From Cornus controversa (taxonomy: Eukaryota; Streptophyta; Magnoliopsida; Cornales; Cornaceae), in NCBI GenBank assembly GCA_026545225.1, contig CM048849.1, forward strand, positions 15,321,541 through 15,385,540: a stretch of 64,000 nucleotides of DNA. Direction: 5' to 3'. This document shows positions 1 through 64,000 of the stretch, piece by piece. Both the position numbers and the translations under genes were made by a program. The notes beneath the pieces were generated by a model. It ran no database searches, was not told the origin of the DNA, and saw only the letters and a program-made list of their open reading frames with translations. Position 1 is the stretch's first letter. Every line of letters starts with the position of its first letter.

Positions 1-821
1 AGGCATGTAATGATTGTTAGGGGGCATGTCAGGATTGCCAATACCTAATAAGGTATCTAAGATTAGTTAGGGAGGAATGTAAGGATTGCTAGGGGGCATG
101 TTAGGATTGTCAATACCTAATAAGGTATTTATGGATAGTATAGGAGGCATGCCAGGATTGCCTAGTTTAATAAGGTATTATATTTCTGCCTTTGGTTTAA
201 ACTTAGAGATAGGTTCTAAACTTGTGTGATAGGGGTTGAGTTGGGATGGTATATAGAACGACTTCTATTAAGATACATGAGGTAGATAAGGAAACGATTT
301 GTATATAATTATATATATATTGGTTGTCTCTCATATAGAGGGTATGTTTACCGCTTCTCTGATTGGGTTGTAGTAGAGAGAACTTGCTCGTGAGTTTAAC
401 CCACTTTATTGATATTTCAGGCCACAAACCAGTTCCACTGCGACGATGGAGTCTTGGGTTGGTTGATTGTGGCAGGCATCTCCTCGCATCAGTTTTTAGA
501 GTAGGAACCTAGTCTCTTCTTCATATTCAGCATATGAACTCTATTAAGACATTGGTTGTTCGGTTATTTAATTTATAGTAACTCTTGTTCTTTCTGGTTA
601 AGGGGTCCTTGGGTTACGGAATTTCCAAGTTGTTTTGCCAGACACGTACTTTATTTATTTATTTAACATTTCATTATTTCCGATGGACTTTCTATTCTGA
701 TTTAAAATTTGTTTCATTCTGTCTTTGTATTCTATGCTTATTGCTATCAGTTGTAAATATCTCTCAGGTTTAGTGTGTGAGACTGGTCACCTCATGTGTG
801 AAATTTGTATGGGGTATTTCA
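1..821 (+). mobile_element. 3' part of a chromovirus LTR
   Basis: This is the 3' portion of a long terminal repeat whose start lies outside the window. It ends in GGGGTATTTCA, and its last 250 bp closely match the end of the complete LTR at 2244-5360, including the blocks GGGGTCCTTGGGTTACGGA and GGTCACCTCATG. No primer-binding site follows the end, so it is either a solo LTR or the 3' LTR of an element lying to the left. Bases 1-180 are tandem repeats with the core CCTAATAAGGTAT. The short open frames in it are not genes. Confidence 0.75.
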
Positions 822-2243
822 TTCTAACTCTAAGTCCAACTCACGGTTGCTAACCATCAACCACCTCCTTACCATGCCCTGAATGTGTTAATGTAGGGGA
901 TGAGCAAGTTCAATGGCTCAAAGTGATACGTTGTGCATTCCGTTCAAGTTCATATTTCATATCAATGCATAAACACAAATCAACATGCATAGCTTAACTA
1001 CATGTCATGCTTCCTAGCATTCTAGTTAGAAACTGAAACTTTCACTTCACATGGCATAGACATCAAGATGCTTAACAACCACAAAAAATTTAAATCACAT
1101 CCTGTCTATAACATATGACCAAATGAAATTCAAACACAAGTTTAACAGAATTATCACAAACACACATTTCTATTCATTTATTTCAAATCGTGGCATATAC
1201 ATCAAATGTAACTTGACAACCAGAAAATTTCAATTCATGCATAAAGCACATTCTCCATCATATAAGTGACATATGACACTTTTCAAATCAGATTAATATC
1301 CACACAAATCATGTACTTTCACATAAGTTACACATAAGACTCAACACATTCTCTCAGAATTGCTTCACACTCACACACACACAAGATACGTACCGAAGAC
1401 CCATATCTCAAGTTCATGATTATTGGGGCTACTAACCCATCTGTTACCACCCATTTTCTTACGCATGTTTGAGGTTTTTCAACCCTAGAGGATATGTTCC
1501 CCTACTAATTTCCCACGAGCCACTTCTGAGACACACCCCACACCCACACAAAATAGCTCACATTTTATATACAAATTCACAAGTTCGATGCATTGCACCC
1601 ATTGCATGTCCTATTTCAATTCTAGTATGTCACACAAAAACCATAAGACACACATATACATAAACTAAAACTCCTAAATTAGGTTTTCATCATTTTTCCT
1701 GAAATCCCACACATGCCATACATTTACCATTTTGCATATATAATCAATTCATGCATTTTTAACACATACCAATCCTTTCAATTCAAAAGAAACTCATTTA
1801 TATTCTTGTAAAACACAAAATTTAACCTAAAATTCCATATATGCAATACATGTCACATAAGGCATATACAAGCAATTTATGCATTTTAAATCATACATCA
1901 ATTTAAATCAAGTATTATATCACAAATTTCATTTAATCATATATAACATGAAAACCTCTACTTTATGCCGTTAATATGAAATTAGACTTGTAATGAAAGA
2001 CACAACGCATACCCCTACCTCAATTTGGAGTGAGAACTCCAAAATCTCCAATTTCATCCCAATGTGTATCCGCCAATTTACTGCCACTATACTTTCTGCC
2101 AAGCCCAAACAAACCATACCATCCTCACCAATTATATGACTAAACCCAATTTCAGCTCAATTGCTTGCTCGATTACTTAATCATACATCAAGCCAAATTT
2201 TCCAACTTATTGCAAGCCCAATTAACTTGACCCATTTTCCTTT
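822..2243 (-). mobile_element. Chromovirus LTR fragment, second family, reversed
   Basis: This AT-rich stretch has no host gene. Near 2010-2025 it carries the reverse complement of the GAGGTAGGGGT block that also occurs at about 51725 and 63910, in LTRs starting TGTAGAGACC. I read it as a reversed, degraded LTR of that second family. It is bounded on the left by the LTR end at 821 and cut on the right by the LTR inserted at 2244. The assignment rests on short shared blocks, so the exact ends are uncertain. Confidence 0.45.
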
Positions 2244-2954
2244 TGTAATACCCCGTAAATTTTGAGGATATTTAAATTTGGTTTCAATTATTTAACTGAG
2301 TTTTATTTATTTATTATTATTTAGTTGGGTTTTAATTATTTAAATGGTTTTAGTTAAATTTTGTCAATGCTTGTTTTATTTGTTTAATGTGGATGTTTGA
2401 ATTGTTGCTAAGTGTTGATTGATTTTAATTGTGTGTGAAATATTTGTTTTAAATGTAATTTTTCTTTTAAATAAAATTTATAGGTTTTTGGGCTGCATGT
2501 TCTTTAATTTTTAATTTTTATCAGGTTGGGCTTTTATATTTATTAATATATTTATTTAGGAATTTTTATTTTAGTTTTCTAGAATGAAAATTAAAATAAA
2601 AGACAAAGAAAAGGGGGTTATAATTTCTGTCGTTTACATGTACAAAGACCGAAAAAACGTAGACGCAAGAGAGAAGGGAGAGAAGGAGCGATTCATCAGG
2701 ATAAGTTCATGTTCGTCAAAAAGGCAAGTTCAAACTCTTCTCTTGCCCTTTGAATCTGTAGACATATATATTATCTGTATATATATGTTGCTGAAATATA
2801 TATATAATTTCTTTCTTTTTTTTTAATTATGAAATTAAATGATTATGAATGCTAAGGTGGTTTTGTGGATTAAACATGAAGAATCTGGGGGTTTGGTACT
2901 GCTATAGAGTATTTTTGGATATGTATATACATGAATATATGACGGTATAGGCAG

Positions 2955-2956
<2 letters not shown>

Positions 2957-3006
<50 letters not shown>
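2957..3006. repeat. (TA)n microsatellite inside an LTR
   Basis: About 25 uninterrupted TA units, roughly 710 bp from the start of the LTR. A reading frame through it on the minus strand gives only a Tyr-Ile repeat and is not a gene. Confidence 0.95.
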
Positions 3007-3011
<5 letters not shown>

Positions 3012-4142
3012 AACATGAAATTGGGTTTACTGTATTCATCATTTTTAAGGGTTTTTGTTTCGATCAATAGGTAGATATTGCTTCCTAGAACAATCCTTGA
3101 AAATTTGGTTGCAAACTATTGGGTAGATTAACAAAAAATTGAATTTGAAATTTTAGATTTTTAAAACTTGAAATTGCGTGTTTTTAATTTAGGTCGTAAG
3201 AGGGTGTGAATTTGGTACCAATATATAGATTAGATCGAGCTGAGTTCAATGGTATATTCATACGCGCGATTCCGTGCTTGAAAGTGGCCAAAAAATGGTC
3301 AGAAATTTTCAGCATCATTGTTGATATGTTCTATTGCAAGAAGGAAGAAGAAGAAGAAGAAGAAAAAGCCCCGCCGGCGCGTCGAGGCGCGTGCGTCGCC
3401 GGCCGGAGATCGGAAAAGAATTCCTCAAAATTTGATTTTCTTTTTCTTTTATTTTAAAAATATTTTTAAATTTTTGCAAAATTCCCAAAAATTTAAAATA
3501 ATATTTTAGGGATAGAATGCACTTGGATTTTAAATATCAAGTCAAAATGAGGTTCCCTTATGGCTAGATTAGTATTAAAAGCGTGCCTCGAAATTGAGAT
3601 TTTATTTTCTTTTGTTTTTGAAATTATTTTTAAAATTCCTAAAAATTTTAGAAAATTCCCAAACTTTTTATCTAATCTTTTGGGGTCAAAATAGGTATGG
3701 TTTTAAATTTCATAACGAAATAATTTTCCATTGTTATAGAACTAGTTTTCAAAAGTGTGCTTCAAAATGAGAAATTTTAAATTCTTTCCTTTGCTTTGGG
3801 TTGTTATGAATTTTTAAAAATTGCAAAAAATTTTAAAATAATTAAATAGGGTTCTAAGGAACAGAATAGGCCCGAAAACCTAGATTAAGAGATAGGTTTA
3901 GACTCCCTTGATGATTTAGGTGCATTGGAGGTTTGATTGTGTGCTTGCTCATATAATTGGTCGTTGTATTATTTCCCTTCCTTATTTGTATTCTTTGAAA
4001 TCATAATTGTTCATGAGATACTTAATATAAGTTTAATTATGTATTGAGATATTTTAATGTGGTGATTGAACTTCTGTTAGATTAAATTAATGTGCTAAGT
4101 AGGTTAGGTATTTTGTTTTGGTTTAATAGGTTAGTTATAGAG

Positions 4143-4765
4143 ACATGTAAGGATTACAAGGAGGCGTGTTAGGATTGCCAATACCTATTAAGGTATCTAA
4201 GGTTAGGGAGGCATGTAAGGATTGCTAGAGGGTATGTCAGGATTGCCAATACCTATTAAGATATCCAAGGATAGTATAGGTGGCATGTCAGGATTGCGCA
4301 GGTTTAATAGAAAACTTGCTTTTATGCCTTTGGTTTGAACTTAGAAATCTAAACTTGTGTGATAGGGGTTGAATGGGGACGGTACATAGGATGACTTTTA
4401 TTTTGGAGATATAAGATAGATAAGGAAATTATTTGAGTTAAAATAGATAAGGGAGGCATGTCTGGATTGCCAATACCTAATAAAGTATTTAAAGATTAAT
4501 TAGGGAGGCATGTCAAGATTGCCAATACCTAATAAAGTATTTAAAGATTAATTAGGGAGGCATGTCAGGATTGCCAATAAAGTAGTTAACATAGATAAGG
4601 GGTGCATGTCAAGATTGCCAATACCTAATAAGGTATTTAAGGTTAATAAGAGAGACATGTTTGGATTGTCAATTACATGGTGGGGTACTTGATATATATA
4701 TATAAGAGGCAGGTTAGGCTTATCAAATATTCATAAGGTTGTTTATTTAATAAAGTGTCTGGGCA
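4143..4765 (+). repeat. Tandem repeat of about 65 bp inside the LTR
   Basis: Degenerate copies of a unit built on GGCATGTCAGGATTGCCAAT followed by ACCTAATAAGGTAT. The second part can form a hairpin: six-base arms ATACCT and AGGTAT around a four-base loop. Equivalent repeats sit in the other LTRs of this family with different copy numbers. Confidence 0.85.
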
Positions 4766-5362
4766 TGTAAGGACTGCCTTTGGTTTGAACTTAGAAAATA
4801 AGTTCTATAATTTGTGTAATAGGGGATAGATTGGGATGGTATGGAGGATGGTTCCTATTTTTGGGACAGAGGTTAAATAAGAAAATGAGATGTGTACATC
4901 TATGTATTTTATTGTTCCTCTTATATAGGGTATGTTTACCGGTTCTCTGATTGGGTTGTAGTAGAGAGAACTTGCTCATAGATTTAACCCACTTTGTTGA
5001 TATTTCAAGTTCCAAGCAGTTTCCACCTCGAGGTTAGAGCGTGGAGTTCATAGAGCATGATGATCATCTATTCCTTACCAAACTTTAGTGTAGGGACTTA
5101 GATCTTTTCATAAATTATTTTACTTTTATGATTTTTGGTTAAAGGGGTCCTTGAGTTACGGAACTTTCATGTTGTATTTTCAGACACGTACTTTATTTAT
5201 TTAATATTTTATTATTTCAGATGGACTTTCTATTCTGCTTTAAAATTTGTTTCATTCTGTCTTTGTATTATATGTTTGTTGCTATCAGTTGTAAATATCT
5301 CTCAGGTTTTGTGTGTGAGATTGGCCACCTCATGCATGAAATTTTGTAGGGGGTATTTTAGT

Positions 5363-5374
5363 TGGTATCAGAGC
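5363..5374 (+). other. Primer-binding site (initiator Met tRNA)
   Basis: TGGTATCAGAGC lies two bases after the LTR end. It is complementary to the 3' end of plant initiator methionine tRNA, the usual primer of chromoviruses and many Copia elements. It fixes the LTR as a 5' LTR in plus orientation. Confidence 0.85.
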
Positions 5375-5507
5375 AGGTTCATGTATTCTCGGATCCTTAA
5401 GGTCTATTGTACGATATCTTCCACGTTATGTATTATAATAAATAGAATTTAAGTATAGGACTAATCATACGTTATTCGTTTTAGTTTATTTTTGGGGTTC
5501 TATTTAG

Positions 5508-5636
5508 ATGCCACCCCGTAGGAGAAGGAATATGTGCCAAAACCAGAGTCAGTTCTGATAAATAGTAAACTCGGTCATTGGTGAGATTAGCTGGTATAGC
5601 CATTCAGCCATGTAGTTCTCCATTTAGTATTGTTAC
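5508..5636 (+). mobile_element. Start of chromovirus gag (fossil)
   Basis: An ATG 145 bases downstream of the LTR end opens a frame beginning Met-Pro-Pro-Arg-Arg-Arg-Arg-Asn, the usual N-terminus of plant chromovirus gag. Only this first part is present and the coding region is broken. Sequence resembling a different LTR follows within about 130 bases. Confidence 0.6.
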
Positions 5637-6954
5637 ACTATTGGGGATATCGGGTTGAGTTCGAGAGAGAGACAAGCGTATGATTATTACTTTCATTTTG
5701 AATTATTAAGCATGATAAGTGTTTAATGCATCCCTATATATATATATATATGCATTGCTGTGAATGAACATGATGTATGTTGAATGATACGTGAAATGTT
5801 GTGACATGCATCCATGTAGGTCGTGTTGGGTCGTCACTTAGGTGGGTTGGAATATCTCTACTGAGCCGCAGTGGTGCTCACCCCCTTATTCTAAACTCTT
5901 TTACAGATAAAGCGCCGATGACGGATGGGACATGAGTGTCCAAGTGGGACTCTAGTAGTATTTTTGCTATCTCTTGGATGTTGTACATTTTGTGGTTATC
6001 CATGCCGGCTTGTGGCATGTGACTCTTTTTGAGTTGTGGTTATATTTTGGACAAATGTAACTATGATGTATGTATTGGATTATAAGCTTGTTGGGTATGA
6101 AAAGACAACAAATTAGTTTATGTAGTGCTCGTGGTAGCATTTAATTCATTTGATGATGTTTTCATTATAAATGGATTGTGGTTGTGAAAGAAAATAATTC
6201 ATAATTGAATCATGATTATGATTTTGAGTATGTGATTGATGTTGGTACCTTTTAATTATGTTATGGATCATGTATGAGAGGTTCTAGGGTGATAGAAGGT
6301 GGATTGGGCTCCAAATGGACCACGTATATGGTTGCTTGGAGTCCTGAGAAAGGCATTTCGATCATACGAAATGCCTATTTCGCACAATCGAAACCCCCAT
6401 TTCGATTGTGTGAAGGGGTGGTGAATTATGGTGATTTTTAGGGTCCAGACAAGGATAATTTCGCACAATCGAAACCCCCATTTCAATTGTGTGAAATATT
6501 GCAGGTTCAAGGTCCCGACCAGGAGAAATTTTCACACAATTTAACTTTTTTTCGCACAATTGAGATGCCAGTTTCGCACAATCGAAATCCCACTTTCGCA
6601 CAATCGAAGTTACTATTCAAAACATCTTTTCAAACTTCGATTCAATGTAATTTTTTCGTTTGAAATCGAAATTGAGTGTGGTTTTTTTTTCAAATTGAGT
6701 ATTTTTGGATTCTCTATCCAATGGTGTAGGTTTCAGCTTTGGATTCCAAACACATGAAGTGTTGAGTCTTGGAAGTGGGTGATTCATGAATGTGTAGACA
6801 AGTAAATCCCCATTAAGGTGATATGATTTGATGCAATGCTCATTGTGATTGCATGAGTGTGGTATAGATTATTCATGGGGAGTGAATGGGTTCAAAATCA
6901 GGATTCGGGTCCAGTCTGAGGGAGTCCCGGCGGTCTGAATTCCGGAGCATGACA
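5637..6954 (+). mobile_element. Chromovirus LTR fragment, second family, 3' part
   Basis: No host gene is seen. The stretch contains the block ACTGAGCCGCAGTGGTGCTC near 5858 and ends with GGCGGTCTGAATTCCGGAGC followed by ATGACA at 6954. The ends at 8419 and 14880 look alike. A cluster of short palindromes lies at 6350-6612. I read it as the 3' part of an LTR of the second family. The left edge is approximate. Confidence 0.5.
6350..6612. repeat. Palindromic word cluster (TTTCGCACAATCGAAA type)
   Basis: TTTCGCACAATCGAAA and its reverse complement recur about seven times with short spacers, often as a word, a run of C, then the inverted word (for example 6378-6413). The cluster lies about 340-600 bp before the LTR 3' end. 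Several small open frames here only read through the repeats. Confidence 0.85.
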
Positions 6955-7074
6955 AAATGTGCAAGCATGATAATTAGTATTATATTCCCTTTAATGGTAT
7001 GTGCACATTTAGCATGAGCATGATTGTGAAAATGTTCACGTATTACATATACATGGAGTGAGTATGCATGTGAA

Positions 7075-7275
7075 AGGGTTGTGGTAACTAGGTAGCCAAG
7101 AGTAGGTATCCGGGTATGACATGAGAAGTGGTTTTTGGTAATCGGGTAGCCAAGAGTCAGTATTCGGGAGTGAAATGTAAAAAGATTTGTAGGAACCGGA
7201 TGGCCAAGAGTCAGGATCCGGGTGAAATATAAAGGTTGTGGTCAGTTGGATTACCAAGAGTTGAGATCCGGACCA
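7075..7275 (+). repeat. Tandem repeat of about 54 bp, four copies
   Basis: Four degenerate copies marked by GCCAAGAG at about 7095, 7149 and 7203 and its variant at 7253. Each is followed by a GGATCCGGG-like box. The array lies inside the LTR fragment. Confidence 0.8.
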
Positions 7276-7929
7276 ATTGTTATCGTTGAGACTATGGGCA
7301 GCGAGTTAAGGTAGGAGCGATGGGATTCATGCGTGTGTGTAAGACACGGATAAGGTTTGAGTGTGTAGCACGATGCATATATTTATGGCATAAATGTTAG
7401 CATGACTAATTATATATGAATAGTGCTTAACGTGATAACATGATTATGTGTTATATGGTATTCACAAGACTTACGAATTTGTGTTTTTGACATTCCTACT
7501 GAGCGTATTGTAACTTATCCCATGAGTATTAACTCTTTTCAGGAAATAAAAAGGAAGTGATGGAGTCTTCCCAGCAGTGAGTTGGCATGGAGTGGAACCG
7601 GTTTCATTTAAAGACTCTTTATCCTTTATTTGAATGTATGTTCGAATTGTGGAATTTATGCATGTAGTGAACAAGTATAATACTTTTTATGTTGCGAGAA
7701 CACATTATAAATATGTTTATGATATCATACTTCACATTTATGTTTTGAGCATGGTGAATGTTAGGTGATGCGAATAGTGATTTTGCATTTATGTTCATTT
7801 TTACATGTATAAACTTGTTAGAATGGTTGTATTAATGAATTGGTAAAATGAGGAGTGTGTATGATACGAATGAGGACCAAAGTGTCATTTTGGACACTTA
7901 GAGAAAATCTGCAGAGAAACAGTGTTCGA

Positions 7930-8160
7930 GGGTTTTCGATTAATCGAAACCCCTGTTTCGATCAATCAAAAAGCTTCGGTTAAATAGGCTAAGTATCAAA
8001 AAATGTTCGATGGAAAGGTGGTTAATTCTAGTAGGTTGTTGATGGAACATCGATACAAGTTTGATTATGCGAAGTTCTGAATTGATCGAAGCCTCTATTT
8101 CGCACAATCAAAATGTGAGTCTCGATTAATCAAAGAAGGCAATTCGATTAATCGAAAGGT
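7930..8160. repeat. Palindromic word cluster (TTCGATTAATCGAA type)
   Basis: The perfect 14-base palindrome TTCGATTAATCGAA occurs at 7935-7948 and 8143-8156, with near-copies between them (TTCGATCAATCAAA, CTCGATTAATCAAA). It lies about 260-490 bp before the LTR end at 8419, the same relative place as the differently worded cluster at 6350-6612. Confidence 0.85.
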
Positions 8161-8419
8161 GCTTTGATTGGGCCTTTGACTTGTAATACCTATGTATACA
8201 CGTATACAAGGTAGGTTTGGTGATGATTAGGCTTCCGCTGATTTATGAGATGATGACTTAAATTAATTAGTCATGATGGTGTTCCAGATAGGAATAATGT
8301 GTGATAAATGGTAGTTTATCATATTTGTCTAGGTTATGGCATAACGATCGAGTGGTCATGACATTTCGCAACCTTCGGACCGGGGGAGTCTCGGCGGTCC
8401 GAATTTTGGCGCGTGACAA

Positions 8420-8971
8420 CTAATTGTTTACACTTCATAACATGCTAATTGTGGAATGAATTAGCATCGTGTTGTATAAGCATAGTTAGAGTTATATGAC
8501 TATTCATACTTGGTGTTGAGTTTTTTTTGTTGTGTATATAGCAAAATTCTGCCAAGAAGAGTGCAAGGTTGAGGCATTAATATCTCTCAAGAGCAAATAG
8601 ATGGGGCTCAATTTATGCGAGACATGGTAGATACCATCAGGCAAATCGGAAGGGAAACCCAATAAGAAGAAGTTCATTACAACCTAGGGTTGGATTGACC
8701 AAACCTTCAAACTCTTGGTTGCTCTAGCGATCGATGAGGATTTAAGGGTTGGTGTAGCAGCGCTTCATCTTCAAGGAAAAGCAGATAGATGGTGCTAGTT
8801 CATGATAATACCTATAATACTGAGATTATGGAGTTGGATACTTTCAAAGGACTTTTCTTTGATAAATTCTTCCCAGCAACAATGAAAGATCGGTTGAGGC
8901 AGGAGTTCATCGATCTCATACAAGGAGATGAGACCAAGTTTACTTCCTTGACTCGCTTTGCACCAGAGATG

Positions 8972-8974
<3 letters not shown>
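8420..8974 (+). mobile_element. Chromovirus gag remnant
   Basis: Downstream of the LTR end is a leader, then an N-terminal gag signature (Leu-Pro-Arg-Arg-Val-Gln-Gly, about 8550). Further on is a retrotransposon gag domain piece with the family pattern F-FF-K-FFPATMKDRLRQEFI and LTRFAPEMV, ending at 8970. It is a broken remnant with several breaks and no host function is expected. It abuts a TA microsatellite, beyond which an oppositely oriented element begins. Confidence 0.75.

Positions 8975-9026
<52 letters not shown>
8975..9026. repeat. (TA)n microsatellite at an element junction
   Basis: About 26 TA units separating a plus-strand gag remnant from LTR-derived sequence of a minus-strand chromovirus. 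The bases right of it (AAACATTTAATAAAACTACT) are repeated at 12388, also directly after a TA tract. Confidence 0.95.
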
Positions 9027-9028
<2 letters not shown>

Positions 9029-10167
9029 AACATTTAATAAAACTACTACACACTTATTTAAAATAACTAAAGTATTTAATATCACACAATTAACATTTAA
9101 ATTAAACATAAATAAACATATCTGAAATAAAAAGCTTTGGATATTTTGCCTTTATTTCATCCTCCCTTTCCCAAGTGGATTTCACCTCGTTATGGTGACT
9201 TCACTAGACACACACTAAAGGAATAGTCTTGGAATGAAGAATCTGGTTCCTACGGTCAAGAATACAGTAAGGTTGTTCCACATACGTTGCATCTAGCTGC
9301 AATTCAATCTTCCCAACTTCAATATGCTAATAAGTATCCTCATTCCTAAGAAATTTTTGCAACATACACATAAAAGACCTTATACATCCTGTGTATTGTG
9401 TCTGGTAATGCCAATATGTACGCTACCACCCCAACCCTATCAGTAATCATGAAAGGATCCACAAAATGAGGTGATAATTTCCCCCTTTTCCCTAACCGCA
9501 TCACCCCCTTCATGGGAGAGACATCAAGAAACATTTGTTCCCCCACTTTGAACTCTAAAACATAAGTTTGACAATCATCATAATTCTTCTGCCAACTCTG
9601 GGTAGTGCGCATACAATTTCTAATGAAAGTAACTTTCCCTTATGTATTCTTAATGAACTCCAGACCAAAAAAAATCATTTCTCACCAACTTGTATCCAAC
9701 AAATAGGAGACCGACATGGTCGTCCATACAAAGCCTCAAACGGTGTCATACAAATAGTCTTCTAATAAATATTGTTATAAGAAAACTCATAAAACGGAAG
9801 ATAAAACTCTCAATATCAAAGTCTACCAATATCTATGGTGACCTGCCGGCAACTTTTTCGTAAAATCGTACTAACTCCAAATGGTGTAGAAATGCTAAGA
9901 GAATGACTACAAAGCAGAGCCATTAATCCAGATAAAATAATAAAAGATCTAGACACAAAAGAGTGTGATGCACCATTATAAAAAAATAATTCAACCAAGT
10001 CTACCATGTATAGGAAACATACCCCCAATACCCCAATAACGAACTAGAAAATAGAGTAAATTTGAGTCCTATACTTAGGCTCTATTTATTAGAACATGCA
10101 ACGTGGAAGATATCATATGACCCTAAGGACCCGAAAACACTTAAACCTAGAATGCTCTGATCCCAAC
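9027..10167 (-). mobile_element. Internal remnant of a chromodomain Ty3/gypsy element
   Basis: Read on the minus strand from the LTR at 10168: a primer-binding-site-like stretch (about 10153-10166); a protease piece with NGASHSFVSRSF and an SISTPFG motif (about 9816-10028); integrase C-terminal sequence with MTPFEALYGRPCRSP, FKVGEQMFLDVSPMKGVMR and GKLSPHFVDPF (about 9346-9800); and a chromodomain tail with a TWEREDEIKAKYPKLF-like motif (about 9130-9230). The integrase-chromodomain order places it among plant chromoviruses of the Tekay/Del type. It is broken in many places and reduced to pieces. LTR-like sequence (9027-9122) lies at its 3' side. Confidence 0.8.
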
Positions 10168-10734
10168 TGTGACACCCCCTAATTTCCATGCATAAGGTGG
10201 CCAGGCTTATACATAAAAATTAGGAAATACCAATGCATAGTAATAAAGGAGGAATTTAATAGCAGAAAGAAAATCTAATAAAGAATAAATCCTAAACCAT
10301 AAATCTCCATAGCTAATTCATAAGTTAATTCGGAGTATATACCAAAATCCTCAATTAAATACAACTCGAGAATTTAGTAACTCAAGGACATCCAAAACTA
10401 GAAATAAACCATAGTCTAATAAACTAAAAAATAAAATAGAATCAAATCCCTACTTTACAAAGATTAGAATAAAATGTAGACACGTGAATGTAAGAAGAAT
10501 CTCAAACTCAACTCTATAGTTAGAATTGCCTATGACTTGAAATATCAACAAAGAGTGGGTTAAACCTATGAGCAAGTCCTCTCTACTATATCCCAATCAA
10601 AGAATCGATAACCAACCATCTCCTATTCAAACAACCTAAATTACATGATAAATAGCAAAATTCCATGCATATGACACAATTAATGAATAATTTTACATAA
10701 TAGCGAACAGTAGCAAATATAATTATAAAAAGCA

Positions 10735-11160
10735 ATCCTAACATACCGTATATATATTAGTGAGACTACTTATTAGCTAGCTCTCAATTTCGTATGGCAA
10801 TCCTGACATGCCGTGTATATATATTGGTGAGACTGCTTATTAGCTAGCTCTCAATTCCGTATGGCAATCCTCACATGCTGTTTATATATATTGGTGAGAC
10901 TGCTTATTAGCCAGCTCCCAATTTCGTATGACAATCCTGACATGCTGTGTATATATATTGGTGAGATTGCTTATTAGCTAGCTCCCAATTCTATATGGCA
11001 ATCCTGACATGCCGTCTATAAATATTGGTGAGACTGTTTATTAGCTAGCTTCCAATTTCATATGCCAATTCAGACATGCCGTGTATATATATTGGTGAGA
11101 GTGCTTATTAGCTAGCTTTCAATTCCATATAGAAATCCAGATATGCGAGAACACATACTA
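10735..11160. repeat. 67-bp tandem repeat, six copies
   Basis: Six copies of a unit with GGCAATCCTGACATGCCGTG, TATATATTGGTGAGACTGC and TTATTAGCTAGCTCTCAATT, a few percent diverged. The GGCAATCCTGACATGCC core is shared with the 69-bp repeats of the two solo LTRs at 26-34 kb. Confidence 0.9.
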
Positions 11161-12129
11161 AGTAATTACCTTATTAGGTATTAGGCAATCATGACATGCC
11201 TCCACAAATAATCCTTCCACAATATAACATATTTAAAAGTATGATTAGTAACATATAATGAAATATACCAATAATTCATAAGGGCAAATTAATTTAGACA
11301 AGTGAAAGGAGTCAAATCTATAAATAAAATAAGAATAAAAAATAAAATAAATTACTGTTCATCGACATTGTTCACAATACTGTTCACGGATACTTGATAA
11401 TTGAATGGGTTGCATAATCTGCTCTCTATCATAAATGTATTTATAATAAAGAAATCATAGTCCTAACAGTACAAGAAAACCTAAAAATAAAAAGAAACTA
11501 GCAGCACAAGAAAACCGCTAAAAAAAAAAAATTTCTCAAAAAATTCTAAAAAAACTAAATAAGAAACCTAGTAATTAAAAACTATTAAATATTAAATTTT
11601 AGCTAATTCTGAGTTCATTTGGTGCATGAACAAAATTTCTGAAATATTCAGTAGTCTTCCAATTCGTCGAAAAATTCTGGACATCAACACTGTTCACAGA
11701 AATTTAATGTAAATACATACAACACGATTTAATTCACTACATATAAATTCCATAAATTAAATCCGAGATTTTGGTCAGCATACATATCTCCAAAAACAAA
11801 ACCCTAGTTTCTCTCAATATATATATTAGAAACAAAACTCTAGTTTAACATAATACATTCATTCTTTATAAAAAAATAAAATAAAAACATATATACATAT
11901 AGATATGGTTTCAGAGGTGAAGAATTTATAAATTCAAAGGGGAAGAGAAGAAAAGTTACTTGCCTCTTCAAAAACAAAGGTAAAAATCATATAAACACAA
12001 ACCCCTTTGCCCAAAATCACAATCCTCTTCAATTCCTCTTCTCAAATCCTCCCTAGGGTTTCTATCTCCTTCTTTTCCTCTCTATCTCTCTCTCTAAAAA
12101 TATACGTATAATGAAATTTGTAGAAAACC

Positions 12130-12131
<2 letters not shown>

Positions 12132-12178
<47 letters not shown>

Positions 12179-12322
12179 TTTCTTAAAACATATGGGCTTG
12201 GGCCTGAATAAAATAAACCTATATCTTTCCCTGATGAGCCCAAATAAACAATAAAACAAAACCCAAGCCAAAGTAAAAGAAAAATTAAAGGTCCAACCCT
12301 CAACAATAAAAATAAAAACCCA

Positions 12323-12387
<65 letters not shown>
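12132..12387. repeat. Two (TA)n tracts inside an LTR
   Basis: TA tracts at about 12132-12176 and 12329-12387 flank 150 bp of ordinary LTR sequence. Minus-strand open frames across them are Tyr-Ile repeats, not genes. Confidence 0.95.
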
Positions 12388-12390
<3 letters not shown>

Positions 12391-12579
12391 ATTTAATAAA
12401 ACTACTACACACTTATTTAAAATAATCAAAGCATTTAATACCACACAATTAGCATCTAAATTAAACATAAATAAATACATTGAAATTTTTTAAATTAAAA
12501 CTTTTAAAACACTCACAAATCAACAATTTAAATAAATAAATGACTCATTTAAATAACCTCAAAATAATGGGGTATTACA

Positions 12580-13830
12580 GGGTAACTCAAAATGTCATAC
12601 CAGTGTGAATAGTTTTCGACCTCCGTGACATGGTTAGGCAACTCCGAATGTCATGCACAACTCCAGACAACTCCTATTCATCAAGAATTTTAGCAATTCT
12701 ACAAATGTGCATTAAGCCACATAACTTCACAATTAACATGGTTATTATGCATGCATCACATTATAAATCATATCACACTACCATGCTAGCACATGCTCAA
12801 CATACATATCACCGTGCATATAATTTCTTACATAAGGCATCAACGTAAACATTTTCAAGGAATTTCTTTCTTTGGTGCATTTTCTCAAACACTCTGTATT
12901 CAAAATGCATACATGTTATCTCATGTCTCAAAAATGACATTAATTAACCTCATGCTTCCCCAATCAACACATATACATAATATCATCATCTAACACACAT
13001 GAGAATCAATCTTAACATGCCTAAACTAGAAGAAAAGCTAGTAAGTTATCATACTCAATAATCCCACGTCACCCTAGCATGTTAAACAATCAAACTCACC
13101 ACCAAAACCTATGGAATCAATAAACAAAGGAAGAATACACCCCTACCTCAAGTTTCCAAGCTTTCTTAGCAAAACCCTAAAATTTCTTAAGCTTCAAATT
13201 TGTCCAAATCAAACTTTTTCTGGGTCAAAACGTTGCTCTTGTAGCGTAGGACAAGTTTTCCTTCACCGACACCTTCCAATTCCAAGCTTAGGGTTTCCAA
13301 AATGAGGAGGAAATGAAAAGAGATGAAAAGGAAGGGAGAGAGTAGCTTGGCCAACTATTTTGGTCTAAGAGAAGTGAAAGATAATCTCAGCTCTTGATAT
13401 TTATATCATTTAGGGTGTGAAATGATCAAAATGCTCTTACGCCACTTAACGTACCCTCCCAATCTTCATTTTCAATTCTGAAAGTGGCTACGACTTTGAA
13501 ATCACTTCCATTCCTTTCTAACATTCTAATTGGTCTAAAATCAAAATAAAAAAATTTCAGAAAAATATTCAGTTTCCCGGGCCCACCCAACCCATGTTAA
13601 GGGCCCCGCCGACCCAAAACTCTCAAAATGAGCAAATTGGCTCGAAAAATCCCCGGATCTCAAAACAAGTCCCCAAACATGAATTTCACATATAGAATAT
13701 GTGTAACATCATTTAAAATCATTCAGAGATAGTAAATGATTAAATAAAAGAAAGCCGGTCAAAATTAGACCTGGTTTCAACTGTTTTATTGACATTTTTA
13801 AGTTTCATTTATTTTCAAAAATATCATTTA
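12580..13830 (-). mobile_element. Reversed chromovirus LTR fragment, second family
   Basis: No host gene is seen. The reverse of the GAGGTAGGGGT block occurs at 13138-13152, and 13570-13640 is a reversed match to the GGGCCC-rich segment after the LTR starts at 51090 and 63297. I read it as a reversed LTR of the family starting TGTAGAGACC. It continues to a solo Tat LTR inserted at 13836. Confidence 0.55.
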
Positions 13831-13835
13831 CTAAG

Positions 13836-14202
13836 TGATGAAGTAAAAATTCACCCGAGCTGGTCAAACGCCAACCTGTGAAAAAGGACAAGAGAAGTGT
13901 AATCGAAGGGGAACTAGTGTAGGGCCGGCCGATTACTTTCCGACGATCAAATCAGTTATAGGGAAGGTTTACCAAAGCTGTAGGAGAATTTAGGGAGTAT
14001 TAATTGCATACCTTGGTATATGAATCGTCCGGTATTTATAGCACCCAAGCGAAAGGAGTGCCCTAGTAAAACTCTGTCTCCTCAACTTCCCTTTCCCACT
14101 TGGAGTTAACCAGTCTTGGTCAGAGTATTCTTATCTTCCACGTCACCTTAGCGCTAACTTCCCACGTCATATGTTTCATATTAGGAGTCAAACACCCCAT
14201 CA
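13836..14202 (-). mobile_element. Solo LTR of a Tat-type element
   Basis: A 367-bp sequence from TGATGAAGTAAAAATTCACC to AGTCAAACACCCCATCA, flanked by perfect 5-bp direct repeats CTAAG at 13831-13835 and 14203-14207. It matches both LTRs of the element at 56181-61764 along its whole length, including GTATTTATAG and the terminal CAAACACCCCATCA. Two intact ends, a perfect target duplication and no internal region make it a solo LTR, formed by recombination between the two LTRs of a former insertion. It sits inside chromovirus LTR sequence. Confidence 0.92.
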
Positions 14203-14207
14203 CTAAG

Positions 14208-14880
14208 TATTGATATAAATGCTTGTTGATTGAGGTTGAGAAGTGGTCATGGATGGAGTATGTGTGAAATCAGGGATTATAGTCTGAAACATTATGCGGA
14301 ATCATAATCAATGTTATGATTCATCGTAATATTACGCGGAATTGTAAGCTAGATTATAATTCATCGTAAAATGAGAAACTTGGGACATGAAAAACAAGTG
14401 TGATTACGCGGATCGTGCATGGACTCGCAATTGCACATAATCATAATTGAGATTACGCGAAATTGTAATGGAGAGTGCATAAAATCGTAGTCTCCACTAC
14501 GATTCAACGTAATGTGTGAGGGTAGACACCTATTTAGTTAGGATTACATTACAGAGTCACTTGTGGGACCCACCTATAAGGAACTTTTGAGACGTGTTTA
14601 TTTATTAGTACATGTGGAGACATTTCCGTGAGGTTGTGAGACCAATGCCTTAGGTTAATGATTGAGATGTGAGCTAGATTATAACCCAAGTGTTCTATAT
14701 AGGAACGTATGGTAGGCTATTAAAGCTTCTGCAAAAGTGATCTCAGTGGTCTGGATTAGAACCAAGGGTAACAGAATGGTGATTGTCACGGTTATCCAGG
14801 GACACAGAGACGATGACCGGGCAAGCTTGACCAAGCTTGGAATGGGGGCGTTCCGGTAACTCAGATTTTGAGGCATGACA
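14208..14880 (+). mobile_element. Chromovirus LTR 3' part, second family
   Basis: Ends in a GAGGCATGACA block at 14880 comparable to the LTR ends at 6954 and 8419, and carries a palindromic word cluster at about 14270-14530. No host gene. The small minus-strand frame near its end is not supported. Confidence 0.5.
14270..14530. repeat. Palindromic word cluster (ATTACGCGGAATCGTAAT type)
   Basis: Repeated imperfect dyads such as ATTATGCGGAATCATAATC, ATGATTCATCGTAATATTAC, ATTACGCGGAATTGTAA and TACGATTCAACGTAATG. They occupy the same position, about 350-610 bp before the LTR end, as the clusters at 6350 and 7930, but with a different word. Confidence 0.8.
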
Positions 14881-15386
14881 CGGCCAAAGAGATGAGGAAG
14901 AGAGAATGAAATCTGATTTTGACCACCTTTGACCTATACATTATACATATACTATATTTTACAAGTTTTGTAAGACATTGCACTTAAGCCCCTGAAGTTC
15001 CCTCTTAAATGCTCATTATCCCTAACAACTTCCTTCTAATTACATACTAACTTGCTCTTCTCTCCCCTTATCATTTAAACCGCATAATAATTCATATACA
15101 CCCTTATATGAAATTTACAAAACTCGTAAAATTCTTTCGAATCACCCAACCCATCCCGGGCCCCACAACTGATCCCAAAAATTCGAAAGAATTATTCAAC
15201 TCCCCAGAACTACCAATCTTGTGGAATAAATTCTCATACACCATAAAAATAATATTTTCCTCATCCGAAATCCAGAAGTAATTTCAGGCCCACTTATTCG
15301 ATCTCGAGCCCACATGCCCGTACAGAAACACCCTTATTAGGAAAACTAATATTCAAACCAAATATCATAAATGCAAAAGCCTAAAC

Positions 15387-15427
<41 letters not shown>

Positions 15428-15910
15428 ACATCTCGTACTGGTGGATCCCTCATAAGAGTATAAGCATGATGCAATTCCTCAACAAGTGCACAACCTTGCC
15501 GTGCAATACGATCAATCGTAAGGTGAAATATGATCAATCGTAAATTACGATCTATCGGTAGGATGTATCAAAAGCTGCTGGTTTCCATTCTTCAAATTTT
15601 CATGGAGTTACGATCCATCGTAATGGGGATTACTATCAATCGTAATTTCTCAAACAAAAATCATGATTCTTCCATACTTGTCCATTTAATGTCCAACCCT
15701 CAATCTTTAACATGTACACATTCTCCTTGATCCTACACACATCTAATATGATCCATAGCATATGTATAGTGATAATTCCATAAACATATCATCATGGTGA
15801 ACTCATGTCCACCATACATACAATGAACCAAAATTGAATACGTAAGTCCAATCCTTAATACCAAGCATATGCTTAAACTAATCAACACATAATTAGAATA
15901 ATAAAAATAA
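14881..15910. other. Repeat mosaic without a gene
   Basis: No coding region is recognisable. The stretch contains GGGCCC-rich LTR-like sequence (about 15140-15320), a (TA)n tract at 15388-15425, and a palindromic word cluster at 15505-15645 built on TACGATCAATCGTAA. These suggest further pieces of the second chromovirus LTR family in reversed orientation. Confidence 0.6.
15505..15645. repeat. Palindromic word cluster (TACGATCAATCGTAA type)
   Basis: TACGATCAATCGTAAG, ATGATCAATCGTAAATTACG, TTACGATCCATCGTAATGG and CTATCAATCGTAAT follow each other within 140 bases. The arms TACGAT and ATCGTA are inverted, with two or three variable central bases. Confidence 0.85.
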
Positions 15911-17076
15911 AAAAAAATTATAGGGCTCTACATATACCTACTTCATCCACGGTGCCAACATTAAAGCCTATCAAAATTCTTTACATACTCAGCGTCCCAA
16001 CGGGCATGCCAAAATATGTTCACCTACTAAATCGGCTGGAGTAGTTGATGTAGCTAAATTGATTGTGAGCATGTCATAGCCATGAAAGCAGCTCAAAAAG
16101 GATTAAAAGTGGTCGAACACAAATATATCTTTTAAAAAAATTAATAGACCAGATGACTTCTAAGAGAGAGAATAATGACAACTACAAGGTTCTTTTTTGC
16201 CTTGATTAAGAGGACTTTCAAGAATTGTGATGAAAATGAGAATTGATAAATAAAGGTGCAAGGATAATTAAGACTAGAATGTAAATTGACAAAGAATTGA
16301 AATTGCAAGGATACATAATTGCTAGAAAGTAAAAGAACTGGAATAGGTAAATTGACATAAAAGGAAATTGACAAGGAAAAATAAAGTGCGTCAATTTAAA
16401 TTGATAAGGAAAAGTAAATTGATAGGAAATGATAAATTGATATGAATAAGATAAGTGTTCTGATGGTGTTGGACCCTTTACATAGCTTACAAATGAGCTA
16501 TTTATAGGGTTTACAATGAAAGAAATTTCCTAAAATCATGTAGAGATCTTCTTTTAAATATGAAATTTTGTAGTTGAATAAGCCAGCTAACAGAATTTGT
16601 AGCCGAATTGGTCAGAAAATAGAATCAGTCAAAAATCTGCAATAAATCAACTGAAACATCTCTAACAAATTAGTTTCAAATCTTTCTTTGAATTTGAAAT
16701 AAGTTTGAATTGGTCTCTAATAGGTCCAGAAATCTCCAAGTGTCTCTTATCCACTAACTTCCAATAACTAACTCTTAGAATCAAGCAAGAGAATCTCTAT
16801 TGAATTCAAATCAGTCATATCCCTGATTGAGTCATGATGGCTCCATGTGTCTTTTATATTTTCATTTGAAATCCAAAATTCAAATATGTAGCCAAGCTAT
16901 CCAAATTGTAGGAATCATGTGTCATTTATTCTGTCACTTTCTAAATTATAGCAACTACTCTACTAACTCACAATCGGCCAGCTTTATAGTCCATTTTTCA
17001 TCAGACACGTCATTACTCCCGTATCAAATTGTCCTTCCATGTTAGGCTTACATGACAACCATGTTTGAGTGTCAAC
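15911..17076 (-). mobile_element. Tat-type 5' LTR with primer-binding site and a short internal stub
   Basis: In minus-strand reading an LTR runs from TGTTGACACTCAAACATGG (right end, 17076) to GGTGAACA (16017). It is followed by TATTTTGGCATGCCCGTTGG, the same kind of primer-binding site as after the LTR ending at 40719. The two LTRs share the start pattern, a TATA box (CTATAAATAG, reversed at about 16499) and the block AAAGTCCTCTTAATYRAGGC. About 100 bases of internal sequence remain. It is a broken remnant of the same family as 39456-49165. Short open frames within are not genes. Confidence 0.7.
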
Positions 17077-18499
17077 ACTTATTCACAACTCAAACCACAT
17101 AAATAATCGAAAAGTCCAATTTTACTTTTGAAAGAGCATGAAGATTTCATAATTCTTCGGAATCAAAAGTTCCATATGCTTTCCTCAAGGGAGCAACTTT
17201 CTGGTGATTCCACCACAATGAATTGACCGTTATATAAGTACACTCCCACGTTAGGGGCATTTCAAGAATGATATGAGTTTCCAATGACTAATTCTGCAAA
17301 TTAAATGCAACATATTCTAAAGTAACTAGCTTTCAACAACTATTAAAGTTAACACCCAAAAAAAAAAAACACTTCTCCGTATTAAAGTTAACAATCAACT
17401 TTAAGCAGCTTGATGATTAAAGGATGTTTGGACTAAATTACCTTTAGTCCAAAGAGAATGGGCTGAACAGCGTGAACTGCCATGGACCAAGTTAATGCAG
17501 AGAATATGTGTTTCCTTTCTTTAAAATTCTTCACATTCTAAGGGATAAAAGCATCACTGAGTCTTGTGATAATCTAATATCAGTATATCACATATATTGT
17601 TACTATTACTCAATTAAATTACCAAGGCATTTTATCACATAAACTCTCACTATTACTCAATTATGACATTATATTTTATTTCTCATTTTGTTGATAGTTA
17701 TCGGACCATGTTTTTTTTCTTTTCTTGATGAACAAACAAATATATAAATATTGTGAAATATTCATGGTGCGGACTAAACCTATAGCACGAAAGTGTAAAG
17801 ACAAATGATTTTAATTAATAATTTTTAATTTTGTTATATCATCATGATCATGATTTTGTGATGCTAAAACTATAAGATTGATCTTATGGTGGGTGGGTTT
17901 CAGTAAATTTGTCTAATTAATCATGTGCCCAATGTGTTCAAGTTTTGGCTTCATGTATGTACAGTAAAAACATGCACCATTAATCAATTAGTTATGAGCT
18001 ATATATATATATATATATATATATCCATCATTTGAGTTACTTCAACCTTATCTTCAGACACTAAATAATTTAAAAACCCCAAATTTATCACCATGTGCAT
18101 ATGACAAATGTGAAGCACCTTATGTGAGTAATTTAAGTATATAAGATAGGGTTATGAAGTGGGATAGATACTCCAGAACCAAACAAAGTGGTACACCTAT
18201 CTGACTGTGTTTGGTTGACCTTATACATCATATCAAACAAATACATTTCCACAAAGCTAAGGCCACAATTTTGCCTTAATTACAAAAAGTACTACTGTAT
18301 ATAACTTGGCCTATAAAGTAACATATGATAGAGACTAGGAGCCTTTGGTGGACCATCTCTCGGATTCTGCAATCTTGTGATGTTACACTCTGCACATTTA
18401 TCATTAATTTTTGGCTCAAAGGTTTAAGTTTCTCTGACACTAAATTATGCGAATCCAATAAAAACAACCCAAAACTGAAAAAAAAATAAAAAAATCAAA
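17077..18499. other. Intergenic stretch, no gene seen
   Basis: AT-rich, apparently low-copy DNA with only short chance open frames. A TA tract lies at about 18000-18024. I recognise no coding region, RNA gene or transposon ends here. Confidence 0.6.
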
Positions 18500-19490
18500 T
18501 GAGCATAATGTAGTTACGAAGTCAACAAATAAATTTTTAAACTTTTAAAAAGTGATCAAAATGTTTTTTTTGGAACTATTTGTTGTTAATTTTTCAAACA
18601 CAATTTCTAAACTATCTCTTATATATTATATTTAAAAGAATAAAAATAAAAAAAAATATCAAAATCTCAAATTAATGAAATTAATGAAAGGATGATGGTG
18701 GTGGTAATAATATTTTACATTATACAAGAAATATTATTTGACCTAGCATTATTTTAAAATTTGATCTTTTTTTATAAAAAATAATTACTTACATTAATAA
18801 ATTTAAAATAATAATAATAAGTGTATTTATAGAAAAAATGAAATAAAAAATTTACTTACTTTATTAAATTTAAAATAATTTGATGTAGGCAGACATATGG
18901 CATTCGAGTCTTTACTAATAAATACGTTTTTATTTCATTTTTTTTATAAATACACTTTTTATTATTTTTTTAAATTTAATAAAGTAAGTAATTTTTTTTT
19001 AAGAAAAAAGATCAAATTTTAAAATAATGTTAACCCAAGTAATATTACTTGTACAATGTAAAATATTATTACCACCACCATCAAAATAATTTGATGTACG
19101 CAGACTCATGTCATCTGAGTTTTTGCTAATAAATATTTTTTTATTTCAATTTTTCTATAAATACACTTATTATTATTATTTTAAATTTAATAAAGTAAGT
19201 AATTTTATTTTTAAGAAATATTAAATTTTAAAATAATGCTATCTCAAGTAATATTCATTGTATAATGTAAAATATTATTACCACCACCATCATCCTTGCA
19301 TTAATTTCATTAGTTTGAGTTTTTGGCATTTTTTTATTTTTTTCAATTTTTAAATGTTATATAGAAGGACTAGTTTAGGAATCGTATTTCAAAAGTTGGT
19401 TGAAAATGATCTCAATGGAGCATCTTGCTCATTTTTTGAAAGTTTGAGGACTTATTTGCTCACTTTTAAGTAGAGGGGGTATTATGCTCA
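18500..19490. mobile_element. Foldback (long inverted repeat) DNA element
   Basis: The stretch is bounded by TGAGCATAAT at 18500-18509 and its reverse complement ATTATGCTCA at 19481-19490, and the two halves are inverted copies over several hundred bases. For example, GATGGTGGTGGTAATAATAT at 18693 pairs with ATATTATTACCACCACCATC at about 19271. A third copy of the arm end at about 19068-19085 shows that one arm was duplicated. There is no coding sequence. No clear target-site duplication was found, so the superfamily is unknown. It is AT-rich, with CAAATTAATGAAATTAATG also mirrored. Confidence 0.75.
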
Positions 19491-19503
19491 CTGCGAGAAA
19501 CCT

Positions 19504-19537
19504 TGGGGGGTTGGGGGGGGGGGGGGGGGGGGTGGGG
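19504..19537. repeat. Poly-G tract
   Basis: A run of G interrupted only by a few T, with one stretch of about 20 G, right after the foldback element. It may fold into a G-quadruplex or contain sequencing error. Confidence 0.8.
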
Positions 19538-19591
19538 TGTTTTGCACTTTTGCATAAAAACAATCATAAAGCTATATAATAATTTATATTA

Positions 19592-20960
19592 GGTAAAGTT
19601 CAGAAAACACCCCTGTGGTATGCATATTGTGCGTATTGTTCCCCTTCCGTTCTTAAAACACCCCAAAATTTTAATTTTCGTGCGAATAAGTCTATTCTGT
19701 CATTGCACCGTTAACGGAATGATGAATTTACCAAAATGTCCATCCGTAAAAATAAAATAAAATAAAAAATAAAAATTTTAGTGAAATGATGGAAAAGGAT
19801 ACACAATAGTAAATATATAATATTGACTTAAAAACAAAAAAACTGTCATCGGTGGGCCCCACATGTCTCCCTCTCCATTTTCTATCTGAAATTCATCTTC
19901 CTTCTCACCCAAAACGTAAACCCAAATTTTGTACAGTGATCATGCATGAGAGATGAAAGTGAAGTTAGATATTAGTACTTTATGTTCACTTAGTATTACC
20001 CTTTTTTTTGTGCCTCATTGGTAAAAGTGGAAGTCCATATATATGGTTAGTTTAAATATAGAATAAAAGTTATTACAGGTTTATACTTGCGGAGAACATG
20101 TGCCACTACATAGCTTAAGGATTGAGTGTTTTAAGGGTTATTAGTAATCCAAATATCCTTCAATCACAATCAAAACACAAGATTTAGTAAATCAAATAAT
20201 CTAGTGAGTTAAAAATCTTTGTAATTTCATACTCTAAAATAATAAAATTAATTAAGCATGTAAAATCTAAGGTTTCCAAACCTTCTATCTCAAAATCAAT
20301 CTATATAACACTTTAAACAACACCAAAATCATGGCCCTAGATTTTGTATATATACTGTTATATCATCAATTATATATATACACATATACATAAACAATGA
20401 TGAGTATATTGTGAAAATCTTGGTGTTTACCATCACCATTGACGTGCTTACAGAGAGTGCAGTGAGAGAGAGAGAGAGAGAGTGGAGTTTAGAGAAAGAG
20501 AATAGTGAGATAGTGTGTGGTTAGAGAGAGAACGAATGAGAGAAAGAGTGCAGTTAGAGAGAGAACGGTGAGAGAGAGTGTGTGGTTAGAGAGAGAAAAA
20601 GAGTGGGGTTACCGAGAGAGTGTGTGGTGGTTAGAGAGAGAGAGAGAATGGATGAGAGAGAGAGAGGGGTTACAAAGAACGGGTGAGAGAGATGAGGTAT
20701 ATGTGTGCCCGTGTATACGTATATACAAAGTGGGTTAACAAGGCACAATAAATAAAAGGGTATTTATGACCTTTTAAATTTAAAAGACTCATGTGCCCAA
20801 CACGTGAGCAACTTAACGGACAAAAACAAACGACTAGTTAACAGAGGGTACCAACTCGCACACTTTTTTCAAACTTATGGGGGTTATCTGCACAATTGAA
20901 ACTAGAGGGGTGGCAAACGCACAAAATCTATATAACAGGGGTGTTTTCTGAACTTAACCC
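19592..20960. mobile_element. Non-autonomous Mutator-like element
   Basis: The ends are inverted copies: GGTAAAGTTCAGAAAACACC at 19592 and, reversed, GGGTTAAGTTCAGAAAACAC ending at 20960. Similarity continues for about 45 bases through CCCTGT and TTGTGCGT. The element is flanked by the perfect 11-bp direct repeat AATTTATATTA at 19581-19591 and 20961-20971. Target duplications of 9-11 bp with inverted ends of this length are typical of Mutator-like elements. At 1369 bp with no transposase it must have been moved in trans. Inside are a TTAACGG-rich subterminal segment near the right end and a long GA-rich tract. Confidence 0.85.
20455..20695. repeat. GA-rich simple repeat
   Basis: Purine-rich tract of GAGAGA runs broken by TGGGGTTA and TGTGTGG spacers, inside the Mutator-like element. 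Open frames through it on either strand (Arg-Glu or Ser-Leu repeats) are artefacts of composition. Confidence 0.9.
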
Positions 20961-20971
20961 AATTTATATTA

Positions 20972-22339
20972 CATTTAAGCTTAGTATAATAAGAAGAAAA
21001 AAGTTAATCTAACGGTCAAAAGTGGTTACAAAATCAATCATATGATTCGAAATGTCTTTGTCTATCTACGATTCAAAATAATTCTATCTAACGGTTATGA
21101 CAGTGCCTCAGGCACAGACATACACTAATCCATATATATTTTTTTAGGTTAACTAATTGGAAAACTGACATGGAATACATGGTTAATATAACTAAATGAA
21201 TTGGCATGTATATATATATATACTATATGGATTTCTTCCCTTCTCGGTATTATTTCTGGGATCATTGTAATGATCCACTCCACCTGATGGTATGATATTA
21301 TCTGCTTTAAGCCTAAACTCACACGATTTTGCTCTTCAATTTTACTCCAAAAAGTCTCATTATTTGGAAAAAATACACTACATATAAGCACATTTCTTTC
21401 TCCACACCCTAATGATGTGAAATTGAGCAACCTCTATATCTTGTGAATATGATAGCTCGCTCAGTGTCTATTGCACCCGTTCACAAGGGTAACAACCATG
21501 TATTTTGGTTCAAAATTGTAATTGAGAATGGTTAGATATAGGCCGGACTGATATATATTATTTGTAACATGCACAACAGGTGAAATGACGTAATTCATGG
21601 TATATTGAATCAATTGCACCCTTGCTTAAGGAACAAAATATACTTATATATATATATATATATATATCACTATCATGCGCATGCATGTCTATTATTGCAA
21701 AAGAAAAAGATGGATGATTCATGATTTGATAATTGGAAAACATGAATCCTCGGATAAGGCCTCCCACCACCAACCTATGTCTCTTATACATATTCTAATC
21801 CTTCATGTTCAAACAAGAAATGTACATATATGTCTTCTTGCTTGTCTAGATTATAAGCTGACTCCACCATCCATGATGCTTTGCAGGAAGAGATCGAAGA
21901 TATGCCCTATTGGGAATGCTAAAAGCTCCAAGCTCAGGTGGGCCAAATTGTGTACTTGAGATGATACATATATAAAAGCTTTTGAACTACTCGCAGTACT
22001 AAATTGGATATATATATATAGGCACCAAAAGCCATAAAAACACTATTACCAATTGTACTTGAAACAGTATTCACATCCCGGCCACTTGATGTTTTTATCT
22101 GTATATACTGATCTTTAAACTGTGTCCTCCCTATATGGAAGACAATGAATGTGCAAGTGACCCCATTCAGGTACTCCCATTGAAGATGGTGCTAATGAGA
22201 AATCACATTACCAACAGTACTCATGTGTTTGGATTGACAGATCAATCCGGTTAAAAAGAAGGAGAAGATAAAAAAGGGAGTCCAAGCTTATCTCCATCGT
22301 GTTTGTTTTAGCTAGAAACCATGGAGGACACACACACAC

Positions 22340-22378
<39 letters not shown>

Positions 22379-23355
22379 ATGAAAAATTATCTATCTCCTG
22401 CCTTAGTTACAACAGTTAATTAATGCTATCATCTCATTTTCTTTCTTAATTTTATATTGTAAACAATATTTTCCTGTAATTTCTTTTATATACAATCTAT
22501 GCAGAATCATTACATAAGCATTCCCTCGGCGTGAGTTGCTAGAATTTGAAGAATGATGATTTTATGAATAAGAGCTGAAGAATACACAATACAATATATA
22601 TATATATATATATATATATAGGCTCTAACAGCAGGATCTTTGTAGCTAGCTAGGCATGTACGTCCTTGGACACATTGAGTGGGCCGGGTTTTGATTGAAA
22701 TTCATAAGATTTGAGCTATCCATCTCTAGAGAAAAAAGTTAACCTAGTTTGGATTGTATGAGATACGGTCATCATCATGCATGCCACTGACACTGCCACT
22801 GCCACTGCCACATGAGGGATCCATCCACATCCAACAACAACATTCTGCTGCATTTTTTAGTGCCTCATACTAACCTTTTTTTTTCTTTTCCCTTTAATCA
22901 TTGAGCATCATCCTCCTGTATTATTATGCTCCACAAACGCATAACAAAGTTAACCCTATAAGCTAAATACCGACAAAGATAAACAAGTTACGGAGTATAT
23001 AACTAATGCATTATTTTATACAAAATTAAAATTTGTGTTTAACAAAGATTTACAAAAGTATACAAGGCAAATTGTACTTTCTGAATATATATATATATAT
23101 AGATATATATATAATTTTAAATTGTAATCTGTTCAGTTTCTTGATATGAAATTAAAACGAAGTGAAGGACATCTGAGTAGAATTTGAAACTATTTCAATC
23201 CTTCTCTTTTATACAGGTACAGTTTAGCTTTGGACATGTCTCGCTATCGCATGTATAAAAATACAAGTTAACCAACAGTAAAAAGCATGACTCGATCTAC
23301 TACTAAAGATATATATATACACGTGCTTGTTTTTTCATGTCAGTGCACTGTGGTG

Positions 23356-23430
<75 letters not shown>

Positions 23431-23599
23431 TAAATTATCAAAATATATTCTGTAATGGTAAAAACTACTAATACTATAAGCTGAATGGCACAAACAGATT
23501 CGAACAAAAAAATAGTAAATCTGCCCTGCGACGGAGGCAGTACATACTCACGGGGAAGCTTCCTCCTGAATTTTTATTTATTTTTTTTCTTTCGTATTA

Positions 23600-23631
<32 letters not shown>

Positions 23632-23972
23632 AAATTTTACAAATTGGCCCCTTCGTTTGCAAAATTGTTAATCTGACCCTTAGCGTATAATTCTTGACCT
23701 GATTTGGTTTATTTCAATTACTTGTTTTGGTTCAGTAATGGATATGTAGATGGTATTTCTTTTAGTAATATTGATTATCAGTCTGAGTTATAATCTAATT
23801 GTATGAAAGGCAAATGATAGTATATGTTGATCTGATTGTGTGATTTTGCAAATAGAAAAGTGATCCAATCCAAAGTTAATTTACTCAAACAATGTATTTA
23901 TATACAAGTAAAGTATTGGTTGCCTTTTAAAAATGACCATATGCATGGAGTAAAAATGATTATATACGGTAG

Positions 23973-24011
<39 letters not shown>

Positions 24012-24275
24012 TGAGAGGAAATGACTGAGTAATGCAAGTCATGAAGCAAATTTTACCAATTCATTTAACTAGTAATTTTATACAATAAGTCGTTAGTTGA
24101 TACAAGTCAACCTTATGATTGATAGTTTATTTTATTATTTTTATCTCGTTACACCAAGTCCACTCAAATTATTTTCTAGTTCGGTCACGGCTAAATGTGT
24201 CCCAGACTTTCATTTACAACACTTTACAAAAACCCAACATAATTACAGTGTAATGCACTTAATATATGTATCCGT
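20972..24275. other. Upstream region of the zinc-finger gene, no gene seen
   Basis: Low-copy looking AT-rich DNA without a supportable coding region. It holds many simple repeats: TA tracts near 21645-21667, 22345-22370, 22596-22620 and 23982-24005, a compound TA-TG tract at 23359-23428, and another at about 23605-23631. A short ACTGCC repeat lies near 22790-22812. It presumably contains the distal promoter of the gene starting at 24364. Confidence 0.6.
23359..23428. repeat. Compound (TA)n(TG)n microsatellite
   Basis: About 20 TA units run directly into about 14 TG units. A second, shorter TA-TG compound repeat lies 180 bp downstream. Confidence 0.95.
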
Positions 24276-24276
24276 C

Positions 24277-24286
<10 letters not shown>
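24276..24286 (+). promoter_or_regulatory. Probable TATA box of the zinc-finger gene
   Basis: CTATATAAATA lies 78-88 bases before the chosen start codon, at the left edge of a TA microsatellite (24278-24317). The match to the plant TATA consensus is good, but the flanking TA tract makes an exact transcription start impossible to call. Variation in the tract length could change promoter spacing. Confidence 0.5.
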
Positions 24287-24320
<34 letters not shown>

Positions 24321-24363
24321 TCCTAACGTTTAGCTTTCAACATTGTATGTATCTATATCCAAA

Positions 24364-24957
24364 ATGACAGAGAAATCAGTATGGAGCAACTCATCATCAC
24401 CGTCCGTAGCACCAAGTCCGACTGAGTTTGATCATAACCACTCCTCAGAAGTGAAGTTATTTGGTTTTCCGGTGACTGGCTGTGACAAAGCCGCCGTGAT
24501 AGTACAACCTGATTGTGAGGTCAGAAGATTTGAGTGCCAATATTGTCACCGAGAGTTCGCCAATTCTCAAGCACTAGGTGGCCATCAGAACGCACACAAG
24601 AAGGAACGGCAACGAGCAAAGCGGGCCCACTTCCAAACCGATCATCACCGTCGGTTCGGAATGACTGTCCCAATGATCAGTGCTCACGCAGGTCGGTCAG
24701 GACCCTTAATTTGCTCAGGAGGTTCCACAAGTAGTGGTGCATATGCTGCACGCTTCCGGTCACCGTCTGAATACTGTGTACATCCACCACAGGTATTATC
24801 ATCATCATCAGGGGTTGCACCTCTTAGATTTCCTGATCACTTTTGCATGGGACGGCCATATCAGATTCTTGTTGCGGGCCCAGATAGTGTGGAGTCCCCG
24901 AGATCACCGTTAATGGAAGAAGCAGATGATGGGGTGGACGTTGATCTCCATCTATGA
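24364..24957 (+). CDS. C2H2 zinc-finger transcription factor (ZFP5/6/8-GIS type)
   Basis: An intact single-exon gene of 197 residues. Residues 56-78 form one plant-type C2H2 finger, with C58, C61, H74 and H78 and the QALGGH signature at 69-74 that contacts DNA in this family. The linker after it is basic ([11 protein letters not shown]). Residues 30-36 (VKLFGFP) are the N-terminal motif found in the Arabidopsis ZFP5/ZFP6/ZFP8/GIS group, regulators of trichome and root-hair formation. The C-terminus, DVDLHL (192-197), is an EAR-type motif of the LxL class, which recruits TOPLESS co-repressors, so a nuclear repressor is likely. I chose the second in-frame ATG because it has AAA before it. The first, at 24343, would add seven residues. 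Subgroup membership is by motif; the exact orthologue and target genes are not known. Confidence 0.93.
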
Positions 24958-25027
24958 TTTGCACCCTCCTCAACCTTACCATGAGCTGCAATGCATGAGA
25001 TCACGCGGAGGAAAATGAGCTACATAC

Positions 25028-25071
<44 letters not shown>

Positions 25072-25393
25072 GCATTTGTTTAAATATCTTGTATTTTAGG
25101 CGCCTTCGTGGAGTATTGGAGTGTCATATTTTTCTGCTAGAATTTGAGATTTTAATAATATTTTCTGATTTATCTCCATCTGAGAATTTTGGTTAATTCT
25201 GAATTTCAGATTGAATATATATATATATTGTGTGTGTTTGTGAGAGAGAGAGAGAGAGAGAGAGAGAGGAACCGAAACTACTCTACCCAAACTGAAAGAG
25301 GAAGGGCTCTCACATGAAGTGCAGTGGGACCAATCATAGGACTCTTGTTCTTGCGGTCCTTTGTTGGATGAGTAGTTTGGGTTATACAATTAT

Positions 25394-25428
<35 letters not shown>

Positions 25429-26064
25429 TATAGATAATCACCTTTCCTTGAGTGCTGGACTGTCCAGTCCGCAAGAGAGTATCTGAGTGTTAAGGAAGCA
25501 CCTGTGATGTACATGTATATTAAAACATTATATATGTGTTAGCATGTTTGTGTATGTAACATTTTCAATATTTCTACATGTGCCTTTTGTCCAAACATAT
25601 GGTGCACGAATTGTGTTCATTATTTGATGACATAAAAGAAAACCAAATATGGAAGTTTTTATTCCGATCTCTTTCTCGTTATGGGAAAACAAAATTAGGT
25701 AATCAAACGTCAGGTTTTCCATGGTAGAAATGTGTATTAATTTTTATTTTTATTTTTTTGGTCAATCTTTTGAATCTTCTTTATTTGTCAAAAAAAAAAA
25801 AGAAACTGTGAATCAATCCAAATTGTACTTAAAAGAACTTGGTAATTGTGATCCCTTTAATATATTTTTCAATGATAAATGAGAGTCATTATAAAAATGT
25901 ATTTCAAGATTCACAAGAAGAAAAGTTTTACGAAGGCATGTGAGGAACTCTTTAAACCATTTATTGGTTAACAGGTAAATTGGAGGCTTCTATCCTCTCC
26001 TCTCAAAGGGTAGTCAAAGTCAATCATCCAACTCATCCATTAAAATTTAATCTAGATTGAACAA
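24958..26064. other. 3' flank of the zinc-finger gene
   Basis: Contains the 3' untranslated region and then AT-rich DNA with no gene. Simple repeats are (ATT)n at about 25028-25070, (GA)n at 25240-25268 and (TA)n at 25399-25426. Small open frames on the minus strand cross these repeats and are not credible. Confidence 0.6.
25028..25070. repeat. (ATT)n microsatellite in the 3' region of the zinc-finger gene
   Basis: About 14 uninterrupted trinucleotide units starting 70 bases after the stop codon, so probably within the transcript's 3' untranslated region. Confidence 0.95.
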
Positions 26065-27346
26065 AGATTCTGACGCTGGACAAAATAGTAATTATTCTGT
26101 AAGCTAGTGGCAACAGGTAATTCACAGAAAAGAATACAAGAAAATCTCCAAAAAACTCAGAGAAAAGCCTCTGATATTCAATTCAATATTCAAAATCAAA
26201 GTTAACCTCAAATCAGCCCACAAGTCGGACTATATAGCTAAAAAATCGTAAATATCGGAATCTTACCAAAATAGCAAAATCCCAATAATTACGCCAAAAT
26301 GAAATACGAAATAAAAGAAGTAAACTGTCAAAAATTTGGCCTAAATCGAGTTCAGAATCATTGCTTAAACGACAAAAGAAAATATTACTATAAATGGAAA
26401 AAAAAACTAAAAATGGGAATTCAAAAGGAAAAATAGCGGATTTTGGCGTCAAAAAAATATGCACTGAAATACCCCCCAAAAAATTTCGCACATGAGGTGG
26501 CCAGTCTCATACACAAAACCTGGAAGATACATACAACTAGTAGCAACAAGCATAGAATATAAAAGATATAATGAACAATTTTCTAAAAGCAGAAAAGAAA
26601 GTTCCTCTGAATTAAAATAACTGTTAACTAAACAAGTATATGTCCGGTAATACAATTTGGAAGTCCTGTAACCCAAGGACCCCTTAACCAAAATGAACCA
26701 AAGTTTTTAATTCTAAAATTAATACCAACAATCAAAGTCTCAAAAGGTCATAGTATGACTCTTGAAGAAGACAAGTTCCTACCCTGTAACTGATGAGATG
26801 AGACGTCTGCTACAACTAAACCCTAAAACTCTATCCTCGCGGTGGAACCTGTCTGAAACCTGAAATATCAACAAAGTGGGTTAAACCCACGAGCAAGTCC
26901 TATCTACTACATCCCAATCAGAGAACCAATATACATACCCTTAATATATGGGACACAAAATAAATTCAGAGATTTAACATACAAGTTATTCTTTTATCCA
27001 ATTTCATGTTTCTAAAATAACAGTCAATATTTATAATATTTCACCCAAACCCTTATTATGAAAAAGAGAACACATTCCTTAAGTTCAGCAGAAATAAGCA
27101 TAACATGAAATACTATCAAGTTTAAGCAATCCCAACATGTCACCATTTTATCCTTTGATACCTTAATAGGTATAAGTATATACATACTGGTCATTCCCTA
27201 CCTAGTTCATGTTTTCAGAAATCAAAATCATCTTATACGTTATCCCAACGAACCCTTATCATCAACAATGAATACCTTCTTTAAGTTCAAAGTAAAGAAA
27301 CATATGCATGCATTTTATTAAATCTCGACAATCATGACAAAGCAAA

Positions 27347-27552
27347 TATAATGTATAGATACCTTATTAGGTATGGGCGATCCTGACACGCCGGGCAATC
27401 CTGACATGTCAAATAAAATGTATAGATACCTTATTAGGTATGGGCGATCCTGACACGCCGGGCAATCCTTACATGCCAAAATAAAATGCATAGATACCTT
27501 ATTAGGTATGAGCGATCCTGACACGCCGGGCAATCCTTACATGCCAAAATAA
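27347..27552. repeat. 69-bp tandem repeat, three copies
   Basis: Three near-identical copies with ATACCTTATTAGGTATGGGC, GATCCTGACACGCC and GGGCAATCCTTACATGCC. ATACCT and AGGTAT form an inverted pair around TATT. The solo LTR at 30034-33629 has eight copies of the same unit. Confidence 0.92.
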
Positions 27553-28649
27553 AATGTATATAGATACATTCCAATATGAAACATAAAATAAACAAGGTGC
27601 ATTATGATTTAAATTTGCACAAACCAGTATTTCAAATTATCCAACATGAAATTATCACCATAAGACAAATCATTCACAAGTAAACTATAATCACGTATTT
27701 GATGGGCATTTATATCCTTAAAGAAAAATACACTCAAGTAAACCAAATAACCCAAGCATCCATTATAGAAGAAATTTTCTAACTCAACCTCCAATGCACT
27801 CAATTCTACGAGGGAGTCTAAACCTAAATTTTATCTAGGTTTCTGGGTCTATTCTACTTCTGAGAACCCTATTAAATCATTCTGGAATTTTCTAGAATTT
27901 TTGAAAATTTTAAAAAATATTTTTCTCGCAAAAATAAAATAAAACATAATTCAAAGCATACGTTTACAACCAACACAATCACAAGGGAGACTCATCTTCA
28001 CATGAAATTTAAAACCCAGGTGCATTTTAATCCTATAAATTTAACTAAATTTTTCTAGATTTTTTTAAAATTTTAAAATATTTTCTAAAAATAAAAGAAG
28101 GTGAAAATCCTACTTTTAGACACTTTAAAAATTAACTTAACACCAAAAGAAACTCATTTCAAGATGAAAATTTATAACCAAGTTTATTTAACATCCAAAA
28201 AGTTACAGTAAAAATTTGGGAACTTTTGGAGTTATAAAAGTATTTTCTAAAATTACAGAAAGTGAAAAACTCAACTTTTGAACCCTTTAAAAATCAATTG
28301 AATAATAAGGAAAAATTATTTTGAGTTGAAAATTTAAACCCAACTGTATTTAGCCTCCAGAGAGCTACAGTAAAATTTTCGGAATTTTTGGAAATTTTTA
28401 ACTATTTTCTAAAATTAAAGAGGCTGAAAAATTCAGTTTTTAGACACTTTAAAAATTAATTTAAAGACAATGGTAAATAATTTTGATATGAAATTTAAAC
28501 CCCAAGTCTCTTAAGCTCCCAGGAAGTTGACATAAAATTTTGGGAATTTTTAGAATTATAAAAGTATTTTTAAAAAATGATTTTTTCAGATTTTCAAGTT
28601 TTCCCAAAAATTTCAAAAATACAAAATAAATATCAAAACAATTCGGAAT

Positions 28650-28850
28650 GGGCCCATATTGGACCCAGAGGTGGGCCCCCGCTAGTGGGGCCCAAAAACA
28701 ATTTTCCGGCCACCGGCCGGCGCCGGAGCCGGCCGGACGCGCCCCCACTCGCCGGCGGCGCGCGTAGGGGTCACGGCCGGCTGGGCTGTCTTCCCAAGCG
28801 CGCAGGCAGCGCGCTGGGGGATTTTCCGGCGCTGATTCCGGCTTCGTCCA
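28650..28850. other. GC-rich, CpG-dense patch in a solo LTR
   Basis: A segment very rich in GGCC and CGCG words inside otherwise AT-rich LTR sequence. A shorter equivalent lies at about 32400-32510 in the neighbouring solo LTR and a still shorter one at 3368-3408. Long open frames on both strands follow from the composition. Confidence 0.8.
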
Positions 28851-30033
28851 ACCTCCGTTCAGCCTGATTTTTGTACCGTTCTTCTCCTCTTGATCCCCTC
28901 TACCCATTGGTACAAAAAGCCCCATAAAAAATTGTTCGAATCAAAAACCCCTAATTCACAAGTTCTAGGGTTCTTCGCAAAATTTAAAAATTTCAACTCA
29001 AATTTCTCACGATCTATTTTATTAAAGATCAAGGGTTGTTTTGTAGACAATCACAACAGAGAATGCTTACGAATTAACATCTTTTCTCATCCTAAATTCA
29101 TGCATAAACAGATTTCTATACAATTTACACATACATGAAATATATACATGCATATATTCTTACATATATATATATCTATACTCCTATAAACAATTTAGCA
29201 TAATAAATTTTCACAAAATTTATCCACAAGAAGCAACAAAACAAAATACAATTATAAACAGATTTTCAATATAAACCAAATTCTTAAACCTAGACTATGC
29301 ATACGGATTCAAAGGGGAAGAGAAGAATCAAACTTGCCTCTTTGACGATTCAAACACTCGTTCACCCGAACTCCTTCTCTCTTTCGTTTACTTTCCTGAT
29401 TTTTGTGCGTAATGTAAACGGCAGAAACCCTAGTTTCTTATTATCTTTTGTCATAATAATTTTATTCTATTATTATTAATATTTTTTCTAAAAACCAAAT
29501 AACTAAAAATAATAATAATAATAATAACCATAATAATATAACTATAACCATGGCCCAACAACTTAAACATATCCTTAGCCCAACCATTCCAGCCCAGATT
29601 CCTCCCTAACCCAATCCAAAGCATTTAAAATATTTAAATCAAATAATACACAATCAATAAACAATTCATATAAATTGATAAAAATAAAAGTAGAGCAATT
29701 CACATGAAATGAAAGAATTTATAAAGACAACCAATTCACATAAAATAATAATTGTATAAAGACATAACAATTCACATGAAATGATAAAATGCATATAAAG
29801 GCATTCCACATGAATTGAAAAATAATAATAATAATAATATAAAAAAATTTAAATTCTTTAAAATAATAGACGTCCAAATTTTTCGGGGTATTACATGCAC
29901 CTAGCTTCTCTTAGTGCCCAAGACATGCGTGCCGAAAAGAGCTTTCCGAATTGGGGTCATATGAGCAATTCTGATACCCGTAGACAAAGTTATGGCCAAA
30001 ATACCGAAACGCGCCCAAAAATGCCCCAATTAG

Positions 30034-33000
30034 TGAAATACCCTCCAGAAAATTTCACGCATGAGGTGGCCAAGCTCATACACAAAACTTGAGGGATATT
30101 AACAACTGATAGTAAACAAGCATAGAATACAATAACAAAAGAAAAAGAATTATAAATGCTGAAAGGAAAGTCTAACTGAAATGAATAATCATGTTAAATA
30201 ATATTGTATTATTCTGATTGCTACAACTTGGAAGTCCGGTAACCCACGGACCCCTTAACCAAACAAAAAAACATAAAAGTAAAACTTTATGAACAGATTT
30301 AAGTCCCTACACTAAAGTATGGTGAAGAATGGATGATCGTCACGCTCTACAAACTCCATGCACAAATCTCTAGGTAGAAACTGTCTGGAACCTGAAATAT
30401 CAACAAAGTGGGTTAAACCCACGAGCAAATTCTCTCTACTACAACCCAATCAGAGAATCGGTAAACATACCCTCTATATGAGGACAGTAAAGACATATAG
30501 ATATAATTATACCATTTAGTCATTAAATCTCCTATCTTAAAAGTAACTAGAACTATGTTCTGAACTAACCCATCCATTATCACAATATAGATAAAACAAA
30601 CTTCTAAATTCAAACCATAGACAATCCTAACATGTCTTCTTCTATATATTCTACAAATGCCTTACAAGGTATTAGGCAAACCTATCCTGCCTCCACCAAT
30701 AATCCTTTCCCAAGACAACAAATTTATGTTTATATACAATTAAAGATAACCCACCAACTCATAAATATATATACCCAATTAACCCTATAATCCAAGAATA
30801 GAGCCGCCCCACACATTACACTAACACATAAGTTATCTTAATGCAAGTGCAGACTAGTTTTAAGTTTATACAAGAAATAATCATAACATGCTCGAATATA
30901 TACCGAGAACCGTTCTTACTAGATATTAGGCAATCCTGACATGCTCTAAATAAAATATAAAAATACCATATTAGGTGTTTGGCAATCCCGACACGCCTTG
31001 ACAATCCCAACATGCCAAATATAATGCATAGATACCTTATTAGGTATTAGGCGATCCTGACACACCTTGGCAATCCCAACATGCCAAATATAATGCATAG
31101 ATACCTTATTAGGTATTAGGCGATCCTGACACGCCTTGGCAATCCCAACATGCCAAATATAATGCATAGATACTTTATTAGGTATTAGGCGATCCTGACA
31201 CGCCTTAGCAATCCCAACATGCCAAATATAATGCATAGATACCTTATTAGGTATGGGCGATCCTGACACGCCAAAATAAAATGCATAGATACCTTATTAG
31301 GTATGGGCGATCCTAACACGCCGGACAATCCTTACATGCCAAAATAAAATGCATAGATACCTTATTAGGTATGGGCGATCCTGACACGCCGGGCAATCCT
31401 TACATGCCAAAATAAAATGCATAGATGCCTTATTAGGTATGGGCGATCCTGACACACCGAGCAATCCTTACATGCCAAATAAAATGTATAGATGCATTCC
31501 CAATATGAAACATAAAATAAACAAGGTGCATTATGATCTTAATTTGCACAAACAAAGTAATTCAAATAATCCGACATGAAATTATCACCATAAGATAAAT
31601 CGTTCACAAGTAAGCTATAATCAAGTATTTAATGGGCATTTATATCCTTAAAGAAAAATACATTCAAGTAAATCAAATAACACAATTTAACCACTTTAGA
31701 ATCAAATACCCAATCCAACCCCTAATGCACTCAAGTCTATGAGGGAGTCTAAACCAAACTCTTATCTAGGATTCTGGGCCTATTCTACTTCTAAGAATCC
31801 TATTAAATCATTCTGGAAATTTTCTAGAATTTAAAAAAAATATTTTCAAAAGGTGAAAACCCAACTTTTAGATACTTTAAAAATTCATTGAACACTAAGG
31901 GAAGCTTCTTTCAAGATGAAAATTTAAACCCAAGTTTATTTAACCTCCAGAAAGTTACCACAAAAATTTGGGAATTTTTGGAACTACAAAAGTATTTTCA
32001 AAAATTACAGAAAGTGAAAAACCCAACTTTTGGACACTTTAAAAATCAATTGAACAACAAGAGAAAATCATTTTGAGTTAAAAATTTAAATCCAAGTGTA
32101 TTTAGCCTCCAAAAAGTTTCAGTAAAAATTTTGGAAATTTTGAAACTTTATAATTATTTTCTAAAATTAAAGAAGATGAAAAATCCAGTTTTTAGACACT
32201 TTAAAAATTAATTTAAAGACAATGGTAAATCATTTCGACATGAAATTTAAACCCCAAGCTCCTTAAGCTCATAGAAAGTTGACATAAAAATTTGGGAATT
32301 TTTAGAATTATAAAAGTATTTTTTAAAAAAAGATTTTCTTAATTTTTAAGTTTTTTCAAAAATTTCAAAAATTCAAAACAAATAATAAAATAATTCGGAG
32401 TGGGCCCATATCGGACCCAGAGGTGGGCCCCCGAGAGTGGGCCCCAAAAATACTTTTCTGGCCACCGGCGCCGGAGGCATGTGCCCCCACGCGCCGGCGG
32501 ACATTTGGCCCCTTTTTTTTTTTTTTTCTTTCTTTCTTCTTCCTCACCTGAAGCTTCAGCGGCCAACAATGGAGGCCAAACTTCCCGATCACTTTTCGAT
32601 CACTTCCGAGCACCGAATCACGCATATGAATATACTATTGAACTCGTATCGATCTAAGCTACGTATTGGTACCAAAATCATCCCCTCTCACGGACTAAAT
32701 CAAAAACGCCCAATTTCAAGTTTCGAAAATCTAAAATTTTAAACTCAATTTCCCGTCAATCTACCCAATGGTTCATAACGAAACTTTCAAGGATTGTTCT
32801 AGGAAGTAAGATCTACCTTTTAATCGGAACAAAAACGTTCAAAAATGATGAATACAGTAAACCCAATTTCATGTTAATATATATATATACCCGCCTATAC
32901 AGTCATATATATATATGTATATACATATGCAAAAATATCCTAAAACAGTACCAAAACTCCAAAATCTTCATGTTTAATTCACAGAATTATTTCTAGCATG

Positions 33001-33629
33001 CAAAATCATTTAATTTCAAAATTAAATGCATACAAATTTCTAGCAAAATGTCTATACAATTAATATATATATTATACATATATTCCAACATCTATATACA
33101 AAAATATATATGTATACAGATTCAAAGGGGAAGAGAAGAGTTCAAACTTGTCTTGTGATGTTGAGCGAAAATCACTTTTTTTCTCTTTTCCTGGCGTCAA
33201 CAGTTTTCTCCCTATCTGTGCGTAGGAATCCTCTGTACGTAGAAACTACTGAACCCTAATTCCTTTTCTCTTATTTAATATTCTTAAATAATTAAACTAA
33301 TAAATATAAAATATTCAGCCCAACTATATATATATATATAGCCCAGCCCAGCAGCCTAACCCAACCTAATAATAATAATAATAATAAAACAAGAATAAAG
33401 AAGATGCAGCCCAAACCAACATATTTTTATTTAACAGAAAAAAATTATATTTAAAACAAATATTTAACACACAATTAAACACAATCAACACTTAGCAACC
33501 ATTCAAACATCCACATTAAACATATAAAAACAGGCATTGACAAAATTAATTAAAGCATTTAAATAATTAAAAACTCTAATAAATAAATAAAAACCCAATT
33601 TAAAAATCCTCAAATTACGGGGTATTACA
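30034..33629 (-). mobile_element. Second solo chromovirus LTR (3.6 kb)
   Basis: The plus strand runs from TGAAATACCCTCC to ACGGGGTATTACA, with perfect 5-bp direct repeats ATTAG at 30029-30033 and 33630-33634. It is the same family and orientation as the solo LTR ending 138 bases to its left, from which it differs throughout and in repeat number. It is a separate insertion, because each LTR has its own target duplication. The small open frames inside, including a tandem-repeat frame at about 30946-31269, are not genes. Confidence 0.95.
30915..31490. repeat. 69-bp tandem repeat, about eight copies
   Basis: About eight copies of the unit AAATATAATGCATAGATACC, TTATTAGGTATTAGGCGATC, CTGACACGCC, TTGGCAATCCCAACATGCC, with a more diverged copy at the left edge. 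Two sub-variants occur, one ending in CCCAACATGCC and one in CCTTACATGCC. Because 69 is divisible by three, a minus-strand frame stays open through several copies and gives a 23-residue peptide repeat without coding meaning. Confidence 0.93.
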
Positions 33630-34426
33630 ATTAGGAAAAATATCACGACTTCTTACCATCTTTGCGCTGATCTACCAACTCAAGGTATCTCAGCACCATC
33701 AATGTGTCATCTGACAACTCAGCACCATCTGACTCGAATCCTCCAACATTAGATTCTCAAGTAGTCAATTAAGTTGACATAAATCTATTTCTCACTAGAG
33801 GTAGTGGGCAAATTAATATCAACAAATTGAGTTCACTTGTTTTTAAACTAATATAATAATTAAGGGAGTTAATATTAACACACTTTTAATATACTTAGTG
33901 CTCCAAACTCCTTTTTCTTAATTATAAAATTACAAAGTAGTTCACATATCGCATGATACTTATTATATTTTCAAATTCATATTTGTCCTTATCAATTAAA
34001 ATTAGGACTCTCCACATTCCAATTCCTTTTTCTCTTTCACGTCTCTCTCTCTCAGCAGCGATAACAACAATAGAAGTCATTACTAATTTTTGCACCATTA
34101 TCGCCATGACACATTCATTTTCCTCCTCCATATCATCATCTCTCTCCCTCCTCAGTCGAAGCCCTTATATTCGCGTGCATATAAGGGCTTATATAATTTA
34201 CTAAAGTGTTTTATTAGTGTGTTTTAATTCTTTTGCTTTTTTTTTACCCAGAAGCTATAGGCACATAACTAATGCATTTCACTTGGTCGATTTGTTTGTT
34301 TTTAGGGAGTGAGGATGCGTAGTAGAAACTCCTTCATTTTTTCATGAATTTGAAAACTTAGTTATTAGTACTATATAAGTAAATAATATTAAATATTGAG
34401 AGAGAGACAATATAATGGATTGTTTT

Positions 34427-35280
34427 TGTTAGAAATAAAGAAAGAATTGTATTTAATTGTATTTATCTTGTGAACAATACGTAAAGATCTATTTAGAAGT
34501 ACATAATCTTAGAGGCTAAGTAAACGTAGAAGACAAGAAATCCTAGTCCTAAATGGTTTAGAAAAAGGTGAAAGAAACCTATGCAATTTAAAAAAAGATA
34601 TATAATCTAACAGCAGATATAATAGGAAATATATAATCTAACAGCCCCATAAGCTCAAGGTGAGTTATATGAAGTCAACTACATTTTGGAGACAAAATCT
34701 TGAATGCGGCTCATAAAAGCAATCTGATGATGTTACCAATCGCGCATGGTTGTGAACACATACAAAAAAGCTGCAAAAGAGCGGCTCAGTAGATAAAAGT
34801 AGCTCATTGGAGCGACGAAAAGACTGAAAGTAGCTCGTTGGAGCGACAATGCTCGTTAAAATCAGCGACTTTGACACAGATGTTATGACTCGTTAAAACA
34901 ATTTGGTGATGTTACCAACCTTGGTTGTGAACATATATAAAGAAGTTGCAAAAGAGCGTTCGGTAGACAAAATCAGCTCGTTGGAACGACAGTAAACCGA
35001 AAGCTGCTCGTTGGAGCGAAAACTGATTTAAAAATCAGAAAAGGGGCTCGTTTAAATTAGTAACTTTGACACAAATGATAGTGGGAGCCGATGAATTAAA
35101 CTTGAGCTGGGCTGTCATTCCGTTGATTGCCCACCAGGGATGAAGCCGATGGTGTCATCCCCAACAGTGAGGGCGATAAACTGTGAAGTGTGCCAATAAT
35201 TGATAGACTCTGATACCATGTTAGAAACATAAGAAGATTATATTGAATTGAATTGAATTGGCTTGATTGAATTTTTAAAT
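34427..35280 (-). mobile_element. Short Copia-type non-autonomous LTR element (TRIM-like)
   Basis: In minus-strand reading: part of a 5' LTR (35219-35280) ending in TTTCTAACA; directly the primer-binding site TGGTATCAGAGTC (35206-35218); a short non-coding interior rich in GCTCGTTGGAGCGAC boxes; and a 3' LTR (34427-34643, 217 bp) starting TGTTAGATTATATATTTCC and ending TTTCTAACA. At about 850 bp with no protein-coding domain it fits the TRIM class of non-autonomous elements. It is incomplete. Confidence 0.75.
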
Positions 35281-35883
35281 TATTTTTCACTCGAACGAGC
35301 AGCTTTCGATCTTACCATCGCTCCAACGAGTTCGCTTTTTTACAGCTTCTTTGTATGTGTTCGTAGTCACTGTTGGTAACATCACCAGATTGCTTTCATG
35401 AGTCATAACATCTGTGTGTCAAAGTCACTAATTTCAACGAAGCTCATTTTCTAATTTTTAAATTAATTTTTGCTCCAATAAGCCATTTTCGGTCTTCCTA
35501 TCTCTCTAATGAGCTGCATTTGTCTACTGAGTCGCTCTTTTGCAACTTCTTTGTATGTGTTCACAAACACAGCTGGTAACATTACCAGATTGCTTTCACG
35601 AGCCGCATTAAAGATTTTGTCTCCAAATTCAAATTGGCTTCATATAACTCACATTGACTTTGAGGGACTATTAGATTATATATTTTCTATTATATATGCT
35701 ATCAGATTATATATCTTTTCCTAAATCACACAGGTTTCTTACACATTCTCCTAAACTATCTAGGATTAGGATATCTTGTATCATAAGTTTACTTATCCTC
35801 CAAGATTATATGCCTATAAATAAGCCTTTATATATTGTTCACAATATCAATTCAATCAATACAATCTCTCTTTATTTCTAATA
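35281..35883 (+). mobile_element. Second copy of the TRIM-like element, inverted
   Basis: Plus-strand interior (35281-35668) and 3' LTR (35669-35883), matching the interior and LTR of the neighbouring minus-strand copy. Paired boxes include GTAACATTACCAGATTGCTT and TTTTGTCTCCAAA. It faces away from the other copy, so together they form a large imperfect palindrome. It is incomplete. Confidence 0.75.
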
Positions 35884-36695
35884 TTATAGGTGAGAATATC
35901 AGGATACAGAATGTAATAATTAAGTAAAATATAATTTATCTTCAATTTTCTCACAAATAAACTAAACTACTTAGATTTTTCAGTAATTAAATATTAAGAA
36001 AGAGCTTAGTATGATTTAACAATATAGAAATTTGAATTAGACATGACAACTGTGAATAATATAGTGCGCCTGAAGCATAAAAAAACTAAAAAAATCTAAC
36101 TTCTTGAAGACTGGAATATTCATATGAGATTCTAGGACATGTTTTGTCTAGGTATTTGATTAATAAAATTATCAAATTATACAATGCCTATATTGTGTCA
36201 TCTCCAACATGTGTGTATTTTACATATATGAAGTGTATATTCTTAGGATAAATTCAAAGTATAAAAAAAATATTTTACGAAAATTAATAGTAGAAAATAA
36301 GGGAGTAATTGAATAGTTAGGTTTATCTTTTTTTCTTTGGAGGATTGAGGTAATACCTAAGAACGCAGTTTTAAACAGGCTATATATGTGTATTCTATTT
36401 GTTCACAATAAATGGCTCCTGAGACAGAACCATTGGATAATTTAGGAATCATAATTGTGGTTCTAACGGTGAGCTCTTAAGGCGTTGTTGCACGTCAACG
36501 GAGGAGGGAGAGAGATGATGATGATGGAAGATGAGGAAACTGAATTTATGTCCCGGCAATAATGGTGCAAAAATTGGTAATGACTTCTACTATTGTTATC
36601 GTCGAGAAAGTGAGAAAGGTGAGAGAAAAATGAATTAGAATTGTGAGTGTTCTACCTTTAATAATAGATAAGGGCAAATATGAAATTGAAAATAT

Positions 36696-37329
36696 GACGC
36701 CGGACAGAATAGTGATTATTCTGTAGGCTAAGGGCAACAGAAAATAAATAGAAAGAAAGCACGAGAATTGTCCAAAAATTCAGAGAAAATTCTCTGGTAT
36801 TCAATATTATTATTAAAAATCAAAAGTACATTCGAATTAACCCACAAGCCAGGTTATATAGCTGAACTTCGTCAACATTACCAAAAATAGTAAAAACTTA
36901 ATATTCTTGCCAAAATAAAATACAAAATAAAAGAAGGAAGTTGCTAGAATTCTGGCCCAAATCAAGCCCAGAATCTCTTCCTAATCAACAAAATAAATAT
37001 TACCAAAAAAGGAAAGAAATAACTAAAATTAGGGATTCGGAGGGGAAAACAGTGGATTTTGGCCTCGAAAAAATACTCACCCAACTTTAGCTGGTGCCCA
37101 CGATGTGCGCGCCGAACCAAGCTTTCCGAATTGTGGTCATAAAGGCGATTCTGACACCTGTAGCCAAAGTTATGGCGAAAATACTGAAGCGCATCCAAAA
37201 ATACTCTAATTAGTGACAAGGTCACGATTTTCTGCCATCTTTACGCTGATCTGCCAACTCAAGATATTTCAGTGCCATCAACGTGTCGTCTGACAGCTCA
37301 GCATCATCTGACTCGGATGCTCCTGCATC
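36696..37329. mobile_element. Unclassified ~634-bp element, copy B (uninterrupted)
   Basis: Starts GACGCCGGACAGAATAGT and ends GATGCTCCTGCATC, flanked by perfect 7-bp direct repeats AAAATAT at 36689-36695 and 37330-37336. It aligns with copy A over its full length once the two LTR insertions in A are set aside. It interrupts the right arm of the long inverted repeat, which confirms it as an insertion. Near its right end a minus-strand stretch of about 33 codons ends in ALKYLELADQRKDGRKS and a stop. The interior otherwise looks non-coding. Class unknown: the terminal inverted repeats are only about 9 bp and imperfect, and 7 bp is unusual for LTR or Mutator families. Confidence 0.85.
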
Positions 37330-37916
37330 AAAATATAACAAGCAAGTATCATGTGATATGTGAACTCTTTCGTAATTTCATTTTAAAAAGAAAAGAAAAG
37401 AGAGAGATTGGAACACCTAAAAATGCCGGTGAAGGGCTAATGTATATCAACTCTCATAGTTAATTAGTGAGATCGTAATTTTATGTCCTGTGATCAATAC
37501 TATAAAGAAACAAGATAATGTTGGGTTGATATTTGAAACTTTGAAATTGAAACAAGTGCAATTGAAGAAAATTTTGTTCAATAAATTTATGCGGCCAATT
37601 ATATTCAATAAAGTTCAAACTTAACAAATCTAATCTTTTTATGTCAGTCACCTTACTAACACGTTATGTCAAGGTTTTCATGCTACGGAATTTAAATATA
37701 TGCGTGTATGAATTTTGTTAAATTAATATATATTAGAAAAACGAAAAATAGTAATATACCTTATAGGGAGAGGGTGTGGACAACCTAAAATTTCTCATGT
37801 CCCAATTTGGAGCTTAATTTTCATTTTGGGAAAATGATAGGTCTTATCTGTTCAACATCAATTAATCAAGCCAGGTAATTTTTATTCTCCTCTCCCACGT
37901 ATCACCATAAAAACCC

Positions 37917-37924
37917 TTATATAA
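37917..37924 (+). promoter_or_regulatory. TATA box of the DUF3511 gene
   Basis: TTATATAA lies 90-97 bases before the start codon and about 25 bases before a long CT-rich tract. A CCCACGTATC element with an ACGT core lies 20 bases upstream. Position and sequence fit a plant core promoter. Confidence 0.65.
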
Positions 37925-37946
37925 CCTTGCAATATGGTTCTACCAC

Positions 37947-37956
37947 CTCTCTCTCC

Positions 37957-37987
<31 letters not shown>
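37947..37987 (+). repeat. CT-rich leader tract
   Basis: About 40 bases of CTCTCT just downstream of the TATA box and 27 bases before the ATG, probably in the 5' untranslated region. CT-rich leaders near the transcription start (Y patches) are common in plant promoters. Confidence 0.8.
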
Positions 37988-38013
37988 ATCCATACAAGTT
38001 GGAGGGGAGGGAG

Positions 38014-38340
38014 ATGGAGGAACACCAGCCCACTCACTGGTCCTACACCGCCGGAAACGGGTTCGAACCAGTTAAGAACACAAAAACCCATGGTCCCGAC
38101 CCAGTTCATCCCATCCCCGAACCACCACGTTCCGGTGGACTTTCAGCTTGGACAATGTCATCTTCTCCACCGACATACACGGTGTCTTCAAGGCGGTCCA
38201 GTGGTGATTCGGAGATGAAGAGAAGGAAGAGGGTGGCCATATACAAGGCCTACGCCGTCGAAGGCAAAGTCAAGGCTTCTCTACGTAGCAGCTTTCGTTG
38301 GGTCAAGAACAAGTACTCCAAGCTCTTGCATCGATATTAA
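38014..38340 (+). CDS. DUF3511 domain protein
   Basis: An intact 108-residue protein of unknown function. The C-terminal part, about residues 64-108, matches the plant-specific DUF3511 family as I know it: a basic KRRKRVA start, then YKAYAVEGKVKASLRSSFRW and VKNKYSKL ending within a few residues of the stop. The first 60 residues are rich in Pro, Ser, Thr and His and look disordered. No signal peptide or membrane segment is visible. The length is typical of the family. I chose the ATG at 38014 because it follows the TATA box and CT-rich leader at a normal distance; an upstream in-frame ATG at 37940 or earlier would translate the CT tract. Nothing in the surroundings suggests a pathway. Its basic, aromatic C-terminus could bind nucleic acid or protein, but this is a guess. 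Confidence 0.9.
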   Translation: MEEHQPTHWSYTAGNGFEPVKNTKTHGPDPVHPIPEPPRSGGLSAWTMSSSPPTYTVSSRRSSGDSEMKRRKRVAIYKAYAVEGKVKASLRSSFRWVKNKYSKLLHRY

Positions 38341-39455
38341 CATGTATGCATATGTATGTGCATGTGTGAATACATGCAATAAGGAGGATTATATATATTT
38401 TCTTTTTTTATTTTTCTTTTTTGGGATACAACACATGGTCCTTGATTGTGTAAGGCAAACCCCTTTTTGTCATTTTGCTCTCTATCATCTGTGAAGAACA
38501 TTGTAATTAACAAACCATGCATGTCAATTCTGGAATTTAATTTTTATGCCCATTGTTTCTTTTATGCTTTCTTGGTTTAGAGGAAGATGAATTCTAGAGA
38601 AATGAATGAGATTGAATTGAAGTTCATGAAACATCAATTGAAGGCCACACATTTCAATCTTATTTTTTGTTATTCATACAGTTTTAGCGAAGGTTATGTC
38701 AATGGTTTAATAACTTTAATGTGAGATAAGAATAGGAACTTAATTCTAAAAATATGTCTGAAATTCTTAACTTTTGTCACCCCAGTGAGGGATTAAAAAA
38801 AAAGAAAATTTCTCCAAACATACGCATACACTCACAATATTTCTCCAACACTAGTCAATCCTATTAGAGAAGAGATATCTTCTGAACTAATGCCCATTAA
38901 TCTGAGAGTTTCAAATCTAATCCAAAACAACATGAGGATCCTTTTTGTTGCATTTGATTTATTTAATAGAAAATAATTCTTAGGCAGATATAACTAGCCC
39001 AAGTCATGCGGCATAGATAGTTACTTCTGCATGGTTCTTATTTACTGTAGTTTGGAACCATCTCAGCTCGTGAGTGCCTTTTTATACAGTGGTCTTCCAC
39101 CTTACAATCATCGTTTTGTTGCTTTCTTTCCATTGGTAATTGTGTCTTGGTTTTCTTTCTAACATAAGTTGTGTTTTGAGCTTCTTTGACTGTCTTCTAT
39201 TTTTCAGTAACTTATAACATTAAATATTATAATGCAATAGCAATAGTTATTCCGTTAAACTTATATATATATATATATATATATATATTCTTCTTCTTCC
39301 CTATTCTCTCGTTTGTCTTTATTATTGTTTTTATTAATAAAAGTAAAATACCTAATTTACAAGTTTTTTTTTTCATATTTTGTTTTTCTTCTCCAGATTC
39401 TCTCTATCTGATAATTAATTCCTAATCTCTTTTGAGAAAAAGAAAAAAAATCTAT
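38341..39455. other. 3' flank of the DUF3511 gene
   Basis: Contains the 3' untranslated region and AT-rich intergenic DNA with a TA tract at about 39263-39288. No gene is seen. It ends where the Tat element LTR starts at 39456. Confidence 0.6.
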
Positions 39456-40719
39456 TGTTGGCACACAAATATGGCGCCACTTAGCAACCAACATAGGGGT
39501 CGTTTGAGGCGAATGGTTAAGGCTGACTAGGATTTCATTCTAATAAAAACTCTGAGAGTTGAGAATTGTTAGCAAGCTGTCCTGAAATAAGCTTAGCTGG
39601 CATATGAATATATATATCTACTTACACACATATATATATGTGAGTGTGCATCTGTATAACTATTTCTTGCAGGTCTGAAGCAAGGAGTGTTGTAATATGG
39701 GTTCCAATTGAGTTTAATACATAGTAGAGGACTGAAAGAGACATGTGTAAAAACTGTGATTAAGTTAAGCTTGGGCAGGACTCTATGAAGGCTGACGGTT
39801 GTGACAGTAGGCTAATACGAGTGAAAGTTGGCTGAGCGCATGAGTCATAGTATAACTTGGACTCTGTGGGAAATTAGGGATAGAGTCAGTCGCACTTTGG
39901 ATTCTAGTATTGTTGAATTGTTCATGGATAAGAACTCTGATAATCAAGCTAGTATCGTGAAGTCAACTATATAGAGGGTACGTATAAGCATGGTCTGCGA
40001 ATCTCCATAGATTAATGTGTATTGAACAAGGACTCTTGTCAAAGTGGATTACATTGGAGGACTTTAGTGAATCATGGACTCTTATAAATGAAAGTGAATC
40101 GACTATATTGTTTAGGATCTGAAGGCATGGTGCATTATGATATAGTTAGTTTATTTCTTTTTATGTAATTATTTTATTTTAGTATTATCTTATAACTTAG
40201 ATTTAGGAACATACAATGATGTAATTTTTTCCTATAAATAAATGCAATGAACTCTATATTAAGGTTTCCCACAATCACAACAAAATAATTGCATCACGTG
40301 CAATCTCTCTTAAACACAATATTCTTGCCAAATATTTCTCTAGTTTCTACTTATTCTACATCTCCATCGTAAATTTCTTGATCTTTGCCTCCTCTAATCA
40401 GTTTATCTATCTACATCTCCCTTAATTTCTATCTTCCTCCTTACTATCTCCCTCCTTCTACCTCCCTCCTTGCTACGATTTAATCTCGCAATTCTTTGTG
40501 CACAATTAAAAGTCCTCTTAATTGAGGCAAAAAAGAAATCAATAGGGAGTTTTAATTCGTATTCTTTCGCCCTAACCAATTGCTTGATCTAACACAAATC
40601 TCAAAGGTGATATTTGTGTTTGACCAACTGACATTCAATCGAGCTAACTGAATGGGTCTGGCACGCCCGCACATGCTGACAATTCAATCGGCCTGCCTGA
40701 TTGATTAATTGATTGAACA
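39456..40719 (+). mobile_element. 5' LTR of the Tat element
   Basis: Runs from TGTTGGCACACAAATATGG to GATTGATTGAACA and is followed by TATTTTGGCATGCCTGGTGG, a Tat-type primer-binding site. A TATA box (CTATAAATAAATG) lies at about 40231-40243. The reversed LTR at 16017-17076 has the same start pattern and an equivalent TATA box. Confidence 0.75.
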
Positions 40720-43700
40720 TATTTTGGCATGCCTGGTGGGACCTGAAAGTGCTGAAAAATTGAGAATATGCCACCTAAGCTAAGGTCCACATGGAACATA
40801 GCAACTGGCGAGGATGAGCAAGATGAAGACATCTCTCAGCCTTTAGGAGGCCCCACAGCCAACCTGTCAGATTTGGCAATCTTAAGGGATGTTATACAAA
40901 TATACAAATCAACGAGTTTTAGACCAGCATAGGTTGACTGGATGAGAAGATTACCCATAAAGGGTTTTTATACTAATGATTATATGGATGAAGTTTTAAA
41001 ACAATCGATCATCTATAACAGACCAATCATTTATACCTCCATCACCCAAGATTCGACTTATCAGCTGAATGCTCAGCAGGCTGACCAAAAACTGAAAGGT
41101 ATTGCCTTTGCCTCAACCTTCTGCACCAAGTAACCTGCCATCTAGTAGCTTTTAGCCTGGTGAAGTAGAAAATCAGTTATCAACCGAAACCACAAACAGA
41201 CGGCTGCCCGAGCAGCAGCTAGTACATTCTTATAATAACTCCATAGGTCCAGTCAACCTCGGAGATGACCCCAACAGGTGAAGAAGACAAGATCCCCTGA
41301 TTGCACCTGCACTCGGGGGGGCATGTAGAACACAATCGGCCACCTAGGTGGAAAGAACATGACCAACAAATAAATCCAAATGTTCTTGAAAACCAATTTG
41401 AGGATATCTATCAACCTTTAGGTTTAAGAAGTACTAATCGACCTATCTTTAGGAAACCTTATCCTGAATAATATGATTTAGCTGAATATCCGACTAGATA
41501 TAAGATCCCTAACTTCGCTACATTTAGTAGAGAGAGAAACCAATCAACACTAGAACACATCGGCCACTTCACAATCCAATGTGGAGAGGCTGGTGCTAAC
41601 CACATGTGGAAATCAAGATTATTCCCTACTTCTTTAACTGGGATAGCTTTTACTTGGTATTCTAACTTAAGGCCAAATTCTGTGGTGAATTAGTAACAAA
41701 TGGAAGAGTTATTTCACACTCAGTTTTATCGTCTGGAACCGAAGGCTACGTTAGCTTATCTTTCGAGGCTAAGTCAATTGCCTGGGGAGATGGTCGAGAC
41801 TTTCATAGCAAGGTTTAGGAGGGCCCGACTAAAGTGTTGAGTGATCTTTCCTGAAACAGAATATGCGAAGTTAGCCCTAAATGGTTTAGATATTGAGCAC
41901 AGGAAGAGATTTGAGGGCATAGATTTCTATAATATATTTGAGTTGGCTGAAAGGGCTATTCGATATGAATCAATCCTCAATGAGGAAAAAGAAAGAAAAA
42001 TTCCATTAAAGGGGACTTATTATAAATATCCCAGTTATGAGATTTCTTTTGGCAGAGATTAATGAGGATCTCGAGGCATATCTGGCCGAGGTCCACATTA
42101 AGAAGCCGTACATTTGTGAAAGCCTAATAAGAGTCAAATCAGCTACGAGTGGTTCTCACTCTACTTCATCATTGGCTAGTTCAACCAAAAAGAGGTTGGC
42201 TGATATAGGAAAATTTTACTCGTTTGAACTTTCTATGATTGATAAGATCTTCAATCATCTATTGGTTGATAAATATATCACACTGCCCAAAGGACAGAAG
42301 ATCCCATCGGCCACTAAGTTAAAGGGAAAAGAATATTGCAAGTGTCATAACTATCAGACACATAGTACTAACGATTGCATGGTGTTTTGTAATATTGTGC
42401 AGAAAGCAATCGACGAGGGTACCTTAACATTTTTTAACAAACAAATGGATGTTATGGGGGTCGACAGCAACCCTTTTCCCTATAATCGTTTCTAGTAATG
42501 TGATCAACCTTGCACCAAAAGCTGAAGACCGATAATCAGAGGTAGATGACAGAGCACTACAAGATTCTTCAAGTAACAAAATAATAGAAGGATTGGAGAA
42601 AAAATTACGAGAGGCTCAACTAGTGCTTATTGAAAATGGATGTTATCTAAATTGTAAAACTCTTGGGAATTATGGTGACGAAGGTATGGGACGAAGGAAT
42701 GGGACTCAAGGGGCAAGGTACACGAAAGAGTGTCCATTAGAGGATCATATTCCCTCAAGCTCAGCCAGATCCAACGAATACAAATTAGTTGGTCTTCCAA
42801 AGGATTAAACCAAAAGAAGAAATCACCATGTGCATAGACAGAGCAATGTTTGATAGGATGCATCCCGCTCATAATAATCCACCAAGATTTAAAAAGGGAT
42901 TACCACAATAGTCAATGATGTGGGTTAAAAAGGAAAACGTTCCACATACACCAAAAATGATAAAATCACATGTGGTCGCCCATCACCGATGGACAAAAGT
43001 GACTCATCCCAAATTTCCTAAAAATATGGTACCAAAAAGTGCTCTCACTCGTGCTTAGAAGCAAAGAATGCAAAGGAAAAGAGCTGAACTAAGAAGGAGA
43101 TAGGCCGACGGGCAAGTAATGTTGGCTGACGGCCGTAGTCAGAGATCTACATGAGACGAGTCAATAGATATATCTATAACCTTTGACATAGAAGAATCTT
43201 CCCAGGATGGGGACCAGTCAGATCAAAATCTAAAATATATGGCAAAGTATAAAATCAGGTTCGAGAATTTCCCAGAGAAAGTCATGTGCAATATGACATT
43301 CGTTTTACCAACCATTTTTAGGGAAAGCCTGACCAACTGTGTGTCGTGACCGATCATATAGAGCTTGAGAATGATCACATGGTTTGAGAAATAAAGCCAA
43401 AAGAGGTATTAACTACTAAGTCGTCAGTTTCTAAGGAGGGTCCTCATCAGTTGATAGGGTGGTATTTGAAAGACCACCACTGGCCAAGACTCAACAACTG
43501 AGGCTTTTGTACATTAAAGTGTGGGTAGAAGGCTAACTAGTCAATCGAGTATTGGTCAATAATGGATCTGTGGTAAATGACATTCCATCAACCACAATGA
43601 AGTCTTTGGAAAAAAACATGGAAGATGTGAACCCTACGAATGTTGCAATCAGCAGATTCAATGGTGGATCTACAAACACTAAAGGAATACTCCCTTTAGA

Positions 43701-46700
43701 AGTCACTATTGGTGGGTGATCTTCATTCACTACTTTCTTTATTATTGAATCCACAAAGGCCTATAACCTGTTGTTGGGCCATGATTGGATTCACCCTAAT
43801 ATGTGCATTCCATCATCTCTCCATCAAATGTTGATTCTCTGGGATGGAGATGAGGTCAAAATAATATAGGCTGATAACAATCCTTTCGTGACTAAAGTGT
43901 ATGCTGCTGAAGCTACTCTTTATTATGAAGTTTGTGTTCTGATTAAGTTTGTTGGCACGGACAAGATGGGTCGACCTACATCAACTATAATCAGAAGAAG
44001 ACTGGTGGCTTCAGAAGTGAAAGAGTTGTTACATGAAATATGTCTGCTGATGCTAGAGCTAAATCGGCCTAGCTCAGATTCAAAAAAATCAATTAATGGT
44101 GACAGAAAAATCCAATAGAGAAGAGAAAAAAAGGCAGGCCTTTAGGGCCACCTATGCTCGGCTAAAAGCATACTTAGTGGAGAAGAGAATTGCCAAAGTC
44201 AAACAATTATACCCTAAATTATCAACCAATATGGCTGAAGTGATCAAGTTTGATAGTGAAAAATTAGACGCAATACAATTGGCAGATTTAGAATCAGCCC
44301 CAACACAATTAGATGATCTCAAAGCAGAGGTACAAGACCCTTTGTTGAAAGTAAATTTAGGAACAATTGATGACCCTCAACCTACATATGTTAGTGATCT
44401 TTTGGAGCCTATGTACTAGGCTGAAATGATCAAGCTATTGGAAGAGTTCAAAGATTTTTTTGCATGGAACTATGAAGAGATGTTGGGTTTTTCAAGAAAG
44501 TTAGTATAACACAATCTGCTAATCTGAGAAGGGTATAAACCTTACAAATAGCCGCCTAGAAGGATGTCTCAAGAAATGGTATCAAAGGTTAAAGAAGAGA
44601 TAGAGATTCCTTAAGGCAGGCTTTATCTGAACAGCCAAGTACGTAGAATGGATATCCAACATGGTGCCTGTCATCAAGAAAAATAGAAAGTTAAGGGTGT
44701 GCGTCGATTTTAGAAATTTGAATCTAGCCACCCCAAAGAATGAATATCCTATACCAGTGGCCGATCAATTGATAGATTTAGCAGCCAAGAACGAGATCAT
44801 GTCTTTTATGGATGGACATTCAGGCTACAACCAGATATATATAGTCGAGGGATATATTGCAAAGATGGCTTTTAGATGCCCTAGGTCGATTGTCACGTCT
44901 GAATGGTTGTCATGCCTTTTGGGTTGAAGAATGTTGGGGCCACTTACCAGAGGGCAATGAATACCATATTTCATGATATGATCAGCAAGTTCATGGAAGT
45001 TTATATAGATGATGTGGTAGTAAAATCGTCAGCCATGAGGTAGCACTTGCTACATCTTAAAATCACCTTCGAAAGGATGTAGGCCTATAAGTTGAAGATG
45101 AATCCCATTAAATGTGCTTTTGGAGTTTTGGTTGAAAACTTCTTGCGTTTTTTGGTACACTAACGAGGTATTGAGGTCGACCAAAATAAAACCAAGGTGA
45201 TCATGATTGCCAGGGCACCCAATAATAAAAAATAACTCCAACGATTCATCAGCCAAATAAATTTCCTGAGATGATTCATCTCAAATTATGCCAAGAAAAT
45301 TCAGACCTTTTCTCCTCTGTTGAAGGTAAAATCTCAAGAGGAATTCATATGAGACGAGAAACATCAGCATGCTTTCGAGAGGATAAAGGAATATCTAACC
45401 AGTCCACCTGTTGTGATGCCTTCAAGAAAGAAGTGGCCGATGAAACTTTATTTATCGGTAGTTGAGGAGTCGATTAGAAGCATGTTAGCACAAGATAATC
45501 AGTTGGAAAATGAGAAAGCTATCTACTAATTTAAGTAAGGTTTTATCCTCGATCGAGTGTAGTTATACACCGATTGAGAATCTGTGCTTAGCTTTGTACT
45601 TCCCTGATATGAAATTGAGGATATATATGCTACTAACATTGGTCTATGTGATCCGTCAGACCAACCTCATCAAATACATGCTATCGAGGCCTTTGATCAC
45701 TAGCCAAATAGGCAAATGGTCATTGGCCTGGATGGAATTCAACTTTGTCTATATCCCACAAAAATTGGTCAAGGGTAGAGCATTGGTCGAGTTCCTAGCT
45801 GATCACCCATCAACTGACTTCGACTCAAGTATTTCGGATGAGTTGGAATTTGCTGCCTTATTCATGAATCTTTGGAAATTAATGTTTGATGGCTCCAATA
45901 CCAATGATAAAGCTAGGGCAGGATTAATGATCATTTCTTCAAATGTTCTAATAATCAAGTAGAGTACGAGGTGGTCATTTTTGGCTTAGAAATTTTGTTA
46001 GAAATGTTTGTGAAAGATATGCACATCATGGGAGATTCGAATCTTGTCCTCAGCCAGATATCAGAGGACTTTCTATATGTAGCTTGGTAGTTGAGGCCAT
46101 TTCACTCATTGGCTTCTCAATTAGTGGACCAATTTGATATCGTTAAATTAGAGTATCGACTAAGAGAGTTCAAAAAGGAGGCGAATGATCTAGCACAGAT
46201 AGCTTCAAGGGTCATGGTCCTGGAGGGGTTGGCCGAGAGGCTAATATCACGGAGCCTCCCATCAGCCATGGCAAGAAATTCAACTGTGGCCGATGCATTT
46301 TTAGTTGACATTGACACATTAGATAATGACAATTGGAGATACCCTCTTATCGAGTTTCTAAAAATCCCTAATCGGCCCATTGATAGAAAGATCAGGAGAA
46401 AGGTTGTAAGGTCTTTGTTACTGGTCGACAAGCTCTATAAGAAAAGTGCAGAGGATGGTTTATTGCTCCAGTGCATCAACAAGGTAGACTCTCTAAAAGT
46501 GATGGCGGATGTCCACGAAGGCACTTGCGGGGCTCATCAATTCAAAATAAAAATGCGTTGGTTGATTAGAAGATACAAGTATCATTGGCTCATAATCTTA
46601 AAGGATTGTATAGAGTATACTAAAGGCTATAATTCATGCCAGAAACATGGGCCGATTCAATGGGTCATTGCCAGGGAAATGCAATTGAATATCAAGACGT

Positions 46701-47849
46701 GGCCATTTAGAGGGTGGGCCATGGATCTGATTGGAAAAATTAACCCATTGTCATTGGGTGGTCACCATTGGATTACTATAGCCACATATTATTTTACCAA
46801 GTGGATAGAGACTATGGCCTATCGATCAGTGGACTAATGGGTAGTGATCAATTTCATCAAAAAACATATCTTCCATCACTTTGGTCTGCCTGAGTCAATT
46901 GTAGCTGACAACGGAACTGTGTTTAGGGTTGTCGAGATACTGGTCTAGGGAGAAGAAATGAAGGTTAAAATGGTAATATTGATGCATTGTTATGCCTAAA
47001 GTAACGGACAGGCTGAGGCTTCAAACAAAGTGCTCATTATAATTATTAAAAAAATGATCGACGAGAAGCCAAAGTTATGGCACGAGTCATTATCAGAAGC
47101 CCTTTGGGCTATAGGAATTCTAAAAGGACAAGTAAAGTTATCTCTCCATATCTGCTAACATACATGCATGATGTCATTCTTCTTATGGAATTGAATGTGC
47201 ATTCGACCAGGGTTTATTTACAATAGAATTTACAATTGACCGATTATAATCTCATTTTGTTAATCGAGCTAGAGGATTTGGATGAGGTACGCCTAGATGC
47301 TTTGGATCACATCAAAGTTCACAATTAGAAGGTGATGAGGGCCTATAACAAAAGAGTTAAGCTGAAATGATTTGCTGAGGGTGACCTAGTCTGGAAAGTT
47401 ATCTTGCTGATTGGGAAACATTATAGAGCTTACGGTAAGTGCTCTCCAAATTGGGATGGCCCATACTTGGTTCATCAAATTATTAGTAGAGGGGCATACA
47501 GGTTGAGGGATTTAATAGATAATTGTACCCCAGGCCAATTAATGGCATCTATCTAAAGGAATATTGGCCAACCATATTTGAACAATTGGAAGAGAAGTTT
47601 GATCAGACCACTCTGCCTACCTAGGTGGAGTAAGTTTGTGGCATTCCTGAAATAAATAAATGCGTAGTATAGGATCAGGGTTTCCCTATTTCTTTTCTTT
47701 GTTCTTCTTTATTTCTTTTTATCCTTGGTTATAGTTTAAGTTTGTTCTCTCTTGATAATTTAAAGCATGATGTCACAAGTCATTTTATAAATGTTAGCTC
47801 TAAACCCAAAATTCACAAAACTACAATGTTTTTCCTAAAAATGGCCTTA

Positions 47850-49165
47850 CAAAGGTTCACATTTGATCGAACTTGGATTTCATATCATCCCAGAGAAGCT
47901 TGGTCTGCTGTAGGGTGAACTCAGCTAGAACCTTGGTCTTCTTCAACTCTAGGAGCTCAATTTTTAGAGCAGTATGCTGGGGGGCAAGTTGATCAGTTTT
48001 ATTTAGCAAGACATTAGCCTAGGAAACGATATCAGCCCGAGCAACTTGAACTCGAGCAAGCTCACTTTGAAGCCACTGTTCCTCTTGCCCAAGCCCAATA
48101 TCTAATCAAGTCTGCCAAACTCAGCGGCGATATCAATAATTTTGGTGCTCAAAGCCTCTTTAGCCTTGTGCTTCTCCTCGGATTGGGAAATGGCTTTGCT
48201 TAAGTCAGTGATAGAATTGACCAATACGGGTAACTGCACCTGGAAAGAAGTGACCTCCATAAAGGCTAATTGTAATCAGCAAGTCTGAAATCTCATTTGC
48301 CATAGATGGCAAATCCAGGAGGTCCCGTTCGAGGATTTTCTAAAAGGCTTTCTTGCCATCTTCAAAAGCTTGACCAAATAGTACTAGAAAGGAAGGTGAG
48401 TTTATAATTGTCGATAAACTTTTTTTTAAAACAGAAGTAACCAAAGATTGGAGATAGTTCTTCATGGCAGAGAAGGAGCTGCCAATTGGTCTCAAGGTAA
48501 GAGACTGAAGCTGCTTCTGAGAACAGATGGCTTTATTAGGAAACATGGGAGAACATAGAATAGTAAGTGGTTTAAGGAAAACTATATACCTCTTTGACAA
48601 GGGTAGGTGATTCGACCACAGTTCTAGTAGCTAAAGTAGTGGGCTGAGCTGATAGAGAGATAGGAGGCAGTAAATCAGCTTCCTCAATTGAATGAATTGG
48701 CTGATCAAGAAGAGAAACATTAATATCGGCCTATAGTGAAGAAACAATGGGGTAAATAGATCTGTCTGAGGCTGAGAGGGAAAAGATTGAAGCCTGAATC
48801 GATCCAAATCATTCTTATCAGACAAGTCTTGAATGTGCTAGCCTCCAGAAACTTAACCCTCTTGTTGAAGGTTTTGTTGTATAACATATAATGGGGTAAA
48901 TAGATCATTTGGACAAGGCCAAACTGCCTCGCTAACTAGGCAGGGTTATAGGGCTCTAGACCCACACAGTTGTTGGTTGAATGGAGAGGAGTAAAACTAT
49001 AATGAAAGTCTCGACCAACTAGAAAACTGACCCAGGAAGCATTGTAGTTATCAAATTATTGCTTAGTGGAATAACTGGTGGGGGGTTACAACTAGATGGG
49101 GGTCTGAGGAGAATCAGCAAAGCCCCAGTAGTACACCATTCAAGAGTGGTTCAAAACGAATCTAC
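47850..49165 (-). mobile_element. Antisense extra coding region of the Tat element (fossil)
   Basis: Downstream of integrase, the minus strand has protein-like sequence in several pieces. One end (about 48880-49120) reads like an aminotransferase-like plant mobile domain, with GLEPYNPA and LARQFGLVQ motifs. The other end (about 47850-48330) looks helical and rich in Leu, Lys and Glu. Antisense extra ORFs after integrase are described for Tat-lineage elements such as maize Grande, and the plant mobile domain is known to travel with retrotransposons. It is a broken remnant; the domain assignment is by eye. Confidence 0.6.
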
Positions 49166-50724
49166 TCTTACCATCTAAACATATTGGTAGACACTTTCCT
49201 ATCTATCTATATCCATAGTATAAGGTAACATCTTGACTAACTATGTTGATCATTCACAGTGACACATCCCTATGACTAGGGATCGTCCACACTTGAAAAC
49301 ATTCCCTCACTAATTCTTTACCCGTCATCACCCAGATGAAACAACTCAAGTTCAAACCTCTGCCCAAGTTTACCAATCCTCAAAATTAGGATTTTCAAGT
49401 GGTGACTACATGCCACTACAAGTTATGCGACGCATAATGGAGCATTTATGTATATTACACAGTCACATAAATTATGCTCACTATACCACATATAATACAC
49501 TACACATAGCATATAAAAATTAACATGCTTTATCAAATGCAACACACAATACATGATACGATATATCATGTACTCAAATGAATCAAGACCCAACCCACGA
49601 GCTAAAACTCATAAATATACCTCATTGGAGTAGAAGAAAACTGTATAGGAAGTCACTAAGATTTCGTCCCTTTTCGTGCACCCTGCCTCTGAGGGCAATC
49701 ATGCCTAGCATGTCTAAGCTGGTTACAATGGAAGCAAATCATTTGTGCCTGAAGGGATTTCATAAACAAGGAAATCAACAATGCCATTGGTAATGGTGGT
49801 AGTATTACCCCAATGTTAGACTAGCTCCCAAAAGAGTGTGTAAAAAAGTATTGAGAACTTGTCTCACATTGTGTACTCCTCCTCCGATGACAAATGAACC
49901 TATATAGCCAGGTTGATGACAATGGTAACAAGTCTGGCATTCCCTTGGTGCCGACTGTCTCCTTGGGCTCTTAGACCTATAGCAGCCTAGTTGATCGCAG
50001 TGATAGCATAACATGTCTGATTGGGAAGATTCTGTAGGTAAATGGGTCATTGGTACCAATCGTCCCCACTGTTGTTCTTGAGAACATGTAACATTCTCCC
50101 TTTGTCTCTTCTTAGGGTGTCCACTCATTTACAATGGACTCACTAGTTGCGATCCCGTCGTAACACCCATCACCCTTGTAAGTTCTTACAGGGCTGTAAC
50201 CACGTCCCAAATAACCTGAACTCCATCAATTGTCTTTTGTTGAATAGAGGGTACTTTGTTATGATCCTTCTCTGATGTTATCTTGCTACAAAGATAATAA
50301 GGAGACACTGAAGAACAAGGTATACAATAATTGACCAATCAACTCTCACCATGCTTACGCAACACTATGCTAAATCGTTCTATAATTAGCATGTTATTCC
50401 AAACACGTAAACATCAAATTATGTTCCACATAGACATGTATAGACCTTAAGTTTACATTTTAACCTTAAGTACATACGTGGTTCCAACCTAGTCATCGTC
50501 TATAAGAAATCAAATCTAAAGTTCAAACGACTACCAACTATCACGCATCTCCAAGCTAATGTGTAATTAAACCCTCACCCTTCATCCCTAAGTATTCAAA
50601 CCTAGCGCTCTAATACTAAGTTCCTATGCCCTGATTTCTAATACCCAAAAATGGGGGTGATTGTATTACACATCATCACCTCACATCAACTACCTCAATA
50701 TGATATCATGCTCTGATACCAAGT
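49166..50724 (-). mobile_element. Chromovirus gag and leader remnants
   Basis: In minus-strand reading from the LTR at 50725: a primer-binding site TTGGTATCAGAGC (50710-50722); a leader whose AACATGCTAATT block matches the leader at about 8442; and gag pieces with CCHC zinc knuckles (CYHCDQLGCYRSKSP near 50000 and CYHCHQPGYIG near 49900; another knuckle, CFHCNQLRHARHDCP, near 49715). The far left part (49166-49640) has no recognisable coding sequence. Broken in many places. Confidence 0.7.
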
Positions 50725-51089
50725 TGTCACACCCAATTTTCAAGTCACCGGAGACTCTGTCTCTGAGCTTGATTCCTGAGAGTAAACCCATTCATTAAAC
50801 CCTAATGAACCATCATCACTTTTAATTTCTATGGAAGCTTAGTCACGTACACACATGTATATGTTCACAACTCAACATCAACTAATCCCAATGCACCCCA
50901 CACTTAACCTCACATACATGTCCATACACATCTAAACTGTCAACCTTCTCATAGATTACGATACATCATAATGATGATTATAATGCATCATAAGCTACGA
51001 TACATCATGATGTCATGCGAAATGAGCTATTTTCTTACCTAATTTTTCTACACTTTATGATACATCGTCCTTGGAACTTCAATGCATCA
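50725..51089 (-). mobile_element. Chromovirus LTR end with palindromic words
   Basis: Starts TGTCACACCC right after the reversed primer-binding site, so this is the 3' end of a minus-strand 5' LTR of the second family. A word cluster lies at 50950-51089 with TACGATACATCATAATG, ATGCATCATAAGC and TACGATACATCATGATG. The LTR is interrupted at 51090 by another LTR start in plus orientation. Confidence 0.65.
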
Positions 51090-51865
51090 TGTAGAGACCA
51101 GAACCAAATTTGACCAATTTTTAGATTTTTCATCATTTTCGCCATAAATACTTTTTAAATGATGTTATGGATGTTTCGAGAGCAAGAAACATGTTTGAAA
51201 AGTTATTTAAAGGTTTTTGGTAGTTTTTGGAATATTTAGAGAAGTTTGACTTTTTAGGTCAACGAGGCCCCGGAATGCTGTCCGGGTGGGCCCAAAAATT
51301 CAAAAATATTTTGAGAAAATATTATTTTTGGTTTTAGACCAAATGGAATGTTTGAAGAGTTAAGAAAGTGATTTTGGAGCCACAGCCACTTTCGGAATCA
51401 AAAACAAAGGTTGGGAGGCTACGTTTAGTGACCCGGGGCATTTTGGTCATTTTGCGTCCATGCGGGCTTTAGATATCTGGGCTGTAGAGATATCTCATTT
51501 CTAATTGACTAAATACATAGCCCAAGTTCTGTATCTCTCTCCCTCTTTTCTCCTCTTCCTTCTCTTTTCATTTCGGAGGCCACGAGCTAGGATTCAGGAG
51601 TTGCCGAAGAAGGATAAGTCATAGAGCTTGGTGAGGGCTTTGGTTTAAACCGAACAAACCCGAGTTTTGGCATGGTGGAACTTGATGAAAATCTTGAAAA
51701 GTGCTTGGAAAGTCTTCAAATTTGAGGTAGGGGTGTCTTCTCCTTCCTTTTGTTGATTCTTTAGGATTTTTGGGTGTTTCGAGAGGGTTAGCATGTATGA
51801 GAGACATGGGGAGGGGCTGTGGGGTTTAGTTTTCTCTCTTTTCTTGTGATTTTTTATGCTAGTAA

Positions 51866-51900
<35 letters not shown>

Positions 51901-51944
51901 TGTGGACTGAATTTGTGCTATGTGTGTAAAATGAGAGCATGTTT
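51090..51944 (+). mobile_element. Chromovirus LTR start, second family
   Basis: Begins TGTAGAGACCAGAACCAAAT and resembles the LTR start at 63297 throughout, including GAGAAGTTTGACTTTTTRGG, the GAGGTAGGGGT block near 51725 and a GGGCCC-rich segment. A TA tract lies at about 51869-51896. The LTR does not run to its end here; Athila sequence follows. Confidence 0.65.
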
Positions 51945-53640
51945 CCTAAGAAAGGTCGACCAAGGATGACTGAAATATGCCTCCTCAGATTATGAATTGG
52001 CTCAATGTCAAGTACAATGAAATCAACTGGAAATTAGAACTTATCCACTTTAATGAGCACATCTTCGACAATCCCTCGTGGTTGCTTTGTTGATCTATCT
52101 GCAAATTGCAACACCACCGAGGTAGGCTTCAATTCTCCCAAGCCCAACCGTAGGTAAACTAAATAAGGCAGCAAGTTCACACTTGCACCCAAATCAAGAA
52201 GAACTTTATCAACATAGTGCTCCCCAATGATGCATGAGATAGTTAGAGCACCATGATCTTTATACTTGGGAGGATTATAGAACTCACTTGTTATGGCAGC
52301 ATTACCTTCTTTGGCACATGACTTTTAGAACGTCTCTTCTGATTGCACAAGTTCTTAAAAAATTTAGCATAAGGAGGAATCTACTGATGGCATCAAGGAG
52401 TGGCAGATTAATCTTCACTTGTCTAAAAATCTCCATTATATCATGCAGTTTATCCCCTTACTTCCCCAACTTGGATGCTTCAAGAGAACGTTGTGGGAAA
52501 GGAGCCTTAGGCTCATATGAATTTTCAGCACTTGGACTTGTGATCACTTTTTCTTCTTCATTCTTCTCCCCCCCCCCCCCCCAACCACCTTATTGTCAAT
52601 TACTTTCCCACTTCTCAAAGTGGCGATGGCTTGAACCTGCTCATGGTGTGGGTTACTTATAGAAGCATGTATTCCTCTAGGATTAGTAATTGGTTGACTA
52701 AGGAGCTTCCCCTCTTCTCTTCTATTCAATGCATTAGCAAGTTGTCCAAACTGAGATTCCAGTTTGGCAATGGACTAAGAATGAGAATGCACCAATTGAG
52801 CTGTAGTTTGCACTGTTTCAACAATGGAGTCGAGCTTCTCAAGTTTAGAATCAATCTTGTCAAGTCTTGCCAAGGCATTCATCACCCTATCTTCAAAAGT
52901 AGAATTTTTGGTGGCATGGGAACTTGTGCTTGATATGGCTGTTGAGGTACATAATTCCTGGGCTGATATGTTGGTTGCATTTCTGCCCCTTGATTGCTAT
53001 AAGAAAAACCAGGATGATTCCTCCATGTTGGATTATAAGTATTACCACATGGAGGATTCATTGGTCTAGTGAATGTAGCTTGGACTTGCTCTTGTTGAAG
53101 ATCAGAAAATTGCCCAACTAAAGGACAATTGTTCACTTTATGCATAGGACTAGAGCAAAAATCACAAGGGCCTAGTAATGAAGAATTTAAAACAGAAGGA
53201 GCTTGACTAGCAGCCATAATTGTTGCATCTTTCTATGTAATTAGATCAATGTCGATTGGCATAGCTTCTGTGACACCAACCTCAAAAATCCCATCAGTCT
53301 TCCTTGTAGTGGTAGGTTTACTTGAATGAGTAAAGGACAAATGTTGTAGAGAGTTGTCACTAAGATTTTTGAATAAAGTCCATGCCTCTTCTTCACTTTT
53401 CAATAGAAAAATACCATCCTTCCTATCTTTAACTGAATTTCTAATTGATAGAGAGCGGATTTTATTTGTTCTTCATCTCCAAACTGAAGTGAGATTTTCT
53501 GTTCTGATCACACCCAAAAGTGAAAGTGTCTTTATCCAATTTAGAGATGATTTGCAAGAAACTATGCGACATGGTTGCAGAGTCTCCATGAGAGAAAGAG
53601 AGAGAGAGAGAGAGAAAGAGAGAGGGGAGGGAGATAAAAC
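51945..53640 (-). mobile_element. Athila-type gag-protease remnant
   Basis: Minus-strand pieces: gag C-terminal part with the CCHC-like knuckle CDFCSSPMHKVNNCP and NTYNPTWRNHPGFSY (about 52880-53220), typical of Athila gag; preceding gag sequence with LFKNLSDNSLQHL (about 53220-53400); and a protease region with VLLDLGASVNLLPY-like sequence (about 51960-52250). The Athila clade of Ty3/gypsy is the best fit. Broken in several places. A C run lies at 52569-52582 and a GA tract at about 53594-53630. Confidence 0.75.
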
Positions 53641-54429
53641 CTAAATTAGGATGCAAGGGATCATGAATTAATGGACAAAAAGAAGAAAGAAAATCTAAAA
53701 AAAAAAAAGAGTGGTAGAGAGAGAGAGAGCGCAAAGTACTCCACTAGAATAAAGCGCGAAGCATAAGAAGAGATCATAACGTCGTTGTTTTTCTCAAGTT
53801 TTCATCCGTAATATGTGGGTACTAAAATTACAGGTAACTATGTGGCCAATAGTGAATGCGAAGCAAAACATATAATTAAAAAGTAGAAACTTAACTATGA
53901 TATACAGTATAATATCTCCAATATGATTGATATATGTGTGTGTGTGTGTGTGTACACCTGAAGATTGGCACATGATGCGTTACGACACAATTTAAAGAGG
54001 TTAGAACCTCAGGTCTTTCACGTGAAGGGTTTTCTCCTTATGTCCCTTGGGAGTACGTCCTCCTTATCGTGATACACCGGATACAAGTCCAAGTCATGAT
54101 ACATAACATCATCCTTTTGAACAACGTTTGATTCCCCTTAAATCATCGGGAAAGCAACGCCGACACTACGTCAGGAACCAAAACAGAAGAAACAGAGATT
54201 TCAATGAAATACCGACAGACTAATTTGTTCCACTAGAAAACCCTAAGATACAACGAACCAAATCAAAGGAAATACAAACAAATAAAATGTAACAGTAAAC
54301 GAAATAGATAAATACCAAATCTCACCCAAAAATTAAGAAAAATCATAGAGAAAGAACGTTAGAGAGAGAAGCTCTCAACTCCGTATGCTACGAATCAGTT
54401 TGGATAGTTGTTAAACCCAAGAATATAAA
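53641..54429. other. Repeat-like stretch, no gene seen
   Basis: No coding region is recognisable. A TG tract lies at about 53935-53954 and GA-rich stretches near 53710-53735. It probably belongs to the same repeat domain as the array that follows. Confidence 0.5.
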
Positions 54430-55103
54430 TAGGACTTCTTGAATCAAAATAACTCAAATGAAACTAGTTTAAAATCGTTATTGACAAGCTCGTTTCTTTT
54501 GGATGTCCAGACAGTCAAATCTGGCATAAAGTACCATACAGTTGTGATCATGCATGATTTCTGCTAGAAATTGCTCTTTTTGAATCAAAATGACTCAAAC
54601 AACGGTATGCTCATTGTTTCTTTTGGACATCTAGACTGTTGAATTTGGTAAAAGGCAACGTATGATTCTGATTATGGCACGATTTCTCTAGGAATAGGAC
54701 TTTTCAAATCAAAACAACTCAAACGAAATTAGTTTAAAATCGTTGTTGTCATGCTCATTTCTTTTGGATGTCCAAACGGTCAAATCTGGCACAAAGCACC
54801 ATACGATTGTGATCATGCATGATTTCTGATCAAAATTTCTCTTTTCAAATCAGAAAAACTCAAAAAAAATAGGATGTTGATCGGATCGACATGCTTGTTA
54901 TTTCTTTTCGACGTCTTAACCGACGAATTTGGCAAAAAGCAACGTACGATTCTGATTATAACACGATTTCTCTAGGAATAGAACTTTTAAATCAAAACAA
55001 CTCAAACAAAACTTATTTAAAATCGTTGTTGTCATGCTTGTTTTTTTTGGATGTCCAGACGGCCGAATCTGGCACAAAGCACCATACGTTTGTGATTATG
55101 CAC
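54430..55103 (+). repeat. Tandem array of ~140-bp units in A-B-A-B-A order
   Basis: Five units marked by TTTCTTTTGGATGTCCAGAC or variants at about 54501, 54625, 54766, 54909 and 55049. Units 1, 3 and 5 share CAAATCTGGCAYAAAGYACC. Units 2 and 4 share GGCAAMAARCAACGTAYGAT and GATTTCTCTAGGAATAG. So two unit types alternate, a higher-order period of about 265-285 bp. Confidence 0.85.
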
Positions 55104-56180
55104 CTAATTAATATTAAATAATATTATAGAGTTTTAATTTATGATAACTATGAAATCTTATTTAAATAATTTTCAAAATATATAATAAATATATAATAGA
55201 ATTTATAATTAGTTGTCATTATAAGTTAAAATTTGTAATATAATTTTATAGATAATAGATAATGGTATATAATAACTATCTTTTATGATATTTCATATAT
55301 TAAACTATATTAATATAATATATTATTCATGACATAAACAGTATATTTTATATAGTTATGTAATAGAAATTATATTTCCAAAACAGATCATATGGAATTA
55401 CTACAAAGATGAAATTATGATAATAATATATTATACATGTATCTATATCTTGTTTTTATGAGCTTACATGTATAATAAAAATAAAACATAAAGTATAATA
55501 TGAAAAAATAAATTAATCATATAATATTTTCTTAATGATAAATATATATGTAAGATATAAATAATAATATTATATTTTATATATTTCATTACATATATCA
55601 ATAAATAAGATAATAAATAATATTATTATGTTTTTGTGTATTTCACTACATAAATCTTATCCATATACATTAAAAATGAAAACTAATTTATGATATTTCA
55701 CATATTAAACTATATTAATACAATATATTTCATAATTAGTTATTAGTTTTATGAAACCTAATATTATATCATCAATAAATATAAAAACCTAATTAAAATT
55801 AAATAATATTATAGACACTTAATTTATGACAAATATGAATTTTTTATTAAATATATTTCAAAATATATAATATAATTTATAACTAATTGTAATTATAAGT
55901 TAACACTTACTATATAATTTTATAGATAATAGATAATATTATATAATAACTATGTTTTATGACATTTCACATATTAAATTATATTAATACAATATATTAT
56001 TCATGAAATTATACAGTATATTTCATATGGTTATGTAATATAAATTATATTTCTAACACAGATCATATTGAATAACTACAAAGATTCTCTTATGATAATA
56101 ACGTATTATACATGTATGTATATATATATCTTATTATTATGAGCTTACGTGTAAAATAAAAAAAAATACATAATACATAA

Positions 56181-56547
56181 TGATGGTGCATAAATCCACT
56201 CCCAACCTAGTAAAACGCCAACCTGTAAAAGGATAAACAAAAGGTAACCGAAAAGACACTGTTGTGGTGTCGACCAATTACACTCCGACGCTCAAGTCAG
56301 ATATCGAAAAGGCTTTTGAAGATGTAAAGGTACTTAAAGGGTATTAATTGCGTACCTGGAACATGGATTGTCCCTGTATTTATAGTAGTCGGATGGGAAC
56401 GTGTCCTAGTAGGAGACTGACTCTTCAGTTCCCCGGACTTATCTAGAGATAGAAAAGTCCGGGTCAAAATATATCTCTCATCCACATCACATAAATCACT
56501 ATTGCCCACATCACCTGACTTTATAATTGGAGTCAAACACCCCATCA
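56181..56547 (-). mobile_element. 3' LTR of the short Tat element
   Basis: TGATGGTGCATAAATCCACT to GAGTCAAACACCCCATCA. It pairs with the LTR at 61399 and the solo LTR at 13836. Confidence 0.9.
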
Positions 56548-56849
56548 GATGCCCCCTGTTCATAAGGACTACTTACCGGACCTGTAGAACACTTCAATCA
56601 GTCTGTTGGGCCATGCAAATGAACCCTTGGCTCACACCCAGCTAGAACTTATCGAGCCTTAGAGAACCCTCGACCCCATCTGAACTAGTCCCTAGGCCTT
56701 GACCTTTGCAGTTTTGGTGGCTGGCCTTGGTGGCTAGACTACTTGGCTGGTCTCTTTGGCCGATTTGATTTTTGTTCTTTCTGCATATTTCTAGCATTGG
56801 TTTAGTGAACCATTGCAAGTAGTCTTATATCTAGTCATTCGCTTAGGTG

Positions 56850-58310
56850 AACATTACAATTTGAATGTTGCCAGTGGCTAATGCCTATATGTTTGCCCTT
56901 GATATCTTCATTTCTCATAGACCATCGACTATCATTCAGTACATGCAAGACTCCATTACTTCTTCACTTTCTCGTTACCTTTATTTTCTTCAATTCCACT
57001 TCCAGAAGCTAGACCCAGAGCCCTTTGCTCCTTACTCTCCCCTTCACGAAGCTCTCGAATTTATCTACTTCTTCATGGAAAGTTATTCCGAGTACCAGGA
57101 CCTTGCCCTTTTCCATGACTGCCTCAGAGGTTGAAGAGTTGGTTGTCCGCTACTCCTTCCGGACGGAGTCATTGCCAGAGCCCTGACCAGTAAAGAAAGA
57201 GTTTATTCTATTTTTGAGGGGAGACATACTTTTATAAGGGAGCATTTACCTATGGCTTCCAGTTCCCAGTCCCAGACTTTGTAAAGGAATTACTTTAGGC
57301 GATTAACCTTTGTCCTTCCCAACTTACGCCAAACTCTTGGTGCATAATTATGGCTTCCCTTGTCCTATGGACATTTTGTGGCAATGGTCCTTCGCTATCC
57401 GTGAATGAATTTCTCTATTGCTATGGGATCTTCAAAAATAGCGACTGACACCACCTTCACAGCCGAGCGAGTGGAAAAAATCCACCCAAGGGCCTGGTGC
57501 TTATTAATAATAGCACCCGGATCAAATCATGGAAAGAATAATTTTTTTTCATCTCTAGGTGCTGGGAGCTCCCCCTCGCCCCTCACAATATCCCCCATAT
57601 GTGGACTGACAGAGACGTCTCTGGTAAACTCACTTTCCCTTCTTTTTTTCATCCTTACTATCTATTTTTTTTTACCTTACTTATACATAATTGTCTTTAA
57701 ATTCAGCTATGAGACCTGAGCCACCTGTGGACGATGAGGAGGTAAAGAGGTTGGAGAAGGAGCCATCCAGTGAGGTATGCCCTAGTCTTGACCTCGGATG
57801 TGGGACTGGGCTTACTAGGCTATTCTCCCTGTGTCACCATAGAAAAATGGGGTACACCTTTTTTTCTCTTGCACTTCTTCCTTTCCTTTTTGAAAAACTA
57901 TCTTAGACACGGGGGTTTGTCATGCAGGTGGAGGCGTTTGGGGCCTGTGCATCTACTGGGCATCTTATGACTAATATAGCCAAGGTTTGTTCCCCTTCTT
58001 CTTTCATTTTTATTTTTGGAATTATGTTTTATGTCATACACTTATGCATGCTTTAATGTCTTAACAGGGTATCACGTTTTCCTAGTATATCTCCAACCAC
58101 CTCCTGTGGACAAAAGCTGAACTCGAGAGGCAAAAGACAACATTGAATTCTGAGATAGAGTCTTTATGCTCCTCTCATGCTTCTCACATAGGGGAGATTG
58201 ACGTTCTCAACTCCTAAGTCCATCTTAAATGGGAGGCGATGGCCAGGCTGAACATTGTAATTCTTTTCTTCTGTAGCGCCCTTAACCTACTGCCTTGTAA
58301 TCTTCTGCTT
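56850..58310 (+). mobile_element. Antisense extra coding region, gypsy-type transposon domain (fossil)
   Basis: Opposite in strand to the element's gag and protease, between the integrase tail and the 3' LTR. Pieces include VEELVVRYSF (about 57126) and sequence near 57310-57390 resembling the LCPSQLTPNSW pattern of the domain called putative gypsy type transposon (PF04195), and an acidic PEPPVDDEEVKRLEKEPSSE stretch at about 57718. Plant-intron-like borders occur between pieces. Such antisense ORFs are known in Tat-lineage elements. Broken remnant; assignment by eye. Confidence 0.6.
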
Positions 58311-58444
58311 TATCAATGACAAGTTATCATTTTTTCTCATTAAGGTGTCCTTTGGTTAAAGATATTTTAACAAAAAATCTTCATAACATAACCTTGCAAA
58401 AAAACTATGTGATGAACTTACCTTACCATTGGGTAGAATTCCTC

Positions 58445-58797
58445 TTGGCGGGCTGTGCTCCTGTGGGGTTAGTTGATAATGTTCTAGGGATTAATTCATC
58501 CCGCCTTTTTCATTAAAGGCCCTCTGAAGTGGTGTGCCTCTATGGGGTTGTTTGACTATGTTCTCGAAATTAATTCATCCCGCCTTTTTCATTAAAGGCC
58601 CTCTATTCGAGGTGTACTCCTGTAGGATTGTTTGACAATGTCCTCAGAATTAATTCATCCCGCCATTTTCATTAAAGGCCCTCTGTTAGAGTTGTGCCCC
58701 TATGGGGTTGTTTGACAATGTTCTTAGAATTAATTCATCCCACCTTTTTCATTAAAGGCCCTCTGTTAGAGGTGTGCCCCTATGGGGTTGTTTGTTC
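58445..58797 (-). repeat. ~80-bp tandem repeat, four to five copies
   Basis: Units marked by TTAATTCATCCCGCC at 58491, 58570, 58650 and 58730, exactly 79-80 bases apart, each followed by TTTTTCATTAAAGGCCCTCT, with a partial fifth unit. It lies just downstream of the integrase tail of the minus-strand Tat element. Tandem repeats in the 3' untranslated part are a known feature of Tat/Ogre elements. Confidence 0.92.
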
Positions 58798-61398
58798 AAT
58801 TTTGGTTTTTAATTATAACAACATATCTTGAAATGAATAGGACTTTTATTGATACTCTAATAATAATAAAGTTTATTTAATGACAAACTCGGAGCTCTCG
58901 CTCTAAGGTTTGACATCAAACTTAAGCTTCAATGGAACTATCAAAGTAAATGCAATTTAAAGAAAAAGTCTTAATGATAGTATTTCCTCAGATGCTCGGC
59001 ATTCCAAGGATGGGCCAACTGCCTCCCTTCCAATGTCTCCGACAAATATATCCCCTGTTGTTGAGTCCGGATAACTCTGTAAGGGCCCTCCCAGTTATGA
59101 GATAGTTTCTAAGTGCCTGGGGGTTTAGTCGCCTGAGTTACTTCATGGAGGACTTGCTCTCTAGGTTGAAAACTCCTCTACTTGGCTCGAGCGTTGTAGT
59201 ACCACAACATGGCTTGCTGATATGCCTTCGTCCGTACTCTGGCATGTTCTCTTCTTTATTTTCAACTTATTGGCCCTCGATACTCAATGTTTCTAACATC
59301 TTCTTCTCTTTTAGGGAGGTGGCGTAACATTCTCTAGCAATAGCTTGATCTTCCCTTAGCTCTGCAATGCCAGAGTCAGTAAGAAACCGCACGAGGAGAT
59401 GATAAGTGGAGGTAACTGCCTTCATGGCATTCAATGTATCTCTTCCCATAATAACATTGTAAGTAGACGGGCAATCTACCACAAAGAAGGTCATCATCTT
59501 TGTGACTTACCTTAGACTTGTACCAGCGGTAACAGGAAGGTCAATGACACAACTGGAAGGAGTTTCTCTCCAGAGAATCCGATAAGTGGGGACTTAGTAG
59601 GCTTGAGTCTTTCCCTACTGATATTCATCTGGTCAAAGGCTTTTATAGAAATTTTTGACTTTCCTCACATGCACTTTACGAACCACTTTGGACTCTTCGT
59701 CGCCTGCAAACTCACTCTAGATAACTCTAATTTCTCCCAATGGTGGATTTTTTTTAGTGTTGTCGTCTTTGCCATCCCATGGGCAGTTCTGTGCCCCCCT
59801 CTCATCTCCAATCATGAATCTACACAGTTGCCCCATACGAATCTGACTTTTAATTTTTGTCTTTAGATTAATGCACTCATTTGTATCATGTCTATGTTAC
59901 ACGGTGAAATCTACAATACTTATCGCAGGATTTTTTTGCGAGATCAGTTCTTAGTTTTGGGGGCCATGTCACTGCCGGATCATCTTGGATATAGAGGAAA
60001 TTTTGGCATATCGATGTATTTAATGGGGTGAAATTGAATCCCTTATCTCGACGCAATGACCTATCACCTGATCCCATGTCGTCTTGCTATACTTAAGGTC
60101 CCTTTCTTCCTAACTAGAATGTCCCCCCCCCCCCTTTTTCTATTTGTCCTTTTGTCACCATTTATTTTTCCCTCTGTGCATTTAGGCCATCCTCGGCATT
60201 CATGTATTTTTGGGCTTTTATGAGTAGCTCTAACATGCTTTCTAGTGGATGTTTAGAGATTAAATACAAAAAATTTAAGGGTTACAAGACTCCATGAATG
60301 AGGTAACTACTACCTTGTCGTCCAGAACATCGACCTGCAACATCTCCCTGTTAAACAGGTTGATGAAGAAGATAAGTGGCAGTCTTCCTATGTCTTTGGG
60401 CAGCAATGAAATTGCTCACAAATAATCAGCTTAGCTCTTTGAAGGAATGTATAGATGCATGTTTCAAGCTGTTAAACCATACTCAGGCAGAATCTTTCAA
60501 AGTAGTGGGAAAGGCTCTACACATGATTTCATCTGGTACTCCTTGAAGGTACATTAGAGCCTTGTAGGTCTTTAGATGGTCTAGCTGCTCCTTGGTCCCA
60601 TCAAAGTTTTCAAGGGTGGACATCTTGAACTTGTTGGGCAAAGGACAATTCATTACTCCCATAGTAAAAAGGATGTTGGTTTGTTGAACCAGATCCTCCA
60701 CTATAGCAGGGCATTTTCCCTTAATGGCATTAGCCATACTTCTACCTTAGCTCTGAGGTCTTGCATCTCCATGTCATAATAAGCAGTTTCCCCTGGCTGC
60801 CCCAAATCTCTATGAGTTCGAGCCTTGAACCCTGAATCCCCACGAGTACGAACCCTTTCAGATGGAATTAGGTGAATGGGGTTTATCCCATCTCGATCGC
60901 GTCTCACGCGGCTCTGGACCACGTCATCTACGAGAATCCCACTATCTCGCTCAACATCGTTCCTTTTTGGATAGACTGGCCTAAGGAGGCTCCGTGATAG
61001 CATTAGTTGGTGCCACGGGAGGGAGGCATTGCAGGATTGCTGCATTTTGTTAGAGTACCTGCATCAAACTCTGATTTAAGTTCTGAACTTGGTATTCCAA
61101 CGCTGCAACACGTTCATTGTTGTTTGGGCTCGGGATGTACCCCAGGCAAGACTCCCTGACTAGGGAGTTGCATACCTCATTCTCCCACTATCGGAAGATT
61201 ATGATCGGCTGGCTGATGGTGACCGGTAGGTGGATCCTAGCTGGCTGGATTGTGATCGGCAAGTGGATCCTGACCAACTGGCTAATGGTGACTAGCAGGT
61301 GGATCCTGATCGACAGTAGTCTCTAGCCCAGATCGTAGGTGCATCATGCTTCGTGTAGAACAAACAAGTTTGATTTCATTCCCACAGACGGCGCCAAC

Positions 61399-61764
61399 TG
61401 ATGATGCACAAATTCACTCCCGACCTGGTTAAGCGCCAACCTATAAAAGAACAAATAAAAGGTAACTAGAAAGACACTGGCGTGGTGCCAGTCGATTACA
61501 TTTCGACGCTCAAGTCAGATATTGGAAAGGCTTTTAAAGTTGTAAGGGCACTTGGATGGTATTAACTGCGTACCTGGAATATGGATTGTCCATATATTTA
61601 TAGTAGTCAGATGGGAAGGTGTCCTAGTAGGAGACTCGCTTTTTAGTTCCCCAGACTTATCTCGATATAGAAAAGTCCTACTCAAAGTACACCTCTCATC
61701 CACATCACTTGAATCACTATTGCCCACGTCACCTGTCTTTATATTGGAGTCAAACACCCCATCA
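61399..61764 (-). mobile_element. 5' LTR of the short Tat element
   Basis: TGATGATGCACAAATTCACT to GAGTCAAACACCCCATCA. The primer-binding site lies directly to its left, so in the element's direction this is the 5' LTR. A TATA-like TATATTTATAG lies at about 61593-61603. Confidence 0.9.
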
Positions 61765-62891
61765 CATCATATGAAAAAATAAATTAACCATCATATTAAA
61801 TTATATGAAAACTAATTTATGATATTTCACATATTAAACTATATTAATACAATATATTCTAAATTATTTGTTATATGAAACCAAATATTATATCATCAAT
61901 AAATAAAACAACCTAATTAAAATTAAATAATATTATAGACACTTAATTTATGAAAACTATAAAATTTTAATTAAATATTTTTCAAAATATATAATAAATA
62001 TATAATACTTATATTTTATTACATTTCACATATTAAACTATATTAATACAATATATTATTCATCATATTATACAATATATTTTATATGGTTATGTAATAT
62101 AAATTATATTTTCAACACAGATCATATGAAATAACTACAAAGATAAGATTATGATAATAATATATTATATATGTATAAATATATTGTTATTATGAGCTTA
62201 GAGTATAATAAAAACAAAACACAATACTTAATATAAAAAAATAAATTAACCATATAATATATTGTTAATAATAAATATTTATGTATATGATACCTAATAT
62301 TATATCATCAATAAACAAAACAATCTAATTAATATTAAATAATATTATAGACACTTAATTTATGATAACAATAAATTTTAATTAAATATATAATAAATAG
62401 ATAATATAATTTATAATTAGTTGTCATTATGAGTTAAAATTTACTGTATAATTTTTTAGATAATAGATAAAGTTATATAATAACTATATTTTATGATATT
62501 TCATATATAAAACTATATTAATACAATATATTAATCATGACATTATACAGTATAAATTATATTTCCGACACAGATCATATAAAATTACTACAAAGATGAG
62601 ATTATGATAACAATATATTATCCATGTATATATCTTGTTATTATGAGCTTAAGTGTATAATAAAAATAAAACATAATGCGTAATATGAAAAAATAAATTA
62701 ACCATATAATATATTGTTAATGATAAATATATATGTAAGATATAAATAATAATATTATATTTTGTGTATTTCATTACATATATCAATAAATAAGATATTA
62801 AATAATATTATTATATCTTTGTGTATTTTACTACATAAATTTTATCCAATTACATTAAAAATGAAAACTAATTTAAGATATTTCACATATT

Positions 62892-63082
62892 CAATTTTTC
62901 GGGCCCACTTAGACCGCATCTCGGGCCCCGGTGACCAAAAGGTCGAACTCCTCCAAATCTCCCAAAAATTTACCAAAACTATTAAAATACTTCCCAAACA
63001 TGTTCCCCACACTCAAAATGCATTTATGGCAATTATGATGCGAAAAATGCAAAATCGGCCAAAATTAGTCACGGTCTCTACA
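62892..63082 (-). mobile_element. Reversed chromovirus LTR start fragment
   Basis: About 190 bases ending GTCACGGTCTCTACA, the reverse complement of an LTR start TGTAGAGACCGTGAC. They mirror 63297-63490, including CTTTTTGGT with its partner ACCAAAAAG and a TTTTGAGCGTGGGTGACATG-like block. The GGGCCC words of this LTR family are present. Confidence 0.75.
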
Positions 63083-63296
63083 GGATGCGTGGAGAGCATG
63101 AGGAAGTTGTACATATCATTTTGCATTATATGTTGCTTATGATATTAATGTGATTTATGAAAATTTTCTTAACAGATGAAATGTAAATGTGTGCTTATGT
63201 CGAATTCACAAGACTTGAGGAATCATATTTTACACATTCTTACTGAGCATGTGGTTGCTCATTACATGAGGATTAACTATTTTCAGGAAATAAAAA
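63083..63296 (+). mobile_element. LTR-derived spacer between inverted LTR starts
   Basis: Contains TTCACAAGACTTGAGG and GAGGATTAACTATTTTCAGG, matching blocks at 7460-7545 of the LTR fragment at 6955-8419. No gene. Confidence 0.6.
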
Positions 63297-64000
63297 TGTA
63301 GAGACCGTGATCAAATTTGATTGATTTCACATTTTTCGCATTATAATTACCATAAATGCATTTTAAGTGGTGTTTAACATATTTTGAGCGTGGGTGACAT
63401 GTTTGGAAAGTGTTTTAAGTGTTTTGGTAAGTTTTCGAAAGATTTGGAGAAGTTTGACTTTTTGGTTAAACAGGGGCCTGGGATGAGGGCTTGAGAATTC
63501 AAAAAATTCTCAAAAATATTTATTTTTGTGAATGGATTAGATGAAATGTTTAGAGAGTAGAAGAGGTTATTACATGGCCGTAGGAGTTTTCGAAATCAAA
63601 AATGGAACCCGAGAAGATACATTAAGTGGCCCGGGGGCATTTTGGTCTTTTCGCGCCCTAGATGTCTTTTAAATGCATGGCTGAGAGTGATTCCAACCAT
63701 TTCACACAATTCCTTCTCTTTAACATTTTCCTCTTCTTCTCTCTACCTTCTCTCTACATTTCATACTCGTTCGACTTGGATTTAAGACTCACCGAAGGAA
63801 GAAGATACGTAGGGTACAGCTAGGGCTTCCATTTGAATCGAACATCTTTGTGGTTCAACAATGTGTACATTGATGAAATTTTGAGAAGTTATTGAAAGGC
63901 CTTTAATTTTGAGGTAGGGGTATTATTTCCCATTTATTTGTCGATTCTAAGGTTTCGGGAGAAACGGTGAGAACTAGGGTTGTGTATTGCATGTTTTAGA
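63297..64000 (+). mobile_element. Chromovirus LTR start, second family, running off the window
   Basis: Begins TGTAGAGACCGTGATCAAAT and resembles 51090-51944 along its length, including GAAGTTTGACTTTTTGGT, the GGGGGCATTTTGGTC stretch at about 63632 and TTTTGAGGTAGGGGTATT at about 63907. The LTR continues beyond the window. Confidence 0.75.

Follow-up and report, generated by a model that had tools for sequence, protein, structure and literature searches.

Arrays of a 16-bp palindromic word in five LTRs of Cornus controversa: putative binding sites for a dimeric protein

The LTRs and their neighbourhood

The window, a 64,000-nucleotide stretch of the Cornus controversa genome (assembly GCA_026545225.1, contig CM048849.1, positions 15,321,541 to 15,385,540), carries clusters of short palindromes in five LTRs, designated here A to E. 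Cluster A (6356..6650, plus strand) holds nine kept words, most of which read TTTCG-CACAAT-CGAAA, forward or reversed. Cluster B (7934..8157, plus) has six with mixed centres, and cluster C (14292..14512, plus) seven, of a TTACG-CGGAAT-CGTAA type and an ATTCAT type. Cluster D (15506..15645, minus) contains five words, TTACG-ATCNAT-CGTAA, and cluster E (50956..51070, minus) four, TTACG-ATACAT-CATAA. Age and decay are apparent in all five LTRs, and some pieces are truncated. LTR 3′ ends lie on the plus strand at 6947..6954 in A (GCATGACA), 8411..8418 in B (GCGTGACA) and 14873..14880 in C (GCATGACA again), and on the minus strand at 50725..50732 in E; none was found for D, and neither LTR 5′ ends nor start sites were found for the clusters. 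The kept words are situated 304-598 bp before the 3′ end in A, 261-484 bp in B, 368-588 bp in C and 231-345 bp in E. A sequence-only reading of this DNA had proposed a similar location in each LTR, and the overall range of 231-598 bp in these four agrees with it.

The LTR orientation adopted in that reading is also correct. In E, 3 nt beyond the LTR 3′ end, lies a primer binding site (50710..50721, minus), an exact match to the 12-base query that we take to be the tRNA-Met complement. Downstream of B, a gag-like reading-frame piece (8789..9034, plus) matches PF03732 with an E-value of 0.0036 and 17.9 bits against a curated cut-off of 24.1, and this family presumably points to Ty3. Pieces resembling CCHC zinc knuckles lie downstream of E (49659..50128, minus; PF00098, E 0.11 and 0.73, below the cut-off). 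The reversed orientation, which the TGTCA-type ends would fit equally well, was rejected for E and B on the primer site and the gag-like pieces found there. The orientation of D is taken from a 153-column match with E. The sub-threshold gag-like matches suggest that the host element is probably of the Ty3 type; the tRNA-Met primer site at E does not separate Ty1/copia from Ty3, and no integrase, such as the chromodomain-bearing one of the chromovirus family named in the sequence-only reading, could be linked to any of the five LTRs among the 15 reading-frame pieces searched. Relatives of these LTRs outside the window were sought with a primer-site pattern, which returned no stretches in viral contigs and four in genome contigs, all of them with bacterial titles.

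Several other features share the window. A compact element remnant at 9349-10165 (minus) combines a once-mismatched primer site at 10165 (minus) with a protease piece (RVP_2, 1.6e-10) and an integrase piece (SH3_Tf2-1, 1.2e-14); by order and strand, both pieces belong to this separate element. Another Ty3-like element occupies 42010-46834 (plus), with weak RVT_1 and Integrase_H2C2 matches below the cut-off. There are two likely host genes, encoding a C2H2 zinc-finger protein (24334-24954, plus; PF13912) and a DUF3511 protein (37879-38337, plus; PF12023, 5.6e-23). Long inverted repeats at 34453-34738/35574-35859 (81% complementary) and 18588-18781/19204-19397 (83% complementary) are possibly MITE-like or foldback elements. 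In E (51452-51740, plus) and in C (13420-13250, minus) a TATA-like stretch and a CT-rich, leader-like one lie on the strand opposite to the presumed LTR sense, and could represent an antisense promoter.

Repeated palindromes are found elsewhere in the window as well. A second LTR group carries the 16-bp palindrome ATACCT-N4-AGGTAT, in arrays whose copies are mostly separated by 67-72 bp, at 41-128, 4181-4636, 11166-11181, 27158-27509 and 30657-31440. It comprises 21 words with at most two mismatches, 13 of them exact, and unlike the first group it uses the same word in most copies. At 10748-11149 a 67-bp minisatellite of this group has the palindrome replaced by sequence with TTATTAGCTAGCT. 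A further repeated palindrome, CCTTTTTCATTAAAGG, occurs three times in an 80-bp tandem array at 58504-58758.

Words, spacing and array growth

Direct reading identifies the same unit in all five clusters, a 16-bp near-palindrome of the form TT(T/A)CG-N6-CG(A/T)AA. The clusters reported in the sequence-only reading are thus present at all five places, with a count excess in three of them. Words scoring at least 8 of 10 on the common consensus number nine in A, four in B, six in C, five in D and one in E, against means of 0.87, 0.68, 0.53, 0.32 and 0.12 and maxima of 5, 4, 3, 3 and 2 in 1000 dinucleotide shuffles of each. Since B only equals its own shuffle maximum and E falls below it, the count alone backs A, C and D; clusters B and E rest instead on spacing and word sharing. 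The 31 words analysed were kept by eye from 49 scored rows; four of the 18 dropped rows score 7 (6513, 8040, 15558 and 15582). Because the consensus was drawn from these same words, consensus-word counts and between-cluster identities are inflated by selection, an inflation from which the spacing and 16-mer sharing tests, not being consensus-dependent in that way, are free. A consensus-free count of 16-bp windows with five complementary outer pairs gives 13.8 per kb in the clusters versus 1.65 per kb outside, with 15 of the 119 such windows falling inside clusters and none in E. Five-pair windows of 14 bp (8.3 versus 1.5) and 18 bp (11.0 versus 1.6) are enriched too, and those of 13, 15, 17 and 19 bp are near background in the clusters. 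A stricter de novo grouping recovered only A of the five clusters, together with other arrays in the window.

The words fall into two classes. A and B carry TTTCG…CGAAA, and C, D and E carry TTACG…CGTAA; at positions 3 and 14, T.A is found in 14 of the 15 A and B words, and A.T in 14 of the 16 from C, D and E. The centres are mostly CACAAT in A; ATTAAT, ATCAAT, CACAAT and ATTATG in B; of the CGGAAT and ATTCAT types in C; ATCAAT, ATCTAT and ATCCAT in D; and ATACAT and ATGCAT in E. The B word at 8098 is an A word with one base changed. Word identity between clusters is 0.46-0.72 versus a background of 0.32, a figure raised by the origin of the consensus. In the consensus-free test, six of the ten cluster pairs share more 16-mers than any of 100 shuffles: A-B 297 (shuffle maximum 43), C-D 116 (22), D-E 100 (20), C-E 99 (49), B-D 56 (28) and A-C 54 (40). 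The remaining pairs do not exceed their maximum in 100 shuffles (B-C 50 against 55, A-D 33 against 54, A-E 8 against 48 and B-E 11 against 17). The proposal that each copy has a different word is contradicted by this sharing and by the presence of two classes only.

It had also been stated that the LTR sequence around the clusters stays related, and for most pairs the reverse was found. Only four of 25 flank pairs score above their 20 shuffles (upstream of B with downstream of D, downstream of C with upstream of E, and downstream of D with both flanks of E); the upstream flanks of C and D were left out of this comparison. Outside the clusters A and B match over just 35 bp at the LTR end, at 83% identity. 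Cluster words are common to more pairs than flanks are, and thus the words have been kept where their surroundings mostly have not; the exception is C and E, which align at 65% over 552 columns.

The words are also set at a fixed distance, a feature absent from the earlier description. Among 35 words scoring at least 7 in the clusters, 14 pairs start exactly 22 bp apart. Across 2000 runs that scattered as many words at random over these intervals, the mean was 0.88 pairs and the highest count 5, and no lag of any length exceeded 7 pairs. Raising the threshold to 8 leaves 25 words and ten such pairs, where the null averages 0.49 and peaks at 4. Beyond the clusters, the 63 words found at score 8 include no pair at 22 bp, and the 524 words found at score 7 include eight, which resembles the counts at lags 21 (five) and 23 (seven), so there is no peak. 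Every cluster holds at least one pair at 22 bp. The steps are 6356/6378/6400, 6459/6481 and 6550/6572/6594 in A (plus); 7934/7956 and 8076/8098/8120/8142 in B (plus), where 8076 is a weak word; 14292/14314, 14332/14354 and 14431/14453 in C (plus); 15506/15528 and 15608/15630 in D (minus); and 50956/50978 in E (minus). Fifteen pairs listed by hand, including the dropped word 8076, are better described as inverted in seven cases and as direct in six, with two ties. If nothing but the dyad and its spacing counted, neither orientation should be preferred, as is the case here. A pattern of two words had no matches in viral contigs.

Tandem units are present in three of the clusters. TRF, run on A to D, reports units of 22 bp × 2.7 in A (6550-6608), 40 bp × 2.0 in C (14291-14369) and 22 bp × 2.0 in D (15501-15543), and none in B. 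One 38-bp pair with an identical spacer occurs twice in A, at 6378 and 6459. Word identity within clusters is 0.80 in A, 0.78 in B, 0.74 in C and 0.82 in D, and spacer agreement is 0.55, 0.22, 0.39 and 0.50, respectively. As the spacers of A are fairly alike, part of its 22-bp register reflects descent by duplication and not constraint. Homogeneity within clusters, as claimed earlier, is supported, in the form of local tandem units; a single word per copy is not, since B mixes four centres.

The two arms of the words had been described as changing together within a cluster. Over the 31 words, 116 of 155 outer-arm cells pair. When right arms are re-dealt among all words, 102.6 ± 4.0 cells pair and only 6 of 5000 deals reach 116, whereas re-dealing inside clusters gives 118.1 ± 2.7, with 4123 of 5000 deals reaching the observed value. 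Arm co-variation thus exists only between clusters, at position 3/14, and the earlier claim does not hold inside them. The change from T.A to A.T between the classes may have been a single event. Without co-variation inside clusters, the present-day copies bear no sign of selection on symmetry. As raw tallies, both CpGs are kept in 11 of the 31 words, one has become TG or CA in 14, both have been lost in this way in three, and three show other changes.

What the arrays may do

We give about an even chance to the reading in which the clusters are arrays of sites to which a DNA-binding protein would attach as a dimer, acting on these LTRs. In favour are the 22-bp register, words that agree better than their spacers, the mixed orientation of paired words and the tandem units; on the other side stand the share of the register that stems from duplication, the lack of arm co-variation inside clusters, the RNA folding described below and the degraded state of the LTRs. 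A symmetric binding site was among the options named in the sequence-only reading, and it is the one retained as best. The site would be the 16-bp dyad, in which two TT(T/A)CG half-sites face each other across 6 bp, and the protein could be encoded by the host or by the element. The DNA helix makes one turn in 10.5 bp. A step of 22 bp is close to two turns and would place neighbouring dimers on one face of the DNA. We infer an effect of such binding on transcription or silencing, and an order of events in which units of 22 or 38-40 bp are duplicated in tandem on the spot, enlarging the array, and the copies decay after insertion, often through loss of one CpG. Duplication of units would also explain why one word dominates a cluster.

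The same arrays, if transcribed, could form RNA hairpins from which small RNAs for silencing are made, or which are of use to the element's own RNA. The folding data are in part consistent with this: cluster RNAs fold better than shuffles, so that an RNA role or a small-RNA consequence is possible, with z-scores of -6.60 (A), -4.68 (B), -4.45 (C), -2.85 (D) and -3.84 (E) against -0.48 to -3.07 in seven flank controls, and one 38-mer pair taken from A reaches -19.8 kcal/mol around a 6-nt loop. In maize, small RNAs of Sireviruses are in excess at palindrome clusters (PMC10760457 and PMC5311732, both citing Bousios 2016). However, D lies inside the control range, four words folded singly give weak structures (-1.3 to -3.3 kcal/mol), direct and inverted arrangements are about equally frequent among the 22-bp pairs, and the clusters contain no compensatory change. 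A small-RNA source would moreover be a cost to the element, which explains the presence of the arrays poorly and may make small RNAs a consequence, and hairpins are rather unlikely as the main explanation. A functionless minisatellite, in which slippage and unequal exchange copied a palindrome that had arisen by chance, is unlikely too and slightly the more doubtful. It would account for the tandem units of A, C and D and for arms and CpGs that decay freely inside clusters, but it does not predict that five LTRs with mostly unmatched flanks (4 of 25 flank pairs above their shuffles) should have one dyad plan and the 22-bp spacing in common, nor that spacers in B should have diverged (0.22) next to words that have not (0.78).

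Two further readings turn on the difference between word classes. In one, the arrays would be targets of a transposon-encoded anti-silencing factor, with word and protein changing together, in the manner of the VANC motifs of VANDAL elements, which are tandem in noncoding parts, differ between relatives and co-evolve (PMC5735166, PMC10398659). Two symmetric word classes would fit two protein specificities. Such a factor is very improbable: the 15 reading-frame pieces searched yielded no candidate gene, and the motifs of VANC21 are arrayed in one orientation and not described as palindromic in the available text. The view favoured in the sequence-only reading, that whole words are replaced as a unit, or are under pressure to diverge from one copy to the next, is the least probable and is given hardly any weight. 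The one symmetric difference at position 3/14, which splits A and B from C, D and E, is in its favour; C, D and E nevertheless keep nearly one word, as A and B do in part, B mixes words, and with six cluster pairs sharing words there is no excess difference to explain. An insertion preference for palindromes (PMC6911290) was discarded as well; in the available text it is a weak effect at insertion sites, which makes no arrays.

Comparison with known systems

Binding-site arrays of this kind can be set beside three known systems. The CArG boxes of MADS proteins, CC(A/T)6GG, likewise form a dyad of two half-sites across 6 bp. None of the 31 kept words has the CC and GG, the half-sites here ending in CG, and many centres hold G or C in place of the A/T-only centre, so a CArG box was rejected.

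VANC motifs are the closest case, in the available text, of motif arrays differing between related elements. As in the LTRs studied here, short motifs are multiplied in tandem in noncoding transposon parts and differ between relatives, and copies of a motif change together within a repeat (PMC5735166, PMC10398659). Unlike here, the elements are DNA transposons with a 9-base motif in one orientation and an element-encoded protein. By analogy, the TTTCG and TTACG spellings on the 22-bp lattice might track a protein that binds them, for instance a factor for anti-silencing or chromatin, which split into two specificities and so provided a Ty3-type address system; this is improbable.

The sequence-only reading knew of no named class for such clusters, yet palindromic repeated motifs in LTRs were described by Bousios et al. 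in 2010 for 13 Sireviruses (Ty1/copia) and called Sirevirus-specific (PMC2829016). According to the available text, these motifs (RM boxes) have one consensus per element, shared by OPIE-2 and PREM-2 (Table 3), a CGG-CCG core in 12 of the 13 elements and at least eight copies each; their place is ahead of the TATA box, within the LTR's upper half, and a cis-regulatory role is suggested (PMC2829016). The arrays described here are likewise short palindromic words repeated in an LTR. They differ in their TTWCG/CGWAA core, CGG being found only in the CGGAAT centre of C, in the 22-bp register, apparently in their place near the LTR 3′ end and in their probably Ty3-type host. Their copies number 9, 6, 7, 5 and 4 in A to E, in degraded LTRs, versus at least eight in Sireviruses. 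Because the core differs and the place appears to, the arrays are not filed as members of the Sirevirus motifs; they most likely work in a similar manner.

The kind of array is therefore already known from Sireviruses, and the 22-bp regularity is unreported within the literature searched. No palindromic arrays in Ty3 or chromovirus LTRs are reported in titles or abstract openings among the matches listed, which is a weak negative, and six exact word strings do not occur in the papers searched. Should the pattern prove general across the genome, arrays of palindromic motifs would extend beyond the Sireviruses, for which they were called specific (PMC2829016), and the 22-bp lattice would offer a testable handle on the protein that would read them. 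Such arrays are thought to be a meeting point of plant retrotransposon activation and small-RNA silencing (PMC10760457, PMC5311732).
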